Of a stretch of DNA of 64,000 nucleotides, positions 1 through 64,000 are shown piece by piece. The notes beneath the pieces were generated by a model, which did no database searches, had not been told where the DNA came from, and saw nothing but the letters and a program-made list of their open reading frames with translations. Origin of the DNA: Crystallibacter permensis (GTDB lineage Bacteria > Actinomycetota > Actinomycetes > Actinomycetales > Micrococcaceae); the NCBI RefSeq assembly GCF_025960875.1, contig NZ_JAODLR010000005.1:1-64000 (forward strand). The letters are read 5' to 3'. How positions within the stretch are numbered: position 1 is the stretch's first letter; each line of letters starts with the position of its first letter. The translations under genes and the position numbers were made by a program.

Positions 1-153
1 TCGAGCCCCGAAGTCGCAGCACAGACTTCACATCCAACCGATCAAGGAACAATCACTTTCGGATCCGATAAAACGCTATTGACCCACGCTCCTAGGAAGT
101 CCCGGCTCAGCCGCCCCCGCCGTCGTCGTTAGTCATGGTTCGAGTGCTTCCGT

Positions 154-456
154 TCATCGCGGACCTGCGGCACGTCCTGGACCACGGCGGAACCTCGGTC
201 GTACGGCCCACCGGGCTGGCCGCAGCCGCGCTGGCGCCCTGGTTCCTCCGCCCGCACCGGACGGAGGCGGCAGGAGTGGAAGCCCGGCGCCTGCCGGGAT
301 GATCTTCCGCCTACCCCTGTGCGAAGCCGCCACTCCGGAAGCGGAGCGGCGGGGCCGTACAACGGGTCTGTCTGTCCTTAGATTGGGTCCGAAAACCAGC
401 GCCACAAACGGCGTGAAAGTCAGTACGAAGACGATGACGAAAAGGGTGAATTCCAT
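154..456 (-). CDS. small hypothetical protein with one N-terminal membrane segment
   Basis: The 100-residue frame opens with about 22 hydrophobic residues (MEFTLFVIVFVLTF and on), enough for one membrane helix, then becomes rich in Arg, Pro and Gly with no domain that I recognise. A GGAG sequence lies about seven bases before the ATG, which is the main support for translation. The tail composition is what random GC-rich sequence gives, so the real product may be short or the frame may be spurious. It reads away from the toxin-antitoxin pair on its right. I cannot assign a function. Confidence 0.35.
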   Translation of the reverse strand: MEFTLFVIVFVLTFTPFVALVFGPNLRTDRPVVRPRRSASGVAASHRGRRKIIPAGAGLPLLPPPSGAGGGTRAPARLRPARWAVRPRFRRGPGRAAGPR

Positions 457-610
457 GGCGCGCTCCTACCCGTGGGTTCAGAATAGACGCCAAATAACCG
501 GCACACAATGGGCTGATTCGCAGGCCCGGGCACCGTGATCATGGGCTTCCTAAGAGCGGCACGATCAAACCGGCCCTAGCGTTCCGTGTAGAAATCTGCA
601 CACTTTAATC

Positions 611-943
611 ATGGCTCTTCCCAATCTTGCCCACTCCCCTTCCATTTCCGTTTCTGAGGCATCCAGACGGGGCATCGCCGGGCTTATCAAGGATGCTGAG
701 GCCGGAGAAAATGTAGTTGTTGCCCGGCATGGCCGTCCCGTGGCAGCAGTCGTTAGCGCACGTCAGCTTGATCGGCTCCGCGAACTGGAAGGAGAGCTGC
801 GCGATGCTGCCCTCGTCGTTGTCCGCGCCGCGACCGACACCGGTGTACGGACTACCCTCGACAACGCAATGGAAGCCTTCGGACTTGAGCGCGCCGAGCT
901 GGAGGCTGAGCTGGAAGCAGACCTGGCCGCCGGTAGACCGTGA
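611..943 (+). CDS. Phd/YefM-family antitoxin
   Basis: Small antitoxin of the Phd/YefM fold, which binds DNA with its N-terminus and neutralises its toxin with its C-terminus. The N-terminal part shows the family pattern: SVSEASRRGIAGLIKDAEAGE followed by a VVARHGRPVAAVV strand-turn-strand. The C-terminal 40 residues are acidic and helical (LERAELEAELEADL), as expected for the toxin-binding tail. Length is normal at 110 residues. It overlaps the next frame by GTGA, so the two are translationally coupled. No ribosome site is visible before the ATG. Family assignment is firm; the partner toxin looks damaged, so the antitoxin may now be an orphan. Confidence 0.8.
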   Translation: MALPNLAHSPSISVSEASRRGIAGLIKDAEAGENVVVARHGRPVAAVVSARQLDRLRELEGELRDAALVVVRAATDTGVRTTLDNAMEAFGLERAELEAELEADLAAGRP

Positions 944-1200
944 GTCAGCAGGAACCGTCTGCGCAGGAGCATGCAAGTACCGCCGTCGTCCGGCTGACCG
1001 ATGATGCCATCGCCGATCTCCGCCGCTTGCAAAAGAAAGACCCGCAGATCGTCCGATGGGCCTTCAAGAAGATGTTGCTGCTGGAGCGGCCAGCACATGC
1101 TGGTGAGCCCTTGCTTGGGAGTCTTATCGGGTTCCGCAAGCTCGCAGTCGGAGACCGGGACTGGCGCATCGTCTGGAGAGTGAATCGAGCCCACGCCTGA
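940..1200 (+). pseudogene. RelE/ParE-type toxin, truncated by a frameshift and internal loss
   Basis: The 86-residue frame starts at a GTG overlapping the antitoxin stop and matches RelE-type toxins up to GFRKLAVGDRDWRIVWRVN, then stops after a few residues. In related toxins as I remember them this strand continues into a conserved segment around IAEVWAVGARSD, which is missing. Shifting one frame after about 1184 gives an open tail to the TAG at 1340-1342 (PEPLPAWVADPLIHQVG, then TEEEVAAMTPEEGMERL) that resembles the far C-terminus of longer family members. The simplest reading is an internal deletion plus frameshift, so the toxin is probably inactive. A functional short version cannot be excluded. 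Confidence 0.65.
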
Positions 1201-1342
1201 ACCAGACCTTCCGGAGCCCCTTCCGGCATGGGTGGCCGATCCCCTCATCCATCAAGTTGGACTCACAGAAGAGGAAGTTGCGGCCATGACTCCCGAAGAA
1301 GGCATGGAGCGCTTGAAAGCCCACTGGTCTTCGCCCGGATAG
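1201..1342 (+). pseudogene. frameshifted C-terminal remnant of the RelE-type toxin
   Basis: This stretch is read in frame 2 while the toxin above is in frame 1. It codes for PEPLPAWVADPLIHQVG, TEEEVAAMTPEEGMERL and KAHWSSPG before a TAG at 1340. Its amino-acid composition is protein-like and it has no start codon or ribosome site of its own. It is best explained as the detached end of the toxin gene. The TAG is followed at once by the GCCGTCGTCGTT motif that recurs in the window. Confidence 0.5.
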
Positions 1343-1372
1343 CCCCCGCCGTCGTCGTTCTCTGTCTAAACC

Positions 1373-2047
1373 TCACCAGGCCGGGTGGCGGGCGATGACG
1401 GCGGAAGCGGTGGAACCTTGACGAAGTTCGACGACGACGGCGGCAATAGCCCGGGCGATTTTGGCGCCGCCCTGCGCCGACGGCTCGATGGCGTTGGCGT
1501 AGTCCCCGTCCTGGTTGCAGATCAGGCGCAGGTCGATCAGCGATAGGCCGCGGGCGAAGGCTGCCCGGGTGATGCAGTCGTTGAAGAAGGCCGCGGCGGT
1601 CCTGATGATCCGGTAATCGGGCCCCGAGGCGGGAGTGTCATAGATTGTGCAGACCGCAGCGGGCAGCCCAGTAGCCGCGACTGCTTCCGCCATGGCTTCG
1701 TAATCTGTGGCGAACCGGTCCTGCGCATCACCGAACCACCGAAGGACTTCCGCTACGGAGCTCGCGGGAGACTGCAGCAGGTAGGCGAACCCCAGCGCGT
1801 CGTTCCCGCCGGCGCTGACCACCAGGTGGGTCGCGCCGCGCGGCAGGGAACGAAGCTGCCGCGGCACGCCTGAGATGACGTCCCCGTCGATTGCCAGGAG
1901 GGCAGCCTGCCACGTTGGCGGAAGCTCACCGCGCAACTGATTGACGACGTCGGGACCGCCGCCAACGTAGGCCTTGTTGTCGAAGATGGAGTCGCCGAGC
2001 AGAACCACGTGGCCGGTTGTCGGTTCCGGAAGTTTTCCACCACGCAT
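1373..2047 (-). CDS. SGNH/GDSL-family hydrolase
   Basis: A 224-residue serine hydrolase of the SGNH fold. The four family blocks are visible: block I VVLLGDSIFDN near residue 15 with the nucleophile Ser, a conserved Gly in block II, block III VSAGGNDALG near residue 80 with the oxyanion Asn, and a C-terminal Asp/His region. Such enzymes cleave esters or acyl groups; the substrate cannot be read from sequence. No signal peptide is seen, so it is probably cytosolic. It follows the small gene at 2071-2346 on the same strand by 23 bp and is probably cotranscribed with it. Confidence 0.8.
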   Translation of the reverse strand: MRGGKLPEPTTGHVVLLGDSIFDNKAYVGGGPDVVNQLRGELPPTWQAALLAIDGDVISGVPRQLRSLPRGATHLVVSAGGNDALGFAYLLQSPASSVAEVLRWFGDAQDRFATDYEAMAEAVAATGLPAAVCTIYDTPASGPDYRIIRTAAAFFNDCITRAAFARGLSLIDLRLICNQDGDYANAIEPSAQGGAKIARAIAAVVVELRQGSTASAVIARHPAW

Positions 2048-2070
2048 TCGCCGAGGCCCTCGTTTGTTGC

Positions 2071-2346
2071 CTAGTGGTGGCCGGCCTTGGTGGTGCCGAA
2101 CATGAGGGTCTTGCGGCCGATGTCGTAGTACACGGTCTCTGCGGTTGAGAGCATATCCTGCAGGTTGTCGGCGTCGTCAGCGTCGATGGTCAGCACTTCT
2201 TCCCATGCGCCCTGATCCAGGACGAGCTGAAGGGTCCAGGTTCCCGGCTTGCCTGGCTCACCGGCTACCCAGGTGAACTGGTAGTGGCTGAGTTGGCGGA
2301 CCTTGATGCTGTCATCGGTGATGGGTTGCTTGGGTGTGGGGGTCAT
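2071..2346 (-). CDS. conserved hypothetical protein, 91 residues
   Basis: A small soluble acidic protein (MTPTPKQPITDDSIKVRQLS at the start). It contains aromatic and strand-like segments (HYQFTWVAGEPGKPGTWTLQL) and an acidic middle (TIDADDADNLQDM), with no membrane segment and no motif I can name. A strong AAAGGAG site precedes the ATG, so it is very likely translated. It heads a two-gene minus-strand unit with the SGNH hydrolase. Confidence 0.7.
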   Translation of the reverse strand: MTPTPKQPITDDSIKVRQLSHYQFTWVAGEPGKPGTWTLQLVLDQGAWEEVLTIDADDADNLQDMLSTAETVYYDIGRKTLMFGTTKAGHH

Positions 2347-2469
2347 GGTCCTGCTCCTTTATGGCTGAAATCCGGATGGCAGTTTCCCCAAAGGTGCTAA
2401 GTGTGCTTACCAGCTTCCACCATTAGATCACCGCTTTCAAGCCTTGTCCGTCAGGGAAGCAGAGGCGTC

Positions 2470-3933
2470 TCAGGTTCCGCAGAAGGTCCGGTAGGGGCCG
2501 AAGCTCTCGGGGGCTGCGGTAGCGTACCGCTCGAGGCCATGGCGTTCTTCGTAAGGTGCGGTCACCGCGGCCAGGAGCTGGTTGAACGGCTCCAGGTCGT
2601 CTTCGACGGCGGCGGCGAGGGCCTCCTCAACGAGGTGGTTGCGGGGAATATAGGCGGGGTTGGTCCGGTCCATCAGGTCCGCGTCCGGATCCAGCGCGCG
2701 CCAGCGCTCGGTCCAGGCATCGAAGGCTGCCGGGTTAAGGAACATGGAGCGCACGGGCTCGGCGTCGCCACGGGCCGCGGGGCCGAGCCTCCGGAAGAAG
2801 GCGGTGTAGTCGACCTTGCCTTCCTGCAGGAGGGTGAACAGTTCGTTCGTCAGCGTCGATGCGGCTTCGTCGTCAACGCCGGCGGGCAGACCGAGTTTGG
2901 CTTTCATGCCGGACAGCCAGGCGGCGCTGTACTGACCATGGAAGGCGCCGAGCGCTTCCTGCGCGAGCGCGACGGCCTGTTCCTGGTCCTGGTGAAAGAG
3001 AGGCAACAGAGCCTCCGCGAGACGGGCCAGGTTCCACTCCGCCACCAGCGGCTGGTTGCCGTAGGCGTAGCGGCCGTTTTCGTCGATCGAGCTGTAGACC
3101 GTGGCCGGATCGAAGGCGTCCATAAAGGCGCACGGCCCGTAGTCGATGGTCTCCCCCGAAATGGTCATGTTGTCGGTGTTCATGACTCCATGGATGAAAC
3201 CCACCAGCATCCACTGGGCCACCAGCGATGCCTGGGCGGCGACCACCGCGTGGAACAGGGCGAGGTAGGGGTGCTCGGCCTCGGCCGCAGCGGGATGGTG
3301 GCGTGCGATCGCATGATCGGCCAGCCGGCGCAGCAGGTCGTCGTCGTTCATTGCCCGGGCGTATTGGAAGCTGCCTACACGCAGATGGCTGCTGGCCACG
3401 CGGGTGAGCACGGCTCCCGGCAGCTGCGTCTCGCGGCGCACCGGCCGCCCCGTCGCGACCACGGCGAGCGAACGGGTGGTGGGGATGCCCAGGGCGTGCA
3501 TCGCCTCGCTGACCACGTACTCGCGCAGCATCGGACCGACCGTGGCCAGACCGTCGCCACCGCGGGCGAACGGCGTGCGTCCGGAACCCTTGAGGTGGAT
3601 GTCCCGAAGGCCGCCGTCGGCGTCGGCAATTTCACCGAGCAGGAGTGCGCGTCCGTCGCCCAGACGCGGCGAGTAGAAGCCGAACTGATGCCCGGCATAT
3701 CCCTGCGCCACCGGAGTGGCACCCTCGGGGACCGCGTTACCGATCAGCAGCCGCAGGCCCTCGGCGCCCCGCAATGACGCCGGGTCGAAGCCCAGCTCCG
3801 TGGCCAGCGGCTCGTTGAGCACGAGCAGCTGCGGGTCGGGAGCTTCCTCGGCCTGCCACGGAATGGCCAGTTCTGTCAGTTCACGGGCGAAGCGGCCGCC
3901 AAAAGTGACGGTGGACGGGGCTACGGCACTCAT
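2470..3933 (-). CDS. selO: protein adenylyltransferase SelO (YdiU/UPF0061 family)
   Basis: SelO is a pseudokinase-fold enzyme that transfers AMP from ATP to Ser/Thr/Tyr of proteins, linked to redox stress. At 487 residues it has the usual bacterial length. Family landmarks are present: [20 protein letters not shown] (residues 78-96), [14 protein letters not shown] (115-128), HGVMNTDNM (249-256) and [10 protein letters not shown] (263-272), which carry the catalytic and metal-binding Asn/Asp. No C-terminal selenocysteine is expected outside metazoa; the end reads PYRTFCGT. The start sits 6 nt behind a TATCCT box, so the mRNA may be leaderless. Confidence 0.93.
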
Positions 3934-3939
3934 CTATCA

Positions 3940-3945
3940 AGGATA
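3940..3945 (-). promoter_or_regulatory. -10 box of a probably leaderless selO promoter
   Basis: On the minus strand TATCCT is followed by six bases (tgatag) and then the selO ATG at 3933. A start site seven bases after the -10 box would be the A of the ATG itself, and no ribosome site is present. The same spacing is found for mazE (10204) and the second pucR gene (55216). No clear -35 box is seen. Confidence 0.5.
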
Positions 3946-3991
3946 CCTGTGGCACCCTTGGCTAGCTGATGAGTATTTGGGTTGAGCTGAC

Positions 3992-4165
3992 TCAGTCGGA
4001 AGGACGCGCGGCAGTCGCTTCATCGTCGGCAGCGGTCCACAGTCCGGCAAGGGCTTCGCCCATTTCCTGCACGATCATGTGCCCCGTGGCTGCGGCGCCC
4101 AGCGCGAGTAGCGCCAGGGCGGCGTAGCCGAATCTGTTGGCTGTTTTCCCCATGATGTTAATCAT
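3992..4165 (-). CDS. 57-residue single-pass membrane protein
   Basis: A short minus-strand frame starting MINIMGKTANRFGYAALALL and ending AAARPSD. Residues 12-30 form one hydrophobic helix (alanine/leucine rich), followed by a short soluble acidic tail. GAGGG lies about ten bases before the ATG; an alternative ATG is at codon 5. The composition is typical for actinobacterial small membrane proteins of unknown role. It lies between selO and the frameshifted hydrolase without an operon partner. Confidence 0.45.
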   Translation of the reverse strand: MINIMGKTANRFGYAALALLALGAAATGHMIVQEMGEALAGLWTAADDEATAARPSD

Positions 4166-4287
4166 GCGGCCACGTCCCTCAGCTCGCGTGCAATGACGCA
4201 GCGGGTCGCGAAGTCTCTCTACTACCCTGGCTTATTAGTAAGATTGCTTATTATTACGATCGAGGAGACTGTCACCTCGGCGGCGCA

Positions 4288-4410
4288 ATGAACATCGGGG
4301 GCTGGGTTGCTGCCGAGGTAGTCCTGTACTACCTCGCCCGGCTCAAACGGCCGGAATCAGTCCAAACGGGTCCAGGTAAAGACAAGCACAGCAAAGTGTC
4401 CACGCTCTGA
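4288..4410 (+). CDS. possible 40-residue peptide
   Basis: An ATG-to-TGA frame coding MNIGGWVAAEVVLYYLARLK then a polar tail. The first 18 residues could form an amphipathic or membrane helix. There is no good ribosome site near the ATG (a GAGGAG is 25 bases away), so translation is uncertain. The 336-bp stretch 4166-4501 otherwise holds only an AT-rich patch near 4230-4258 that could be a promoter. Confidence 0.25.
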   Translation: MNIGGWVAAEVVLYYLARLKRPESVQTGPGKDKHSKVSTL

Positions 4411-4501
4411 CGTTCCAAACGCGGAAGTACCAATCGTTGATACCGGATGGGAAGGTACCCAATTCTCAGGCACGTGATGGGCGCAGGCAGGGAGAAAGCC
4501 G

Positions 4502-5360
4502 ATGGAGGCCGAAGAACGCCGCGGGACAATAATGCGACAGGATGCGACCCTGTCCATCTACAGCTACGGCCCACCGCCGGGACCAGGGATCCCAGCCATC
4601 CTGTTCATCCATGGCTACCCGGATGACCACCGAGTCTTCGCATCCGCTATCGCGGGGCTGAGCAACGATTGCCATGTCATCGCCTATGACACCCGGAATG
4701 CCGGGGCGTCCAGGACCGCTGTTGACCGCCGCAGCTCCTACCGGCTGCCGGTCCTGGTTGACGATCTCTTCGCCGTGATCGACGCCTCCGGCGCAGGTGC
4801 CGTGCACCTCGTAGGACACGACTGCGGATCGATCCAGGGCTGGGCGGCGATCCGGGACACTCGTGCCAACGGACGGATACTGAGCTTCACCAGCATTTCC
4901 GGCCCCGATCTGGGCCATCTTCCGCCGCTGGTTCCAAGACAGGATGCGCAGACCCGTTCTGTGGCCGCAGGCAGCGGGCCAGGCATTGCGCAGCTGGTAC
5001 GTTGCGGTGTTCCAGCTGCCGGTCCTGCCGGAGCTGGCTTGGCGGACGTTCCTGGCCCGCCGGTACGAACACCTGACCGGCCGGAGCATCAGCGACAACG
5101 GTGCCCGCGGGCTGGCCTTGTACAGAGCGAACTGGTACCGCCACCAGACCCTGCCGGCCCACTGCCTGGTCCCGGTGCAAGTGATCGTCCCCCGACGGGA
5201 TCCGTTCCTTTCCCCGAATCTGGTAGATGGGTTGGAGGACTGGGTGACGCAGCTGAAGATCTCTGAAGTTGACGCAGGCCACTGGTGGCCTGCGGAGGAC
5301 GGAGAAGCACTCGCCCGGATGCTCAGGAACTGGATCGCAGACTTCGGAGAAAGGCAGTAG
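4502..5360 (+). pseudogene. alpha/beta hydrolase (epoxide-hydrolase-like) split by a frameshift
   Basis: The first part (frame from 4502, GGGAGAAAG ribosome site) has the hydrolase core: PAILFIHGYPDDHRVF with the HG oxyanion motif, VIAYDTRNAG, and the nucleophile elbow HLVGHDCGSIQG, where Asp sits in the Ser/Asp position typical of epoxide hydrolases and haloalkane dehalogenases. After SISGPDLGH near 4915 the homology continues one frame over (FRRWFQDRMRR, then ALRSWYVAVFQLP) to the stop at 5360, including the charge-relay region VDAGHWWPAEDG. One extra base near 4915-4925 explains the break. In mycobacteria similar domains precede a short-chain dehydrogenase; that domain is absent here. A sequencing error would restore an active enzyme. 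Confidence 0.75.
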
Positions 5361-5396
5361 TTCCGAAACACAACCCCGGTGGTGAAGACTAAAGAC

Positions 5397-6533
5397 ATGC
5401 GCAGCTTCGGCGTCGAGGAAGAACTGCTTCTGGTGGACGCGAAGACAGGGGCACTGGCCCCGGTCTCCGAGCAGCTCCTCGGGGAAGAACCAAGCTCCGG
5501 GTCCAAAACGCCCAGAGCTGAGGGCCCTGCGGGCGGCTACGCGGGTGCGCTCGTCCCGGAGCTAAAGCAGGAACAGCTTGAAGCCGTATCCGCACCGTAC
5601 AGGGACCTTCGGAAGCTGGCTGCAGGCTTGCGGGCCGGCAGGGCGGAGGCTGACCGGCAGGCCAAGAGGTTCGGGGCCAGGGCGGTCGCGCTCGGCACCT
5701 ATCCAATGCCGGCTGTGACCCAGTTGGTCCGGCGCCCGCGCTATCTAGCGATGGAAGGCCGCTACGGCCTGACGCTGCGCGAGCAGCTCACCTGCGGCTT
5801 CCATGTCCACGTTGGCGTTGCGTCCGACGACGAAGCCGTTGCAGTCCTTGACCGGATCCGGGTCTGGCTACCAATCCTGCTTGCTTTGAGCGGCAACTCC
5901 CCTTACTGGCAGGGCACCGACAGCGGCTACGCCAGCTTCCGCTACCAGGTTTGGAAGCGCTGGCCCACCGCAGGGCCCACGGATCTTTTCGGGTCTCCGT
6001 CCGCCTACCACAGTCTGGTCCGTGTGCTCCTGGACTGCGATGTACTGCTCGACGAAGGAATGGTCTACTTCGACGCCCGCCTCAGCCGACGACAGCCCAC
6101 CGTGGAAATTCGTGTCGCGGACGTCTGCCTCGAAGCAGACCATGCCGCAGCTCTGGCAGGGATGTGCCGGGCCCTCGTCGAGACGGCGGCACGGGAGTGG
6201 CTTGACGGCCGGCCACCGCCTGCCGTTCCGACGGAGCTGCTGCGGCTGGCGTCCTGGCGGGCAAACAAGTCTGCCGTTACTGATGACCTGATCCATCCGC
6301 TGAGGAACGGCCGGTGTCCGGCAAGATCAGCCATCGGCGCTTTGTTCAACCACATAGGACCGGTACTGGCCGAAACCGGAGACCTGGAACCGATTAAACA
6401 CTTGGCCAGCCGGATTGTCCGCACCGGAACAGGATCAGACCGCCAGCGGGCTGTCTTCGCCCGTCACAGCAAGCTCACCGATGTCGTCTTCGACGCCGTC
6501 CGACGCACACATCTTCCTGCTGCTCACCTCTAA
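5397..6533 (+). CDS. YbdK-type carboxylate-amine ligase (glutamate-cysteine ligase 2 family)
   Basis: ATP-dependent ligase of the GCS2 family, which joins a carboxylate (often glutamate) to an amine such as cysteine. The start RSFGVEEELLLVD is the family signature and favours ATG 5397 over the upstream in-frame GTG 5379. Other landmarks: GFHVHVGV near residue 135 (metal/ATP site), LSGNSPYWQGTDSGYASFR, and RRQPTVEIRVADVC with substrate-contact residues. At 378 residues it has normal length. Residues near 30-50 are low-complexity compared with relatives. It stands alone, convergent with ureG. The true substrate is not known for most members. Confidence 0.85.
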   Translation: MRSFGVEEELLLVDAKTGALAPVSEQLLGEEPSSGSKTPRAEGPAGGYAGALVPELKQEQLEAVSAPYRDLRKLAAGLRAGRAEADRQAKRFGARAVALGTYPMPAVTQLVRRPRYLAMEGRYGLTLREQLTCGFHVHVGVASDDEAVAVLDRIRVWLPILLALSGNSPYWQGTDSGYASFRYQVWKRWPTAGPTDLFGSPSAYHSLVRVLLDCDVLLDEGMVYFDARLSRRQPTVEIRVADVCLEADHAAALAGMCRALVETAAREWLDGRPPPAVPTELLRLASWRANKSAVTDDLIHPLRNGRCPARSAIGALFNHIGPVLAETGDLEPIKHLASRIVRTGTGSDRQRAVFARHSKLTDVVFDAVRRTHLPAAHL

Positions 6534-6596
6534 CCGGGAAAACGGGCGGATACAAACCATCAGGTACAGCCTGATGCAGCTTGCCTCTGCTCCCCA

Positions 6597-7352
6597 TCAT
6601 TTGTGCTCGTGGGCCGGCTCCGCGGCGCCGTCGTCGTCGTGGCTGTGGAAATAGCCCTCGCCGCTCTCATCGGCGTGGAAATGCGGGGCCATCGGACCTG
6701 GATCAATGGGTGTGTGGCTTCCGTTTACGTGCTGGCTGTGCATCCAGCGCACCCAGGCGCAGAGCTGCTGCACCGTGTCCTGCTGCTTCCGCGACAGTGC
6801 CAGGACCGGTGCCCCTTCGCGGGCGGCAGTGGCGTCCTTGACCATCTGCTCCACATCCACGTCCACGTATTCGGCCAAGTCGATTTTGTTGATCACCAAC
6901 AGATCGGCGCGCGCGATTCCGGGGCCGCCCTTGCGGGCAACATCTCCCCCGCCGGCGACGTCGAGCACGAAGATCTGGGCGTCGACCAGGGCCGGCGAGA
7001 AGGTGGCGGTGAGATTGTCGCCGCCGCTTTCGACAAGCACGATGTCGAGCGGCGCGAAGTCTTGTTCCAGGTCCTCGACGGCCATCAGGTTCATCGTGAC
7101 GTCATCGCGGATGGCGGTATGGGGGCAGGCCCCGGTCTCCACCGCACGGATCCGTTCGGCGGGCAAGACCCCCGCCGACCGGAGAAAGCGGGCATCTTCA
7201 TCGGTGTAGATATCGTTGGTGATGACTCCGATGTTCAGTTCACCCGCGAGGTTTCGACACAGGGTCGCGATGACCGAGCTTTTCCCGGTCCCTACGGGAC
7301 CGGCGACTCCGAGCCGTAGTGAGCGCGTTCGTGGTTCCTGATTCTCCGGCAC
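6597..7352 (-). CDS. ureG: urease accessory GTPase UreG
   Basis: UreG is the SIMIBI GTPase that drives nickel delivery to urease together with UreF and UreD/H. The P-loop [12 protein letters not shown] lies near residue 15, followed by the nickel-binding CPH motif in [13 protein letters not shown], the ESGGDNL switch and NKIDLA for guanine recognition. The chosen GTG start has AGGAGG five bases upstream; the frame could extend further but without support. The C-terminus is His-rich ([18 protein letters not shown], then HEHK), suggesting extra metal storage that may substitute for the absent UreE. It follows ureF by about 50 bp. No urease structural genes are in the window. Confidence 0.95.
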
Positions 7353-7401
7353 AATGCCCTCCTCATTCTCTCTAGCATTCGTGTACTCCCCCTGAGTTTG
7401 T

Positions 7402-8076
7402 TCAGGAGGCAAAAAGCCGCATATCCGTTGTCGCATGATGTTCAGCGGCGATGTCGAGCAGCGGTGCACCGGCGGACGGAAGATCAGCCGGAGCCGTGTC
7501 CGCGTGTTTGGCTGCTTCGCTCGCCAACTGGTCCAACAAGGGGGTCAGGCGGGCCAGCGCGGCGTGGGCGCTGAACGGGTCCAGACTGAGCAGCTTGACG
7601 GCGGCGACTGCCGGCCCGGCCACTGCTTCATGCAGTACAGCGAGCGCGGCATCCCGCGGGGCAAGATCAAAGGCTGCCGCCGCTACGCCCAACACGATGG
7701 GTTGATGCGCGGTCCGGTCAAGTTCGTTGAAGCGCGGGTGCGGCCGGATGGCTGTGGCTGCCCGAAGCAGTTGGCGCCCCAGGGAGCGGGAGACGGCGCG
7801 CAGGGCGGGTGACGGGATGCGGGCGTCGAGCTCAGGGTCCAGCTCTTGCAGGAGGACTCGATCGCCCTTGGTGGATGCATGGCATGCGGCGGCAGCGAAC
7901 GCGCCGGCTACCAGGCCTGCGGTGACCGCCCTCCCGGTCAGGAACTTCTCCAGACTGTCGGCATCGTGCACGCGTCCGGCGCGGATGGTCGCTTCGAGGC
8001 CACCGGAGTGCGCGTAGCCGCCGGCGGGCAGCCGTCCATCGGCTAAGAGCAAGAGCGCGGCTGCGTTATCAGCCAT
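7402..8076 (-). CDS. ureF: urease accessory protein UreF
   Basis: All-helical UreF, which bridges UreG and UreD on the urease apoprotein. The N-terminus [21 protein letters not shown] is the conserved UreF signature, and the C-terminal region [18 protein letters not shown] is also typical. The 224-residue length is normal. It is the first gene of a ureF-ureG unit read leftward. Urease subunits, ureD and ureE are not seen in the 64 kb, so the pair either serves a urease elsewhere or is a relic that is still intact. Confidence 0.92.
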
Positions 8077-8353
8077 GATCAGTGCCCAAGGTATCGCATC
8101 GAGACGGAAGGGCAGCGTCCGCCGTCGTACGCATTGTGAGACGCCCGCGCACTAAGAGTTAGCAACAAATCAACCGCCCTACTGTCGGACCTGCGCTTTC
8201 CCGTCACGTTACACGGGGACCAGTTGCAGGGGTAGGGCTTGCGTCATCTCCGACGCTGTCTCGCCGCCCTCTGGCGTGGCGCACTGAGCAGTCCTAGCAT
8301 GGGCGGTAGGTGCTTTCGCGCCGTCGGTCCCTCTGCAGGAAGGAGCAACCTTG

Positions 8354-8884
8354 GTGCCCATGCCGCAGGACGCTCAGCCTCCGGGTCTCGCCGCCGCCTT
8401 CCGCGCCGCTTTCGCCGCCCATCCCGCGGGGGTAGCGATTGTCACCGCTGCCGGACCGGACGGGCCGGCAGGAATTACCGCGTCTTCCGTGATTTCCGTA
8501 TCTGCCGAACCTCCGGTGCTCGCGGTTTCGATCATGCCCGGCAGCGAATCCGGAGCCGCCCTGCTGGCAGGCGAAACGCTTGCCGTTCACCTGCTTACTA
8601 CCGCCAACCGCGGGCTGGCCGAACTGTTCGCACGGCCCGGTTCGCACCGCTTCGGGTTCAACATGGACTGGTACACCGCGCCCACTGGCGAACCCATCAT
8701 CCGCGGCGTCGGCGCAGTGCTCCGGTGCAAGCCCCTTGACCGGATGCCGGCCGGAACCGGCGTCGTTCTGGCCGCCCAGGTCCTGCAGATTCTCGACGGC
8801 GGCTCGTTCGCCCCGCCGCTGGTCTACCAACGGCAGACGTATTACGCCCTGGACGACTGGTCGGCCCTGCGCGCCCGGCCCTGA
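8354..8884 (+). CDS. flavin reductase family protein (FMN-binding)
   Basis: A 176-residue member of the flavin reductase-like/HpaC family, which supplies reduced flavin to two-component monooxygenases or acts as an FMN oxidoreductase. The fold is recognisable from HPAGVAIVTAAGPDGPAGITAS (N-terminal strand pair), VSAEPPVLAVSI and SHRFGFNMDWYTAPTGEPII. AAGGAG at 8340-8345 serves GTG 8354; TTG 8351 and ATG 8360 are alternatives. No monooxygenase partner is adjacent, so its physiological role is open. Confidence 0.8.
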   Translation: MPMPQDAQPPGLAAAFRAAFAAHPAGVAIVTAAGPDGPAGITASSVISVSAEPPVLAVSIMPGSESGAALLAGETLAVHLLTTANRGLAELFARPGSHRFGFNMDWYTAPTGEPIIRGVGAVLRCKPLDRMPAGTGVVLAAQVLQILDGGSFAPPLVYQRQTYYALDDWSALRARP

Positions 8885-9080
8885 GCCAGCCGAGTAGCAC
8901 GGCCAGCACCGCGGAGATGTGATCCGGGTGTTCCGTAAGCCTGCGGCGCTCGCCGGGCGAGACCAGCCCAGGGCTGGTCTATATAAGAAGCTAATGGACT
9001 ATAGGGATTCATTACACTCGGACATAATTTCCTATAACTGTAGGCAGGTAAGGCCACCTCCACTCGCGGCGTCCCTCAGG

Positions 9081-9764
9081 TCAGCTGGTACCCGGTTCGA
9101 AACGGTAACCCATCCCTGCTTCCGTGAGCAGGTAGCGCGGTTTTGCCGGATCCGGTTCGAGCTTGCGGCGCAGTTGTGCGATGTACACCCGCAGGTACTG
9201 GGTTTCCTTGGTGTACGCCGGTCCCCATACATGGGTCAGGACCTGCTGCTGGGAGATCAGCCGGCCGGGATTGCGCGCCAGCAGTTCCAGAATGTTCCAT
9301 TCGATCGGCGTCAGCCGGACCGCCTCTCCGTTGCGGGTGACGCGCTTGTCGATCAGGCTGATCTCGAAATCGGCGGTCTCCACGGTGGGGCTCTCCGGTG
9401 CCCCTCCAACCCGGCGGGTGGCGGCACGCACACGGGCAAGCAGCTCGTTCAGGTCGAAGGGTTTGGTGACGTAATCATCGGCGCCGGCGTCCAGCGCGTC
9501 CACCTTCTCGTCCGAGGCATGCCGCGCGGAGAGAATGATGATCGGCACGTCGGTCCAGCCACGCAGCCCGCGGATGACGTCGATGCCGTCCATGTCCGGC
9601 AGGCCCAAATCCAGAATTACGACGTCGACAGCATGCCTGGCTGCCTGGTCCAGCGCGGAGGCACCGTCCGCCGCCGGAAAGGTCTGGTAGCCCCGGGCGT
9701 TGAGGTTGATCTGCAGGGCGCGAAGGATCTGCGGCTCGTCGTCGACGATGAGCACGTTGGTCAT
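9081..9764 (-). CDS. kdpE: KdpE-like OmpR-family response regulator
   Basis: A 227-residue two-component regulator. The receiver has the acidic pair DD8-9, phospho-acceptor Asp52 (VILDLGLPDMDG), and Lys101 (YVTKPFD). The C-terminal winged helix reads LTPIEWNILELLARNPGRLI and ends YLLTEAGMGYRF as in KdpE. AGGAG lies five bases before ATG 9764. In most bacteria KdpE controls the KdpFABC potassium pump; none is here. The likely target is the KimA-like transporter at 12817. The partner kinase gene is about 1.05 kb upstream on the same strand, separated by an oppositely oriented mazEF pair. Confidence 0.88.
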   Translation of the reverse strand: MTNVLIVDDEPQILRALQINLNARGYQTFPAADGASALDQAARHAVDVVILDLGLPDMDGIDVIRGLRGWTDVPIIILSARHASDEKVDALDAGADDYVTKPFDLNELLARVRAATRRVGGAPESPTVETADFEISLIDKRVTRNGEAVRLTPIEWNILELLARNPGRLISQQQVLTHVWGPAYTKETQYLRVYIAQLRRKLEPDPAKPRYLLTEAGMGYRFEPGTS

Positions 9765-9856
9765 GAGGCTCCTTCTGCCGTGCCTGCCGGGCGCTGTGCT
9801 GGGGCCCATTCTGTCAGGGCGGGACTGGTTTCGCCGCCCTCAGCGCAGCCAACTGC

Positions 9857-9961
9857 TCAGCGCCACCATGTGCCTGACCGGAGCAGCGAACGGAACAGGA
9901 GAACCAGCGCCGTTCCGCCCACAGCCAGCACCAACAGGATCTGCCACAACTCCGCTTCCAT
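9857..9961 (-). CDS. 34-residue single-pass membrane peptide upstream of kdpE
   Basis: A short frame coding MEAELWQILLVLAVGG, then TALVLLFRSLLRSGTWWR. It is one hydrophobic helix with a positive, Trp-ending C-terminus, a layout like KdpF-type small subunits, although I cannot show homology. GGGAG sits about nine bases before the ATG. It lies between mazEF and kdpE on the kdpE strand and ends 92 bp before kdpE. The rest of 9765-10203 has no other feature that I can support. Confidence 0.45.
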   Translation of the reverse strand: MEAELWQILLVLAVGGTALVLLFRSLLRSGTWWR

Positions 9962-10203
9962 CACGGGAACTCCCTCTGTTCGGACGGGCTGCCCTGCCGG
10001 ATGGGGTATCCCCCGCCCTGTGCATGCCCCGTCACTTCAAGTCAACGCCGCAGAGCTCTCCCAAAGTTCGGTGTTGATGTTTTCCTGACGGCGTCGGCAC
10101 CATCCTTTATGGAATTCGAACGCGGGGGCGGGCGCAGACGTAGTGAGCGTCGTCGGTGCCGAGCGCGGCCGGTCACGCAGCCGTGCGCCCGGTGCTACTA
10201 GGG

Positions 10204-10209
10204 TAGTAT
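10204..10209 (+). promoter_or_regulatory. -10 box of a probably leaderless mazE promoter
   Basis: TAGTAT is followed by six bases and the mazE ATG at 10216, the same geometry as at selO and the 55228 pucR gene. No ribosome site lies before the ATG. A short inverted repeat, CTACTAGGGTAG, overlaps the box and could be an autorepression site for the MazEF complex. Confidence 0.45.
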
Positions 10210-10215
10210 TGTGGT

Positions 10216-10446
10216 ATGAAAATCAGTGTCAGCCTGCCAGCTGAGGACGTCGCAATCCTCGATGAGTTCGCTCGCTTAAAGGGCCTTGCCTCTAGGTCAG
10301 CCGCGTTACACCACGCCGTCGGAATGCTGCGCCTTCCGGAGCTGGAGCGGGACTATGAGGCGGCTTGGAACGAGTGGGAGGCATCAGGAGACCACGCGAC
10401 GTGGGACTCGACCGCGGCCGACGGGATCGCCGATGCTGCGCGGTGA
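10216..10446 (+). CDS. mazE: MazE-like ribbon-helix-helix antitoxin
   Basis: A 76-residue antitoxin. The N-terminus MKISVSLPAEDVAILDEFA forms the beta strand and first helix of a ribbon-helix-helix DNA-binding domain (KGLASRSAALHHAVG follows). The C-terminal half is acidic with several Trp (AAWNEWEASGDHATWDSTA), typical of a toxin-binding tail. It overlaps mazF by 14 bp. This type is common in Actinobacteria (the MazE of mycobacterial MazEF pairs). The pair lies between kdpD and kdpE on the opposite strand, which points to later insertion. Confidence 0.85.
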   Translation: MKISVSLPAEDVAILDEFARLKGLASRSAALHHAVGMLRLPELERDYEAAWNEWEASGDHATWDSTAADGIADAAR

Positions 10447-10780
10447 GATCCGTCTCGCCGATCTAGATCCTGTCCGCGGAAGCGAAGCCAACAAGCGACG
10501 CCCCGTAGTAATCGTCAGCAACGACCGCGCAAACTCGGTCGCGACAAGGCTCGGCCGCGGGGTGATCACCATCGTGCCGATCACCAGCAATATCGACCGG
10601 ATTTTTCCCTTCCAGGCTCTGCTTTCCGCAGCCGCCACCGGGCTGCGGCAGGACTCCAAGGCGCAGGCCGAACAGGTCCGCTCGATCGCGGTTGAGCGGG
10701 TAGGCGCCGTCCTAGGGCACGTTCCAGCCGACGTCATGGCGAAGCTCGACGACGCGCTGCGACTGCACCTACAGCTGTAG
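10433..10780 (+). CDS. mazF: MazF-family endoribonuclease toxin
   Basis: MazF toxins cut RNA at short sequence motifs and are held inactive by MazE. The 115-residue protein begins MLRGEIRLADLDPVRGSEAN and continues KRRPVVIVSND, the conserved PemK/MazF start with the active-site Arg in the RRPVVIVS strand. VITIVPITSN follows, with the catalytic Ser/Thr region. LRQDSKAQAEQVRSIAVERV matches the dimer and active-site helix. Start is ATG 10433 inside the mazE end. It looks intact. Its 3' end is 38 bp from the convergent kinase gene. Confidence 0.88.
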   Translation: MLRGEIRLADLDPVRGSEANKRRPVVIVSNDRANSVATRLGRGVITIVPITSNIDRIFPFQALLSAAATGLRQDSKAQAEQVRSIAVERVGAVLGHVPADVMAKLDDALRLHLQL

Positions 10781-10817
10781 CCCAAATCCGCTCTCAGCCA
10801 TCGGTGTCGCAACTGGC

Positions 10818-12656
10818 TCAGACGCCGGTGGAGAGCGGCAGCTGGATGACCATGGTCAGTCCGCCGCCGGGTGTGTGCTCGGCCAGGAGCCTGCCCCCCA
10901 TAGCTTCGGTGAAGCCCTTGGCCACGGCCAGTCCGAGCCCGATCCCGGTGCCGGCGGGTGCGTCGTCGAGCCGTTGGAACGGCCGGAACATGCTGATCAC
11001 TTGTTCCGCCGGCACCCCCTGTCCGGCGTCGATAATCCGCAGTTCGCTGGCCGGGCGGCCGTCGACGGTGGCGCTGCCCATGCCGCCGATCAGGCCGGTG
11101 ATCCGCACGTCCGATCCGCGGGCATACTTCAGCGCGTTCTCCACAATGTTGGCGATGACACGCTCGAGCATGCCTTGGTCCGCGTCGACGGGCGGCATGT
11201 TGTCCGGCAGGTCGACCAGCACGTGCTCGGCCGGCAGCCCGCGCAGGGCGTCGGCCACGGCGTCCTGCCAGTGGACCGGGCGGATCAGCGGCGCCATCGA
11301 GTCCCCCGTAATCCGCGACATGTCCAGCAGATTTCCCACCAGCGAGTCCAGCCGGTCCGTGTAGTCCTCGATGGTGGCAAGCAGTTCCGCCTCTTCCTCG
11401 GGCGGGAACTGGACCGCGTCCTGGCGCAGGCTGCTCACCGCCAGCTTGATGCCCGCCAGCGGCGTGCGCAGATCGTGCGAGACCGCCCGGAGAATGGAGG
11501 TGCGCATCTGGTTTCCCTCCGCGAGACGCTGCACGTCGCGGCGGCTGGCCATCAGCTGGTCGCGCTGCAGCATGGCCAGCAGGTGGGCACCGAACGCAGA
11601 CAGCAGGCGCCGCTCCCGCTGCGTGAGGATCCGCCCCTTCAGCGCGAGCGTCCGGGTGGCGTCCATACGTTCCAGGTTGTCCGCGTCCTGGAGTTTCGAA
11701 GGTACGACGCCGGTGCTGTGGACCGGGTGCCAGGCGTCCGGTTCGCCGTCGTTATCTTTGCGGACGTAAAGCCCCGCTCCGTCGCTCTGGAAATGTTCGC
11801 GGACGCGTTCGAGGAATTCCGGCACGCTCTCTTGGGTGGCCACCGCGTTGCGGCTCAGCTCCCCCAGCGCCGCCGCCTCCGCCCCGGCCGCCGAGGCCTC
11901 CCTGCTTCGCCGCGCCGAAAGCCCGACCACCAGCGATACAGCCACCGCGACGGCGAGGAAGACCAGCAGCGTGAGGATGTTCTCCGGGTCCCGGATGTCC
12001 ATGCTGCCCACGGGCTGGACGGCGAAGTAGTTCACGATCAGGCTGCTCAGGACCGCGGTGGTGACGGCGGGCCAGAGGCCGCCCAGCAGCGCGACGGCGA
12101 TAGTGCCGGTCAACTGGATAAGCAGATCGGTGGCGAAATGGTCATGCGGCCAATGTCCCAGCAGGTACTGCAGTGCGGGCGGCAGGAGCACGGCCAGGAC
12201 GAACCCGGCAACCAACCGCAGCCGGCCCAGGTCATTTGGCCGGCGGGGTGGCCTGTTGCCGCCGCCGTGTTCCTGCGCGACCAGATGCACGTCGATTTCC
12301 CCGGCAGCCCGGACGAGCCTGGCGCCGGTCCCCCGGCTGAACATGCCGCGAGGCACTCCCACCACAATCTGCGTGGCATTGATGCTGCGGGCGAAGTCGA
12401 GCAGGATCTGCGCCGGGTCACCGCCGCCGACCGTGTGGTAGGTGCCGCCGAGGTCCGCGACCAGCTTGCGCTGCAGGTCCAGTTCCTTGGGCGATTCGGT
12501 TCCTGCCTTGCCCGGCCGGCGGACGTGGACGGCATGAAGTTCGCTGCCTGTCCTCCCGGCCACGATCCGTGCCGCCCGGTGGAGAAGCGCCTGCCCCTCG
12601 GGACCGCCGCTGAGTCCGACGAGCACGCATTCGCACTCCGGCACGATGTCCGTCAT
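10818..12656 (-). CDS. KdpD-like sensor histidine kinase lacking the N-terminal KdpD domain
   Basis: A 612-residue membrane kinase. Order of parts: universal-stress-protein domain (1-130; VLVGLSGGPEGQALL), four membrane helices of the DUF4118 type (about 145-245), a GAF-like linker (270-365), HisKA with phospho-acceptor His394 (RAVSHDLRTPLAG), and HATPase_c with Asn507 (NIVENALKYA), DAGQGVP and GTGIGLGLA. Standard KdpD is about 850-900 residues and begins with a roughly 360-residue Walker-type KdpD domain; that domain is missing. The longer frame to 12830 adds nothing like it and would overlap the divergent transporter, so ATG 12656 is preferred. Probably senses ionic or turgor state with KdpE. 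Partner gene is cut off by mazEF. Confidence 0.85.
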   Translation of the reverse strand: MTDIVPECECVLVGLSGGPEGQALLHRAARIVAGRTGSELHAVHVRRPGKAGTESPKELDLQRKLVADLGGTYHTVGGGDPAQILLDFARSINATQIVVGVPRGMFSRGTGARLVRAAGEIDVHLVAQEHGGGNRPPRRPNDLGRLRLVAGFVLAVLLPPALQYLLGHWPHDHFATDLLIQLTGTIAVALLGGLWPAVTTAVLSSLIVNYFAVQPVGSMDIRDPENILTLLVFLAVAVAVSLVVGLSARRSREASAAGAEAAALGELSRNAVATQESVPEFLERVREHFQSDGAGLYVRKDNDGEPDAWHPVHSTGVVPSKLQDADNLERMDATRTLALKGRILTQRERRLLSAFGAHLLAMLQRDQLMASRRDVQRLAEGNQMRTSILRAVSHDLRTPLAGIKLAVSSLRQDAVQFPPEEEAELLATIEDYTDRLDSLVGNLLDMSRITGDSMAPLIRPVHWQDAVADALRGLPAEHVLVDLPDNMPPVDADQGMLERVIANIVENALKYARGSDVRITGLIGGMGSATVDGRPASELRIIDAGQGVPAEQVISMFRPFQRLDDAPAGTGIGLGLAVAKGFTEAMGGRLLAEHTPGGGLTMVIQLPLSTGV

Positions 12657-12674
12657 GCGCCCATTCTGCCTGAC

Positions 12675-12816
12675 CAGCCACCCACTGGCGCCGTCGTCGT
12701 ATTTTTGATGAATTCTTAACGCCCCTGAACCCGGAATTCCGGCCTTTTCGGCGTTGTACAGTTGTAGGCTTTTGCCCCGGATCCCCACCGGATCCGGACC
12801 AGAAAGAGGCATCACA
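12675..12816. promoter_or_regulatory. divergent control region, kinase gene / transporter
   Basis: The 160-bp gap between the divergent kinase and transporter starts must hold both promoters. It contains a copy of the GCCGTCGTCGT motif followed by ATTTTT at 12690-12706, and AT-rich patches near 12700-12720 and 12757-12775. I could not define -35/-10 pairs or KdpE sites with confidence. Confidence 0.4.
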
Positions 12817-14796
12817 GTGGCCACTTCCACTCAGTACTCCATACCGGCAAGCGTTCCCCGGCCGGGCCCGCAGCACAAGCCGGCCCACGGCGTCTCACGC
12901 TGGCTGACCGCGCACGTTGTCCAACCGGTCGGGCCGGCGAGTCCGGAAACCCACGGCGCCCAGCAGCCGTGGTGGAAGGTCATGTGCCTGACCGGGGTGG
13001 ACTATTTCTCCACGCTGTCCTACCTGCCGGCGATCGCGGCGCTGGCCGCGGGTGTGCTCTCGCCACTGGCCACGCTGCTGATCGTGGCCCTGACGCTGCT
13101 GGGCATGCTCCCGATGTACCGCCGGGTGGCGAAGGCGAGCCCACACGGGCAAGGTTCGGTGGCGATGCTCGAGCACCTGCTGCCGTTCTGGCGGGGCAAG
13201 ATCTTTGTGCTGATCCTGCTGGGCTTCGTCGCCACCTCGTGGATCATCACCATCACACTGTCCTCGGCCGACGCGACGGTCCACCTGATCGAAAACCCCT
13301 ACGCACCCGAGGTGCTCCGCGGCCACCCCGTCCCCGTGACGATAGTCCTGCTGCTCATCCTCGGCGGGGTGTTCCTGCTCGGCTTCACCGAAGCCGTGGC
13401 CGTAGCCATCCCGCTTGTTGCCGTCTTTCTGGGGCTCAACGCCGTCATCATCGGCGCCGGCGTGCTCGAGATCTTCACGACGCCGGGCGTGCTCGCCGGT
13501 TGGACGGACGCGCTCACCACGGCGCCGGGCGGCCTCGGCGGCTTGGTGCTCCCGGCGCTGCTGGCCTTTCCGCTGCTGGTCCTGGGGCTCTCCGGCTTCG
13601 AAACCGGCGTCAGCATGATGCCCCTGGTCGCGGCGAAGGGCCGGACTCCGGCGGAGCGGCTCGCCACCCGGATCCGCAATACCCGCAAGCTCCTCACGGC
13701 CGCCGCCGTCATCATGAGCGTGTACCTGCTGGGCAGCAGTTTCGTCACCACCCTGCTGATCCCCGCCGACGCCTTCGCGGAGGGCGGCGAGGCCAACGGC
13801 CGCGCCCTGGCCTACCTGGCGCACGAACGGTTCGGCGACGGCTTCGGCACCGCGTACGACATCAGCAGCATCCTGATCCTGTGGTTCGCGGGCGCCTCGG
13901 CCATGGCCGGCCTGATCAACATCGTCCCGCGCTACCTGCCCTCCTACGGCATGGCTCCGGAGTGGAGCCGTGCGGTGCGGCCGGTGGTCCTGGTCTACAC
14001 CGGCGTCAGCATCCTGATCACCATCGCGTTCAACGCCGACGTCAATGCCCAGGCCGGCGCCTACGCTACGGGGATCCTGGCCATGATGGTCTCGGCGTCG
14101 GTCGCCGTCGCAATTTCCACCGTACAACGGCGGCAAAGACGGGCGGGGCTGGCCTTTACGGTGCTGTCCGCGGTCCTGGTTTACGCCCTGGTGGCCAACA
14201 TTATTGAAAAGCCGGACGGGCTGATGATCTCCGCCTTCTTCATCGGCGGCATCATCGTTGTGTCGCTGGTTTCCCGGGTCACCCGGACCACCGAGCTGCG
14301 GGCCGACCGGATCGAGTTCGACGAAACGGCCCGGCGGTTCATCACGGATTCACTGACGCGCGATCACCGGCTGAACCTGATCGCGCACAAGCCGCACGTG
14401 GCCACCGAGCAGGAGTACGCGGAGAAGGAAGCCGCCCAGCGCAGCATTAACCCGGTGCCGGGAAGCGCGGACGTGCTGTTCCTGGAGATCGAGGTCAGCG
14501 ACCCGTCAAGCTTCAGCGACGCGCTCCATGTCCGGGGCGCCGATGTCGGCGGCCACCGCATCCTGCGCGTCAAGAGCCCCGCCGCGCCAAACGCCATCGC
14601 CGCCATCCTGCTGGCGCTGCGCGATGCCACCGGCGTGCGGCCGCACGCCTACTTCGAATGGTCGGAAGGCAATCCGCTCACCCACTTGATGCGCTACCTG
14701 CTGCTCGGCCAGGGCGACACGGCCCCGGTGGTGCGCGAGATCATCCGCGAGAACGAGCCGGATCCGGACCGCCGGCCCGCCATCCACGCCGGCTGA
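12817..14796 (+). CDS. APC-superfamily permease, KimA-like potassium transporter candidate
   Basis: A 659-residue membrane protein of the amino acid/polyamine/organocation superfamily. [18 protein letters not shown] near residue 50 is the unwound first helix, and about twelve membrane segments follow to residue 500 (e.g. [19 protein letters not shown]). The last 150 residues form a soluble domain. This layout, and its position opposite a KdpD-like kinase, resemble KimA-type high-affinity K+/H+ importers, so potassium is the favoured substrate; an amino acid is the alternative. Start is GTG 12817 (AGAGG nearby). The last 96 bp of the gene recur at 42022-42117. Confidence 0.75.
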
Positions 14797-14799
14797 GTA

Positions 14800-14813
14800 C
14801 CCGTAACTACGGG
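14800..14813. terminator. small hairpin between convergent genes
   Basis: CCCGT-AACT-ACGGG forms a five-pair stem with a four-base loop in the 19-bp gap between the transporter stop (14796) and the end of the acetyltransferase gene (14816). It could end transcription from both sides. There is no T-tract. Confidence 0.4.
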
Positions 14814-14815
14814 AA

Positions 14816-15301
14816 TTACGACGACAGTGAAGCGCCCGGACACAGGGTCATGAAGACGCTGTGGGGATCCAGGCTGTAGTCGGCAAACGGCGGACATTCG
14901 ATGAAGCCGTGGCTGCGGTAGAGCCGCCGTGCCGGGGCAATCGATTCGTCCGAGCCGGTTTCGAGACTGACACGCTCATAGCCGCGGCTACGGGCAACTT
15001 CGAGCAGCTGGGCCAACATCAGAGTGGCGACTCCCCGTCGGCGGGCGCCGGAAGCCGTGCACATGGACTTGATCTCGCCTTCCGTCGGCGTGAGCTCCTT
15101 CAGCGCGCCACAACCGAGGAGCATCTGTCCGTCCCGCACGGTCCAGAAGTCGATCCCGGGCGCGGAGAACGCGTCGACGTCGAGGGCGTGCGCACTCTCC
15201 GCCGGCGAGATGGAGTGCATGTCCGAAAGATGTTCCTGCAGCAACTGCCGAATATCTGGCGACAGGACTTCTTCCGGCCCGATCCTCAGCGTCGTCGTCA
15301 T
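14816..15301 (-). CDS. GNAT-family N-acetyltransferase
   Basis: A 161-residue acetyltransferase of the Gcn5 type. The acetyl-CoA site is in motif A: IKSMCTASGARRRGVATLMLAQL, with the R/Q-x-x-G-x-G/A pattern as RRRGVA. Motif B follows in SRGYERVSLETGSDESIAPARRLYRSHGFIEC, which is typical of small-molecule acetyltransferases of the YsnE type. AGGA lies five bases before ATG 15301. Acceptor unknown. It is convergent with the transporter and divergent from the hydantoinase operon. Confidence 0.85.
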   Translation of the reverse strand: MTTTLRIGPEEVLSPDIRQLLQEHLSDMHSISPAESAHALDVDAFSAPGIDFWTVRDGQMLLGCGALKELTPTEGEIKSMCTASGARRRGVATLMLAQLLEVARSRGYERVSLETGSDESIAPARRLYRSHGFIECPPFADYSLDPHSVFMTLCPGASLSS

Positions 15302-15601
15302 TCGTGTCCTGGCCTCCCTGTGCTCCTGATTGCTCCTGCCAGAAAAAACCAGCCGCGAAACTGGGTCTTAGGCTTCCGCCGATTGACAAAAACCATCGAG
15401 GTCCGCCGACGTCAGTATCGACCCTAAGGACACGCGATTCAGCAGAGCCGCGGGCGTAGGGATCTGCGCGAACGTTGCGCCGATCGTGCAGAATGAACAA
15501 TTGGATGAATTCTTTCGATGCACAATGCCCTGCCTGTCTCCCACGCCGGACTGTACGGTATCTCCATTCCAAGATCCCTACAAAAATATGAGGAGACTCA
15601 C
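15302..15601. promoter_or_regulatory. upstream region of the hydantoinase operon
   Basis: This 300-bp gap divides the acetyltransferase gene from the large catabolic operon. It holds nested short inverted repeats: GTGCA (15486-15490) with TGCAC (15519-15523) around AGAAT (15490-15494) and ATTCT (15509-15513), a candidate operator for the PucR-type regulator of the operon. A clear promoter pair could not be set. The gap ends in an AGGAG ribosome site for hyuA. Confidence 0.3.
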
Positions 15602-17653
15602 ATGGCCAATTACAGGGTGTCCATGGACATCGGCGGGACGTTTACAGACATCGTCGCCTACGACAAGGAAGCCGGCACCTACACCGCCACCAAAGCGTCC
15701 ACAACGCCAGCCAACCTCAGCGACGGGGTCATTTCCGGTTTAGAGTCGATCGTCGACAACCTGTCGGATATTGAGTTTTTGGTGCACGGCACGACCCAAG
15801 GATTGAACGCATTCTTAGAACGCCGGGGCGTTCCCGTATTGCTGCTCTCGACAGCAGGCGTCGAAGACACCTACCACATTGCCCGCGGTCCCCGGCTGGA
15901 ACTGTACAACGCCCAATATCGAAAGCCAGAACCGCTCATGGAGCGCAAGGACGTGGTTGGGATCGGTGGACGCCTCGACGACCAGGGCCACGAAATTCGC
16001 CCGCTGAACGAGGTTGCCTTGCGCCAGGCCGCCCGCCGGGCAGCCAAGGAAGGGTACGGCGCGATCGCCGTGGCTTTCCTATTCAGTTACAAGAACCCGG
16101 CCCACGAACTACGTGCCCGCGAGATCTTGCTAGATGAACTCGGTGCAGATTTTGCTGTCTCCCTCTCTCATGAGGCCGCCAAGGAATGGCGCGAATATGA
16201 GCGTACCTCCTCGGCAGTCGTAGAGGCTTACACCGGTCCTGTAGTCCGCAACTATCTGCAGAACTTGGAGGAACAGCTAGACGCCCGCGGTGTCCAGGCT
16301 CCCCTGCACATCATGCAGTCCTCCGGCGGGGTTCTCACCGCAGAGTCCGCACGGAAGCGTCCGCTGCAGACGCTGCTCTCCGGTCCTGTGGGTGGGGCGA
16401 TGGGCGATGTGGAGCTTGCTGCCGTCTCCGGCCGCCGAAATTTGATCGGTGTCGACATGGGCGGGACGTCCTTTGACGTCTCCCTTGTAGTGGATGGCAA
16501 GCCGGATGTCTCAACAGAGGCCGTTCTCGAAGGCCTGCCAATGCTGATGAGCGTAGTCAACATCCACACCGTGGGAGCCGGCGGCGGATCTGTGGCATGG
16601 CTTGAGGCCGGCGGCCTGCGAGTGGGACCACGTTCGGCAGGCGCCACCCCCGGCCCGGCATGCTACAGCCGTGGCGGTGTCGAACCGACCGTGACTGACG
16701 CCAATCTCGTCCTGGGACGTGTGGATCCGGAGTGGTTCGCCGGTGGTCAGGTTGCCCTTGACAAGCAGGCAGCAGTCAATGCACTCAAGACGGTGGGCGA
16801 TCAGCTGAGCCTGGATCCGCTGGAGATGGCCGAAGGCATCTGCGACGTCGCCAACTCCCAGATGGCCCAGGCCATCCGTACGATCACCATTTCACGCGGA
16901 ATTGAACCACGAGACTTCTCCCTGGTGGCGTTCGGCGGGGCCGGCCCGATGCACGCTGTGTTCTTAGCCAAGGAACTTGGTATCCCGGAGACCATTGTGC
17001 CGCGGTTCCCCGGCGCATTCTCGGCTTGGGGAATGCTGCAGACCAATATCCGCAAAGATTTCGTCGAGCCGTACTTTGCTCTCGACGCTGATATCGACAC
17101 TGCGGACATGGCGGCCGTCCTGGGCGGTATGGAAAGCGAAGCTGTGGCATCTCTGGTCTCTGAAGGAGTAACCGCAGAGCATCGAGTCGCAACCCACGCC
17201 GTGGATGTGCGGTACCAGTCGCAGGAATTCACGCTGACCGTGCCGCTGGCCTCCGCGGACGAACCGCATTCTCCCGGCTTCGTGAAGAACCTAGCGGCCC
17301 GCTTCGCGGAAATGTACAGTGCCCGCTACGGACATGCCACCCCCGGTGCGCCGATCGAAGTAGTCACATTACGTACCAAGGCCGTCGGGGATCTGGGCCG
17401 CCTAGAGGCACCGCAATTCGCGGCTGCCACCGCCACAAGTTTCAAGCATGAAATCCGCAAAGTGATATTTGACCACGTTGAGCACGACGCGATTGTGGTC
17501 CGACGCGATGATCTCGCCGCCGGCCATGCCTTCACCGGCCCAGCCATCATTGTCGAAGAAACCGCCACGACCGTAGTGCCACCGAATTTCAACATTTTGG
17601 TCGACGAGTTCGGCTCACTAGTGATCCGCAATGACGACGCAGCAGGAAACTGA
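15602..17653 (+). CDS. hyuA: ATP-dependent hydantoinase/oxoprolinase subunit A
   Basis: Large ASKHA-fold subunit that phosphorylates the substrate's ring oxygen in ATP-dependent opening of hydantoins, oxoproline or lactams. Both phosphate-binding loops are intact: MDIGGTFTDIVAYD at residue 9 and GVDMGGTSFDVSLV near residue 285. Other landmarks are FLVHGTTQGLNAFLERRG, QSSGGVL, LLSGPVGGAMGD, GAGGGSVAWL and RSAGATPGPACY. Length of 683 residues is normal. ATG 15602 is preceded by AGGAG; the frame extends upstream without support. It is followed by hyuB after 9 bp. Substrate is not readable; caprolactamase and N-methylhydantoinase belong to the same family. Confidence 0.93.
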   Translation: MANYRVSMDIGGTFTDIVAYDKEAGTYTATKASTTPANLSDGVISGLESIVDNLSDIEFLVHGTTQGLNAFLERRGVPVLLLSTAGVEDTYHIARGPRLELYNAQYRKPEPLMERKDVVGIGGRLDDQGHEIRPLNEVALRQAARRAAKEGYGAIAVAFLFSYKNPAHELRAREILLDELGADFAVSLSHEAAKEWREYERTSSAVVEAYTGPVVRNYLQNLEEQLDARGVQAPLHIMQSSGGVLTAESARKRPLQTLLSGPVGGAMGDVELAAVSGRRNLIGVDMGGTSFDVSLVVDGKPDVSTEAVLEGLPMLMSVVNIHTVGAGGGSVAWLEAGGLRVGPRSAGATPGPACYSRGGVEPTVTDANLVLGRVDPEWFAGGQVALDKQAAVNALKTVGDQLSLDPLEMAEGICDVANSQMAQAIRTITISRGIEPRDFSLVAFGGAGPMHAVFLAKELGIPETIVPRFPGAFSAWGMLQTNIRKDFVEPYFALDADIDTADMAAVLGGMESEAVASLVSEGVTAEHRVATHAVDVRYQSQEFTLTVPLASADEPHSPGFVKNLAARFAEMYSARYGHATPGAPIEVVTLRTKAVGDLGRLEAPQFAAATATSFKHEIRKVIFDHVEHDAIVVRRDDLAAGHAFTGPAIIVEETATTVVPPNFNILVDEFGSLVIRNDDAAGN

Positions 17654-17662
17654 GGAAACGCC

Positions 17663-19336
17663 ATGACACTCGAAGCAGTCAAAACTCTTGATCCCGTAAC
17701 TGTAGAAATCATCCGCAACGCTTTGACCAGCGCTGCCGATGATATGAATGCCACTCTCATTCGCTCCGCATATTCACCGATCCTCTATGAAGGCGGGGAC
17801 TGCGTGGTGGCCTTGATGGACACCGAGCACCGGGTGCTGGGGCAGTCAGCGGGTTTGCCGTTGTTCCTCGGCAATCTGGAAACGTGCTCGCTGGCAGTGG
17901 AGGAGAAGTACGGTCGCTCTGCATGGCAGGAAGACGATGTCTGGATCCTCAATGATTCTTATATCGGCGGCACCCATCTGAACGACGTGACCATTTTCGC
18001 GCCGGTCTTCGTTAGCGGCGACCTAGTTGGCTTTGCTGCCACCCGCGCTCACTGGATGGACATGGGTTCCAAGGATGTCGGCGGGTCAATGAACTCCACG
18101 GATATTTTCCAGGAGGGATTCCGCATGGGCCCGGTCAAGCTCCATGAGGCAGGAATCGAGACCTCGGTCGTAGATTTGATCAGTACCAATGTTCGCTTCC
18201 CTTACCAGACCAAAGGCGATATGAACGCGATGGTCGCCGCTTTGCGCATGGGAAGCACGCGGATGAAAGAGCTAGTCAACCGCTACGGCGTCGAACAGCT
18301 CAACGCGGCACGGGACGAGATCTTCCGGCAGACCGAAGAGCTGGAGTTGGAAACTGTCCGCGATATCCCGGACGGCGTCTATGAGGCCGAAGGGGTCCTG
18401 GACAATGACGGCATCGAGTTGGACAAGCCTATATCTATAAAGCTGAAGATCACCGTCGCCGGCGAAACCATCGACTTCGATGTACGCGAGTCGTCAGATC
18501 AGACGGTCGGTCCGGTAAATTGCGGCGTCGCACAGGCGGTCTCGGCCCTGCGCGTTGGATACAAGCTGCTGATCAGCCCGGACACCAACTCCAACGGTGG
18601 CTCTTTCCGTCCGATGACTACTCAGGTCCGCAGGGGTTCTGTACTGGGCGCGATCGCGCCGGCGCCCTGCCAGTGGTACTTCTCGCACCTCGGCATGCTC
18701 ATCGACATGGTCTCCCGAGCGATGGCCCCAGTGATGCCCGAACGCGTCGTCAGCGCAAGCCACGGCGATTCGATGATCATCACTACCGCCGGATTCGACG
18801 CCCGCTTCGGCCGTAACTGGGTCACTATGGAGGCGACTCTAGGCGGCTACGGTGGATGGCAGGGCAGCGACGGCGAATCTGCTCTGATCAATAACGTCAA
18901 CGGTTCGCTGAAGGATCTGCCCATCGAAATGATGGAGACCCGCTATCCGTTCCGCATCAATGAATACTCCATCCGCCCCAATTCGGGTGGTCCGGGCCAA
19001 TGGCGCGGTGGTAATGGCGTAGTGCGCGAATACGAGTTTTTGGCCGACTGCGTGGTGGGACTCTGGTTCGAGCGCTCCAAGACACCAGCATGGGGTCTAT
19101 TCGGCGGGGCCGACGCGCAGGGTCCGGAAGTCATAATCAACCCAGGCCGCGCGGACGAGGTCCGCACCTTGAAGGAGAACGCCCGCAAGATCAAGGCAGG
19201 AGACATCATCCGGCTCGCCGTCGGTGGTGGTGGCGGCTTCGGAGAGGTGACGGAGCGTACCCGCGAAGCCATCGAGCAGGACATCGCCAACGGCTACATC
19301 ACTGAAGATTTCGCCAAGACCCATTACGGCTACTGA
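17663..19336 (+). CDS. hyuB: ATP-dependent hydantoinase subunit B
   Basis: The HyuB subunit, which hydrolyses the ring once HyuA has activated it. The protein opens LDPVTVEIIRNALTSAADDMN, the family start, and carries NDSYIGGTHLNDVTIFAPVF (metal and active-site region) near residue 95, and the glycine-rich RINEYSIRPNSGGPGQWRGG segment near 435. At 557 residues it is complete. GAGGAAA precedes the ATG. It directly follows hyuA and precedes the ABC importer, so uptake and ring opening are coexpressed. Confidence 0.93.
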   Translation: MTLEAVKTLDPVTVEIIRNALTSAADDMNATLIRSAYSPILYEGGDCVVALMDTEHRVLGQSAGLPLFLGNLETCSLAVEEKYGRSAWQEDDVWILNDSYIGGTHLNDVTIFAPVFVSGDLVGFAATRAHWMDMGSKDVGGSMNSTDIFQEGFRMGPVKLHEAGIETSVVDLISTNVRFPYQTKGDMNAMVAALRMGSTRMKELVNRYGVEQLNAARDEIFRQTEELELETVRDIPDGVYEAEGVLDNDGIELDKPISIKLKITVAGETIDFDVRESSDQTVGPVNCGVAQAVSALRVGYKLLISPDTNSNGGSFRPMTTQVRRGSVLGAIAPAPCQWYFSHLGMLIDMVSRAMAPVMPERVVSASHGDSMIITTAGFDARFGRNWVTMEATLGGYGGWQGSDGESALINNVNGSLKDLPIEMMETRYPFRINEYSIRPNSGGPGQWRGGNGVVREYEFLADCVVGLWFERSKTPAWGLFGGADAQGPEVIINPGRADEVRTLKENARKIKAGDIIRLAVGGGGGFGEVTERTREAIEQDIANGYITEDFAKTHYGY

Positions 19337-19359
19337 ACAGCCACCCTGAAAGGACTGTT

Positions 19360-20391
19360 GTGAAAAACATCAAGCGTTCTGCAGTGACCGCGTCCCTCGC
19401 TGGCCTTGCCCTCCTGATGACAGCCTGCTCGCCGCCCAGCGAAGCCAACAACTCGGCGGATTCCGCCGCTGCGGCCGGTGTGGACGAAAAGCTCGACGTT
19501 GGCTTCTTCGGCTTCGCTGCCTCCAACTCCTTCGCCCAAGGCACTTATCTGGGAGTCGAGAAGGCCGCTGCTGAAAACAATGCCACGGCCACCTTCGTAG
19601 ATTCCAACTTCGATCCGCAAACTCAGGTCCAGCAGATCCAAGATGCAGTCACTTCACAGCAATTTGACGTGATCGTGGTCCAAGCCAACGACAATCAGGC
19701 GCTCGTCCGGCCGCTAGAGCAGGCAATCGATGCGGGCATTACCGTAGTGGTCGAGTTCTCCGTAGTTGGACCCAAGTTCGACACAATTGAACCGCAGATT
19801 CCGGGCGTTATCAGCATCGTGGATTCGCCGACGGTTAACGGGACGGCGCTTGGCGAAATGGGCAGGGATGCCTGCGCCGAGGTCGAAGACGATGTCTGCC
19901 AGGTGGCCTATTTGGAAGGGTTCAAGGCCCTGCCTCTGGATAATGCGCGGACCGACGCGGTTATAGCGGCGCTGGAGGAAGACCCAAAGATTGAGGTGGT
20001 AGCCAGCGTCGAAGGCGGCTACACCCAGGACAGCGGACGCCAGGCCTACCAAGACGTGTCCCAGGCCAATCCGGATCTCGACGTAGTCATCGGCGCTTCG
20101 CAGGCGATCACCGGCGTGCAACTGGCCGCAGGTGAAGGCTCCGAGCTAAAGCTGATCGGCAACGGCGCCTCTAAGTCCAATGTGGAGGCTGTACGTTCCG
20201 GTGACTGGTTTTCCATCTATGTGATGGACGTGGTTGCTAACGGCGCCAAGGCCACTGAATTGGGCTTGGCCAAGGCTCGCGGCGAAGCCGTCGAGATGGC
20301 GATCGACGAAGCCACTCTGGCCCCGAACGGAGGCAAAGGCACCAAGGAAGCCTTGGAGAAGGTGGACTTCGAAGCTCAGTACTCGGACTAA
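19360..20391 (+). CDS. ABC importer substrate-binding lipoprotein (sugar/CUT2-like)
   Basis: A periplasmic-binding-fold lipoprotein of the RbsB type. The signal peptide MKNIKRSAVTASLAGLALLM runs into a lipobox with TACS (Cys near residue 23). After a Ser/Ala linker the domain begins LDVGFFGFAASNSFAQG and includes FDVIVVQANDNQALVRPLEQA, typical for ligand binding between two lobes. GTG 19360 has AAGGACT before it. Although relatives bind sugars, its place between hyuB and other hydantoinase genes suggests a cyclic amide or related ligand. A strong hairpin follows the gene. Confidence 0.88.
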   Translation: MKNIKRSAVTASLAGLALLMTACSPPSEANNSADSAAAAGVDEKLDVGFFGFAASNSFAQGTYLGVEKAAAENNATATFVDSNFDPQTQVQQIQDAVTSQQFDVIVVQANDNQALVRPLEQAIDAGITVVVEFSVVGPKFDTIEPQIPGVISIVDSPTVNGTALGEMGRDACAEVEDDVCQVAYLEGFKALPLDNARTDAVIAALEEDPKIEVVASVEGGYTQDSGRQAYQDVSQANPDLDVVIGASQAITGVQLAAGEGSELKLIGNGASKSNVEAVRSGDWFSIYVMDVVANGAKATELGLAKARGEAVEMAIDEATLAPNGGKGTKEALEKVDFEAQYSD

Positions 20392-20398
20392 GAACGAA

Positions 20399-20447
20399 CG
20401 GTACGGTCCTTCGACCCTGGCGCCATCAGGCCCGAAGGACCGTACCG
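20399..20447 (+). promoter_or_regulatory. intercistronic hairpin after the binding-protein gene
   Basis: A perfect 15-bp inverted repeat (CGGTACGGTCCTTCG at 20399-20413 and its complement at 20433-20447) with a 19-base loop fills the gap before the ATPase gene. It lacks a T-tract. Such hairpins usually protect the upstream message or partly end transcription, giving more binding protein than transporter. Confidence 0.7.
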
Positions 20448-20476
20448 ACACCTTCCAGTTCAAATCAGAGGTCAGC

Positions 20477-22003
20477 ATGGCTATACAACAGGTATCGACG
20501 CAGGACAGCGTTCAGCCGACTACTACACCAGAAATCACTGTGGCAGGGCTGGGGAAACGCTACGGCCCCAGCGTGGTCCTCAACGATATAAACTTATCCA
20601 TCGCCCCTGGAGAGATCCACGGCATTGTCGGCGAAAACGGGGCCGGTAAGAGCACGCTGCTGAAGATCCTTGGGGGTGCCATCGTGGCAGATTACGGCAC
20701 ACTGAGCCTCGACGGCCAACCGGTCAAGATCAGCTCCCCGCGGGATTCGATTGCCCGGGGAATCTCGCTCATCGCACAGGAACTGGCTCTCATTCCGGAG
20801 CGCAGCGTGCTGGAAAACGTCTTCCTGGGCCGCTGGTCCAATACGGCAGGACTGGCCAGGATCGGTAGCGATGCGGAACATTTTGCCCGGCTAATTGATG
20901 AGACGGGTTTCGAGCTGGATCCCAGCGCCATCGTCGGGCGGTTGCCGATCGGCTTGGCCCAGCAGGTGGAGATCCTTAAAGCCTTGGCCCGCGGCGCCAA
21001 GGTCCTGTGCATGGACGAGCCGACCGCGGTGCTGAACGAGGCCGAAAAGGCCCGGCTCCTTTTGGTGATGAAAAGGCTTGCCGCCGCCGGCACCACGGTC
21101 ATCTTGGTCTCGCACTATCTCAATGAAGTGCTTGAGTTGGCCGATCGCGTCACCATACTGCGTGACGGACGGCACATCCTCACCGGCGTTGCCCAAGAAC
21201 AGACCCCCGAGTCGCTGGTCCGCCACATGGTTGGGCGCGATGTGGATTTCCTCATCCCCGAGATTCCCGAGGTTGGTGCGGAGGCGCCGACGGCGCTCAA
21301 GGTATCCGGCCTCTCCAGCAGCAAAGTTGCAGAAATCTCCTTGGAAGTGCGCAGGGGAGAAATCCTCGGCCTGGCCGGTCTGGTCGGCAGCGGACGCAGC
21401 GAAACACTACTGGCGATCTTCGGCGCCGACCCAGCAACAGCCGGAACTGTCGAGATCAACGGCAGGCGTATTCCCGGCGGTTCCGTCGCAAGAGCTATTA
21501 AAGCGGGCATCGCCTTGGTCCCCGAGTCCCGCAAGGAGCAGGGCCTGATCACGGTCCGGCCCGTGTCGGAGAACATTGCGTTGGCCACGCTCGCCAAGCG
21601 CTCCCTGGCCGGGTTTGTGAAGTGGCAGCAGGAGAAGAAGGCGGTGGCCGCGATCAGCGAAGCCGTTGACATCCGCGGAGTGCGGCAAAATATGTCCATT
21701 GCAGGACTCTCCGGTGGCAACCAGCAGAAAGCACTCTTTGCCAAATGGCTGCTTGATCCGCCCTCCGTCCTGCTGGTCGACGAACCAACCCGCGGAGTCG
21801 ACATCGCTGCCAAGACCCGTATTCACAAGATGATTGCGGAGCTAGCAGCAAAAGGGACTGCCGTCGTCGTCGTCAGTTCCGAACTCGAAGAAGTAATCGG
21901 CCTGTCCCATCGCATCAAGGTCATGAGACACGGCCGGATCGTTGCGGAATTCGACCGAAACGCATCCCGCGACGAGGTTATGGCCTCCGCTTTTCTGAAA
22001 TAG
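20477..22003 (+). CDS. ABC importer ATPase with two nucleotide-binding domains
   Basis: A 508-residue tandem ATPase of the RbsA/MglA type. Domain 1: Walker A GENGAGKSTLLK near residue 55, signature region LPIGLAQQVEILKALARG, Walker B KVLCMDEPTAVL. Domain 2 has the degenerate P-loop typical of the family (GLVGSGRSETLLAIFG), signature LSGGNQQKALFAKWLL and Walker B VLLVDEPTRGVDIAA. In domain 1 the usual LSxGQ is replaced by LPIGLAQQ, a modest deviation. ATG 20477 follows a weak AGAGGT site just after the hairpin; a longer frame would overlap the binding-protein gene. Confidence 0.9.
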   Translation: MAIQQVSTQDSVQPTTTPEITVAGLGKRYGPSVVLNDINLSIAPGEIHGIVGENGAGKSTLLKILGGAIVADYGTLSLDGQPVKISSPRDSIARGISLIAQELALIPERSVLENVFLGRWSNTAGLARIGSDAEHFARLIDETGFELDPSAIVGRLPIGLAQQVEILKALARGAKVLCMDEPTAVLNEAEKARLLLVMKRLAAAGTTVILVSHYLNEVLELADRVTILRDGRHILTGVAQEQTPESLVRHMVGRDVDFLIPEIPEVGAEAPTALKVSGLSSSKVAEISLEVRRGEILGLAGLVGSGRSETLLAIFGADPATAGTVEINGRRIPGGSVARAIKAGIALVPESRKEQGLITVRPVSENIALATLAKRSLAGFVKWQQEKKAVAAISEAVDIRGVRQNMSIAGLSGGNQQKALFAKWLLDPPSVLLVDEPTRGVDIAAKTRIHKMIAELAAKGTAVVVVSSELEEVIGLSHRIKVMRHGRIVAEFDRNASRDEVMASAFLK

Positions 22004-22011
22004 GTGATCAT

Positions 22012-23001
22012 GTGACAACAACAGAGACCATTGCTGCGCCGCGGCCGGCGCAGAAAAAGAAGTTTGACAACAAGTACCGCGACTTCGGCATCGTTTTCGG
22101 TTTGATCGCAATCATGCTGCTGCTCGCCCTCAACACCACCACGTTTCTAACCGGGCAGAACTTTATCAATCTCTTTGACCAAGCTACGGTCGTTGGACTC
22201 TTGGCGGCCGGAGTGACGCTATGCATCATCAGCGGCGTCTTCGACCTGTCGTCCACAGCCACGTTGGCTGTCTCTTCGATCATCGGCGTGACGATTACTC
22301 AGCAGTTCGGTGTGGCCGCAGGGTTCTTCGGCGCCCTGATCGTGGGCACGCTGATGGGCGCTCTCACCGGCATAATCGTTGTTCTCACCAAGGTCAATTC
22401 CTTTATCGGTACGTTAGCCATGAGCATTATTTACCGCGGGGTCGCCATCGTCATCACTGGCGGCGCCATCGTAGCCCCTTTGCCCGAGCAAATGGATTCT
22501 TTCCGGACGTGGACCTGGCCGAGTCTATTGGGCCTCAGCGCCGGTTCGGTGTTGATGCTAGCCGTCATGTCGGGGCTGGGAATTCTGCTGTGGCGTAGCA
22601 CCTTCGGCCGTAGGATCTACGCCGTCGGCGGCAACAAGGAAGCTGCCCGGCTGAGTGGCATTCGCACCGGTTCCATCCATGTAGCCGTCTTCGCCATCAG
22701 TGGCCTCTGCGCCGGCATGGCTGGCATGATCCTCGCGTCCCGTGCCGGATCCGCGGCGCCATCCATGGCCACCGGCATCGAACTGACAGCCATTGCCGCA
22801 GTTGTTATCGGCGGCACGAGCATCATGGGCGGCCAGGGCGCGCTATGGCGCACCTTTGCTGGGGTTATGCTCCTGACGGTGATTGGAAACGGCTTCAACC
22901 TCCTGCATTGGGACACGACCTACCAGCAGGTGGTCACCGGAGTCTTGATCCTGGTGGCCGTCGCGGCCGACGGATTGTTCAAGAAGAAATACGGATCCTA
23001 G
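22012..23001 (+). CDS. ABC importer permease (RbsC-like)
   Basis: A 329-residue permease with about nine or ten membrane helices of the BPD_transp_2 family. GLLAAGVTLCIISGVFDLS near residue 60 is the conserved segment of sugar-type permeases, and GGNKEAARLSGIRTGSI near 205 is the cytoplasmic EAA-like loop contacting the ATPase; AIAAVVIGGTSIMGGQGALW follows. It starts at GTG 22012 eight bases after the ATPase stop. A single permease gene implies a homodimeric channel. Confidence 0.9.
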   Translation: MTTTETIAAPRPAQKKKFDNKYRDFGIVFGLIAIMLLLALNTTTFLTGQNFINLFDQATVVGLLAAGVTLCIISGVFDLSSTATLAVSSIIGVTITQQFGVAAGFFGALIVGTLMGALTGIIVVLTKVNSFIGTLAMSIIYRGVAIVITGGAIVAPLPEQMDSFRTWTWPSLLGLSAGSVLMLAVMSGLGILLWRSTFGRRIYAVGGNKEAARLSGIRTGSIHVAVFAISGLCAGMAGMILASRAGSAAPSMATGIELTAIAAVVIGGTSIMGGQGALWRTFAGVMLLTVIGNGFNLLHWDTTYQQVVTGVLILVAVAADGLFKKKYGS

Positions 23002-23055
23002 ATGGACGAGGATTCGTATCGCTGAGAGGCGGTTCAGTTGAAAGCGGGGTATTAC

Positions 23056-24360
23056 ATGGTGCGGATAGGGCTAAGGCTGGCAGAAGGCTCCTGCCAAGTG
23101 ACGGCTTTGGAGGGGCAGAAGATCCTCCACAGCAGCGGATCGCGGGCCGGGAGTCTGGCTGAGGCTGTCGACCAAACGCTGGCCCAACTGCACAGCCTGC
23201 TGCACAACGATCCGCTGCGCCCGGTCACCGAGATAACCGCCGACGTCGGCCCGCTCCTGCAGACACGCAGCCCCGCAGAAGTTGTGGCCATCCGAGTCTC
23301 CCCTCGGCCTCCAGCCGATGCCTTCCACAGCACCAGTCTGCCGTCGAATGCGGCATCACTGGTGAGGAGGGCTATACACGTGCGTGGGGGGCATGATGTC
23401 CGCGGACGTGAGTTGGCTCCGCTAGGCCTGGAAGACTTCGTCGCCGAACTCCCCTCAATCGTCGCCACAGGTATTAGGAATATCTCGATCACGGGCGTCG
23501 GCTCCATTGCTGCCACAGCGCATGAGGAAGCGGTAGCAGATGCACTCCTGTCCCAAGACAGCGATATGAGGATAACGCTGTCGCACGGGTACTTTTCCAA
23601 TGCATTCCGGGACCGAGACTACACCGCCATTCTCAACAGCGCACTCAGCGCGACAGGCGATGAACTGGCAACGTTATTGGAGCGAAGCTGCAGGCGATAC
23701 TTTCCCTCGGCGGCCCTCTGTTATGCGAAGAACGATGGGGGCAGTGGCCCGCTGAGCTTGCTCTCCACTACACCCGTCCACGGATTGTTTGCCGAACCGG
23801 CTATGCGGATCTTGGGCTGTGCCACACTCACTGGAGTGCCCGACGGCGAGGTTATCCTCGGCGAAGACCAAGGGGTGAGCGTGGGGCTCACCCGCCATGG
23901 AATTCCCGTAGCTAGCAGCCTGATCCGCCGGGGGCATGGAGCATCATTGGCGAGCAACGCTGCAGTTCACGCGCCTTATACCAGGAACCATCTACTTGCT
24001 CCAGACGCTGTCTCGGTTATCGCGGACTTACGCCAGAGCATCGGTGCGCCCCTGCCTTTTGGACTGAAACCCACAATAAGCATCCGCGACGATGTGGCTC
24101 TGGTCGGCTGCGCCGCCGCCCTCCTGACCGGCTGGATCGACCGCCTCGAATCGGTGGTCAATGAGGCGGACTTAAGGCGTGCCCAGCATCTGGCCGAAGA
24201 AGACGCTCAATCCATGACCGTCAACCTCGGGGCAGCTCCAGGGAACACCCGGATCATTGAATCCAGTGCCTCCAGCGTGGCATACAGCTATCCCGGCATT
24301 GTCAGGGTCCGGGTTCGGGCCGCTGGAACCCGCGCAGTTGCAGATAGTGAGGTCAAATGA
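23056..24360 (+). CDS. degenerate HyuA-like protein lacking the ATP-binding motifs
   Basis: About 434 residues that align by eye with the hydantoinase/oxoprolinase A fold. The N-terminus VRIGLRLAEGSCQVTAL stands where active proteins have IGIDVGGTNTDAV, so the first phosphate loop is gone. RGHDVRGRELAPL-like text (GGHDVRGRELAPLG), NISITGVGS, CYAKNDGG and AEPAMRILGCATLTGV follow the family order, but the second DxGGTxxD loop is replaced by GEDQGVSVGLTRHG. It therefore probably does not bind ATP as a kinase. ATG 23056 aligns with the family start; TTG 23038 is an alternative. It overlaps the DUF917 gene by ATGA. A scaffold or sensing role with that protein is my inference. Confidence 0.65.
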   Translation: MVRIGLRLAEGSCQVTALEGQKILHSSGSRAGSLAEAVDQTLAQLHSLLHNDPLRPVTEITADVGPLLQTRSPAEVVAIRVSPRPPADAFHSTSLPSNAASLVRRAIHVRGGHDVRGRELAPLGLEDFVAELPSIVATGIRNISITGVGSIAATAHEEAVADALLSQDSDMRITLSHGYFSNAFRDRDYTAILNSALSATGDELATLLERSCRRYFPSAALCYAKNDGGSGPLSLLSTTPVHGLFAEPAMRILGCATLTGVPDGEVILGEDQGVSVGLTRHGIPVASSLIRRGHGASLASNAAVHAPYTRNHLLAPDAVSVIADLRQSIGAPLPFGLKPTISIRDDVALVGCAAALLTGWIDRLESVVNEADLRRAQHLAEEDAQSMTVNLGAAPGNTRIIESSASSVAYSYPGIVRVRVRAAGTRAVADSEVK

Positions 24361-25478
24361 CCTCGGGAGAGCGCAGCGGCGTACCCGCTACCCGGCTCGG
24401 TATGACAAGTCTGACCAGCGCCGATATAGCGCATTTACGGACTGGGGCACAATTCCTGGCTTGCACCATTGACCCCACATCGACTTATATCTATGCCGAG
24501 ATGATTCAGTCGGCGATGGTGAGCGGACAGGTTCAACTGGTCGATGTAGAGAGCCTCGACCCGGAAGATCTCGTTGTGGCTACCGGCATGGTTACCCAGG
24601 GACTGTTCATTGCCGATATGCCTCCGGTCGGGGACGAATTCCTAAGCTGTATCAGTGCGATCGAGACCGCCCTGAGTCGGAAGGTCCAAGCCGTCTATTC
24701 GCTTGCAGCAGCCAGCATCAACGGCATCGTGCCCCTGATGGTTGGCCTGCAGTCCGGCTTGCCAGTGGTAGACGCCGATCCAATGGGCCGTGTTTTTCCG
24801 CTGATCAGCCAGACGACCTTGCATATCGGTGAAGTGGGTATCAGCCCCATAGCGATGATGGGAGTCACCGGAGAGCGAGCCATGGTCGAGGCTCCTAATC
24901 CCCAACGTGCCGAAACGCTGGTACGTTCGCTGGTGACAGAACTCGGCGGCTGGGCGGCCACTGCCATGTATCCCTGTACGGCGGGAGAACTGCGCATGCA
25001 TGGGGTACGCGGGACGGTTACCCGGATGATCCGTGTCGGAGAGATTCTCGACGCGGACGAATCCGTGGAGAACAAATACCGCCGACTCATCGAATTGCTC
25101 AAAGCCGTCCGAATCAGTCGGGCCCGGGTGCAACACATTGAAAGCCTTTCCCGGCCAACAGGCCTGGGCCTTCCGGCGCAGCCATCCAGTATGACACTCA
25201 TCGACGAAACCACCGGCCAAATCATCAGGCTGGAGATTCAGAATGAGATTCTCCTTGTTCTCGTCGACGGTGCTGTGGCGGCAGCTGTACCGGATATTGT
25301 GACCCTACTTAGCCCGGAGTACGGCACGGCGGTCAGCTTAGACGATGTGGGGGTAGGTACGGTGATCGATGTGATCGCGATTCCCGCAGCCGAAGCTTGG
25401 TATTCGGCGCCCGGCCTTGAACTGGCAGGCCCTCGCGCGTTCGATATTCCATTGGATCATCCGAGGCGCAATGCGTAG
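24357..25478 (+). CDS. DUF917 / S-methyl-thiohydantoin desulfurase-like protein
   Basis: A 373-residue DUF917 protein. The middle has the clear family signature SGLPVVDADPMGRVFPLISQ near residue 135, and SLTSADIAHLRTGAQFL is the family start. Known members either desulfurate thiohydantoins or accompany HyuA proteins. The glycine-rich motif usually following the start (G-T-G-G-G-G-D-P) is replaced here by CTIDPTST, so activity is doubtful. It is tied by a 4-bp overlap to the degenerate HyuA upstream and by an 8-bp overlap to the regulator downstream, which points to one functional module. Confidence 0.72.
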   Translation: MTSGERSGVPATRLGMTSLTSADIAHLRTGAQFLACTIDPTSTYIYAEMIQSAMVSGQVQLVDVESLDPEDLVVATGMVTQGLFIADMPPVGDEFLSCISAIETALSRKVQAVYSLAAASINGIVPLMVGLQSGLPVVDADPMGRVFPLISQTTLHIGEVGISPIAMMGVTGERAMVEAPNPQRAETLVRSLVTELGGWAATAMYPCTAGELRMHGVRGTVTRMIRVGEILDADESVENKYRRLIELLKAVRISRARVQHIESLSRPTGLGLPAQPSSMTLIDETTGQIIRLEIQNEILLVLVDGAVAAAVPDIVTLLSPEYGTAVSLDDVGVGTVIDVIAIPAAEAWYSAPGLELAGPRAFDIPLDHPRRNA

Positions 25479-26991
25479 ACCAGGCCAAGGCAGGCGACTG
25501 GATCTGTCAACCGTTCTCGCTCGCGGATCGCTGCGCAGCACTACCGCGCTCTACCTCGCTCCTTCCAGCACCGTGATAGACGGGGTGATGATCGTGCCAC
25601 ACCTCGACGCGATACGTCGTGTACCGCCCAATACGGTCGTGGTCCTGTCCACCGAGATGGGAGCCGGCGGCTGGCTCGTGTCCGCGGCACTGCGCCACGC
25701 TTGGGAGCGGCGATCCAGCGCCGTTGTTGTGCCAGAAAGCAGGTATTCCAGTACTGTTATCGGGCTCGCCGAGCGGTTGGACATAACCCTACTGGCGGCC
25801 GGACAAGATCCGGCCAGCGTGGCCTTGGACTTGGCAGCCGAAATCGGAGCCGCTAGGTCCGTCGTCGACGTGCAGCTCGCGAATCTGGTCCGCGCTCTGA
25901 TCAAAGAATCGACTGTTACCGGAGTCCTGCGCGGAATATCCCAACACCTAGGCGGAATTCTCATCGCTTTGGAATACGATGGCGTCTTGGTCGCTTCCGC
26001 AGGAAGCACCGGCAAAGATGACGGTCAAGTGTCCGTGGATCTGCGCAGCCAGGAGAACAGTAGTAGGGGCATGGCCCTGACAGCCCAGATTCCCGCCGAC
26101 GAAGCCTACGACCGGCAGTTTGTGCGCACTGCGTTGGAAATGGCGGTGCCCTCAGTGCAGTCGGCGTGGCTGCAGGTCAATTCTCGCGAGGACCGTGATG
26201 CTGTGCCCAGCGCCGCGCTCGTGGATCTAACCCCCTTTGATACTGCAGCCGACGACAAGTTCGAAGACCGACACCGGCATCTGATGACCGAATTGGGCTG
26301 GCATAGGGGCCAGCGTTATGTAGCCGTTTGGATCTGGCACGATCCCAATGAGCCGCACCGCTTGGAACGGACCGCCGTCTTGCGTCTCTTGTGGCGCAGA
26401 GTTGGGATACGGCGCCCGCTGGCCGAGGTTGAAGAAGGCTGGCTCTCCATAATTCCATGTGAAGAGGACCAGAGAGTGGCGCAATTGCAGCAACGGGTCA
26501 ACGCCAAAATTGGGCGGGCGCTGGCCGAGTTCCATCTTGCCGCCGGGCTCTCCCGTTGGCAGGCGGAGAACGTGACTTTGCCCGCCATTGTCAGGGAAGC
26601 CAAGATCGCCGCCGAATGTGCCTACCTGACTGGCCCAGGAAACATCCTCGCCTTTGGCAGCCTAAACGTCCAGGCAGCAACATTCTTCATGAACCAGGAG
26701 ACCATACAGCAGGTGGCTCATCTGGCACTGCCGCAGCTGATGGCGGCCCCTGACCGGGAGCAAATGATCTCATCCTTGGCCTCGTACTTAGACCACCACA
26801 GTTCCGTAAGCTCGGCAGCCAAAGCCTTGAACCTGCACCGCAACACCCTCCAGACTCGTCTCCATCGGGCCCGAGAACTTGGAGTGCCGCTGGACGACCC
26901 GCACCAACTCCTCGCGACGCACATGATTCTGCATGTGCTGAACGACGTCACATCCAGAACAACACGACACGCGAGAAAGGACTCACCATGA
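25471..26991 (+). CDS. PucR-family transcriptional regulator
   Basis: A 506-residue regulator. The C-terminal PucR helix-turn-helix is clear: LASYLDHHSSVSSAAKALNL then HRNTLQTRLHRARELG. The N-terminal 140 residues are a ligand-binding domain as in PucR relatives (STVLARGSL, HLDAIRRVPPNTVVVLSTE). ATG 25471 overlaps the DUF917 stop; the frame extends to 25417 without support. PucR-type proteins respond to purine, amine or ureide metabolites and usually activate nearby catabolic genes. Its location inside the hydantoinase operon makes that operon the likely target, with autoregulation. It overlaps the GAF gene by ATGA. Confidence 0.87.
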   Translation: MRRPGQGRRLDLSTVLARGSLRSTTALYLAPSSTVIDGVMIVPHLDAIRRVPPNTVVVLSTEMGAGGWLVSAALRHAWERRSSAVVVPESRYSSTVIGLAERLDITLLAAGQDPASVALDLAAEIGAARSVVDVQLANLVRALIKESTVTGVLRGISQHLGGILIALEYDGVLVASAGSTGKDDGQVSVDLRSQENSSRGMALTAQIPADEAYDRQFVRTALEMAVPSVQSAWLQVNSREDRDAVPSAALVDLTPFDTAADDKFEDRHRHLMTELGWHRGQRYVAVWIWHDPNEPHRLERTAVLRLLWRRVGIRRPLAEVEEGWLSIIPCEEDQRVAQLQQRVNAKIGRALAEFHLAAGLSRWQAENVTLPAIVREAKIAAECAYLTGPGNILAFGSLNVQAATFFMNQETIQQVAHLALPQLMAAPDREQMISSLASYLDHHSSVSSAAKALNLHRNTLQTRLHRARELGVPLDDPHQLLATHMILHVLNDVTSRTTRHARKDSP

Positions 26992-27443
26992 GTACTCCCT
27001 TTAACACCTTCGACGACATCTACCAAGCTGCCCGGTCGGAGGTAGGTGTCCGGCTTTTTACCGTGTCGGCAATCGCCGATAACGGCACCGCCATGGCAAG
27101 GGTCTACACGACGCATCCTGATGTCTACCCGGTCGGCGGCAAGAAGACCTTTTCCGAAGACACAGATCCGCAGTGGCTGCAGCATGTGATCGAAGACCAG
27201 CAGCCGTTCATGGGAAAGGACAAGGAAGCGGTCCGGGCATTCTTCTTCGACTACGAGACCATCGAGTCGCTCGGCTGCGGCGCCATCATCAACGTACCCG
27301 TGATTAGCGATGGCAAGACGGTGGGATCAATGAACTTCCTTGACACCGAGGGCAGCTACAACCAAGTGTCGCTACAGGTTGCTGTACAGATCGCCGAGCG
27401 CTCCGGCAACGTATTGGAAGAGACCATCTCCACCGTCGGGTAA
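26988..27443 (+). CDS. small GAF-domain protein
   Basis: A 151-residue protein that is one GAF domain: RLFTVSAIADNGTAMARVYT at the start, then ESLGCGAIINVPVISDGKTVGSMNFLD, the usual core strands. A stand-alone GAF protein of this size is often a small-molecule sensor or, in the fRMsr branch, a methionine sulfoxide reductase; the Cys pattern of that enzyme is not evident (one Cys in LGCGA). It overlaps the regulator stop by ATGA, suggesting it works with it or with the catabolic enzymes. Confidence 0.75.
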   Translation: MSTPFNTFDDIYQAARSEVGVRLFTVSAIADNGTAMARVYTTHPDVYPVGGKKTFSEDTDPQWLQHVIEDQQPFMGKDKEAVRAFFFDYETIESLGCGAIINVPVISDGKTVGSMNFLDTEGSYNQVSLQVAVQIAERSGNVLEETISTVG

Positions 27444-27490
27444 CTGAAGCTAACCGTGTACTGACCGCAGAGAGTAAGGACCAGACTGAC

Positions 27491-28711
27491 GTGAGTACTG
27501 CCAGCCCATTAACCGTCCAGAACGCCCTGATTTTCGACGGCGAATCCGCCGAGCTGACGAGTGGACCCATCCATGTGGAAGACGGACGCATCACCGCCCT
27601 TGACGGCGACCCCGCCGAGGGCGCGGAGGTGATCGACGCCGGAGGCAAGGTGGTGATCCCTGGGCTCATCGACGCACATTTCCATGCCTATGCCATCAGC
27701 CTGACATCAATTAAGAATGAAATTGGACCCCTGAGCTACTCCGCACTGGCAGGAGTCCGGCGCCTCGGCTCGGCACTGCGGCGCGGTTTCACCACGGTTC
27801 GTGACGTAGCCGGCGGCGACATCGGGCTGGCCAACGCCATTGAAGAAGGCATGTTCGTTGGGCCTCGGTATCTGTTCACCGGTCCGGCTCTAAGCCAGAC
27901 CGGCGGTCACGGCGACCCACGCGGGGCACACGATGGCGGCTGCTTCCATGGGGGGCATATGTGCGAGGTAGTGGACGGTGCAGACAATCTGCTCACCGCT
28001 GTCCGGCAGCGGTTTCGGACCGGAGCTCACGCGATCAAGCTGATGACCTCGGGCGGTGTTATCTCTCCGGTCGATCCCCTGCGCATCCCGCAGTACTCAG
28101 CTGCGGAGATCCGGGCGGTGACGGAGGAAGCGTCGCAACGGGGCAGCTACACCACGGCCCATGCCTATTCCCCAGAAGCTATCCGGCATTCAGTACTAAA
28201 CGGGGTCCGCTGTATTGAACACGGAAACCTGCTGGATCAGGAAACCGCGGAACTCATGGGAGAGCACGGCTCTTATCTGGTCCCGACCTTAGTGACTTAT
28301 GATGCGATGAACCGGCGCGGTCAGGAAATCGGGCTCACCGCAGTCGGGAGTGGGAAGAACCGGGAGGTTCTGGACGCCGGCCGCAAGGCTGTCGAACTCG
28401 CACACACCGCCGGCATCCCGCTCGGTTTCGGGTCAGACCTTATGGGTGCACTTGAAAACGAACAGCTGCAGGGGCTGCGCCTGCAGAGTGAAGTAACTGG
28501 TATCCACGAACTGCTTCGCTCGGCCACCTCGGTGAATGCGCGGCTTCTGCAACGCGATGATCTGGGACACATAGCTGTCGGAGCCATCGCCGACCTAGTT
28601 CTCCTCGACGGAAATCCGTTCCAGGACCCGTCCGTACTATGGGACGACAGCCGGAAGCGGACAGTGATCAAAGCCGGTGCGGTAGTCCCCGCAGACATCA
28701 GAGACCAGTGA
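27491..28711 (+). CDS. metal-dependent amidohydrolase (imidazolonepropionase/Xaa-Pro dipeptidase-like)
   Basis: A 406-residue amidohydrolase with a binuclear metal site. Ligands visible: HFH at 63-65 (GLIDAHFHAYAIS), the carboxylated Lys184 (AHAIKLMTSGG), His225 (TTAHAYSP), His245 (IEHGNLLD) and catalytic Asp317 (LGFGSDLMG). This arrangement is that of the subgroup containing carnosinase- and prolidase-like enzymes acting on N-acyl amino acids and dipeptides. GTG 27491 follows TAAGGA. In this operon it could cleave the ring-opened product. Substrate is an inference. Confidence 0.85.
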   Translation: MSTASPLTVQNALIFDGESAELTSGPIHVEDGRITALDGDPAEGAEVIDAGGKVVIPGLIDAHFHAYAISLTSIKNEIGPLSYSALAGVRRLGSALRRGFTTVRDVAGGDIGLANAIEEGMFVGPRYLFTGPALSQTGGHGDPRGAHDGGCFHGGHMCEVVDGADNLLTAVRQRFRTGAHAIKLMTSGGVISPVDPLRIPQYSAAEIRAVTEEASQRGSYTTAHAYSPEAIRHSVLNGVRCIEHGNLLDQETAELMGEHGSYLVPTLVTYDAMNRRGQEIGLTAVGSGKNREVLDAGRKAVELAHTAGIPLGFGSDLMGALENEQLQGLRLQSEVTGIHELLRSATSVNARLLQRDDLGHIAVGAIADLVLLDGNPFQDPSVLWDDSRKRTVIKAGAVVPADIRDQ

Positions 28712-28712
28712 T

Positions 28713-30131
28713 ATGACCGCAAATTTGACTGTCGACTGCTCCGTTGAAGGCGTGTTCGAAGAGGATCTGACTGACTATGAAGCCCACGTTCAGACGTTCA
28801 TGGCGGCGGGCTTCCGCGGGCAACAAGACCAAACCATACTGCTGGAACGACTGCAGGGCCCGGTTTTGCTGGTAGGACTAGGACTCCGCGCCCATGCTGT
28901 GGCTGACACGGTGCGGACGGCAGCCGCAACGGCAGGACGGGCGTTGCGCCACCTAACGACGGCCCGCTGTACGCTAGCGGCAAAATCCATGCCCGGCTAT
29001 GCACCCGAGGAGGTAGCTAGAGCAGCAGCCGAAGGCGTAACCCTCGGCGCCTATCACTTTGCCGGCTACAAATCTTCGCTTGCGACTCGTACACGGTGGC
29101 TGTCCGCTCTCGGGCCCAAGTTCGGAGATCTCGAATCCGAGGGGTGGGCCGAGGGAGTTCAGATTGGCACCGCCGTTAACTTCACCCGGGATCTGGTCAA
29201 TACGCCGGCCAACATCCTCACGCCCACCGCTCTGGCTGATCACGCCGAGACTTTGGCCCGCAACGCTGGCATGGGATTTCGCAGGATCAGTGGTGCGGAA
29301 TTGGACAGCGGTGCATTTGGTGGTATTGCCGCCGTCGGACGCGGTTCTGCCGAGCCAGCCTGTCTGGTGGAGCTAACTTGGGGCGATCCACAGCAGCCGC
29401 CTGATCTGTGCCTGGTAGGCAAGGGAATTACCTATGACTCCGGTGGCCTGTCGCTTAAGAGCCCGGAGAGCCAAATCGGTATGAAGAACGACATGGGAGG
29501 CGCCGCAGCGGTACTGGGGGCCATGATGCTCGTTCCGCTCCTTGCCCCTTCGCTCCGGGTCAAAGCAGTCCTGCCGTTCGCGGAAAATATGCCCGGCGGT
29601 CGGGCGACTCGGCCAGGCGACGTTGTCACCATGCGCAACGGAAGGACCGTCGAAATCCTAAACACTGATTTCGAAGGTCGGTTGGTGCTCGGCGATGCAT
29701 TGGCCCTTGCAGCAGAGTCCGGCCCTGGAGCCATCATCGATCTAGCCACGCTAACCTACGCCGCCACGCACGCTCTCGGCGAGCGTACTGCCGCTCTTTT
29801 AGGCAGCGATCAGACCCTCATTGAGAGGATTGAAAGAGCCGCTGGTGTCACCGGAGAGCCGGTGTGGCGACTTCCCATGCCGAGGTACCTTCGGCCCCAG
29901 ATCCTGTCCCAGGTGGCGGATCTGAAGAATTTTCCGGGCGCAACCACGGCCCGCACCTCCACAGCTGCTATGTTTCTCCGGGAGTTTGTGCCAGCGAGTA
30001 TCCCTTGGGCACACCTTGATTTGGCTGGTCCGGCATGGTCGGAAGAGGAATATGGTGTAGCGTCGCGCGGCGCCACAGGTTACGGTGTCCGTCTTCTCGG
30101 CCAGCTACTGCGGACATACGCGCGCGGGTAG
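28713..30131 (+). CDS. pepA: M17 leucyl aminopeptidase
   Basis: Dizinc aminopeptidase that removes N-terminal residues from peptides in the cytoplasm. All metal and catalytic residues are recognisable: Lys237 and Asp242 in GKGITYDSGGLSLK, Lys249, Asp260 (KNDMGGA), and Asp319, Glu321 and Arg323 in NTDFEGRL. The family usually has NTDAEGRL; Phe for Ala is a small oddity beside the active site. Length of 472 is normal. It starts one base after the amidohydrolase stop, the last gene of the operon. A peptidase here suggests that the pathway yields a dipeptide or amino-acid amide. Confidence 0.92.
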   Translation: MTANLTVDCSVEGVFEEDLTDYEAHVQTFMAAGFRGQQDQTILLERLQGPVLLVGLGLRAHAVADTVRTAAATAGRALRHLTTARCTLAAKSMPGYAPEEVARAAAEGVTLGAYHFAGYKSSLATRTRWLSALGPKFGDLESEGWAEGVQIGTAVNFTRDLVNTPANILTPTALADHAETLARNAGMGFRRISGAELDSGAFGGIAAVGRGSAEPACLVELTWGDPQQPPDLCLVGKGITYDSGGLSLKSPESQIGMKNDMGGAAAVLGAMMLVPLLAPSLRVKAVLPFAENMPGGRATRPGDVVTMRNGRTVEILNTDFEGRLVLGDALALAAESGPGAIIDLATLTYAATHALGERTAALLGSDQTLIERIERAAGVTGEPVWRLPMPRYLRPQILSQVADLKNFPGATTARTSTAAMFLREFVPASIPWAHLDLAGPAWSEEEYGVASRGATGYGVRLLGQLLRTYARG

Positions 30132-30175
30132 ATTTTCCATAAAAGGTGGAAGCCGTTCCGCTGCCTATACATGTT

Positions 30176-30194
30176 CCTCTTCTCTCCGAAGAGG
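30176..30194 (+). terminator. hairpin after the hydantoinase operon
   Basis: CCTCTTC-TCTCC-GAAGAGG gives a seven-pair stem with a five-base loop 45 bp after the pepA stop. It has no T-tract, so termination is only likely. Confidence 0.45.
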
Positions 30195-30733
30195 AGATCC
30201 ATCCCCACGACAGAGATCACGACTACGTGCTGGAAAGCTATTCGCTTTTCCCGTATAAAGCCCGCAAAGCTCCGTAAGGCCTGCGTCCCGGGAAATGAGG
30301 CCTTGTCCGGTGGTACGGCGCGGCGTCATCCGGCTAGGAACGCGGCGGAGGCTCAGTGGTATTGAGGGTCTGGTAGGTGGTGAACTTTCTGGGACAGGGT
30401 GCACGTACCGCTCAAGGTCACGGCACCCGTCATAGGATGAGCCACCGCATCCTGGGGCCAACCACCTCCCGAGGCGGGTCATGTCCCCCACCTCCATGGG
30501 CGAGATCAGCTACAAAAGCGACAGTTGATTGAGCTACGGCACCTACACGGAAAGCGTGCTGCACCGTGACGAGGTGTCAGTCTCTGCATTTCCGTCAGCC
30601 AGGCTTCTTCGTCTAGGCGACAACCTAAGGGTTAGGCAAAACGGTGCCGGACGCCTTCCCTTCTGATGAACCCTGAGCGGTAAGGCGCCACTGGTCTCAG
30701 CTGCGGAACCGCACAACCATTCCTCCATAAACC
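30195..30733. other. long gap without recognisable genes
   Basis: This 540-bp stretch between the hydantoinase operon and the hydroxyproline locus has no frame with a ribosome site or a domain. The part around 30330-30490 changes composition and could be the worn end of a mobile element, but I found no inverted ends or transposase motif. No RNA gene was recognised. Confidence 0.4.
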
Positions 30734-30788
30734 TTGGCAGTCGAACATGTGACATGTACCATTTTACAAGCGGTGATACATGACACAT
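30734..30788 (+). promoter_or_regulatory. promoter with palindromic operators for the AGCS symporter gene
   Basis: TTGGCA (30734-30739), 17 bases, TACCAT (30757-30762) form a promoter. The perfect palindrome CATGTGACATG (30746-30756) fills the end of the spacer. A second site, ATGACACAT (30780-30788, one mismatch in nine), is centred 33 bp away, three helical turns. A matching site lies in the promoter at 32503. The pattern suits a dimeric repressor, most likely the GntR/FCD protein of this locus. Confidence 0.65.
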
Positions 30789-30958
30789 CTAATTGCAATC
30801 GAATCTCAGCACCGAAGAGCCCTTTAGAACCTGCCTCCATCTTCTGAGCAGCCCCCAGAAAGTCACTGCGGGACGTAGACGCCGAGGCGGCCGCCCGCAC
30901 CGCACGGAGCACGCAGAACCTCTAAGAACGCAGTTGCCCGAACAATCAAAGGAAACAT

Positions 30959-32464
30959 ATGGAAACCCTCGTCGCCATTAGCGATGGGCTGTGGAATCCC
31001 ATGGCCTACTTCGCGCTGGCCGTCGGCCTCTTCTTCACCGTCATCACCAACGCAGCCCAGTTCCGGCTGCTGCCGGATACGGTGCGCCAGATATTCAAAC
31101 CAAAAGCGGAAGACGGCGGCATCTCGCCTTTGCAGGCTCTGCTTCTGACCATCTCGAGCAGGGTGGGCGTTGGCAACATTGCCGGTGTTGGCACCGCCGT
31201 CGCTGCCGGTGGCCCGGGCGCCCTGCTGTGGATGGTGGTGTGCGCACTGCTCGGTTCGGCAAGCGCATTCGCCGAGTCCACCCTCGCCCAGGTCTTCAAA
31301 CGCAAAATCAACGGCGAGCACCGGGGCGGCATGCCCTTCTACGTTAGGTACGGGCTCCGCATCAAATGGCTGGCAGCGCTGCTGGCCGTCATGACCATGG
31401 TCGGCTACGGCTTCGTTTTTCCTGGCGTCCAGTCCAACAACATCGCCTCCAGCCTTGAGCACGCATTCAACATCCCCACCTGGATCACCGCGGTGGGGGT
31501 CAGCGTACTGCTCGGGTTCGTGGTGATCGGCGGCACCAAGCGGGTGGTAGGCGCAGCACAGTTCATGGTCCCGATCATGGCCGTCGGCTACATCCTTACC
31601 GCTATCATCGTGGTCCTGTTCAACATCGATCAGTTGCTCCCCGCCTTGGGACTCATTGTCTCCAGCGCCTTCGGCATGAACGAGGTGTTCGGCGGTATCG
31701 CCGGTGCCGCCGTCGCCTGGGGTGTACGCCGAGCGGTCTTCTCCAACGTAGCCGGCGTCGGCGAAGGCACCTATGGCTCCGCCGCGGCGTCTGTCAGCCA
31801 CCCCGCCAAGCAGGGGTTGGTCCAGTCCTTCTCCATCTTCATTGACACTGTGGTTGTCTGCTTTGCGACCGGCATCATGATTGTCATGACCGGCTCCTAC
31901 AACGTGTTCGCGGACAACGGGGACGCGATTGTCTCCAATGTTCCCGGTATGGAGGCGGGCTCCGCCTACACCCAAGAGGCGGTGAACGCGGTACTGCCTG
32001 GCTTCGGCCCCGGCTTCGTCGCCATCGCGCTCTTCTTCTTTGCCTTCACCACCCTGGTGGCGTTCTTCTACATTGCCCACACCAACTTGGTGTTTCTTGC
32101 CGGACGAGAGCTCGGCCCCGCTTTGAGCTGGACGCTCAAGCTGGGGATGATCGGCATCACCTTCTACGGGGCAGTGGAATCCGCTTCCGTCATGTGGACG
32201 ATCGGCGATATCGGCTACGCCTCTCTTGGCTGGGTGAACATGGCCTGCATCCTGATGCTGAGCCCAATGGTCCGGAAGGTTATCAAAGACTACGACCGTC
32301 AGCGCAAGATGGGCCTTGATCCAGTGTTCGACCCACGTCCGCTCGGCATCACCGGCGCCGACTTCTGGATGCCTGCCACGCACACTGCTGCTGCCGCGAC
32401 TCAGACCCACCGGTCCGCGGGAGACGATTCCAGTGCCGGCGTCGAAAACGGCAGTCGCCGCTGA
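30959..32464 (+). CDS. AGCS-family amino acid:cation symporter
   Basis: A 501-residue membrane protein with about eleven helices of the alanine/glycine:cation symporter family. Family motifs: ISSRVGVGNIAGVGTAVAAG near residue 65 (cation and substrate site), GGMPFYVRYG and FSNVAGVGEGTYGSAAA near 262. AAAGGA precedes the ATG. Members carry Ala, Gly or similar small amino acids with Na+ or H+. Shared operator sites with the next operon suggest that it imports hydroxyproline or proline. The C-terminus has a soluble Ala/Thr/Ser-rich tail. Confidence 0.9.
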   Translation: METLVAISDGLWNPMAYFALAVGLFFTVITNAAQFRLLPDTVRQIFKPKAEDGGISPLQALLLTISSRVGVGNIAGVGTAVAAGGPGALLWMVVCALLGSASAFAESTLAQVFKRKINGEHRGGMPFYVRYGLRIKWLAALLAVMTMVGYGFVFPGVQSNNIASSLEHAFNIPTWITAVGVSVLLGFVVIGGTKRVVGAAQFMVPIMAVGYILTAIIVVLFNIDQLLPALGLIVSSAFGMNEVFGGIAGAAVAWGVRRAVFSNVAGVGEGTYGSAAASVSHPAKQGLVQSFSIFIDTVVVCFATGIMIVMTGSYNVFADNGDAIVSNVPGMEAGSAYTQEAVNAVLPGFGPGFVAIALFFFAFTTLVAFFYIAHTNLVFLAGRELGPALSWTLKLGMIGITFYGAVESASVMWTIGDIGYASLGWVNMACILMLSPMVRKVIKDYDRQRKMGLDPVFDPRPLGITGADFWMPATHTAAAATQTHRSAGDDSSAGVENGSRR

Positions 32465-32502
32465 CAGCACCCCCCTTGGTTACAAGGGAACGACCGCACA
32501 CG

Positions 32503-32531
32503 TTGAACAGTGCAATGTCACATGTTATAGT
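32503..32531 (+). promoter_or_regulatory. promoter with operator for the hydroxyproline operon
   Basis: TTGAAC (32503-32508), exactly 17 bases, TATAGT (32526-32531). The operator AATGTCACATG (32514-32524, ten of eleven matches to the CATGTSACATG palindrome) ends one base before the -10 box, the same place as in the symporter promoter. A protein bound there would block polymerase. Confidence 0.7.
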
Positions 32532-32600
32532 TAGTGGCATGGATCACGGATCCACAGACTTACCTCACGACCAACGCATTCCCCTTCGAAAGGAACCACC

Positions 32601-33506
32601 ATGACTGAGACCAAGAAACCCTGGCACGGAGTTCTCGTCGCCTCTGCGCTGCAGTTCAAGGACGACATGAGCGTTGACTACGATGCCTTCGCCGAGCATG
32701 TGAAGTTCCTGGCCGACAACGGCTGCGACGGCATCGCACCGAACGGCTCACTGGGCGAGTACCAGACCCTCACCGCCGAGGAGCGCGCCCGCGTCATCAC
32801 CACCGCCGTGGAAGCGGCCCCCAAGGGATTCACGGTCATGGCCGGTGTCGGTGCATACGGCGCCCTTGAGTCTCAGCGCTGGGCCGAGCAGGCCGCTGAG
32901 GCCGGCGCCCAGTCGCTCATGCTCCTTCCCCCGAACACCTACCGTGCCACCGAGGACGAAGTGGTCGACCATTACCGCCGCGTTGCCCAGATCGGCCTGC
33001 CGATTGTCGGCTACAACAACCCGATCGACACCAAGGTGGATCTGACCCCGCGGCTGATCGCCCGTCTCCACGGCGAAGGCTACATTGTGGGCGTCAAGGA
33101 GTTCACCGGGGATCCGCGCCGTGCCTACGAGATCAAGGAGCTGGCGCCGGAGATGGACCTGCTCATCGGTACCGACGACACGGTGCTGGAAATGGGTATT
33201 GCCGGCGCAGTCGGCTGGGTGGCCGGGTACCCGAACGCCATTCCGCAGTCCACGGTTGAACTCTACAAGCTCTCCACCTCCGGCAATGTTGCGGATCTGG
33301 AGCGTGCCCGCGAGATCTACGTGGATCTACACAAGCTCCTGCGCTGGGACACCAAGACCGAGTTCGTGCAGTCCATCAAGTTGTCCATGGACGTCGTCGG
33401 ACTCAAGGGCGGCGTCTGCCGTCCTCCGCGCGGCCCGCTGACCCCGACCGACCACGAGCAGGTCATCCAGGACACCAAGGACGTTCTGGCCAAGGGCTAC
33501 AAGTAA
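32601..33506 (+). CDS. DapA-fold lyase, probable pyrroline-4-hydroxy-2-carboxylate deaminase
   Basis: A 301-residue (beta/alpha)8 class I lyase. The Schiff-base Lys166 (VGVKEFTGD) and catalytic Tyr138 (VGYNNP) are present. In 4-hydroxyproline degradation a member of this family turns pyrroline-4-hydroxy-2-carboxylate into ketoglutarate semialdehyde; the neighbouring epimerase, dehydrogenase and semialdehyde dehydrogenase support this role over lysine biosynthesis. AAAGGA precedes ATG 32601. It is the first gene of the operon. Confidence 0.88.
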   Translation: MTETKKPWHGVLVASALQFKDDMSVDYDAFAEHVKFLADNGCDGIAPNGSLGEYQTLTAEERARVITTAVEAAPKGFTVMAGVGAYGALESQRWAEQAAEAGAQSLMLLPPNTYRATEDEVVDHYRRVAQIGLPIVGYNNPIDTKVDLTPRLIARLHGEGYIVGVKEFTGDPRRAYEIKELAPEMDLLIGTDDTVLEMGIAGAVGWVAGYPNAIPQSTVELYKLSTSGNVADLERAREIYVDLHKLLRWDTKTEFVQSIKLSMDVVGLKGGVCRPPRGPLTPTDHEQVIQDTKDVLAKGYK

Positions 33507-33522
33507 ACTCCACCGCGTAAGG

Positions 33523-33563
33523 GGTCCTGCGGAGCCTGCGCATCCTGCATGCTCCGCAGGACC
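33523..33563 (+). promoter_or_regulatory. intercistronic hairpin after the deaminase gene
   Basis: A perfect 13-bp repeat, GGTCCTGCGGAGC (33523-33535) and its complement (33551-33563), with a 15-base loop lies between the first and second genes. Without a T-tract it is more likely an mRNA-stabilising or partial-termination element, as after the binding-protein gene at 20399. Confidence 0.6.
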
Positions 33564-33604
33564 TGCGGCCCTGCCACCCACCTCCATCAGAAAGCGACAC
33601 AAGC

Positions 33605-34606
33605 ATGAGAACCAACCGCGTGTTCCACGCCGTCGACTCGCACACCGAGGGCATGCCCACCCGTGTGATCACCGGCGGGATCGGCACCATTCCCGGCGCT
33701 ACGATGGCCGCACGCCGGCTGTGGTTTATGGAGAACTCGGACTGGATCCGGACCCTGTTGATGACCGAACCGCGCGGGCACGCGTCCATGAGCGGGGCCA
33801 TCCTGCAGCCGCCGACACGTCCGGATGCGGATTACGGCGTCCTCTACATAGAGGTCTCCGGGCTGCTGCCGATGTGCGGACACGGGACCATCGGTGTGGC
33901 AACGGTCTTGGTGGAAACGGGGATGGTGGAGGTGGTCGAACCTGTCACCACCGTCCGGCTGGACACCCCGGCCGGCCTTGTTATTGCGGAAGTTGCCGTC
34001 AAGGACAGACAGGCCGAATCGGTGACCATCCGTAACGTTCCCTCATTCGTGGACCGGCTAAACACCAAGGTGGAAGTTCCCGGTTTCGGCATGGTCGGAT
34101 ACGACCTTGCCTTCGGCGGCAACTTCTACGCCATCGTCGACCTGGACGAGCTCGGCCTGCCGTTCGAACGGGACCGCAAAGACGACCTGCTCAAAGCCGG
34201 CCTGGCGGTCATGGATGCGATCAATAAGACGGCGGAGCCGGTCCACCCCGAACGGGAGGACATCCGCGGCTGCCACCACGTTTACCTCAAAGCACCGGGG
34301 TCCACTGCCGAACATTCCCGCCATGCCATGGCCATCCACCCAGGCTGGTTCGACCGCTCCCCCTGCGGCACCGGCACCAGCGCCCGCATGGCACAACTCC
34401 ATGCCCGGGGTGAACTGGACCTGCACACGGAATTCATCAATGAGTCCTACATCGGATCCCGGTTCACCGGACGACTGGTGGAGGAAACCACCGTGGGAGG
34501 ACGCCCCGCCGTGGTCCCCACTGTGACCGGCCGCGCCTGGATCACCGGCACCGCCCAGTATTTCCTGGACCCCACCGACCCCTTCCCGGAAGGATTCCTG
34601 CTATGA
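33605..34606 (+). CDS. 4-hydroxyproline 2-epimerase (proline racemase family)
   Basis: A 333-residue enzyme that inverts C2 of trans-4-hydroxy-L-proline to give the D-isomer. Both catalytic cysteines are present: Cys91 in LPMCGHGTIG and Cys254 in SPCGTGTSA. Dehydratases acting on 3-hydroxyproline have Thr in the second place, so an epimerase is indicated. HAVDSHTEGMPTRVITGG is the family N-terminus. It overlaps the next gene by ATGA. Confidence 0.92.
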   Translation: MRTNRVFHAVDSHTEGMPTRVITGGIGTIPGATMAARRLWFMENSDWIRTLLMTEPRGHASMSGAILQPPTRPDADYGVLYIEVSGLLPMCGHGTIGVATVLVETGMVEVVEPVTTVRLDTPAGLVIAEVAVKDRQAESVTIRNVPSFVDRLNTKVEVPGFGMVGYDLAFGGNFYAIVDLDELGLPFERDRKDDLLKAGLAVMDAINKTAEPVHPEREDIRGCHHVYLKAPGSTAEHSRHAMAIHPGWFDRSPCGTGTSARMAQLHARGELDLHTEFINESYIGSRFTGRLVEETTVGGRPAVVPTVTGRAWITGTAQYFLDPTDPFPEGFLL

Positions 34607-35571
34607 GCCTGCCATATTTCGATGCCGCAACGGTCCGCGCCACAGTTCCCTTCGAGCGGGCTGTGCGGGCCATCGAGGAGGGGCTGCTGGACAGTGTGGA
34701 CCCGGAGCAGGACAGCAAGCGCCTGTTCAGCCCGGCTCCCGACGGGGAATTCCTGATCATGCCCACGGAAGGCGGCGGACGCTTCAGCGGCGTCAAGGTG
34801 GCCACCATCGCGCCTTCCAACCCCGCCCGCGGGCTGGAGAAGATCCAGGGGGTCTATGTCCTGTTCGACTCAGCAACCCTGGCGCCGGTAGCCATGATGG
34901 ACGGCGCCGAACTGACGGCCATCCGCACTCCCGCCACAACTCTGGCCGCGGTCAAGCACATTGCCGCAGCCGCACCGGCCGGCGAAGGCTTCGGCACCGC
35001 GCCGCAAGTAGTGGTCTTCGGCGCCGGTGTCCAGGCCTTGAACCACATCCGGGCGGCCTGCGCCGTCTTCGAGGACGCAACCTTCGCGGTCGTCGGCAAA
35101 CGTCCGCAGCGCGTCGCGGAACTGATGGCAACCCTCGCGGCCGAAGGAATCACCGTCTCGGACGCATCCGGCGACCCGGAAGCAGCAGTGGCCGGCGCCG
35201 ACGTGGTACTTTGTGTCACGTCCTCGCCCGAACCGCTTTTCGACGGCCGGTTGCCACGGGACGGCGCGATCATCGCCTCAGTGGGCCAGCACGGGCTGGA
35301 TGCCCGTGAAGTCGATGCCGCGCTGGTGCTCCGCAGCGACATTGTGGTGGAGGGCCGAGCATCCTCGTGGCGGGAGAGCGGTGATCTCATCCCTGCCCGG
35401 AGCGTGGCGGAGTGGCAGCGAATAGAACCGCCCAATCTGCGCGATCTTGTCCGCGGCAAACTGGTCCGGCGGCCCGGCACCTGCTGCCTCTACACAGGCG
35501 TGGGGATGGCCTGGGAGGACTTGGTTACGGCCGCAGTGGTGTATGAAGAAGGCAGTAAATCATGCCACTAG
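34603..35571 (+). CDS. ornithine cyclodeaminase/mu-crystallin family reductase
   Basis: A 322-residue NAD(P)-dependent protein. The Rossmann motif VVVFGAGVQALNHIRAA lies near residue 137, and VKVATIAPSNPARG and MDGAELTAIRTPATT are family substrate-site segments. In hydroxyproline and D-proline clusters the member reduces pyrroline-2-carboxylate to L-proline (LhpI type), so it may handle trans-3-hydroxyproline or D-proline side products. It overlaps the epimerase gene by ATGA. Confidence 0.82.
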   Translation: MSLPYFDAATVRATVPFERAVRAIEEGLLDSVDPEQDSKRLFSPAPDGEFLIMPTEGGGRFSGVKVATIAPSNPARGLEKIQGVYVLFDSATLAPVAMMDGAELTAIRTPATTLAAVKHIAAAAPAGEGFGTAPQVVVFGAGVQALNHIRAACAVFEDATFAVVGKRPQRVAELMATLAAEGITVSDASGDPEAAVAGADVVLCVTSSPEPLFDGRLPRDGAIIASVGQHGLDAREVDAALVLRSDIVVEGRASSWRESGDLIPARSVAEWQRIEPPNLRDLVRGKLVRRPGTCCLYTGVGMAWEDLVTAAVVYEEGSKSCH

Positions 35572-35600
35572 GCACCACCGCTGCCCTTGGAGGAACCGTC

Positions 35601-36299
35601 ATGGACGCCACTGCCCGCTCCGCCCTTGCCCCGCTCTCCCGTACCCTGAACCTGCGCGAATCCGTCACGGAGAAACTGCGGACCGCGATCATCACCGGCG
35701 AGCTGGCGGAGGGCGAAGTCGTCTCAGCCCCTGTCTTGGGCGCTGCCCTGGGCGTGTCCGCCACGCCGGTGCGGGAAGCCATGATGGATCTGGCCCGCGA
35801 GGGACTGGTCGAGACAGTCAAGAACAAGGGTTTCCGGGTTACCGCCGTCACCGACAAGGAGCTCGACGACATCACCGAAATCCGCCTGCTGATCGAGCCG
35901 CCCACCGTGGCACGTGTAGTGGGCTCGGTCCCGGAGCAGGGATTCAGCGAGCTGCAACGGCTGGCGGATGAATGCCTGGCGGCCGCGAAGGCGGAGGACC
36001 TCAACGGCTACTTGGCCAAGGACCGGGAGTTCCATGCCCTGATTCTCGCCTACTCCGAGAACCGCCAGCTGGCCGAGCTGGCCACCTCGCTGCGCCGCCG
36101 CACGCGAATGTACGGGCTGCAGGCGTTGGTGCGGGAGAACAAGCTGGCTGACTCGGCCCGGGAGCACCACGAACTGCTGGAGTTGATGCGGGCCGGCGAC
36201 GCCGAAGCGAGCCGTGTCCTGATGGACCGGCACATCGGCCATGCCCGTGGCCTCTGGGCCCGCGGCACCGACGAAGAACCACCACACAGAAGCGAGTAA
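35601..36299 (+). CDS. GntR-family regulator with FCD domain
   Basis: A 232-residue regulator. The N-terminal winged helix reads LRESVTEKLRTAIITGELAE then LGVSATPVREAMMDLAREGL, and the C-terminal FCD effector domain includes ITEIRLLIEPPTVA, DREFHALILAYSEN and HHELLELMRAGDAEAS, with Asp/His residues that bind a metal in this family. GGAGG precedes ATG 35601; the frame opens at 35562 inside the previous gene. As the only regulator in the locus, it is the likely reader of the CATGTSACATG palindromes and would be autoregulated. Confidence 0.88.
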   Translation: MDATARSALAPLSRTLNLRESVTEKLRTAIITGELAEGEVVSAPVLGAALGVSATPVREAMMDLAREGLVETVKNKGFRVTAVTDKELDDITEIRLLIEPPTVARVVGSVPEQGFSELQRLADECLAAAKAEDLNGYLAKDREFHALILAYSENRQLAELATSLRRRTRMYGLQALVRENKLADSAREHHELLELMRAGDAEASRVLMDRHIGHARGLWARGTDEEPPHRSE

Positions 36300-36302
36300 C
36301 GC

Positions 36303-37484
36303 ATGAATCCAGCCAGCGACGTCCTTGTCGTCGGCGCCGGCGTTGTCGGCTCCGCAATCGCCTACTTTGCCACCCTTGAAGGCCTGTCCGTCACCGTGCT
36401 TGAACGCGGTCTCCCCGCCAGCGGCACCTCCTCGGCCTGCGAAGGCAATATCCTGGTCTCGGACAAGGAACCCGGCCCGGAGCTCGAGCTGACCAAGTAT
36501 TCCCTGGGAGTCTGGAAGCAGGACCTTGCCGAGCACGCCGACCTCTGGGAGTTCGAGGGCAAGGGCGGCATCATCGTCGCCTCCCGGGAATCCAGCCTGG
36601 CCTCGCTCAACCGGCTCACAGCCGCCCAGCGCAGCTACGGAGTCGACGCCCGGGAACTGAGCACGCATCAGTTACGGGACCTTGAGCCGAACATCTCCCC
36701 CGGCGCCCTTGGTGCCGCCTACTATCCCGAGGACAGCCAGGTCCAGCCCATGCTCGCCGCCGCACAACTGCTCCGCATGGCGCGGGCCAACGGCGCCCGG
36801 TTCTTCCCGAATACCAAAGTCGCTGGCTTCCTGAATGACGGCGGGAAGGTCACCGGAGTGCGCACAAGCGCCGGAAACTTCGCGGCCGGCGCGGTGGCCA
36901 ACGCCACCGGCACTTGGGCTGCCGATCTGGCCGCGCTGGCCGGTGCCAACGTCCCGGTCAAACCACGCCGCGGCTTTGTCATGGTCACCGAACCGCTACC
37001 GCCGATGATCCACCACAAGGTCTACGCCGCCGAATACGTGGACAATGTGGGCAGCTCAGACGCCGGTCTGCAGTCTTCACCAGTGGTGGAGGGAACCCCC
37101 GCCGGCAGCATCCTGATTGGCTCCAGCCGTGAACGCGTCGGATTCGATGGCACCGTCAGCGTACCCGCGCTGCGGGCCATGGCAGAGAACGCCACCGAGC
37201 TGTTCCCCTTCCTCAACAAGGTGAAAATCCTGCGCCACTACCACGGCTTCCGCCCGTACTGCCCGGATCATCTTCCGGTTATCGGTCACGACGAACGGGC
37301 GCCCGGGCTCTGGCACGCCTCGGGCCACGAAGGAGCCGGCATCGGGCTCTCTGTAGGCACGGGCAAACTGATGGCCCAGGCCCTGGCCGGCAAGGAGCCC
37401 GATCTGTCCTTGGCCCCGTTCGCACCCCACCGCTTCGGCGGATTCCAGTCCGGCTCCACAACTATCCAGGAGGCCTGCGCATGA
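36303..37484 (+). CDS. FAD oxidoreductase, catalytic subunit of D-hydroxyproline dehydrogenase
   Basis: A 393-residue D-amino-acid-oxidase-fold flavoprotein. The dinucleotide motif VLVVGAGVVGSAIAYFA is at residue 8, and the C-terminus has HYHGFRPYCPDHLPVIG and GHEGAGIGLSVGTGKLMA, typical of DAO/glycine-oxidase members. Followed by ATGA-overlapping genes for a 2Fe-2S protein and a second flavoprotein, it resembles the HcnC-like subunit of heteromeric D-4-hydroxyproline dehydrogenases. It would oxidise D-hydroxyproline to the pyrroline. Confidence 0.87.
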   Translation: MNPASDVLVVGAGVVGSAIAYFATLEGLSVTVLERGLPASGTSSACEGNILVSDKEPGPELELTKYSLGVWKQDLAEHADLWEFEGKGGIIVASRESSLASLNRLTAAQRSYGVDARELSTHQLRDLEPNISPGALGAAYYPEDSQVQPMLAAAQLLRMARANGARFFPNTKVAGFLNDGGKVTGVRTSAGNFAAGAVANATGTWAADLAALAGANVPVKPRRGFVMVTEPLPPMIHHKVYAAEYVDNVGSSDAGLQSSPVVEGTPAGSILIGSSRERVGFDGTVSVPALRAMAENATELFPFLNKVKILRHYHGFRPYCPDHLPVIGHDERAPGLWHASGHEGAGIGLSVGTGKLMAQALAGKEPDLSLAPFAPHRFGGFQSGSTTIQEACA

Positions 37485-37756
37485 GTCACAAAATCAACGC
37501 AACCTTCAACGACCGCCCACTCACCGCCGAAGACGGCACCACCGTCGGCGCCGCCCTGATGACCAACGGCGTCACCTCATGGCGCAACACCCGCAAGGAG
37601 GGTAGGCCGCGAGGCCTGTTCTGCGGTATCGGTGTCTGCTTCGACTGCCTGGTGGATGTCGACGGCGAGCCCAACCAACGCGCCTGCATGGTGCGGCTCA
37701 CCGAAGGCATGCGCATCAACGGGGCGGAGCCCGACACCGCGGAGGAGGAAGCATGA
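37481..37756 (+). CDS. 2Fe-2S subunit of D-hydroxyproline dehydrogenase (HcnA-like)
   Basis: A 91-residue ferredoxin-like protein. Cluster ligands Cys48, Cys53, Cys56 (FCGIGVCFDC) and Cys69 (QRACM) give the plant-type spacing. It would pass electrons between the two flavoprotein subunits coded on either side. Both ends overlap neighbours by ATGA, fixing equal translation. Confidence 0.9.
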   Translation: MSHKINATFNDRPLTAEDGTTVGAALMTNGVTSWRNTRKEGRPRGLFCGIGVCFDCLVDVDGEPNQRACMVRLTEGMRINGAEPDTAEEEA

Positions 37757-39234
37757 GCAGCAGCCAACACTACGACGTCGCTATCATCGGTGCTGGTCCC
37801 GCCGGGCTGGCCGCAGCCGCTACCGCTGCCGAACGCGGCGCGCGGGTGGTCTGTATTGACGCCAACGACCAGCCCGGCGGCCAGTTCTGGCGGCATCGCC
37901 CCGAGGACACGCATCCTGAGGACGACGGCTCCCTGCACCACGATTGGAAGACCTACCTCCGGCTGCGTGCAGGATTTGATGCAGCCGCGGCGGTCGGCAG
38001 CCTGTGCTTCTACCCTGGCCGACAAGTGTGGATGGCCCAGCGCGAAGACAACGGATTCACACTGCGCACCACCGCCAGCGCCCAAGCAGGCCGAGCAGCG
38101 CCCGGTCCGCAGACTGTCCGAGCCACCCAGCTGGTGGTCTGCGCCGGAGGCTACGACCGGCAACTGCCCGTACCCGGCTGGGACCTGCCCGGCGTCATGG
38201 CCGCCGGCGGCATCCAGGCGTTCATCAAGGCCAACGGGATGCTGCCCGGAAAGCGCTTCGTAGTTGCCGGAACCGGTCCATTCCTGCTGCCAGTCGCCGC
38301 CAACATCGCCGAAGCCGGCGGCGCTGTCGCTGCAGTGTGCGAGTCCGCCGACCTCACAGGTTGGTTCCCGCATCTGGCCACAGCTGCCCGCGTTCCGGCC
38401 AAAGCTCTCGAGGGAACCGAATACGCGAAGTCCTTCCTCAAGCACCGGATCCCGTACCGCACGCGAACCGTAGTCACGGAAGTCCTCGGAAGCGACCGGG
38501 TGCAGGCTGTCCGCACCGCAAAAGTCGATTCCCATGGCCGGACCGTGCAAGGCAGCGAACGGCTGATCGAGGACGTGGACGCGGTTGGCTTCGGCTGGGG
38601 TTTCACGGCCCAGATGGAGCTGCCGGTTGCCCTCGGCGCCGAAACCCGCGTCGATGACGACGGCTCGCTGGTCGGCGTCGTAGATTCGCAGCAGCATTCA
38701 AGCGTGCCCGGACTCTACCTCGCCGGTGAAGTCTCCGGCGTCGGTGGCGCGGCGTTGGCCGTCGTCGAAGGCGTGATCGCCGGACGTGCCGCGGCGGCAT
38801 CAACGGCAGCGCAATCATCCGCGGCCGAATCGTCGGCGGCAGATGTACGGCTCGCCCGGAAAGCGGGGACGTACCGGGCCTTCGCCCGCGCCATGCACCT
38901 GGCCCATCCCGTTCCCGCCGGGTGGCAGGACTGGCTGCGGCCGGAGACTACCGTCTGCCGTTGCGAAGAAGTCACCGCCGGTGACATCGCCGCTGCCAAG
39001 GAACATCTGTGCGCCACCGACGCGCGGACCATGAAATCCATGACCCGCACCGGCATGGGTTGGTGCCAAGGCAAGGTCTGCGGTTTCGCCGTCTCCTGCC
39101 TCGCCGGCACGGAAGGCGCGTCCGCGGAATCGCTGCGGTCCGTTGCCAAACGCCCTGTCAGCGTGCCCGTCACCCTGTCAGAACTGCTCACGCTTGAGGA
39201 CGAGCAAGTCCTCGAAACCACCACCGACCACTAG
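37753..39234 (+). CDS. NAD(P)/FAD oxidoreductase subunit of D-hydroxyproline dehydrogenase (HcnB-like)
   Basis: A 493-residue flavoprotein with two Rossmann motifs, VAIIGAGPAGLAAAATAAERG at the start and RFVVAGTGPFLLPVAANIAE near 170. The C-terminal Fer2_BFD-type domain binds another 2Fe-2S cluster (TVCRCEEVTAGD and GWCQGKVCGF). Such a subunit is the alpha part of HcnABC-like dehydrogenases. An Ala/Ser-rich stretch near residues 350-365 is a linker. AGGAG for the next gene follows. Confidence 0.87.
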   Translation: MSSSQHYDVAIIGAGPAGLAAAATAAERGARVVCIDANDQPGGQFWRHRPEDTHPEDDGSLHHDWKTYLRLRAGFDAAAAVGSLCFYPGRQVWMAQREDNGFTLRTTASAQAGRAAPGPQTVRATQLVVCAGGYDRQLPVPGWDLPGVMAAGGIQAFIKANGMLPGKRFVVAGTGPFLLPVAANIAEAGGAVAAVCESADLTGWFPHLATAARVPAKALEGTEYAKSFLKHRIPYRTRTVVTEVLGSDRVQAVRTAKVDSHGRTVQGSERLIEDVDAVGFGWGFTAQMELPVALGAETRVDDDGSLVGVVDSQQHSSVPGLYLAGEVSGVGGAALAVVEGVIAGRAAAASTAAQSSAAESSAADVRLARKAGTYRAFARAMHLAHPVPAGWQDWLRPETTVCRCEEVTAGDIAAAKEHLCATDARTMKSMTRTGMGWCQGKVCGFAVSCLAGTEGASAESLRSVAKRPVSVPVTLSELLTLEDEQVLETTTDH

Positions 39235-39242
39235 GAGAATCG

Positions 39243-40715
39243 ATGACCGCCACCACGGCAACCGTCCCCGAAACCACCACCGCCGACCAGCTCGAGTCCA
39301 TTCTGGCCACCGCCCAGACTGCCTCCCGCACATGGGGAGCCTGGCTTCCGGCCAGGCGTGCGACCGCGCTGGAGTCCGTGGCCGAAGCGCTGGACGCCGC
39401 CGCCGGGGACCTCGTCCCGACGGCCGTGGCCGAGACGAACTTACCCGAGGGCCGCCTTACCGGAGAACTGAAGCGCACCACCTTCCAGCTCCGTCTCTTC
39501 GCCGAAGTCCTGCGCGACGGCGGCTACCTCGACGCGCGGATCGACCACGCGGATCCGGACTGGCCGATGGGCGCTCCGCGCCCTGACCTGCGTCGCGTCT
39601 TGGAACCGGTCGGCCCAGTACTGGTCTTCGCCGCCAGCAACTTCCCCTTCGCGTTCTCTGTGGCTGGCGGCGACACCGCTTCCGCCTTGGCCGCAGGAAA
39701 CGCCGTCGTGCTCAAAGCCCACTCGGGCCACGTGAAGCTGTCCAGGCAGACCGGTGAAATTGTTGCTGCAGCGCTCACCGCAGCCGGTGCACCGGAGGGT
39801 CTCTTCGCCGTTGTCTTCGGCACGGACGCCGGACGCGAGACGCTGAAGGACCCGCGGGTGAAGGCTGCGGGATTCACCGGCTCCATTCCGGGCGGCCGCG
39901 CGCTGTTCGACATCGCCAATGCCCGGCCGGAACCCATCCCGTTCTACGGGGAACTCGGCAGCAACAACCCCGTCTTCGTCACAGAAGCAGCCGCCGCGGC
40001 CAACGGCACGGAGATCGTCAACGGTTTCATAGCCTCCTTCACTGCCGGCGCCGGGCAATTCTGCACCAAGCCCGGCACCATCTTGGTCCCCGCCGGCTCC
40101 GGCCTCACCGAAGCCCTGCGCCAAAGTGTTCTGCCGGCGGCGGCCAAGCTGCTCAATGCCCGCATCCAGTCCGGCTACCAGGAAGTCCTTGGCCGGCTCG
40201 GCTCCGACAGCCGGCTGTCCGTCCTGGTCCAAGGGCCGGACCCGTTGGCCGATCCACCCAGCCCCACCCTGCTGCACACCACTGCCCAGGCCATGCTCTC
40301 CGCTCCCCACGAACTGCAGCAGGAATGCTTCGGCCCCACCGCCGTGGTCGTGGAGTACGACGACGAGACACAGCTTGAGCAGCTGGCGGAAACTTTCGAG
40401 GGCCAGTTGACCGCAACGGTCTTCGGTACCGAGGACGACCGGGTTGCCGGCCTCATCGGTGTGCTCGCGCGCAAGGCGGGCCGGGTGCTCTGGAACCAGT
40501 GGCCCACCGGTGTCTCCGTCACCTACGCGCAACAGCACGGCGGGCCTTACCCAGCGACGACCGCTTCCGGCTCCACCTCGGTCGGCACGGCTGCCATCGG
40601 CCGCTTTCTCCGCCCGGTCGCGTACCAAGGCATGCCGCAGTACCTGCTGCCGGAAGCCCTGCAGGAAAAGAATCCGTTGGGCATCCCACGCCTCGTGAAC
40701 GGCAAGCGAGCCTAG
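39243..40715 (+). CDS. 2-oxoglutarate semialdehyde dehydrogenase (NADP+)
   Basis: A 490-residue aldehyde dehydrogenase, last step of the pathway to 2-oxoglutarate. Catalytic Cys274 (GAGQFCTKPG) and Glu237 (FYGELGSNNP) are present. VFAASNFPFAFSVAGGDTAS and NQWPTGVSV near 420 are marks of the KGSADH branch rather than general ALDH. AGGAG lies five bases before ATG 39243. A strong terminator follows. Confidence 0.9.
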   Translation: MTATTATVPETTTADQLESILATAQTASRTWGAWLPARRATALESVAEALDAAAGDLVPTAVAETNLPEGRLTGELKRTTFQLRLFAEVLRDGGYLDARIDHADPDWPMGAPRPDLRRVLEPVGPVLVFAASNFPFAFSVAGGDTASALAAGNAVVLKAHSGHVKLSRQTGEIVAAALTAAGAPEGLFAVVFGTDAGRETLKDPRVKAAGFTGSIPGGRALFDIANARPEPIPFYGELGSNNPVFVTEAAAAANGTEIVNGFIASFTAGAGQFCTKPGTILVPAGSGLTEALRQSVLPAAAKLLNARIQSGYQEVLGRLGSDSRLSVLVQGPDPLADPPSPTLLHTTAQAMLSAPHELQQECFGPTAVVVEYDDETQLEQLAETFEGQLTATVFGTEDDRVAGLIGVLARKAGRVLWNQWPTGVSVTYAQQHGGPYPATTASGSTSVGTAAIGRFLRPVAYQGMPQYLLPEALQEKNPLGIPRLVNGKRA

Positions 40716-40737
40716 TTTACACACGTTGCCCTACAGC

Positions 40738-40774
40738 GACGCCGGCGCTCACCACTTTGGTGAGCGCCGGCGTC
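40738..40774. terminator. strong bidirectional hairpin terminator
   Basis: A perfect 16-bp stem (GACGCCGGCGCTCACC at 40738-40753, complement at 40759-40774) with a five-base loop lies between the convergent dehydrogenase and lipoprotein genes. The 3' side is followed by GTACTTT. It belongs to the set of hairpins in this window ending in a GTCGT sequence. Confidence 0.8.
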
Positions 40775-40792
40775 GTACTTTGCTTGCCGGTA

Positions 40793-41326
40793 TCAACCGG
40801 CAAAGGCTTCTTCATAGAGAGCGGCCTGGCTGGGCTTCAGCTGGCCCGACACCCGTAGCAGGACATTGTCCTGCAGGTGGTGGTACTCAGTTCCCAAAAC
40901 GCCTCCGGATTCTTTGAGCATGCCCTGAATGTAGTCGGAACGGGTTTTGGCGTCCTCAGCGTTCTCGAAAACTTCCACCACGGCACCGCTGTCGATACCG
41001 GTTGCCGATGGATCCTCCATCGCTTCGTCCGCGATCCAGGCTGCGCTCGTGTATTGGCTTGGACGGCCAATGAGCTCATTTACGTCGTTGTCTTCCGTAA
41101 CTTCGGTGACCTTCACGACGGTGGCGACTTCAGCTTCAAGCTGTTCCGCAATTTCGATAGCGGTTGCCGAATCGGCTACTTCTGGGGCAGCAGCAGTGGT
41201 TTCCTCTGCCGGTGCGCTGGTAGCCGCGGGCGCAGGTGCATCCACCGGCGTTTCGCCCTCACCGCCGCAGCCTGCCAGAAACAGGCCTCCGGCTATGGCA
41301 AACGCTGCCAGGCTGCTCTTCTGCAT
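40793..41326 (-). CDS. secreted lipoprotein, unknown function
   Basis: A 177-residue lipoprotein starting MQKSSLAAFAIAGGLFLAGC, with lipobox LAGC at residue 20. An Ala/Pro/Thr/Glu-rich spacer (to about residue 50) leads to a small domain containing VTEVTEDNDVNELIGRPSQY and AVVEVFENAEDAKTRSDYIQ, which resembles extracytoplasmic domains of other actinobacterial lipoproteins of unknown role. GGGAGA precedes ATG 41326; a longer frame to 41374 would hide the signal peptide. Confidence 0.75.
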   Translation of the reverse strand: MQKSSLAAFAIAGGLFLAGCGGEGETPVDAPAPAATSAPAEETTAAAPEVADSATAIEIAEQLEAEVATVVKVTEVTEDNDVNELIGRPSQYTSAAWIADEAMEDPSATGIDSGAVVEVFENAEDAKTRSDYIQGMLKESGGVLGTEYHHLQDNVLLRVSGQLKPSQAALYEEAFAG

Positions 41327-41524
41327 GATCTCTCCCGATGGTGGTCGGTACGATGTGCTCAAACGATACATCAACTCTTCGGCCCGACGGCCCTGATCAC
41401 CGAATCCTTAGCATGAACCGTCTTCGACTGCCGGTCTAAATAGTTGCGATGCGGACCTTCTCACCCTCCGCCGAAACGAGACGATGCCCGGTGCGGCTGC
41501 AGGTGCGTTCGGTGCTCGTTCGGG

Positions 41525-41794
41525 TCACGCGGCGTACGTGTCATTAATGAAAGCCTCCGCTGCGCCGAGGACCTCGCGAGAACGCTGCTTCTGTATGTAA
41601 AGCACAGGAAGGTGCCCTTCCAAACGCGGGTTAGAGCCCATCAGCCAGGCGAGTGCTACATGTTTGCCTTCTGCGGCCTCCAACGTCTTCCACACTCGGT
41701 AGCCCAGCCGTAATCGCGCTTCGATTTCTGGCCGAGGTTCCGGTACGCCGGCTTTCGCCCACTTATAGGGCGACGAACGATCCTTCACAGGCAC
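41525..41794 (-). pseudogene. orphan fragment of a DUF2384/Xre-type antitoxin
   Basis: The 89-residue frame matches by eye the C-terminal two thirds of the antitoxin at 48961: SPYKWAKAG, PEPRPEIEARLRLGYRVWK and VALAWLMGSNPRLEG align with SYKWARTDG, PEPKPEAQARLQLAHRAW and VARLWFIGANPWLSE. The N-terminal DNA-binding part is missing; the frame upstream runs into a terminator-like hairpin at 41866. No toxin is next to it. It is most likely a truncated relic of a second RES-type system. Confidence 0.65.
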
Positions 41795-41865
41795 CTCGCC
41801 GTGAATTTGCTCCAGTGCCTGACCGGATTCACCATCATCATTCTGCTGTCGATACCGACAACGGT

Positions 41866-41898
41866 GCCGGCGCGCGCACCGCCCAAGCGCGCGCCGGC
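41866..41898. terminator. GC-rich hairpin followed by GTCGTCGTTGTT
   Basis: GCCGGCGCGCGC (41866-41877) pairs perfectly with 41887-41898, loop nine bases. GTCGTCGTTGTT follows at 41899-41910. It marks the left edge of the chimeric scar region and the broken end of the antitoxin fragment. Confidence 0.55.
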
Positions 41899-41954
41899 GT
41901 CGTCGTTGTTCGCGGTAGTCGTAACGCAGGTTCCAGCGCCGAACGCATGACGCT

Positions 41955-42020
41955 GATGAAGGCTTCAGGCTGTTCTAAGGCGGGATCGTCGCGGCAATCA
42001 TCGATCACGTGCAGCGTCCA
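41955..42020 (-). repeat. partial copy of the 3' end of the 42591 hydrolase gene
   Basis: These 66 bp align without gaps to 42612-42677 with seven mismatches. They code on the minus strand for the same C-terminal words (LHVIDDCRDDPA, EQPEAFIS) as the alpha/beta hydrolase 650 bp away. The rest of that gene is absent. The copy ends exactly where the next repeat starts. Confidence 0.85.
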
Positions 42021-42021
42021 G

Positions 42022-42117
42022 CTGCTCGGGCAGGGCGGCACCGCCCCGGTGGTGCGCGAGATCATCCGCGAGAACGAGCCGGACCCGGACCGCCGGCCCG
42101 CCATCCACGCCGGCTGA
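42022..42117 (+). repeat. partial copy of the 3' end of the KimA-like transporter gene
   Basis: These 96 bp align without gaps to 14701-14796 with four mismatches and end at the same TGA stop. They code for the last 31 residues of the transporter ([20 protein letters not shown] in both). No start or body of the gene is present. The stop touches the end of the convergent osmC-like gene at 42118, so a second transporter gene probably once stood here. Confidence 0.9.
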
Positions 42118-42594
42118 TCACGGGCGCGGCGACCGGGCGTCATCCAGGGGGCCGGCGAGGCCGACGCTAACGTCATACCCCACGGCAGTGCCATGCTCGA
42201 CCGTCCGCGAGACCGTGCAGTACTTGTCGTGGGAAAGGGCCACGAGGCGTTCGGCCATGCTGGCGGCCTTGCGGCCACCGGCGTCATCGGGGAACGAGAG
42301 GCTGAACGAAAGGTTCAGGTCGCCCATGCGGTTCCCACCGTCCTCATCGACGATCTTGTGTCCGCTAGCCTCAACCCGGAACTCCGTCGGTTCCGCGCTG
42401 CGTGAGGTCGCGGTATCCACGTCGATAGCCGAACAGCCCGCGAGCGCTGCCAGCAGCAGCTCAACGGGAGACAGCAGGCCCTCGCCCTGACCGAACTCGA
42501 TCTCGGCTCCCGCCGCATTCCGGGCGGTGTAACGGCTGGTGGCGGTGCGGGACAGCTCGACGGAACGCAACGTGGGGTCCTGGGTTTCACTCAT
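42118..42594 (-). CDS. OsmC-family protein
   Basis: A 158-residue OsmC/Ohr-fold protein; family members reduce organic peroxides with a Cys pair or have lost that role. The conserved LLSPVELLLAALAGCSAIDV near residue 41 carries the first Cys, and KYCTVSRTVEHGTAVGYDV near 125 the second, so peroxidase activity is possible. Strand segments LNLSFSLSFPDDAG fit the fold. It is followed head to tail, four bases apart at the start, by the hydrolase at 42591 upstream, suggesting an operon. Confidence 0.85.
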   Translation of the reverse strand: MSETQDPTLRSVELSRTATSRYTARNAAGAEIEFGQGEGLLSPVELLLAALAGCSAIDVDTATSRSAEPTEFRVEASGHKIVDEDGGNRMGDLNLSFSLSFPDDAGGRKAASMAERLVALSHDKYCTVSRTVEHGTAVGYDVSVGLAGPLDDARSPRP

Positions 42595-43466
42595 AGGTTC
42601 ATGATGGCAGAGATGAAGGCTTCAGGCTGTTCGGCGGCGGGATCGTCGCGGCAGTCATCAATCACATGCAGCGCCCACCCATAACGGGCAGCAGCCTCTT
42701 CAGCAGTCTTGAGCCGCACTTGTAGGTCGTGGCGACCATGAATCAACGTGGTCGGAACATCGATCCTGGCCAAGTCCCCCTGCGGGATCGGCCGCATGCC
42801 CAAGCCCGTGATCTGCCGGCGCACTGCCGACTGCACGCTCGGCGTCCGGACCTGATCAAGGGCGTAGTCCATGAGCGGCTCCCAGCTGTCGCCAATCCGC
42901 TGCCGGAGCTGCTCCCGATCCAGGAAACATTGGTCAAAGAGCCGGTCCCGGCTCTTGGCGGTGGGCCGGGCCATGAAGCCCATCATGGGGATGGCAAAGC
43001 TCGGCGCGGGCCGGTACCAGGCCAGGCCCATGGTATCCACGAGCACCAGATGGGCGAGGCGATGACCGCGATCGGCAGCGTACCGGGCAGCGATGGCACC
43101 GCCCAACAGGTGTCCCGCCAACACGGGCGCGGAATCGCACGTCGCGTCGATGAGTTGATCGAGCCATTCGAGCACTCCGTCCGCATCGAGTGTGCTTCCG
43201 GCCACGATTTCCGATGCGCCTTGCCCGGGCAGATCCGGGATGACCAGATGATGCGTCTTCATGAGTTCTGGTACCACCCGGAGCCAGACCGCCGCGAACT
43301 CTCCGTGGCCATGCAACAGCACGATCGGCGGGCCGTCACCGCCCTCCAGTACGGCGGTGGAAACGCCATTAAGCTCGCGGATCTTTTCTGCCAGCGGGAT
43401 CGCGGCGAGCAGTCGCTCCCGTATCCCGTTCCCTTCATTCCTGTTCATCGTCCTCACCTTCTTCAT
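42591..43466 (-). CDS. alpha/beta-fold hydrolase lacking the nucleophile serine
   Basis: A 291-residue alpha/beta-fold protein. IVLLHGHGEFAAVW (oxyanion region), HLVIPDLPGQGAS, and the late GRHDLQVRLKTAEEAA and His regions fit the family. The nucleophile elbow, usually G-x-S-x-G, reads GHLLGG near residue 118, with Leu in place of Ser, so ordinary esterase chemistry is unlikely. AAGGA precedes ATG 43466; ATG 43448 is an alternative. It overlaps the start of the osmC-like gene by 4 bp. Its 3' end is partly duplicated at 41955. Confidence 0.78.
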   Translation of the reverse strand: MKKVRTMNRNEGNGIRERLLAAIPLAEKIRELNGVSTAVLEGGDGPPIVLLHGHGEFAAVWLRVVPELMKTHHLVIPDLPGQGASEIVAGSTLDADGVLEWLDQLIDATCDSAPVLAGHLLGGAIAARYAADRGHRLAHLVLVDTMGLAWYRPAPSFAIPMMGFMARPTAKSRDRLFDQCFLDREQLRQRIGDSWEPLMDYALDQVRTPSVQSAVRRQITGLGMRPIPQGDLARIDVPTTLIHGRHDLQVRLKTAEEAAARYGWALHVIDDCRDDPAAEQPEAFISAIMNL

Positions 43467-43618
43467 ACCGTTCCTTATGCTTGAGCATCCCACCGGGCAT
43501 ACTTGTGCCGCATCGGGAATACGGACCATCCGAACCGGCCGACGGTAATGGGAAATTTTGTGTAGGTCGCAGGGCTCGACAGGTGACAGCAGATCAGGGA
43601 GTTGGTGTGGCGTCCGAG

Positions 43619-45256
43619 TTAGGTGAGGTCGTTATCGTAGGCGAAGGCTGCGGCTGCCGTGCGTGATGACAGACCGAGTTTGGTCAGGATATTGCTGATG
43701 TGGCGGGAGACCGTCTTTTCGCTGATGACCAACGTATTCGCGATCTCACGATTGGTCGCGCCCGTGGCGACCAGCCGGAGCACCTCTACTTCCCGGGTAC
43801 TCAGTCCTCCGGCTGTACGCGCCGTCGAACGTCTCGAGACTTCCGCGATCTCCCTCAGATCCGGTGCCGCTCCCAGCTGCCCAAAGACGTGAGCTGCGGC
43901 GTCGAGTTCCATTTCTGCACTGTCATGGTCCCCCAGCGCATGGTAGGCGCGGGCCATGATGATGCGGAGCCGCGCCCCTTCGTAGGGAGCTTCCACCTCC
44001 TGCCAGGCCAACCACGCCGCGCGCAGCGTGGTGCAGGCGGCCATGTAGTCGCCCTCGCTGACGAGTACCATGCCACGCACCGACCCGGCCATGGCCTGCA
44101 GGTACTGGGAGTCGAACCGATCGGCAATCTCCTGCAGATCCCCTGCGGCCAGCCTGGCCCCATTCGTGTCGCCCGCTGCGAGCGCGATCTGGACGTACGC
44201 TGCGAGGATATTCGCCCGCTCGACGGGACGCTCAGCCGCATCTGATGCCACCCGGCGGATCGCCGCATATGCGTCTTGTATATGGCCTTGGGCCAGCCGC
44301 AGCAGGGCCAGACCCGGATGCAGATTATGCCCGTAGGCAGCGGCCTCGCGGTAAGCCAGCTCGGCATCGGCGTACTTGCCCCGCAGGCGGAGGATCTCCG
44401 CCTGTTGGTATTGGGCCATCCCCATGACCAGGTTCCCAGGCTGCGCAGCAAGGTGTTCACAGGCGCGCTGGATCTCCGCTATCGCGTCCTCCCATTGGCC
44501 GTGCAGCTGCATGATCTCCGAGCGGTGCACAAGACACTGGCCACGGTATGGCCGGAGGCCTTGCTGCTTGGAGCACCATTCACTCAGAGCTGCCGTCCAC
44601 TCCTGGGCGCGGCCCAAGTCGAAGGTGTCGCGGCACGCAAGTATCACGGCGCAGTAGACAATCCCGGCCGCGATCGGGGAAACCTCCCCTGTGGTCACAC
44701 AGAGCATTGCCTCATCCAGCATGGCAACGCCACGCCCCGCCTCCCCCATCGCGACCAGCGCCTGGCCAAGACCGAGTCGGCTGAGGGCCGTGAGATCGGC
44801 GTCGTCGAACTCATTGGCTATGGCCACCAGCTTGTCGAAGGTCTCGTAGGCGCTTTTTGGGTCTGAATCCAAGGCCTGCAGGCCAGCCGGAATCATCAAA
44901 TACCCCTGCTCGACCGAGCCGGGCAGCCTTTCGTCGACCAGCCGCTGAGCCCGGCCAAGCCATCCTCCGCCACGGGCGTGCTGGCCGCGAAGCAGCAACG
45001 TGATCCCGAGCCAGAACGCGCACCTTACGGATCTTTCAATCCCGCCCTGCTCCAGGTACGCCTGGTAGGCGCGCTCCAGATCCGCGCCAGCGGCCTCATC
45101 CCGGCCGGTGAGATAGGCCGCTACCCCGAGTCGTTCGAGATCGGCAGCGTCAAGCGAGCATGCACCGTCCGCGTCCGACAAGAATTGGTACGCGTCGTCC
45201 CAGGCATGCTCCGTGCAAGCTGCGCGGCCTCGCTCGATCGATTCTGTGATGGCCAT
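43619..45256 (-). CDS. LuxR-type regulator with TPR-like repeats
   Basis: A 545-residue protein: about 450 residues of helical TPR-like repeats (for example RGKYADAELAYREAAAYGHN and ALGDHDSAEMELDAAAHVFG) followed by a LuxR helix-turn-helix (GGLSTREVEVLRLVATGATN, then IANTLVISEKTVSRHISNIL). There is no ATPase domain as in full LAL/MalT regulators. It is divergent from the DHFR-like gene at 45348 and upstream of the hydrolase-osmC pair on the same strand, which it may control. Confidence 0.85.
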   Translation of the reverse strand: MAITESIERGRAACTEHAWDDAYQFLSDADGACSLDAADLERLGVAAYLTGRDEAAGADLERAYQAYLEQGGIERSVRCAFWLGITLLLRGQHARGGGWLGRAQRLVDERLPGSVEQGYLMIPAGLQALDSDPKSAYETFDKLVAIANEFDDADLTALSRLGLGQALVAMGEAGRGVAMLDEAMLCVTTGEVSPIAAGIVYCAVILACRDTFDLGRAQEWTAALSEWCSKQQGLRPYRGQCLVHRSEIMQLHGQWEDAIAEIQRACEHLAAQPGNLVMGMAQYQQAEILRLRGKYADAELAYREAAAYGHNLHPGLALLRLAQGHIQDAYAAIRRVASDAAERPVERANILAAYVQIALAAGDTNGARLAAGDLQEIADRFDSQYLQAMAGSVRGMVLVSEGDYMAACTTLRAAWLAWQEVEAPYEGARLRIIMARAYHALGDHDSAEMELDAAAHVFGQLGAAPDLREIAEVSRRSTARTAGGLSTREVEVLRLVATGATNREIANTLVISEKTVSRHISNILTKLGLSSRTAAAAFAYDNDLT

Positions 45257-45347
45257 GATTGCCTCTCATCGAGGGCTCCATTTTACGTCCGGGGTGAGTA
45301 CGCTGTGGAGGGACAGCCAGTACCCACCGCTCAGCCAGGAGGACATT

Positions 45348-45911
45348 GTGCGGCGGATTATCAACTCGACCTACATCTCGCTTGACGGGGTCATCAAGAA
45401 TCCCCAGACCTGGCCGACCCTCGAAGGGCACGACGACGTCGGCGCGGATCTTCAGCTTGAGCTGCTGCAACGGTGCGACGCCGTCCTGCTGGGGAAAGAG
45501 ACGTACGAAAGCTTCGCCTCCGTGTGGGAAGGACAATCGGGAGATCCCTACACCGACCAGATCAACAGGATGAGAAAGTACGTTGTCTCGTCGACGCTGG
45601 TCGAGACGAGCTGGGAGAACAGCACCGTCATCACCGGCGATCCCGTCGCCGAGGTCCGGCGGATCAAGGAGCAGCCCGGCAAGGACATCGTGACCTATGG
45701 CTTCGGCCGGCTGGGGCGGGCGCTGATGGAACATGGGCTGCTGGACGAGATCCGGCTATGGATCCACCCGTTCTTCATCGGCGGGACGGATACAGCCAGC
45801 CTGCTGTTCGGACATAGTCCCGCCGCGCGCCTGGATCTGGTGAACAGTCAAGCCCTCAAGAACGGCATCGTCATCCTGTCCTACACCGTGCGCCATAGGC
45901 CTGGCAGCTAA
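45348..45911 (+). CDS. dihydrofolate-reductase-fold protein (RibD C-terminal family)
   Basis: A 187-residue protein of the RibD_C/DHFR-like group. INSTYISLDGVIKNPQTWP at the start and VLLGKETYESFASVW near residue 43 are the family signatures, followed by KYVVSSTLVETSWEN and DIVTYGFGRLGRALMEHGLL. Members reduce pterin- or pyrimidine-like compounds, mostly unknown. AGGAGG precedes GTG 45348; longer frames to 45213 overlap the divergent gene. Confidence 0.82.
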   Translation: MRRIINSTYISLDGVIKNPQTWPTLEGHDDVGADLQLELLQRCDAVLLGKETYESFASVWEGQSGDPYTDQINRMRKYVVSSTLVETSWENSTVITGDPVAEVRRIKEQPGKDIVTYGFGRLGRALMEHGLLDEIRLWIHPFFIGGTDTASLLFGHSPAARLDLVNSQALKNGIVILSYTVRHRPGS

Positions 45912-46125
45912 CCGCGCTCAGAACTGATCACAGCGCTCCTGGCACAGGGCGCAGGACAAGCAGGCGGCTGCTCCAGGTGCAGCTGGGCGGCTCTTCCATC
46001 GCAGATGCGCCGCTTGTAGGCTGGGCAGCGGAGAGCCGGGAAGCCTGGTCGGCACACGGGTATTTGCCTGCGGAACGCTGGCTCGCTCGTGGCCGCGTTT
46101 GCACTGCGCGGAAGGGGGACTGGTC

Positions 46126-47031
46126 ATGCGTACCGCGTCAATTGTTGAAACTGTAGCTCTCGTGAAGGATTTCGGTCGTGTCCGGGCCTTGGACGGCCTT
46201 CGACTTTCGGTTGCAGAAGGCGAGGTTCATGGGTTTCTGGGTCCCAACGGGGCAGGGAAATCCACTACGCTGCGGGTGCTGCTAGGACATATCCGTGCCA
46301 CCTCGGGAACAGTTCGGGTCTTTGGCCTGGACCCCTGGGCACATGCCGTGCAGACCCATCGGGATATCGCCTACGTTCCGGGGGATGTGAATCTGTGGCC
46401 GAATCTCAGCGGCGGTGAAGTGATCGATCTGCTGGCCGGGCTGCGCGGAGGCGCCGACGAGCATCTGCGCCAGCAGCTCATTGACGAGTTTGAGTTCGAC
46501 CCCCGCCGCAAGGCCCGGACCTATTCGAGAGGCAACAGGCAGAAGGCCGCGCTCATTGCCGCTTTCGCAAGACCGGCCCGCCTCTATGTGCTGGACGAGC
46601 CGAGCGGGGGCCTGGACCCGGTCATGGACACGGTCTTCCGCCGGCAGATCCGGCGTGTCCGCGCTGAAGGAGCAACTGTCCTCCTTTCAAGCCATATTTT
46701 GGGCGAGGTCGAGCAGTTGTGCGACAGGGTCACGATCATCCGCAACGGAACGGTCGTGGAATCAGGGTCGCTGGCGGACCTGCGCCACCTCCGACGCACA
46801 CATGTGCGTGCTACCGGTGTCAGGGAACCGGGAGCCGTCACCTCGCGTCCGGAACTGCACGATCTGCGCGTCGAGGGTACAACGGTTGAATTCGATGCCG
46901 AAGCAACAGATCTTGACATTGTCCTGGCCAGTCTTGCCGAAGCCGATGTCGACGGTCTCGAAGTGGCGCCGCCGTCGCTGGAATCACTGTTCCTGCGCCA
47001 TTACAGCCGCCTGAACGGACAGGCCCGCTGA
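46126..47031 (+). CDS. ABC exporter ATP-binding protein
   Basis: A 301-residue ATPase of the drug/antibiotic exporter type. Walker A GPNGAGKSTTLRVL is near residue 40, the Q-loop region is AYVPGDVNLWPN, the signature is YSRGNRQKAALIAAF (a variant of LSGGQ), Walker B is YVLDEPSGGLDP, and the switch His is in SSHILGEVEQL. The C-terminal 80 residues form the extension common in this group. GGGGGAC precedes ATG 46126. It overlaps the permease gene by one base of TGATG. Confidence 0.88.
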   Translation: MRTASIVETVALVKDFGRVRALDGLRLSVAEGEVHGFLGPNGAGKSTTLRVLLGHIRATSGTVRVFGLDPWAHAVQTHRDIAYVPGDVNLWPNLSGGEVIDLLAGLRGGADEHLRQQLIDEFEFDPRRKARTYSRGNRQKAALIAAFARPARLYVLDEPSGGLDPVMDTVFRRQIRRVRAEGATVLLSSHILGEVEQLCDRVTIIRNGTVVESGSLADLRHLRRTHVRATGVREPGAVTSRPELHDLRVEGTTVEFDAEATDLDIVLASLAEADVDGLEVAPPSLESLFLRHYSRLNGQAR

Positions 47032-48659
47032 TGGGTGCGACACTGCGCCTGGCCGTGGCCCAGGCCAGGCGGGACCGCTGGCAGCTGTGTATCTGGGTCT
47101 TGGGCATCTCCGTGCTGGGACTCGCTGCGGCGGCCGCGGTGGGCAGCGAATTCGGCGGCGAAGCCGAGCGCGCGGGCATCATCGCCGTGGCGGCTGCCAA
47201 TCCGGCCTTCCTGTTCCTGCGCGGGCTGCCCGACGGAACCGGCATCGGCGCTGTCGTATTTTTCCAGGGCTATGCTTTCATGGCAGTGCTTGCCGGATTG
47301 ATGAGCACCTTCTTGGTCATCCGGCATACCCGAAGCGAGGAGGAACTCGGGCGGGCGGAACTGCTGGGCTCCTCCCCCATCGCCAGAAGCGCTCCGCTGG
47401 CCGCGACCTTGCTGGTCGGTGCCGCTGCCAATGTCCTGTTATCGGTGTTCACCGCCGCGGGTTTCGCCGCTGGCGGTCTTCCCGTCGCGGGTTCAGCCAT
47501 CGCCGGGCTTGCGGTCGGCGCCGCAGGCTTCTTCTTCGTTGCCGCCGCGGCGGTGCTCGCACAGTTCCTGCCATCCGGCCGGGGGGCCAATGGGACCGCG
47601 GCCGCCCTTGTCGGGCTGGCGTACCTCCTCAGGGGGATCGGCGATGCGCTCGGAACGGCAGAGGCCGGTCTCATGAGGGTCACCAGCGCCTGGCCGTCCC
47701 TGCTCTCACCCATCGGTTGGGGACAGCGTTCGCGCCCGTTCACTGCTGCCGACCCGCTACCGCTGCTGGTCCCGGCCGTGGCGGCTGCCGTCCTGGCGGT
47801 ACTGGCTCTCCGGATTCGACAACGGCGGGATCTCGGGGCCAGCCTCCTGCCCGACCGGGCAGGGCGGGCACGCAGCAGCAAAGCGGGCCGGTCAATGGTT
47901 GGCCTGGCCTGGCAGTTGCAGCGTGCGACTCTGGCCGGGTGGGCCTTGGGCGGGGCAGCGTTGGGGACCGTCGCCGGGGTGCTCGGACCCGTGGTTTCCG
48001 ACACCGTGGCCGGTAACCCTTCACTGGCTGAGCTCATCGCCCGGCTGGTGCCGGGAAGCCAGGCTGACGTGGTCGATGTCTTCGCTGCCGCGCTGCTGGG
48101 TATGGCAGGTGTCCTTGGCGCTGCAGCCGGTGTGCAGGCCATGCTACGGATGCGTGCCGAGGAATCCGAGGCACGGGCAGAACTGCTGCTTGCGGCACCG
48201 AAGACACGCGCCCGTTGGCTGGCCGCGAATCTGGCCGTCGCCGCCTTTTCGGTCACGGCCGTATCCGCCGCGGCGGGCATCGCAGCGTCAGTCTCGCTGG
48301 AAGCCACGGGCACCACCACCGGCAACGGGGGAACCGTGGTTCTGGCTGCCCTGGCCCATGTGCCCGCGGCACTCGTATTCACCGCGGTAGCCGCCCTGAC
48401 TTTCGCCGTTGTGCCACGGCGAACGGTTCCGCTGGGCTGGGGACTACTCGCGGTCGGCCTGGTCCTCGGCCAGTTCGGGGAACTGCTCCGGCTGCCCGCG
48501 TGGCTGCAGAATCTCAGTCCCTTCCGTCACTCCCCGGCGCTGCCTGTCGAAGACCTGGACATCACCGCCATCACCGCAGCGCTCCTGCTTACCGGAGCCG
48601 CGGCAGTCCTGGCTGCCGTAGCCACCGGCCTGCTCAACAGACGCGACCTCACAAACTAA
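47031..48659 (+). CDS. ABC exporter permease (polyketide antibiotic exporter type)
   Basis: A 542-residue membrane protein with about twelve helices in two halves. Text such as VIRHTRSEEELGRAELLGSS near residue 100 and RMRAEESEARAELLLAAPKT near 375 is the repeated cytoplasmic coupling segment of ABC-2 type exporters annotated for polyketide antibiotic export. It is cotranscribed with the ATPase. The natural cargo is unknown; resistance to a hydrophobic compound is the usual role. Confidence 0.85.
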   Translation: MGATLRLAVAQARRDRWQLCIWVLGISVLGLAAAAAVGSEFGGEAERAGIIAVAAANPAFLFLRGLPDGTGIGAVVFFQGYAFMAVLAGLMSTFLVIRHTRSEEELGRAELLGSSPIARSAPLAATLLVGAAANVLLSVFTAAGFAAGGLPVAGSAIAGLAVGAAGFFFVAAAAVLAQFLPSGRGANGTAAALVGLAYLLRGIGDALGTAEAGLMRVTSAWPSLLSPIGWGQRSRPFTAADPLPLLVPAVAAAVLAVLALRIRQRRDLGASLLPDRAGRARSSKAGRSMVGLAWQLQRATLAGWALGGAALGTVAGVLGPVVSDTVAGNPSLAELIARLVPGSQADVVDVFAAALLGMAGVLGAAAGVQAMLRMRAEESEARAELLLAAPKTRARWLAANLAVAAFSVTAVSAAAGIAASVSLEATGTTTGNGGTVVLAALAHVPAALVFTAVAALTFAVVPRRTVPLGWGLLAVGLVLGQFGELLRLPAWLQNLSPFRHSPALPVEDLDITAITAALLLTGAAAVLAAVATGLLNRRDLTN

Positions 48660-48775
48660 ACAAAGAGGACTTCTTCTTGCAGGTGCCCGGTGTGGTGGTT
48701 GAGTCGCTCGATCCGCTCTTCGAGGCACTCAGCGCCTTGTGCGTTCAGCGAGTAGACCTTGCGCCGCAGTCGCAT
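48656..48775 (-). pseudogene. short remnant resembling a winged-helix regulator end
   Basis: A 39-codon frame reading MRLRRKVYSLNAQGAECLEE then RIERLNHHTGHLQEEV. RRKVYSLNAQGAECLEE resembles the wing and C-terminal helix of PadR-type regulators, which often sit next to ABC exporters. Nothing upstream on that strand supplies the rest. The following 48776-48960 contains a 16-bp palindrome, GCCCGCTCGAGCGGGC, near 48800 and the promoter of the RES pair (TAGAGT at 48923). Confidence 0.3.
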
Positions 48776-48960
48776 AAGAGGGGCAGAATCAGCCCGCTCG
48801 AGCGGGCACTTCCACCGAACCCAATCGGACACCCTTATTAGCCGGTGTGCTCTGCATGAACAGACAGACCTCGCGAGCAGTCAGGCGGTAGATTTTTAGT
48901 GGATTCTTTGTTCCCTTGCGTCTAGAGTGGAGTTATCGGGCAGCAGAGGAGTGAATATTC

Positions 48961-49344
48961 GTGAGCATTTCCACCGGCATTGGCGCGGCCCATGCGGGAA
49001 CCGCACGGCTGGGCATCCGCGAAATTGTCCGGCAACTTAACAGCGCACTCGGCGCCACCTTGGTTTCGGCCCTGGCTGGCAGCAAGGATCCGAAGATCAG
49101 CTACAAGTGGGCACGCACCGACGGACCCGAGCCGAAGCCGGAAGCCCAAGCCCGTCTACAGCTGGCCCACCGGGCTTGGACGGCTGTTTCCGGTGTCGAG
49201 GGAGATCATGTCGCCCGGCTCTGGTTCATCGGAGCGAACCCATGGCTCAGCGAGGTGTCCCCGATCGAGGCGATTAGCGAGCTTCGCGCTAAGGAGGTCA
49301 TGGATGCCGCCGCCGCCATGATCGAAGACAGCTTCTCCGGTTGA
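48961..49344 (+). CDS. Xre/MbcA/ParS-type antitoxin of a RES toxin
   Basis: A 127-residue antitoxin. The N-terminal part (GIREIVRQLNSALGATLVSALAG) resembles the helix-turn-helix of these antitoxins and the C-terminal DUF2384-like part reads EAQARLQLAHRAWTAVSG and RLWFIGANPWLSEVSPIEAI, with the usual NPWL motif. AGAGGAG lies nine bases before GTG 48961. Its stop overlaps the toxin start (TGATG). It is the intact relative of the fragment at 41525. Confidence 0.82.
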   Translation: MSISTGIGAAHAGTARLGIREIVRQLNSALGATLVSALAGSKDPKISYKWARTDGPEPKPEAQARLQLAHRAWTAVSGVEGDHVARLWFIGANPWLSEVSPIEAISELRAKEVMDAAAAMIEDSFSG

Positions 49345-50108
49345 TGCGAATCTGCGCCAGCACGGGTCTGACCCTCGTCGACACCCGCCTGAGCGGTTTC
49401 AGAATCGCTAAGAGCTCCTACGGCCCGCTGAACCCGAGACCGCGCCCAAATACCCGTGGCTCCGGCAGGTCCGGCTGGTCACGCTTTGACACACCCGGAA
49501 CAACTGTCTACCTCGCCGGCGACAAGCGCACTGCATACGCGGAGACCCTCTCCCCCACTCGGGTAGGCAGTCAATTCCGCTCCGCCGTTGCCTTCGCCGC
49601 CCAACAGTTCGGTATCAGCGGCGATGAGGCAAGAAGGCTCATCGAGGAAGACTGGACCCGGAACGGAAACATGGTGCCCGGCTGGCTGCCGGCCAGCTGG
49701 CGCGACGGCCGCCTGATGTACCGATTGCGCATGAACTCTACGGCCTCCTGGGTCGACCTCACGACGGCAGAAACTGTGGCAGCGCTCAACAGATTCCTCG
49801 GGCAGACGTTCGAGGAACAGCTCGAAATCAACGGAATCACCCTGGCAACCCTCAGTGGGGAGAACCGGGACGCCACCACACTTATTGCCCAGTGGATCCG
49901 AGAGCAGGTCCTTGACGACGGTAGCTACCCCGCCGGAGTGAAATTCCATTCAAAGTTCGGCGGCGGCGTCTGCTGGGCCTATTGGATGCGGCGGACCGAC
50001 GATGGGCTCGGCCCTGAACCCTTCAAAATCATCACCGAAGACGAGATCCAACAACATGACAACGACCTCGGATACGTGCTCGGACTCTACGGCGCTTCCT
50101 GCCGCTGA
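49344..50108 (+). CDS. RES-domain toxin (NAD+-degrading family)
   Basis: A 254-residue RES-domain protein. The R-E-S pattern is seen as FRIAKSSYGPLNPRPRP (Arg), TTVYLAGDKRTAYAETL (Glu) and a later Ser in KFHSKFGGGVCWAYWM. Characterised RES toxins (MbcT, Xre-RES, ParT) break down or transfer from NAD+ and stop growth unless bound by the antitoxin encoded just upstream. It is longer than minimal RES toxins. Translation is coupled to the antitoxin by the TGATG junction. Confidence 0.82.
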   Translation: MRICASTGLTLVDTRLSGFRIAKSSYGPLNPRPRPNTRGSGRSGWSRFDTPGTTVYLAGDKRTAYAETLSPTRVGSQFRSAVAFAAQQFGISGDEARRLIEEDWTRNGNMVPGWLPASWRDGRLMYRLRMNSTASWVDLTTAETVAALNRFLGQTFEEQLEINGITLATLSGENRDATTLIAQWIREQVLDDGSYPAGVKFHSKFGGGVCWAYWMRRTDDGLGPEPFKIITEDEIQQHDNDLGYVLGLYGASCR

Positions 50109-50175
50109 ACTCAGTCTGCAACGCTTAGATGTGCGCGCGGTGACAGGATCAGCTGGGCTGGGCCGCTGTCAAAGC

Positions 50176-50690
50176 GATGACCGAGGTGGATCATGACCTT
50201 GGACTAGCCGGTAGATCTGTCGGCCGCGAGCTCGCGAACGGCGTCGTCGATCGACACCTCGTGCGTCATCAGCGGGCTCACGTCAACGCCACCCGCCATC
50301 AGCTCAAGCGCCCGGGAGATCTCGTCGACGAACCGATAAGAACCTCGGTAATCGATCTCGCGGGTAACGATGTCCCCCCAGCGCGACGGACACCTCGCCC
50401 GGCGGCAGATTGCCGACCTGGACGATGACCCCTCCTCGGCGGACCGCGGCGATAACACCTCCGAGCGCACGGGTGCACCGGATGCCTCTATTGCGACGTC
50501 GATGTCCTGCGGCAAGTTGTCGCCCCGGCCTGGGTTTACCGTCTGGTCCGCGCCCATCCGCCGGGCAACATCGAGCGCAGCATCGGAGAGGTCGGCAGCG
50601 ACCACGCGTTCGGCTCCAGCTGCTTTGGCAGCAGCGACCGCTAGGGCACCGATGCGAGTAAAAGCACCGGCGGCGTGCACTGCTCAAGGT
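50176..50690 (-). pseudogene. zinc-type alcohol/polyol dehydrogenase, decayed C-terminal half
   Basis: A relic of an L-idonate 5-dehydrogenase-like MDR enzyme. Only the Rossmann half is left, starting at IGALAVAAAKAAGAERVVAA near 50655. The frame goes through DIDVAIEASGAPV, shifts for ALGGVIAAVRRGGVIVQVG and PPGEVSVALGG, shifts back for DIVTREIDYRGSYRF, and meets a TAG after ADRSTG near 50206, beyond which SKVMIHLG, the normal end, can still be read. Two frameshifts, one stop and loss of the zinc-binding N-terminus make it dead. The break lies at a GC-rich hairpin (50671-50698). Confidence 0.8.
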
Positions 50691-50698
50691 GCGCGCCG
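50671..50698. terminator. hairpin followed by GTCGTCGTACTT
   Basis: CGGCGTGCACT (50671-50681) pairs with 50688-50698 in eleven pairs including two G-T wobbles. A GTCGTCGTACTT tail follows. It may stop transcription toward the lipoprotein at 50887; it also marks the broken end of the dehydrogenase relic. Confidence 0.45.
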
Positions 50699-50886
50699 TC
50701 GTCGTACTTAAAAGTGCCGGATGTTGCGGAATCGCAATCTCAGGGCCTGTCTTCACCATTCCGGAACGCTGGATTGCATCTCGGTTAATGCCATTGTTCG
50801 CGCCTTCGAGCAAAACCTACGGTGAACATATGGCCTGGGCCTACTGTCCATGGCCGAAGCGTCAACAATTCCGATTGGAGAGGGTC

Positions 50887-51441
50887 ATGACAATTCAGGA
50901 ACAGAAACGCTGGATAACCCGGATGGCAGCCGCAGGAATTATCTCGCTGGGTGCATTCGGAATGGTTGGATGCGATACCGCCGGAAATGAAGCCGGCACG
51001 GATGTTGAGGACGTCCAGGAGGAAGGCGATAATCCGGACATTACCGGGCAGGCTACTGATGCTGCCGGCGAGGATGTCAGGACTCCGCTGTTTGTCGGGC
51101 CGTACGACCAAGCCTTCAACGATGAGGCCGATATCTATGTCGGTGAAGTGGTGACGGTATCGGCCAATGTCAACGAGATTGTCACACCCATGTCCTTCAC
51201 GATTGCAGGGACGGACGAGACAACTGTGGACCCGCTGCTGATCGTCCATGACGGAAAGATGACGGATCTCTCGGAGGGTACGGCCGTGGAAGTCACCGGC
51301 ACCTATCAGGAGGCCTTTGACCTGCCGACTGTCGAAGAAAATATGGACCTGGACCTCGAAGACGACGGCTTCGCCGATCATGACAAGGAACCGTATATCG
51401 AGGCCACCAATATTGATACTTCGGTACCTGCTGAGGAGTAA
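50887..51441 (+). CDS. secreted lipoprotein, unknown function
   Basis: A 184-residue lipoprotein. The signal peptide (MTIQEQKRWITRMAAAGIIS then LGAFGMVGC) ends in lipobox MVGC near residue 28. The mature part is very acidic (DVEDVQEEGDNPD) and continues with a compact strand-rich domain: YDQAFNDEADIYVGEVVTVS and GTAVEVTGTYQEAFDLP, the pattern of small OB-fold lipoproteins of Actinobacteria. GGAGAGGG precedes ATG 50887. Confidence 0.75.
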   Translation: MTIQEQKRWITRMAAAGIISLGAFGMVGCDTAGNEAGTDVEDVQEEGDNPDITGQATDAAGEDVRTPLFVGPYDQAFNDEADIYVGEVVTVSANVNEIVTPMSFTIAGTDETTVDPLLIVHDGKMTDLSEGTAVEVTGTYQEAFDLPTVEENMDLDLEDDGFADHDKEPYIEATNIDTSVPAEE

Positions 51442-51485
51442 GGCTGAGGAGTAATATGGGGCACCCCGAAGCGAAGGAGTGCCCC

Positions 51486-52067
51486 GTGGGCAAGGTGGTC
51501 ATGTACGGCTCGGTGTCGGTGGACGGCTTCATCGCGGACGAGAACGACCAGCCCGGACCGCTGTTCGACTGGTTATCCAGCGGTGACGTCCCGTTGGACG
51601 ACAGCGGCGAGCTGAAGGTGTCACAGACATCGTACGACTACACCCGGCCGTACTGGGACCAGATCGGGGTGACAATCGCCGGCCGCCACGTCTTCGACCT
51701 GACGGACGGCTGGGACGGGAAGCCTCCGAGCGGGATCGACCACGTGGTCGTTGTGACGCACCGGCCCAAGCCCGAGGGCTGGGACCCCGAGGCGCCGTTT
51801 CACTTCGTCGACGGCGTCGAGGCAGCCGTGGCCAAGGCGCAGGAGCTCGCGCGTGACCGTATCGTCGAGGTCGCCGCTGGCGACCTCGGTGGCCAGGTGC
51901 TTGCCGCGGGCCTGGTCGACGAGGTGCGCATGGACGTAGTACCCGTCGTGTTCGGGTCCGGCAAGCGCTACTTCGGGTCGGTCCACGCACAGCACCTGCT
52001 GGAGGATCCCGACGTGGTGATTCAGGGCACCCGGGTGCTTCACCTGCGCTATCGGGTGCGCCGCTGA
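51486..52067 (+). CDS. dihydrofolate-reductase-fold protein (RibD C-terminal family)
   Basis: A 193-residue DHFR-like protein. GKVVMYGSVSVDGFIADEND is the N-terminal family signature, followed by VTIAGRHVFDLTDGWDGKPP and a C-terminal VDEVRMDVVPVVFGSGKRYF, typical of the YyaP/YwjB group. AAGGAG lies six bases before GTG 51486; ATG 51456 with GAGGAG upstream is a near-equal alternative. Substrate unknown. It is not closely similar to the DHFR-like protein at 45348. It is convergent with the amidase at 52070. Confidence 0.82.
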   Translation: MGKVVMYGSVSVDGFIADENDQPGPLFDWLSSGDVPLDDSGELKVSQTSYDYTRPYWDQIGVTIAGRHVFDLTDGWDGKPPSGIDHVVVVTHRPKPEGWDPEAPFHFVDGVEAAVAKAQELARDRIVEVAAGDLGGQVLAAGLVDEVRMDVVPVVFGSGKRYFGSVHAQHLLEDPDVVIQGTRVLHLRYRVRR

Positions 52068-52069
52068 AC

Positions 52070-53347
52070 CTACCCGCGGTCCAGCTCACCTTCGGCCAGG
52101 CGCTGCACCACGGCGGTGAGCATGTGCAGACCGGCGACGATGTCCTCGTCCCGGGTGTACTCGTGCTCGTTGTGCGAGATCCCTTCCACGGACGGGACGA
52201 ACAGCATGACCGTGGGGACGATGTCCTTCATGTTGGTGGAGTCGTGCCCGGCCAGGGTCTTGACGCGGCCGTATGCCAGCCCCAGGTCCACGGCGATCTT
52301 CTCCGACAGCTCCACACCTTCGGGCTGGTACGGGGTGACCGGCCAGCAGTGCGAGGAGTGCTTCTCCACGGACACGTTGGCCAGCCGCTCGATCTCGGCC
52401 ATCCGGTCATGCAGCAGCTGGTCCGCCTGCGCCAGCACATCCTCGTCCGCCGAGCGCAGATCCAGCAGGAGCGTCACCTTCGACGGCACGACGACGGGAG
52501 AGTTGGGGTAGACGTCCAGCTGGCCCACCGAGGTGTGCAGGACGCCGGGGAACCGGTCCGCGATTTCGCGTGCGGCAACCACCAGCAGCGAGGCGCCGAG
52601 CAGCGCGTCCCGGCGGTCAGCGATCACAGTAGAACCGGTGTGCGCCTGCTCGCCGTGCACCACCAGCTGGTATTTGTTGGCGGCCCAGTTGGAGTCGACC
52701 ACGCCGATGGTGATGCCCTCGCGCTCCATGCTGCGGCCCTGCTCGATGTGGATTTCGGCGCAGTAGGCGGCTTCCGGCCCGTCGCCGGTGCCAAGGCAGC
52801 CGATCGATGCCAGCGCCTCCCCCACGGTGACGGCGGCAGAGTCCGCCGTCGCCAAGGCATCCTCAAGGGCGAGCTTGCCGGTGTAGACCGAGCTGCCCAT
52901 CATCGAGGGCTTGAAGCGCGCGCCTTCCTCGTTGAACCAATTGACGACGGCGAGGTTGTACTTGGGCTTCGAAGTCCCGTTTTCGCTGTGGGCGGCAACC
53001 CGGATGGCGGCGTGCGCCGCGGCGAGGACGCCGTACGCGCCGTCGTAACGACCCGCCGTCGGCTGCGAATCCAGATGCGAACCGACCAGGACGTAGGGTG
53101 CGCCGGGGACCAGCTCGAGCAGGCCGAACTGGTTGCCGATCCGGTCGAACTCCACGCGGAACCCATGCTGTTCGAGCAGCCGGGTCAGCCAGGCGCGCTG
53201 TTCGCCGTCGGCCGCGCCGCCGGCCAGCCGGTGCACGCCGCCGTTCGCGGTGGCGCCGAACGTGCACAGGGTGGCGAAGTCTTCAATGAACTTCGCGTCG
53301 CCGCCGGTGAAGGCTGCCGGGTTGGGTTCAACGATCGTGGCACTCAT
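52070..53347 (-). CDS. M20-family N-carbamoylase / allantoate amidohydrolase-like hydrolase
   Basis: A 425-residue zinc amidohydrolase of the hydantoinase/carbamoylase branch. Metal ligands appear in order: VGSHLDSQPTAGRYDGAYG (His and bridging Asp), VNWFNEEGARF (Glu pair), CAEIHIEQGRSME (His) and the C-terminal SHNEHEYT (His). The small dimerisation domain lies around HGEQAHTGSTV. Relatives cut N-carbamoyl amino acids or allantoate, giving ammonia and CO2. AGAGGAG precedes ATG 53347. It follows the ThDP enzyme by about 40 bp and likely shares its transcript. Confidence 0.88.
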   Translation of the reverse strand: MSATIVEPNPAAFTGGDAKFIEDFATLCTFGATANGGVHRLAGGAADGEQRAWLTRLLEQHGFRVEFDRIGNQFGLLELVPGAPYVLVGSHLDSQPTAGRYDGAYGVLAAAHAAIRVAAHSENGTSKPKYNLAVVNWFNEEGARFKPSMMGSSVYTGKLALEDALATADSAAVTVGEALASIGCLGTGDGPEAAYCAEIHIEQGRSMEREGITIGVVDSNWAANKYQLVVHGEQAHTGSTVIADRRDALLGASLLVVAAREIADRFPGVLHTSVGQLDVYPNSPVVVPSKVTLLLDLRSADEDVLAQADQLLHDRMAEIERLANVSVEKHSSHCWPVTPYQPEGVELSEKIAVDLGLAYGRVKTLAGHDSTNMKDIVPTVMLFVPSVEGISHNEHEYTRDEDIVAGLHMLTAVVQRLAEGELDRG

Positions 53348-53390
53348 GGTTTCTCCTCTGGAAAGCTGTTCGGGCGAAAGTTGCGCGGGC

Positions 53391-55055
53391 TCAGGAATCC
53401 GTCCGCGGAGCGCGGGTTTCGGGATCCTGCAGCACGTGCAGCACCGCGGGTTTGCCGCTGGCCACCGCGCGACGGAAGGCTTCTTCGAAATCTTCGGTGC
53501 GTTCCACCCGCTCGCCGTGGCCGCCATAGGTTTCGGCCCAGGCGGCGAAGTCCGGGTTGGTCAGGTGGGTGCCCGAGGGCCGGCCGGGGTATTCACGTTC
53601 CTGGTGCTCCCGGATGGTGGCGAAGCACTGGTTGTCCACCACGATGGCGATGAACCTGCCGCCGTAACCCACCGCCGTCGCAATTTCCTGGCCGTTCATC
53701 ATGAAGCAGCCGTCGCCGGCCACCGAGACCACCTGGCGTTCGGGGAAGATCAGGCTGGCTGCTACGGCGGCGGGAATGCCCATGCCCATGGCGCCGTTGC
53801 GCGGTGCGGCCAGCGAGTTGGCGGCCGTGTGCTGCAGGTAGCGTCCCGGCCACAGTGCGTGGTTACCGGCGCCGTACGTGATGACGACGTCCTGCTCCAG
53901 CTCACCGCGGAGGATCTCCATGCACACGCCCATGTCGACGCCGATCCCGCCGTCAGGCCGCGGCGTGGAGTAGCTTTCAAAGTCGGCGCGTGCGTTTGCG
54001 AGCCAGTTCGGCTGGGGCGACGTGCGGTAGTCCTGGCCGGCGAGTGCCAGGCTGAAGGCGGTCACGTCCGCGACGATGTGCTGGTCCAACCGGCCGTGGT
54101 GGCCCAGGATATCGCCGGGCATGACCAGCACGGTCTCGGCCGAAAGTCCGCGGGTGTAGCCGTCGCTGAGCACGTCGCCGCGCGGGCAGCCGATCAGCAC
54201 CAGCAGGTCCGCCTCGTTGAGCATCCGCGCGTTGGCATCGCTGCGGGCATAGCCGAGGTAGCCGATGTAGGAGTTGCCGCCGTCGAGCACGTGCGGCAAG
54301 GCGTCATAGGCGCGCCAGTCGGCGGCGACCGGCACGCCGTGCGTCGCCGCCCAGCGGGCGAGGGCTTCGCCGGACTCCTGCGTCCAGCCCTCGCCCCCGA
54401 CCACGATCAGCGGCCGCTTCGCCTGGGCGAAACGCTCGCCCAGTGCTTCGAGATCCGCGGCAGCGGGAGCGGTCCTGGCCAGGGCGCGCGGAGCAACCTG
54501 AGCGCCGTTCTGCACGGCGTGGGTCAGCACGTCCTCGGGCAGGCCGATCACCACTGGGCCCGGACGTCCGCTCAGCGAGGTGTGGATGGCGTCGTCGACG
54601 ACGGCGGCGGCCGAGGCCGCGTCGTCGAGCACCACAACCTTCTTGGCCGTGCTGCCGAACCAAGCGGTGATGTCGAACTCCTGGAACGCTTCGCGGCCGC
54701 GGTCCGCCACCGGGATCAACCCGACGAAGAGGATCATCGGGGTGGCGTCCTGGTACGCGGTGTGCACAGCGATCAGCGCGTTGGCCGCGCCCGGTCCGCG
54801 GGTCACCATGGCCACGCCCGGCAGGTCCGTCAAGCGGCCTTCCGCCACGGCCATGAATCCGGCGCCGCCCTCGTGCCGGGTGACCACGGTGTTGATGGAC
54901 GAATCGTGCAGCCCGTCGAGGACGTCCAGGAAGCTCTCCCCCGGCACGCCGTAGACCCGGCGGATGCCGGCGGCCTCCAGCTGGGCAACGATCAGGTGCC
55001 CGGCGGAGATCGTGTCCGTCTCGGTGGCCATCCGGGTCTCGGTCATTACGCTCAC
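53391..55055 (-). CDS. thiamine diphosphate-dependent enzyme (acetolactate synthase-like)
   Basis: A 554-residue ThDP enzyme. The catalytic Glu is in TRHEGGAGFMAVAEG near residue 62, the central FAD/NAD-like domain starts near KRPLIVVGGEGWTQ, and the diphosphate/magnesium motif is VAGDGCFMMNGQEIATAVG with VVDNQCFATIREH. Such enzymes make or break C-C bonds next to a keto group (acetolactate synthase, glyoxylate carboligase, sulfoacetaldehyde acetyltransferase). Its context with carbamoylase-like and RidA proteins hints at a glyoxylate- or keto-acid-type substrate. GGAGG is ten bases before GTG 55055. Divergent from the regulator at 55228. Confidence 0.83.
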   Translation of the reverse strand: MSVMTETRMATETDTISAGHLIVAQLEAAGIRRVYGVPGESFLDVLDGLHDSSINTVVTRHEGGAGFMAVAEGRLTDLPGVAMVTRGPGAANALIAVHTAYQDATPMILFVGLIPVADRGREAFQEFDITAWFGSTAKKVVVLDDAASAAAVVDDAIHTSLSGRPGPVVIGLPEDVLTHAVQNGAQVAPRALARTAPAAADLEALGERFAQAKRPLIVVGGEGWTQESGEALARWAATHGVPVAADWRAYDALPHVLDGGNSYIGYLGYARSDANARMLNEADLLVLIGCPRGDVLSDGYTRGLSAETVLVMPGDILGHHGRLDQHIVADVTAFSLALAGQDYRTSPQPNWLANARADFESYSTPRPDGGIGVDMGVCMEILRGELEQDVVITYGAGNHALWPGRYLQHTAANSLAAPRNGAMGMGIPAAVAASLIFPERQVVSVAGDGCFMMNGQEIATAVGYGGRFIAIVVDNQCFATIREHQEREYPGRPSGTHLTNPDFAAWAETYGGHGERVERTEDFEEAFRRAVASGKPAVLHVLQDPETRAPRTDS

Positions 55056-55215
55056 TACTAATCGTCCTCCACAGGTCTTGGTTGTCCAGGTCCTCGCCGC
55101 AGTTGTCCTACACAGCGATGTGCGGGAGCCGCGGGCACTCTGGCTGTCGGTCTGTTCCCATGATGGCAGTCGGCCGGGCCGCTGGAACTAGCAATAGCCA
55201 ACGCTTTATTTCCCC

Positions 55216-55221
55216 TACACT
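55216..55221 (+). promoter_or_regulatory. -10 box of a probably leaderless pucR-type promoter
   Basis: TACACT is followed by six bases and ATG 55228, with no ribosome site. The spacing equals that at selO and mazE. The 160 bp upstream to 55056 must also contain the promoter of the divergent ThDP gene. Confidence 0.5.
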
Positions 55222-55227
55222 GTGCTC

Positions 55228-56424
55228 ATGCACACACCCACTGGCAGCCCCGCCCCCTCGACCGGCAACGGTTCGGCCTCATCTCAGACCGGTGCCGATG
55301 ATGCCCGCTGGGTGCAGCTGGTGGGCGGGCTGAAGGACAAACTGCCCAGGATGCAGGAGCTATTCGTCGAGCGGGTGCGGGCCATTCCCGAGTACTCCGG
55401 GCATGCCGTTTCCGGCCAGGACCTGCAGTCCGCAGCCGCCAAGGCGATCGAGCTGACGCTGGACGCGATGGCCGGCAAGGAGCACTATCCGCGGCTGCTG
55501 GAGTTCGCCACCGATCTGGGCAACCGCCGCGCCCGCCAGGGCCTCCCGGCCGAGGCCCTCATCTCCGCCGTCCGCCTGGACTTCCCGATCATCTGGGCCA
55601 CCCTGCTGGAAATTTCAAATAACGACGACGCCGCCCTGCTGGTCCACCGGGCCGAGGAAGTTTGGCGGGTGGTGGATGACTACGCCACTGCCACTCACTC
55701 GAGCTACCTGGCCGCGCGCGTGAGCATGGCACAGGAGGAAGCCGGCGTCCGGCAGGAATTCATCTCAGCTCTCTTCGGTGCCCAGGGCCGCCTGCCCGAA
55801 ACCCGCGATCGGTTTGCCAAGGCATTCAGCTTGAAGCCGGACGTTCCATATGCCATCGCGGCAGCGAAGGGGCAGCCGGCGGCCGAGCTCCGGAAAGTGG
55901 CCTCGGCACCCAACCGAAGCCTGTCCATGTTCCTGCACCAGGCGGAAGAATACACCTACCTGTTCTGGCCTGAACCCCGTGGCGGCGGGTTCTCCGGTGC
56001 TCGCGGTGCCGGGCTCTCTTCGATTCCCTGCGGCCTGGCTACCGCCGCTGCCGGACTCGTGGATCTGGCCGCGGCCGGCCGCATCGCCGCCGCTCTGTCG
56101 GATCTAGCCACTCCGGACGACCAGGCGCCCGTCACTGTCGAGCGGCACTGGATCCGGTTGGCCCGTGCGCGGATGGACGCGCTCGGCGTGCAGCTCGGCG
56201 CCGGGTTGGACGCCCAGCTGGCCGCAGCCCGGCCAGATGAAATGGAGCGGCTGCGCGAGACCGTCTCCACTTTCCTGGCCAACGGCAGCGTCAGCGCCAC
56301 GGCGGACAAGCTCTACTGCCACCGCAACACCATCCTGAACCGGATGCGCCGCTTCAAGGAGCTGACCGGGATCGACCTGATGGTCCCGGTGCAGGCCGCC
56401 CGCGCCGTCGTCGCCTGGGCCTGA
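55228..56424 (+). CDS. PucR/CdaR-type transcriptional regulator
   Basis: A 398-residue regulator. The C-terminus has the PucR helix-turn-helix: TVSTFLANGSVSATADKLYC then HRNTILNRMRRFKELTGIDL. The N-terminal part is a helical sensing domain (RWVQLVGGLKDKLPRMQELF, and RRARQGLPAEALISAVRLDF), as in regulators of the GAF-like or RsbR-like N-terminal type. It lies between the two arms of a catabolic cluster and is the obvious controller of both. It is unlike the PucR protein at 25471 outside the DNA-binding domain. Confidence 0.87.
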   Translation: MHTPTGSPAPSTGNGSASSQTGADDARWVQLVGGLKDKLPRMQELFVERVRAIPEYSGHAVSGQDLQSAAAKAIELTLDAMAGKEHYPRLLEFATDLGNRRARQGLPAEALISAVRLDFPIIWATLLEISNNDDAALLVHRAEEVWRVVDDYATATHSSYLAARVSMAQEEAGVRQEFISALFGAQGRLPETRDRFAKAFSLKPDVPYAIAAAKGQPAAELRKVASAPNRSLSMFLHQAEEYTYLFWPEPRGGGFSGARGAGLSSIPCGLATAAAGLVDLAAAGRIAAALSDLATPDDQAPVTVERHWIRLARARMDALGVQLGAGLDAQLAAARPDEMERLRETVSTFLANGSVSATADKLYCHRNTILNRMRRFKELTGIDLMVPVQAARAVVAWA

Positions 56425-56576
56425 TGTAAACGCCCGCTCCGCTATTGGCGCCAGCACAAATTTTCGAAGCAAAGCCGGTTCAGATTTGGCACTGGACGCA
56501 GACTGCGTGTGGATCGATCCTTGAAGAAGCACCAATAGGGGCCATCCAGAGCTACTAATTTCTAAGGGCAAGACCA

Positions 56577-57392
56577 ATGAGCGATCAAGATGTTCTCAAC
56601 GGAATCAAAGCCAAGCACCGTGCCATGTGGGCCCTGGGCGACTATCCCTCGGTCGCCACGGAAGTCATACCGGCACTGGGCCCGGAACTCGTCGTGGCAA
56701 GTGGAATTCGCCCTGGCGAGCATGTGCTGGACATCGCCGCAGGCTCGGGCAACGCAGCCCTTCCGGCAGCCCGGATCGGCGCGCGGGTCACGGCGTCCGA
56801 CTTGACGCCTGCGCTGCTCGACGCCGGCCGCAGGCAAGCCGAAGGCGACGGCCTAACCCTCGAATGGCGGGAGGCCGACGCCGAGAACCTGCCGTTCGAC
56901 GACGGCTCCTTCGACGCCGCGATCTCCTGCGTAGGGATCATGTTCACTCCCAACCATCAGGCCAGCGCCGACGAACTCGTCCGCGTCCTCCGGCCCGGAG
57001 GCAGAATCGGCCTGATCAACTGGACACCCGAGGGCTTTATCGGCCAAATGTTCAAAACCATGAAGCCGTACGCTCCACCGCCGCCTCCGGGCGCACAGCC
57101 GCCGCCGCTGTGGGGCAACGAGGAGCACGTGCGGGAACTGCTGGGCGACCGGGTGACAGACGTCGTTGCGAAACGGGAAAAGCTGATGGTTGACCGGTTC
57201 GGCACCCCGGAAGAGTTCCGCGAATTCTTCAAGACCTGCTACGGACCCACCATCACCGCGTACCGCAACATCGCCGATAGCCCGGAGCGGGTGCAGGCGC
57301 TGGATGACGAGCTCGCCGGGCTGGCACGTACGAACCTCGGCAACGGCAGGATGGAATGGGAGTACCTGCTGTTCACGGCCGTCAAGAAGTGA
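56577..57392 (+). CDS. class I SAM-dependent methyltransferase
   Basis: A 271-residue methyltransferase of the UbiE/Methyltransf_11 type. Motif I is VLDIAAGSGNAALPAARIG near residue 49, with the acidic residue in VTASDLTPALLDAG and motif III at ADELVRVLRPGGRIGLINW. A proline-rich loop (PPPPPGAQPPP) near residue 165 is conspicuous. Substrate unknown. A hairpin terminator follows, so it is a separate unit inside the catabolic cluster. Confidence 0.85.
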   Translation: MSDQDVLNGIKAKHRAMWALGDYPSVATEVIPALGPELVVASGIRPGEHVLDIAAGSGNAALPAARIGARVTASDLTPALLDAGRRQAEGDGLTLEWREADAENLPFDDGSFDAAISCVGIMFTPNHQASADELVRVLRPGGRIGLINWTPEGFIGQMFKTMKPYAPPPPPGAQPPPLWGNEEHVRELLGDRVTDVVAKREKLMVDRFGTPEEFREFFKTCYGPTITAYRNIADSPERVQALDDELAGLARTNLGNGRMEWEYLLFTAVKK

Positions 57393-57428
57393 CCGGGCGT
57401 CGGCGAACGTAACCGGATGCAAAGATGA

Positions 57429-57455
57429 GCGCGCCGCCCATAGCGGGCGACGCGC
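57429..57455 (+). terminator. hairpin followed by GTCGTCGTTGGTT
   Basis: GCGCG-C-CGCCC (57429-57439) pairs with 57445-57455 with one mismatch, loop of five bases, then a GTCGTCGTTGGTT tail. It follows the methyltransferase stop by 37 bp and separates it from the transporter operon. Confidence 0.65.
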
Positions 57456-57495
57456 CGTCGTCGTTGGTTGAAAGGGATTGGGCACTGTTGGGGCC

Positions 57496-57573
57496 GGTGT
57501 GCATGTGCCCAATGCGCACCCGCTAATTGTGTGTGGATCTTTCTTGTGACGTACGCCACGCCGCGGGGATAGT
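57496..57573 (+). promoter_or_regulatory. candidate operator and promoter of the MHS transporter operon
   Basis: GGTGTGCAT (57496-57504) and ATGCGCACC (57512-57520) form an inverted repeat (eight of nine) with a seven-base spacer, upstream of a possible promoter TTGTGA (57544-57549), 18 bases, GATAGT (57568-57573). A site upstream of the promoter would suit an activator such as PucR. The same repeat was not found next to the ThDP gene. Confidence 0.35.
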
Positions 57574-57653
57574 GGTTTGCACAACAGCTTGTTCTGCACC
57601 GCAGGCGAATCAGAGCCAGGTGCCCTTCATCCCTTCCCCATTGGAGCTTACGA

Positions 57654-59042
57654 ATGTCTTCTGCAGCCACGCGAAGCGCTTCGACAAGTGCACGACTCGA
57701 CCGCGCAAAGATGCGCAAGATTTCCACCGCCAGCGTCATCGGTACCACCGTCGAATGGTACGACCTCTTCCTCTTCGGAACGGCGTCCGCGCTGGTCTTC
57801 AACCGAATCTTCTTCCCCGAGCTCGACGGCGCCATCGGCACCCTCCTCTCCTTCCTCACCTTCGCGTCCGCCTACCTGGCCCGCATGGTCGGCGCCATCC
57901 TCTTCGGCCACTTCGGCGACCGCGTTGGCCGCAAGTCCATGCTGCTGATCTCGCTGATCGCGATGGGCGCGGCGACTTTCGCCATCGGTCTGGTGCCTGA
58001 CTTCAATACCATCGGCATCGCCGCTCCCCTGCTGCTGCTGACCCTGCGCCTGATCCAGGGCCTGGCCCTCGGCGGCGAATGGGGCGGCGCGGTCCTGATG
58101 ACCGTGGAGCACGCGCCGGAAAACAAGCGCGGTTTCTACGGCTCCATGGTCCAGATCGGCGTGCCCGTGGGTACCCTGATCGCCAACGTGGCCTTCCTGC
58201 TGGTAGCCGCCAACCTGTCCGAGGCCGACCTGCTTAGCTGGGGCTGGCGCGTACCGTTCCTGCTCTCGGCCGTCCTGGTGGGCGTGGGCATCTACATCCG
58301 GTTGAACATCGAAGAGACCCCGTCCTTCCAGAAGGTCCGCGAGACCGGCGCCAAGGCGAAGATCCCGTTTGCCGATCTGATGCGCAAGTACTGGAAGCAG
58401 GTCATCCTCGGCGGCGTCGCCACCCTGTCCACCGGCAGCACCTTCACCCTGCTGGTCGCCTCCGGCGTCAACTACGGCACCACCGAACTGGGCCATTCCA
58501 GCGACACGATGCTCTGGGCCGTCATGTTCGCCTGCGTCCTGGCCTTTGTTGCCATCCCGTTCTTCGGCCGGCTCTCCGACCGCGTGGGCCGCAAGCCCAT
58601 CATCTTCGCCGGTGTGGCCGCCGAAGCGCTGCTTGCCTTCCCGATGTTCTGGCTGATGGACACCGGCTCCGTGCCGCTGATGTTCATCGGCTACGGCCTC
58701 ATGATGCTGGCCTTCTCCGCCAACTACGGCCCGATCGCCACCTTCCTGGCGGAACTGTTCGGCTCCAAGGTGCGCTACTCCGGCCTGTCCGTGTCCTACA
58801 TGCTCTCCGGCCTGCTGGGCTCGGCCGCTACCCCGGCCATCACGGTGGCCCTGCTCGCCGCCACCGGCCAGAGCTCCTCGATCGCCTGGTACGTGATGGG
58901 CGCCGCCGCGCTGTCCCTGATCGCGCTGTACCTGCTGACCGAGACCCGGCACGGCAACATCGACGCCGTTGAGGCAGCCCCGTCCAGCGAGAGCGTTGAC
59001 GCTCCGGCCGGCTTGGTTGAGAGTGCAGAGGTTGCCCGGTGA
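57654..59042 (+). CDS. MHS-family MFS transporter
   Basis: A 462-residue major facilitator with twelve membrane helices. ASVIGTTVEWYDLFLFGTAS near residue 27 and LFGHFGDRVGRKSMLLISLI near 87 (the loop 2-3 motif) are marks of the metabolite:H+ symporter family, as is GEWGGAVLMTVEHAPENKRG. Members import organic acids, betaines and related compounds. It overlaps the ridA-like gene by GTGA, so it most likely imports the substrate or intermediate of this cluster. Confidence 0.9.
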   Translation: MSSAATRSASTSARLDRAKMRKISTASVIGTTVEWYDLFLFGTASALVFNRIFFPELDGAIGTLLSFLTFASAYLARMVGAILFGHFGDRVGRKSMLLISLIAMGAATFAIGLVPDFNTIGIAAPLLLLTLRLIQGLALGGEWGGAVLMTVEHAPENKRGFYGSMVQIGVPVGTLIANVAFLLVAANLSEADLLSWGWRVPFLLSAVLVGVGIYIRLNIEETPSFQKVRETGAKAKIPFADLMRKYWKQVILGGVATLSTGSTFTLLVASGVNYGTTELGHSSDTMLWAVMFACVLAFVAIPFFGRLSDRVGRKPIIFAGVAAEALLAFPMFWLMDTGSVPLMFIGYGLMMLAFSANYGPIATFLAELFGSKVRYSGLSVSYMLSGLLGSAATPAITVALLAATGQSSSIAWYVMGAAALSLIALYLLTETRHGNIDAVEAAPSSESVDAPAGLVESAEVAR

Positions 59043-59431
59043 CCATCCGGCGCATCCACGCGGCCCCCGGCTCAATAGAGCCGGTGGGCCCGTACTCACA
59101 GGCGGTCGTCGCCAACGGCTTTGTCTTCACCGCGGGCCAGGTGCCCGCCAAGTCCAGTCTGGAGGACCAGCCGGACACGTTCGCCGAACAGGTCCGCCAG
59201 ACCATCCGGAACCTGGAGGCCGCGCTGATCGAAGCCGGCTCCGGTCTGGAACACGTCGTCAAGGTCAACACGTACCTGACCGAACCTGACCAGCTGGCCG
59301 AATACAACGCGGTCTACGAGGAATTCTTCGGCCCCCACAAGCCGGCCCGCACCTCGGTGTGCGTCAGCTTGTGGGGCGTGAGCCTGGAGATCGAATGCGC
59401 GGCGGTAGTGCCCGCACAGGAGGAGAAATAG
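59039..59431 (+). CDS. RidA/YjgF-family protein
   Basis: A 130-residue trimeric RidA-type protein, which hydrolyses reactive enamines/imines to keto acids. GSIEPVGPYSQAVVANGFVF and TAGQVPAKS at the start, VVKVNTYLTEPDQLAEYNAV in the middle, and the active-site Arg in PARTSVCVSLWG (near residue 105) are present; the terminal Glu region LEIECAAVVP follows. GTG 59039 overlaps the transporter stop. A member inside a catabolic operon suggests an aminoacrylate-type or imine intermediate. Confidence 0.9.
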   Translation: MTIRRIHAAPGSIEPVGPYSQAVVANGFVFTAGQVPAKSSLEDQPDTFAEQVRQTIRNLEAALIEAGSGLEHVVKVNTYLTEPDQLAEYNAVYEEFFGPHKPARTSVCVSLWGVSLEIECAAVVPAQEEK

Positions 59432-59434
59432 CCA

Positions 59435-60175
59435 ATGGAAATGTCCGCCACCGGGACCCTTGCCGCCGTCACCTTAGGCAATCCCGCCGCAGAGGTTGAG
59501 CTTCAGGTTGAGGTCGAGACTGAGCCTCACGCTGAGCGTCCGGTCCAGCAGCTGCCCGAGCTGCTGGAACAGCTATGCAGCGTCAGCTTCCCCACCCTGG
59601 GCCACTTCCTCGAAAAGGGATTCTGCTCCTCTGAGATCCGCGCGATAGTGCCCGGTGCCCGGATGGTGGGCGTTGCTTCCACGGCCCGGATTCCCGACGC
59701 CGATGCGGTGGCGGTCAACCACGCGCTCCTGCGCCTGCAGCCGGGCGAGGTGCTGGTGCTGGACATGGACGGCGACCGGCAGCACGCTCCCGTCGGCGCG
59801 GTGACCAGCGCGGCGGCCCGGGCGGGCGGCGCGGCCGGCATCCTGGTGGACGGCCCGGTGACCGACGTGGTGGAACTGAATGAAACGAACGATGGCGGGG
59901 CGCTGCCCGTGTTTGCCCGCGGCACCACCTGCCTCACCACCAAACGCCACGCGTCGGGCCGTGCCGAGTTCGGCGTCCCCGTGAGCGTCGGCGGTGTCAC
60001 CGTCCGGCCGGGCGACGTTGTCCTCGGTGACGACAACGGAGTGGTGGTGCTGGCACCCGAGGTGGCCGCCGCCGTCGTACTTCAGGCGGTTGAATCCGAC
60101 GCCGCCGAACCGAATATCCTCAGCCGGATTGCTGCCGGTGAGCCGCTCGAAAGGATCCTGTACCTTGGCCAGTAA
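59435..60175 (+). CDS. RraA-like / HMG aldolase family protein with altered active-site motif
   Basis: A 246-residue protein of the RraA/HMG-CHA aldolase family. ALLRLQPGEVLVLDMDGDRQ and VTSAAARAGGAAGILVDGPV, and later VRPGDVVLGDDNGVVVLAPE, are the conserved core. Aldolase members have an Arg-Asp pair in the DG-x-x-RD motif; here DGPVTD has Thr in the Arg place, so aldol chemistry may be lost or changed. The first 40 residues are an acidic extension. GAGGAG precedes ATG 59435. Confidence 0.8.
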   Translation: MEMSATGTLAAVTLGNPAAEVELQVEVETEPHAERPVQQLPELLEQLCSVSFPTLGHFLEKGFCSSEIRAIVPGARMVGVASTARIPDADAVAVNHALLRLQPGEVLVLDMDGDRQHAPVGAVTSAAARAGGAAGILVDGPVTDVVELNETNDGGALPVFARGTTCLTTKRHASGRAEFGVPVSVGGVTVRPGDVVLGDDNGVVVLAPEVAAAVVLQAVESDAAEPNILSRIAAGEPLERILYLGQ

Positions 60176-60209
60176 CGCGCCCGCGCCAGCCTCGACCGAA
60201 GGAGCAACC

Positions 60210-61475
60210 ATGCCGGATCCGGACATTAGACAGCGCATCCTGGCCGCCGTCGACACCGCGTTCGATGAGCAGCTCGCGTTCACCGCCGAGCTGATCTCCG
60301 AACCGTCGCTGCGCGCCGACGAGTCCGACGCGCAGGACCTGCTCTACCGGGCGATGGAGTCCCGCGGCCTGGAGATGGACCGCTGGGCAATCGACTCGGA
60401 GGAACTGCGCAATCACGTCGGCTACGGCCCGTCCACCGTCTCCTACGAGAACAGCGTTAACGTGGTCGGCACTTATAAACCGCGGACGACGGCGGGGCGT
60501 TCGCTGATCCTGAACGGCCACGTGGACGTGGTGCCCACCGGGCCCGAGGACACCTGGTCCCGCTCCCCCTGGCACGCCGAGATTGTCGACGGCTGGCTGT
60601 ATGGGCGCGGCAGCGGCGACATGAAGGCCGGGCTTGTTGCCAACCTCTTCGCGCTCGACGCCGTCCGCGCCGCCGGGCTGGCACCCACCGCCGAGATCAT
60701 CGTCCAGTCGGTTGTGGAGGAAGAGTGCACCGGCAACGGTTCGCTGGCCGCCCTGCTCCGCGGCCACACTGCTGACGCCGTGATCATCCCCGAACCCGAA
60801 GAGAACATGTTGGTCCGGGCCAATGTCGGTGTGCTGTGGTTCAAGGTACGGGTGGCCGGCGCGCCTACCCATCCGCGCGAAATGTCCACCGGCTTCAACG
60901 CGATCGACTCGGCCTACACAGTAATGGCCAGCCTCCGGAAGCTGGAGGAGAAGTGGAACGAACAGCGCAGCTCGCACCGCCACTTCGAGGACCTCGAGCA
61001 CCCAATCAACTTCAACTTCGGCAAGATCGTCGGCGGCGACTGGCCCTCCAGCGTCCCGGCCTGGTGCGAGATCGACGTCCGCGTGGCCATTTATCCAGGT
61101 ACGACGGCGGACCAGGCCTGGCAGGAACTGCAGGATTGTCTCGACTCCACCGGTCTGCCGCTGACCGCCACCAAGACCGGCTTCTACTCCGAGGGCTATG
61201 TGCTGGAGGAAGGCTCCGATGCCGAAGCCGTGCTGGCCGGCGCACACCGGGAGGCGTTCGGCGAGGAGTTGCAGAGCTTCACCACGCCGGGTTATCTGGA
61301 CGGCAGGGTCTTCACGCTGTACGGCGACACTCCTACCCTGGTCTACGGTCCCGTCTCCGAGGCGATCCACGGGTTCGACGAACGTGTGGACATCGAGTCA
61401 GTCCGCCGGATCACCAAGGCCATCGCCCTGTTCATCGCGGAATGGTGCGGCGTGGAGGAGGATAGGGCAGACTGA
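60210..61475 (+). CDS. M20-family deacylase (ArgE/DapE-like)
   Basis: A 421-residue dizinc hydrolase. Metal ligands appear in NGHVDVVPTGPED (His, Asp), YGRGSGDMKAG (bridging Asp), VVEEECTGNG (catalytic and metal Glu) and a late VSEAIHGFDERV (His). The DapE/ArgE branch removes N-acyl groups from amino acids. AAGGAG precedes ATG 60210. Together with the M20 amidase at 52070 it gives the cluster two different N-acyl or carbamoyl hydrolases. Confidence 0.88.
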   Translation: MPDPDIRQRILAAVDTAFDEQLAFTAELISEPSLRADESDAQDLLYRAMESRGLEMDRWAIDSEELRNHVGYGPSTVSYENSVNVVGTYKPRTTAGRSLILNGHVDVVPTGPEDTWSRSPWHAEIVDGWLYGRGSGDMKAGLVANLFALDAVRAAGLAPTAEIIVQSVVEEECTGNGSLAALLRGHTADAVIIPEPEENMLVRANVGVLWFKVRVAGAPTHPREMSTGFNAIDSAYTVMASLRKLEEKWNEQRSSHRHFEDLEHPINFNFGKIVGGDWPSSVPAWCEIDVRVAIYPGTTADQAWQELQDCLDSTGLPLTATKTGFYSEGYVLEEGSDAEAVLAGAHREAFGEELQSFTTPGYLDGRVFTLYGDTPTLVYGPVSEAIHGFDERVDIESVRRITKAIALFIAEWCGVEEDRAD

Positions 61476-61482
61476 GCGCATC

Positions 61483-61911
61483 ATGTACATGCCCGTAGAT
61501 GCCGAGCCGAATCCGTTCTTTCTCACGGCCGCCCTCACGGTCGGCGGGCTTGGCCTCTTCGTCATCCTCTATGCGTCGGTCCGCAAGCTCAAGGAGAGAA
61601 TCACGACCGTCGCGGCGTGGAGCATCTTTTTCGCCGCCATCCCACTGCTTCTCGGGCACGGCCTCTCAGTAAAGGGTGCCGACAAGGAAAACCAACACGC
61701 AATGGGATTTAACCTCCTCGAGAAGTACATGGACCAGCTGGGGCTCAACGGAACACAGTACGTTGAGCCGAGCGGCGACGGACATATCGTGTCCATCTGG
61801 TTCACGGCTGACTATGCCGAGGAGCGTTTTGTAGTGTTCGACAGCGCAACCGGGGAGCCATTCCTCGAAGACACCAGTGTTCCCGACCAGCTGCCTGTTT
61901 TCAGCGAATAG
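61483..61911 (+). CDS. small membrane protein, unknown function
   Basis: A 142-residue protein with two N-terminal membrane helices (FFLTAALTVGGLGLFVILYA and VAAWSIFFAAIPLLLGHGLS) and a C-terminal soluble part ending DTSVPDQLPVFSE. No domain is recognised. No strong ribosome site is seen; it begins eight bases after the M20 stop, so it may be translated by coupling. ATG 61489 is an alternative start. Confidence 0.65.
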   Translation: MYMPVDAEPNPFFLTAALTVGGLGLFVILYASVRKLKERITTVAAWSIFFAAIPLLLGHGLSVKGADKENQHAMGFNLLEKYMDQLGLNGTQYVEPSGDGHIVSIWFTADYAEERFVVFDSATGEPFLEDTSVPDQLPVFSE

Positions 61912-62094
61912 CCCCGGCTACTCTCACATTTACTGAAGGTCTCGTCTTTATCACGATCGCTGTCCTGGTGCTGCCCCAAATGGCATTTTGACCTCGAAAG
62001 ACCCGAATCCAGCTCTTCGTGTTGCACGAGGGATAATAAGCATGCTTGGCTTCATCTTGTAGCAGGATCAATTCTTGAACAGAGGAGAGATGGC

Positions 62095-62448
62095 ATGCAG
62101 GTAATCGCCAATAACTTCGGTGCTTCCCAATACGACGCCTATGTGGACGGAGCGGTGGCCGCGTCACTGCACTACCAGATCCAGAACGGCGAGATGTGGC
62201 TTCTCTGGACCACCGTGAGCGACAGCTGCGAGGTCAAGGGCCTTGCCGAGCGCCTGATCCGCGACGCCCTCGCCGATGCGCACAAGAGGAGGCTGGCCGT
62301 GCGCCCGTTCTGCCACGAGGTCCGCAAGATCATCTCCGCGCACCCCGTATATCTGAAGCTGGTTCCGGCCAACGAGGTCAGGCGCCTTCACCTGACCGCA
62401 GTTCCCGCGCCCAAGAAAACGAAGCAGCTCGCGACTGCCGCGGCCTAA
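62095..62448 (+). CDS. small GNAT-family acetyltransferase (YjdJ-like)
   Basis: A 117-residue single-domain acetyltransferase of the PF14542 type. Acetyl-CoA-binding text is EVKGLAERLIRDALADAHKR, then LAVRPFCHEVRKIISAHPVY with the conserved P-x-C and HP-x-Y features. GAGGAGAG precedes ATG 62095. Unlike most members, its usual G-x-G-S is GLAE, a small departure. Acceptor unknown. It converges with the merR-type gene over a strong terminator. Confidence 0.8.
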   Translation: MQVIANNFGASQYDAYVDGAVAASLHYQIQNGEMWLLWTTVSDSCEVKGLAERLIRDALADAHKRRLAVRPFCHEVRKIISAHPVYLKLVPANEVRRLHLTAVPAPKKTKQLATAAA

Positions 62449-62476
62449 GCCGCCGTCAGCTAGGCCGCCAATGCAT

Positions 62477-62498
62477 AACCCGCCCTACGGGGCGGGTT
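62477..62498. terminator. strong hairpin with UACG tetraloop
   Basis: AACCCGCCC (62477-62485) pairs perfectly with GGGCGGGTT (62490-62498) around TACG, a UNCG-type tetraloop closed by C-G. It is flanked by A and T runs on the two sides and overlaps the end of the merR-type gene, so it can end both convergent transcripts. Confidence 0.85.
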
Positions 62499-62895
62499 TG
62501 CTCTGGTTAGAACGAAGGTTCCTAATGAAGTCGTCGGCGCGCTCCAGGTTGAGTGCGAGCTTGTCGCGTTTTTCATGCGCCCTGCGAATATATTCTTCGA
62601 GCAGTTCCCGTTCCCGCGGATGGTCCAAGCCGTCCGCGAGGGTGTCGACCACTTCCAGCAGTTCCGCCATTTCTTCAAGGGTGAAGCCAAGCGGCTTCAT
62701 GGAACGGATTACCAGCAGCCGTTCCAAGTCGGACTGGGCGTAGACGCGGAATCCACCCTCCGTCCGGGTCGTCACCGGAAGGAGCCCCACGTCGTCGTAA
62801 TGACGGATCGTGCGCAGCGAAAGCCCTGTCGCTTCAGCCAGTTCGCCGATATGCATTGTCCGCGCCCCGCTGGTTCCGCCGCCTGTTTCACTCAT
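62485..62895 (-). CDS. MerR-family transcriptional regulator
   Basis: A 136-residue regulator. The winged helix reads MHIGELAEATGLSLRTIRHY then GLLPVTTRTEGGFRVYAQSD, followed by RSMKPLGFTLEEMAELLEVV and a coiled helix. There is no cysteine set for metal binding, so a metal sensor of the classic type is unlikely. It is divergent from the SulP gene across a large palindrome that has the MerR promoter geometry. The start could also be the ATG at codon 14. Confidence 0.88.
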   Translation of the reverse strand: MSETGGGTSGARTMHIGELAEATGLSLRTIRHYDDVGLLPVTTRTEGGFRVYAQSDLERLLVIRSMKPLGFTLEEMAELLEVVDTLADGLDHPRERELLEEYIRRAHEKRDKLALNLERADDFIRNLRSNQSKPAP

Positions 62896-62922
62896 AGGTC
62901 ATTCTCTCTTCCTGCCTCCGAC

Positions 62923-62958
62923 TTGCAACCCTACCCTCACGTTAGGTTAGGGTTGTAG
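62923..62958. promoter_or_regulatory. divergent MerR-type promoter and operator
   Basis: The palindrome covers 62926-62955: CAACCCTA and TAGGGTTG arms with a centre at ACGT, and only two mismatched pairs over 30 bp. On the plus strand TTGCAA (62923-62928) and TAGGGT (62948-62953) are 19 bases apart, the overlong spacer that MerR activators correct by twisting DNA. The minus strand has the mirror TAGGGT at 62933-62928, so both genes can be controlled by one dimer. Confidence 0.8.
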
Positions 62959-63083
62959 CTGACTGCCGGTCCTTGCCTGTTACCGGCCGCCCCATTTTCT
63001 TCTTCTACTCACCCCTGCGCAGCCCCCGCTTTCTTTTGTAACTGAAGGCCGGTTTGCCTTCTGAACGTATGAACGGAGCCTTA

Positions 63084-64000
63084 ATGGCAACGACTTCAAC
63101 CGAAGCCAAGCCGGAACTGACCCCGGAAGAGCGGCAGTCGGTACTGCGCACTCTCAAATCACCCCGCTTGCTCAAAACCGAGGTCCTCGCCGGCCTTGTC
63201 GTCGCCCTGGCCCTGATCCCCGAGGCCATCGCGTTTTCCATTATCGCCGGGGTAGATCCCCGGCTGGGACTGTTTGCCGCGTTCACCATGGCCGTTTCCA
63301 TCGCTTTCCTCGGCGGGCGTCCGGCGATGATTTCGGCGGCCACCGGTGCTGTGGCCCTGGTTATCGCACCGCTGGTGGACAGCCATGGCGTTGACCACTT
63401 CATCGCGGCCGTCATTCTGGCCGGCATCTTCCAGGTCCTGCTTGCTCTGCTGGGCGTGGCCAAGCTGATGCGGTTCATCCCCCGCCAGGTCATGGTGGGC
63501 TTCGTCAACGCACTGGCCATCCTGATCTTCATGTCCCAGGTTCCGGAGTTGCTTGGTGTGCCGTGGCTGGTCTATCTGCTGACTGCCTTGGGCCTGGTGA
63601 TTGTGTTCGGGCTGCCGAAACTGACCAATGTGGTCCCGGCACCGCTGGTCGCCATCGTCGTCCTGACCCTCATTACGGTCCTAGCCTCTGTGGCTATCCC
63701 CACGGTCGGCGACAAGGGTGATCTGCCCGACAGCTTGCCCACCTTGTTCTTCCCGAACGTCCCGTTAACGTTTGAGGCGTTCCAGATCCTCTTCCCCTAT
63801 GCACTGGCCATGGCCTTCGTCGGTCTGCTCGAGTCACTGATGACGGCCAAGCTCGTCGACGACATCACCGACACCCGCTCCAGCAAAACCCGCGAATCCT
63901 GGGGCCAGGGCGCGGCGAACATCATCACCGGATTCTTCGGCGGCATGGGCGGCTGCGCCATGATCGGCCAGACCATGATCAACGTCAAAGCCTCCGGCGC
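63084..64000 (+). CDS. SulP-family anion transporter, 3' end outside the window
   Basis: A membrane transporter of the sulfate permease family, open to the window edge (305 codons seen). The N-terminus [20 protein letters not shown] then [19 protein letters not shown], and [20 protein letters not shown], are the family signature segments, and about eight membrane helices are visible. The last residues read INVKASG. GGAG lies eight bases before ATG 63084; an in-frame ATG at 63069 has no ribosome site. Members carry sulfate, bicarbonate or organic anions. It is probably controlled by the divergent MerR-type protein. Confidence 0.88.

What the first reader, a model, noticed from the sequence alone, without database searches (positions are those of the whole stretch)
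15602..30131. A 14.5-kb operon combining HyuAB, an ABC importer, DUF917, a PucR regulator, a GAF protein, an amidohydrolase and an aminopeptidase
The genes touch or overlap and form a full uptake-to-hydrolysis line. ATP-driven ring opening followed by a prolidase-like amidohydrolase and a leucyl aminopeptidase fits a cyclic dipeptide or a cyclic amide of an amino acid. I know of no described pathway with this exact set; this is the best candidate for a new system in the window.
Basis: inference. Interest (0 to 1): 0.75.

Follow-up and report, generated by a model that had tools for sequence, protein, structure and literature searches.

The report
Operon for eating proline cyclic dipeptides
A bacterium related to Arthrobacter carries an acquired set of eleven genes that most likely imports small ring-shaped dipeptides containing proline or hydroxyproline, opens the ring with ATP and cuts the product into amino acids, a process about which little is known.

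Summary
The operon is real: eleven same-strand genes, 15602-30131, with gaps of at most 85 bp or short overlaps. One was missed in the title: a HyuA-fold protein (23056-24360) without ATP-phosphate motifs, paired with DUF917. HyuA/HyuB keep the ATP and metal residues of caprolactamase. The amidohydrolase is closest to a solved prolidase.

The prolidase gene was found in 23 of the 25 related loci held far enough to tell. Proline or hydroxyproline catabolism lies beside the set in several lineages: a 4-hydroxyproline-epimerase-type pathway (this window; one other genus), PutA (a Paenarthrobacter plasmid; that genus), ProDH/PruA (Parageobacillus, Rhodococcus). Elsewhere an unrelated M24 Xaa-Pro peptidase stands in the amidohydrolase's place.

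Best explanation: ATP-dependent opening of cyclo(Xaa-Pro/Hyp) at its only N-H amide, which gives exactly Xaa-Pro. The substrate is inferred, not shown. The aminopeptidase is an accessory: in none of 11 near loci that run on past the prolidase, but in five more distant genomes. The block is an island missing from a same-genus chromosome. New variant of a known kind (ATP-dependent cyclic amidases).

The parts
15602..17653 (+). hyuA: ATP-binding large subunit of an ATP-dependent cyclic amidase
   Evidence: Pfam Hydant_A_N + Hydantoinase_A + C-terminal domain; motifs DIGGT at 9, DMGGT at 285, GATPGP at 347
17663..19336 (+). hyuB: metal-binding hydrolytic subunit
   Evidence: Pfam Hydantoinase_B 526 bits; D46, H105, D108, H130 align with CapB D41, H99, D102, H124
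19360..20391 (+). substrate-binding protein, Peripla_BP_4 type
   Evidence: Pfam PF13407; best curated family far below cut-off
20477..22003 (+). dual ATPase of a sugar-type (CUT2-like) importer
   Evidence: two ABC_tran stretches; 20474 is AGC, the reading frame's ATG follows at 20477
22012..23001 (+). permease of the same importer
   Evidence: Pfam BPD_transp_2
23056..24360 (+). hyuAN: HyuA-fold protein without ATP-phosphate motifs, partner of DUF917
   Evidence: weak Hydant_A_N (27.5 bits, cut-off 25.2); model pLDDT 80, nearest folds N-methylhydantoinase, acetophenone and acetone carboxylase subunits, caprolactamase; DxGGT absent
24357..25478 (+). DUF917 / S-Me-THD-like protein
   Evidence: Pfam PF06032 + PF20906
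25471..26991 (+). PucR-type transcriptional regulator
   Evidence: Pfam HTH_30 + GGDEF_2
26988..27443 (+). stand-alone GAF-fold protein, probably a ligand sensor
   Evidence: Pfam GAF families just under cut-off; model pLDDT 85, top hits are GAF domains, mostly of sensors and regulators
27491..28711 (+). Xaa-Pro dipeptidase-like amidohydrolase
   Evidence: nearest solved structures 3feq/3n2c (named prolidase) and 3mkv (E 1e-89, 2e-87); NCBIfam NF051886 233 bits, cut-off 500
28713..30131 (+). M17 (leucyl) aminopeptidase, accessory
   Evidence: Pfam PF00883; one of three M17 matches of the genome, the others 44%
30959..40715 (+). adjoining hydroxyproline-type catabolic cluster (AGCS carrier, DapA-like, 4-Hyp epimerase-like, OCD-like, GntR, two FAD oxidoreductases, ALDH)
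   Evidence: both Cys of the epimerase motif; present without the operon in a same-genus chromosome

Best explanation
The operon is a horizontally acquired uptake and degradation pathway for proline- (and here probably hydroxyproline-) containing cyclic dipeptides (2,5-diketopiperazines). The ABC importer brings the ring in. HyuA activates it with ATP and HyuB hydrolyses it on a bound metal. The three mechanisms considered for caprolactamase all go through the lactim (N-H) form of the amide; a cyclo(Xaa-Pro) ring has only one N-H amide, the one between the proline carbonyl and the Xaa nitrogen, so opening it gives exactly linear Xaa-Pro. The amidohydrolase (prolidase) cuts Xaa-Pro; the M17 aminopeptidase widens the range (other dipeptides). 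Freed hydroxyproline goes to the adjoining epimerase pathway; freed proline to PutA-type enzymes. PucR, and perhaps the GAF protein, sense the inducer. HyuAN-DUF917 is a second, ATP-independent module of unknown chemistry. Shown by sequence: gene content, intact catalytic residues of HyuAB, missing ATP motifs in HyuAN, recurrence of Xaa-Pro peptidases and proline catabolism. Inferred: substrate, bond cleaved, roles of HyuAN, DUF917, GAF and aminopeptidase.
For: HyuA and HyuB keep the phosphate, adenosine and metal residues. The amidohydrolase is closest to a solved prolidase, well above arginine carboxypeptidase Cc2672 and ochratoxinase. Prolidase matches in 22 of 30 loci by the filter, plus a shorter cut copy in L015; 5 loci end before its place; 2 lack it. 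Hydroxyproline-type cluster beside the set in the window and in 3 genomes of one other genus. PutA beside it in G042, G746 and plasmid pYJN5-3. In more distant HyuAB loci, M24 Xaa-Pro/aminopeptidase P genes in 7 of 15 annotated plasmid records and ProDH/PruA/ProC in 3 of 15; either kind in 9 of 15. OCD-family genes in 7 of 30 loci. Lactim mechanism read in passages of PMC8453981.
Against: No substrate measured. In the held stretches of the 20 nearest loci the queries for PutA, OCD, hypE, ProC and pepA gave nothing but a 24-28% aldehyde-dehydrogenase match in L006; a PutA match exists somewhere in all 20 genomes. 6 of 15 distant records show neither kind of gene (H11, H14, H15, H18, H21, H38); Nonomuraea (H3, no annotation) has no prolidase match and none of 10 neighbours scanned is a proline enzyme. 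The second batch of 7 records was chosen after the Parageobacillus cluster was seen; in the first batch it is 3 of 8. G448, G756 and G724 show no hypE or PutA. M24 and amidohydrolase names rest on homology below curated cut-offs; M24 also holds creatinase (recalled), which would fit an N-methylhydantoin route. The binding protein is of a sugar-type family. The nearest solved HyuAB is an N-methylhydantoinase.
Confidence: 0.55

Rival explanations
1. It degrades 5-substituted, N-methyl- or proline-derived hydantoins: HyuAB opens the hydantoin to an N-carbamoyl amino acid and the amidohydrolase removes the carbamoyl group, as in the Pseudomonas NS671 hyuABC system.
For: HyuAB is nearest to N-methylhydantoinase among solved structures; half of the nearest loci carry an Asp/Glu/hydantoin racemase family gene (10 of 20); DUF917 relatives act on thiohydantoins according to NCBIfam names.
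Against: No M20 N-carbamoylase among the eleven genes; the M20 genes seen in the window lie at 52 and 60 kb. Partners are dipeptidase-like proteins of two unrelated families plus proline catabolism. No measured activity either way.
Confidence: 0.15
2. The substrate is another proline- or hydroxyproline-bearing cyclic amide, such as pyroglutamyl-proline, N-acyl-proline lactams or a proline-derived natural product, not a plain diketopiperazine.
For: Same downstream proline evidence; the family includes 5-oxoprolinases; variable importers (ABC, MFS, APC, OPT) between loci suggest that substrates differ.
Against: Needs a specific further compound; peptide ABC importers in Thermus, Roseateles and Qingshengfaniella fit small peptides (annotated as such in Thermus; by gene order in the other two).
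Confidence: 0.17
3. A general lactam or oxoproline scavenging operon with unrelated peptidases; the proline neighbours reflect a hot spot for amino-acid genes.
For: The block is an island inserted beside an amino-acid catabolic cluster; caprolactamase is the best NCBIfam match of HyuA and HyuB.
Against: Prolidase is found in 23 of 25 loci that are held far enough, and proline genes recur in unrelated genomes and on plasmids; CapA/CapB scores are about a half and a quarter of the cut-off.
Confidence: 0.08

Closest known systems
ATP-dependent caprolactamase CapAB of Pseudomonas jessenii (PMC8453981, passages read)
   Same: two-subunit HyuA/HyuB architecture, P1/P2/adenosine motifs, Asp-His-Asp-His metal site
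   Different: far below the curated cut-off (493 of 1000; 271 of 1000); partners here are dipeptidases and proline genes rather than an aminotransferase and beta-oxidation
Prolidase of PDB entries 3feq/3n2c, and 3mkv (entered as putative amidohydrolase; a prolidase as I recall)
   Same: E 1e-89 and 2e-87 over most of the length; the His, Lys, His, His, Asp positions that bind metal in this superfamily (recalled) are present
   Different: below the NCBIfam Xaa-Pro dipeptidase cut-off (233 of 500); activity untested
Pseudomonas NS671 hyuABC hydantoin pathway (PMC8453981 passage)
   Same: HyuAB on a mobile element; a racemase family gene occurs in half of the nearest loci
   Different: no N-carbamoylase in the operon; a prolidase in its place
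Plasmid cluster of Geobacillus thermoglucosidasius C56-YS93 (PMC4593210 passage; region)
   Same: HyuAB, racemase, MFS, DUF917 with HyuA-like protein, Xaa-Pro peptidase, proline dehydrogenase; the authors suggest proline and hydroxyproline capture
   Different: another phylum, M24 instead of amidohydrolase prolidase, HyuB 35% identical, DUF917's HyuA-like partner 52% identical to the ordinary type (its motifs not checked); cyclic dipeptides not mentioned in the passage read
Gene neighbourhoods of cyclodipeptide-oxidase-like genes (PMC11055893 passages)
   Same: enriched in DUF917 and hydantoin racemase genes; peptidase genes found in many
   Different: no such oxidase among the eleven operon genes; those authors suggest hydantoin- or allantoin-like substrates

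Membership tests
HyuAB / oxoprolinase / caprolactamase ATP-dependent amidases | paired A and B subunit domains | tested here: met
   Pfam PF05378, PF01968, PF02538
HyuAB / oxoprolinase / caprolactamase ATP-dependent amidases | DxGGT twice and GxxPGP in subunit A; Asp-His-Asp-His in subunit B | tested here: met
HyuAB / oxoprolinase / caprolactamase ATP-dependent amidases | ATP-dependent opening of a cyclic amide | not testable with these tools
   needs purified enzyme
caprolactamase proper | curated equivalog cut-offs NF050156, NF050157 | tested here: not met
   493 and 271 bits against 1000
Xaa-Pro dipeptidase (amidohydrolase superfamily) | closest to a solved prolidase, with metal-ligand positions (recalled) in place | tested here: met
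Xaa-Pro dipeptidase (amidohydrolase superfamily) | curated equivalog cut-off NF051886 | tested here: not met
   233 of 500 bits
thiohydantoin / S-methyl thiohydantoin desulfurase | curated equivalog cut-offs NF058532, NF058529 | tested here: not met
   54 of 450 and 39 of 440 bits; only the Pfam fold domains are met
ordinary HyuA-like ATPase partner of DUF917 | two DxGGT phosphate motifs | tested here: not met
   absent in 12 of 12 resolved proteins of the window type, the window's included (a 13th ORF, G724, not resolved); present twice in 8 of 8 ordinary partners
NS671-type hydantoin operon | N-carbamoylase in the operon | tested here: not met
   none among the 11 genes
4-hydroxyproline epimerase pathway (adjoining cluster) | two catalytic Cys in the epimerase (recalled rule) | tested here: met
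   MCG at 90 and SPCG at 252
4-hydroxyproline epimerase pathway (adjoining cluster) | curated equivalog cut-off of the epimerase, PRK13971 | tested here: not met
   363 of 376 bits, best match but just under

The most novel reading that the evidence does not exclude
A so far unnamed and widespread pathway for eating proline cyclic dipeptides: HyuAB opens the single N-H amide and so hands Xaa-Pro to one of two unrelated prolidase families, with swappable importers, an epimerising racemase in some versions, and a DUF917 module whose HyuA partner has turned into an ATP-motif-less companion. It would span Actinomycetota, Bacillota, Deinococcota and Pseudomonadota and travel on plasmids and islands.
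Probability: 0.42. Interest if true: 0.8.

Novelty: new variant of a known kind. Interest (0 to 1): 0.62.

Why it matters
Proline cyclic dipeptides are natural products described as highly resistant to enzymes (PMC8533947, start of abstract in a listing). PMC3852281 states that little is known about the degradation of cyclic dipeptides and found no cleavage by the peptidases it tested (abstract start and passages). A defined gene set with a specific prediction about which bond is cut makes the question directly testable and would let many genes annotated as oxoprolinase or hydantoinase be renamed. It also gives DUF917 and its ATP-motif-less HyuA partner a metabolic setting.

Tried and rejected
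Sugar uptake: the binding protein, ATPase and permease resemble sugar importers, but no curated sugar family reaches its cut-off and the importer is exchanged for MFS, APC, OPT or peptide ABC systems in relatives. The rhamnose, rhizopine, autoinducer-2 and ChvE binding-protein models score 23-32 bits against cut-offs of 342-460.

GAF protein as an enzyme: model and fold search give ordinary GAF domains, mostly of sensors; no PDB sequence match at E up to 1; nothing in PHROGs. Promoter-like sites are below, terminator-like sites about one standard deviation above the shuffles: no use. AGCS carrier as part of the operon: rejected, it belongs to the hydroxyproline cluster, present without the operon in a same-genus chromosome. 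Aminopeptidase as a core gene: not supported. Rows dropped before counts: matches under set coverage or identity limits (for example the L015 prolidase fragment and the G746 pepA piece); Nonomuraea (H3) left out of the 15 annotated records because its record is not annotated. Plasmid gene tables are incomplete by the tool's own statement, so absences there are soft. The Leisingera stretch ends in a GntR, dihydrodipicolinate synthase, aldehyde dehydrogenase and FAD oxidoreductase set that I did not count.

Literature: ten searches were answered. No listed paper describes, by title and abstract start, this set as a cyclic-dipeptide pathway; two listings were capped (20 of 30, 20 of 72); only the open library was searched.

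HyuB tree: some long branches; used only to show that the window sits in a supported clade with the Micrococcaceae rows (100/99) and, with Nonomuraea and Ensifer, in a wider one (100/99).
Full report
Between 15602 and 30131 eleven intact genes run on the + strand, with computed gaps of 9, 23, 82, 8, 54, -4, -8, -4, 47 and 1 bp (the third gap is 85 bp from the corrected ATPase start at 20477) and 827 bp to the next gene. Pfam and NCBIfam name them HyuA, HyuB, a Peripla_BP_4 binding protein, a dual ABC ATPase, a BPD_transp_2 permease, a protein with only a weak HyuA N-terminal match, an S-Me-THD (DUF917) protein, a PucR regulator, a GAF protein, an amidohydrolase and an M17 aminopeptidase.

Catalytic residues. 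HyuA has DIGGT at 9, DMGGT at 285 and GATPGP at 347, the three ATP motifs described for caprolactamase (PMC8453981, passages). HyuB aligns with CapB and NMHase, and the CapB metal residues Asp41, His99, Asp102 and His124 (passage) correspond to Asp46, His105, Asp108 and His130. The nearest solved relatives are N-methylhydantoinase and caprolactamase. The caprolactamase equivalog cut-offs are clearly missed, so it is a member of the superfamily but not a caprolactamase by that test. The amidohydrolase is nearest to 3feq/3n2c (a prolidase by its entry name) and 3mkv (E 1e-89, 2e-87), ahead of arginine carboxypeptidase Cc2672 and ochratoxinase (E 2e-37, 1e-34), with the superfamily's metal-ligand positions (recalled) in place. 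The M17 enzyme is one of three M17 matches in the genome.

The ATP-motif-less HyuA. The AlphaFold model of the sixth protein (mean pLDDT 80) matches N-methylhydantoinase, acetophenone and acetone carboxylase subunits and caprolactamase best (TM-score by query length 0.57-0.67), so the fold is that of HyuA. Ordinary HyuA-like partners of DUF917 have both DxGGT motifs (8 of 8); the window type has neither (12 of 12 resolved, the window's included; the G724 ORF was not resolved). It is therefore unlikely to use ATP in the usual way. hyuAN is found in 29, duf917 in 30 and pucR in 28 of 30 loci; the Nonomuraea hyuAN match is a fragment that fits the ordinary type at least as well.

Related loci. 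One scan with DUF917 gave 20 loci in Arthrobacter, Pseudarthrobacter, Paenarthrobacter and Sinomonas. Ten have the order of the window up to the GAF gene, nine of these with the prolidase. Ten have hyuAN-duf917-pucR, then opposite-strand genes for an MFS carrier and an Asp/Glu/hydantoin racemase family protein, in nine of them also an oxidoreductase, then hyuA-hyuB-gaf-prolidase as far as held. Among 295 family genomes 7, the own one included, have a full-length match to hyuAN; none of the 9 other genomes of the genus does. More distant sets came from other families and genera of the order. The 30 loci of the matrix were found by DUF917, hyuAN or hyuB, so the presence of these is partly by selection: 20 contig loci, two Micrococcaceae plasmids, Nonomuraea, and genomes G768, G757, G746, G756, G724, G042, G448; the window is not counted. 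hyuB and duf917 are in 30, hyuA in 29 (L003 is broken into pieces), the ABC importer in 17, prolidase in 22, OCD in 7, pepA in 4 plus a piece at the fetched edge of G746, hypE in 3, PutA in 3. Of the 8 without a prolidase by this filter, L015 has a shorter piece cut by the end of the locus, L009, L010, L014, L016 and L019 end before its place, and L020 and Nonomuraea have none in the held DNA; some of the 22 (L007, L008, L012) are also cut by the end of the locus. G448 lacks the orthologous HyuAB and has only the more distant pair (41/32%). pepA was absent from the held DNA of all 20 contig loci and both plasmids, but only 11 of these 22 (L002, L003, L004, L006, L011, L013, L017, L020, L021 and the plasmids) run on past the prolidase place.

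The proline link. (i) In the window the operon abuts a hydroxyproline-type cluster: AGCS carrier, DapA-like, 4-hydroxyproline epimerase-like with both Cys, OCD-like, GntR, two FAD oxidoreductases, ALDH. (ii) In G042, G746 and G757, one genus of another family, FAD oxidoreductases, dapA, hypE (70%) and aldh (and gntR where held, not in G757) lie beside the prolidase and HyuAB genes; G768 of that genus shows none, but its contig ends near the prolidase. (iii) PutA stands by the OCD gene in G042 and G746 and directly after the prolidase in plasmid pYJN5-3. (iv) In Parageobacillus plasmid pGEOTH01, racemase-MFS-regulator-hyuA-hyuB-cupin is followed by an M24 Xaa-Pro peptidase, PruA (above its curated cut-off) and ProDH (below); Rhodococcus J1-2 has ProDH-PruA beside an ABC-hyuA-hyuB-amidohydrolase set, whose amidohydrolase is only weakly like that of the window; Ensifer has ProC. 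(v) M24 Xaa-Pro/aminopeptidase P genes adjoin or lie near HyuAB in Neorhizobium (in pieces), Planococcus, Novosphingobium, Thermus, Qingshengfaniella and Roseateles. In all, 9 of 15 annotated distant records show a proline or Xaa-Pro gene and 6 do not: Methylobacterium, Natrononativus, Paracoccus, Leisingera, Aminobacter, Mycetohabitans. The first batch of eight gives 3 of 8; the second batch of seven was chosen as relatives of the Parageobacillus enzyme and is biased towards a positive result. The curated cut-offs for PepQ are not reached by the M24 proteins. GAF proteins 32-33% identical to that of the window precede hyuA in Roseateles and Qingshengfaniella.

Against this, in the held flanks of the 20 nearest loci the queries for PutA, OCD, hypE, ProC and pepA found nothing but a 24-28% aldehyde-dehydrogenase match in L006. 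All 20 genomes match PutA somewhere; I did not map these places against the loci, and in the second arrangement the DNA after the prolidase is not held, so a PutA there cannot be excluded. The Nonomuraea neighbours scanned include no proline enzyme, and G448, next to citrate-synthase and PrpD-type genes, shows no hypE or PutA. So in the nearest loci the link to proline rests on the prolidase alone.

Mechanism proposed. PMC8453981 considers three mechanisms, all through an activated lactim (passage). A lactim needs an N-H amide. Cyclo(Xaa-Pro) has one, between the proline carbonyl and the Xaa nitrogen; hydrolysis there gives H-Xaa-Pro-OH. This explains why a prolidase, of either of two unrelated families, is the recurring partner. 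This step is my inference. A racemase fits mixed D/L rings, and OCD with an FAD oxidoreductase fits recovery of D-proline through pyrroline-2-carboxylate; both are inference from family roles (recalled).

Origin. In same-genus chromosome G007 the amino-acid permease-like gene and the hydroxyproline cluster flank 1.5 kb of mostly other DNA and the operon is absent; window 10817-14800 and 30860-40832 match at about 92%. The block has about 60% G+C against 63-68% in most of the flanks. A 100-bp copy of the end of the permease-like gene (14697-14796) recurs at 42018-42117 with 95% identity. The set also lies on plasmids, one typed as conjugative. I take it for an acquired island.

Prior art. PMC6061476 remarks that genes annotated as 5-oxoprolinase may be lactamase or cyclic dipeptide hydrolase genes (passage). 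PMC4593210 suggested proline and hydroxyproline capture for the Geobacillus plasmid cluster (passage). PMC11055893 found DUF917 and racemase genes enriched, and peptidase genes common, near cyclodipeptide-oxidase-like genes (passages). PMC3852281 reports that little is known of diketopiperazine degradation and cites an Arthrobacter strain that does it (passages). Ten searches of the open library listed no paper that, by title and abstract start, joins these into this pathway (two listings capped).

Verdict: a real, conserved, mobile operon; most likely for proline/hydroxyproline cyclic dipeptides (0.55, unchanged by the recount); a new variant of the ATP-dependent cyclic amidase systems.

Noticed in passing
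window 14697-14796 and 42018-42117: A 100-bp direct repeat (95%) of the end of the permease-like gene flanks a 27-kb block that holds the operon and the hydroxyproline cluster; the far copy did not appear in the held stretch of same-genus G007. It could be the scar of an insertion.
   Followed up: partly
G768, G757, G746, G756, G042, G448 (G448): These genomes carry a hyuAB pair of about 41/32% to the window near the prolidase (a second pair in all but G448), and G768 and G757 a further pair beside OCD/GntR; paralogous cyclic amidases in one cluster suggest division of labour between ring types.
   Followed up: partly
window 52070-61475: A second catabolic region: M20 peptidase/amidase, thiamine-pyrophosphate enzyme, PucR regulator, MFS carrier, RraA-like aldolase and another M20.
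   Followed up: no
L162 and L165: Thermus and Qingshengfaniella clusters have one hyuA but two hyuB genes close together, possibly alternative hydrolytic subunits sharing one ATPase.
   Followed up: no
L092 13196-14818 (G042): A methyl-accepting chemotaxis receptor lies between the hydroxyproline cluster and the prolidase, perhaps a receptor for the same compounds.
   Followed up: no
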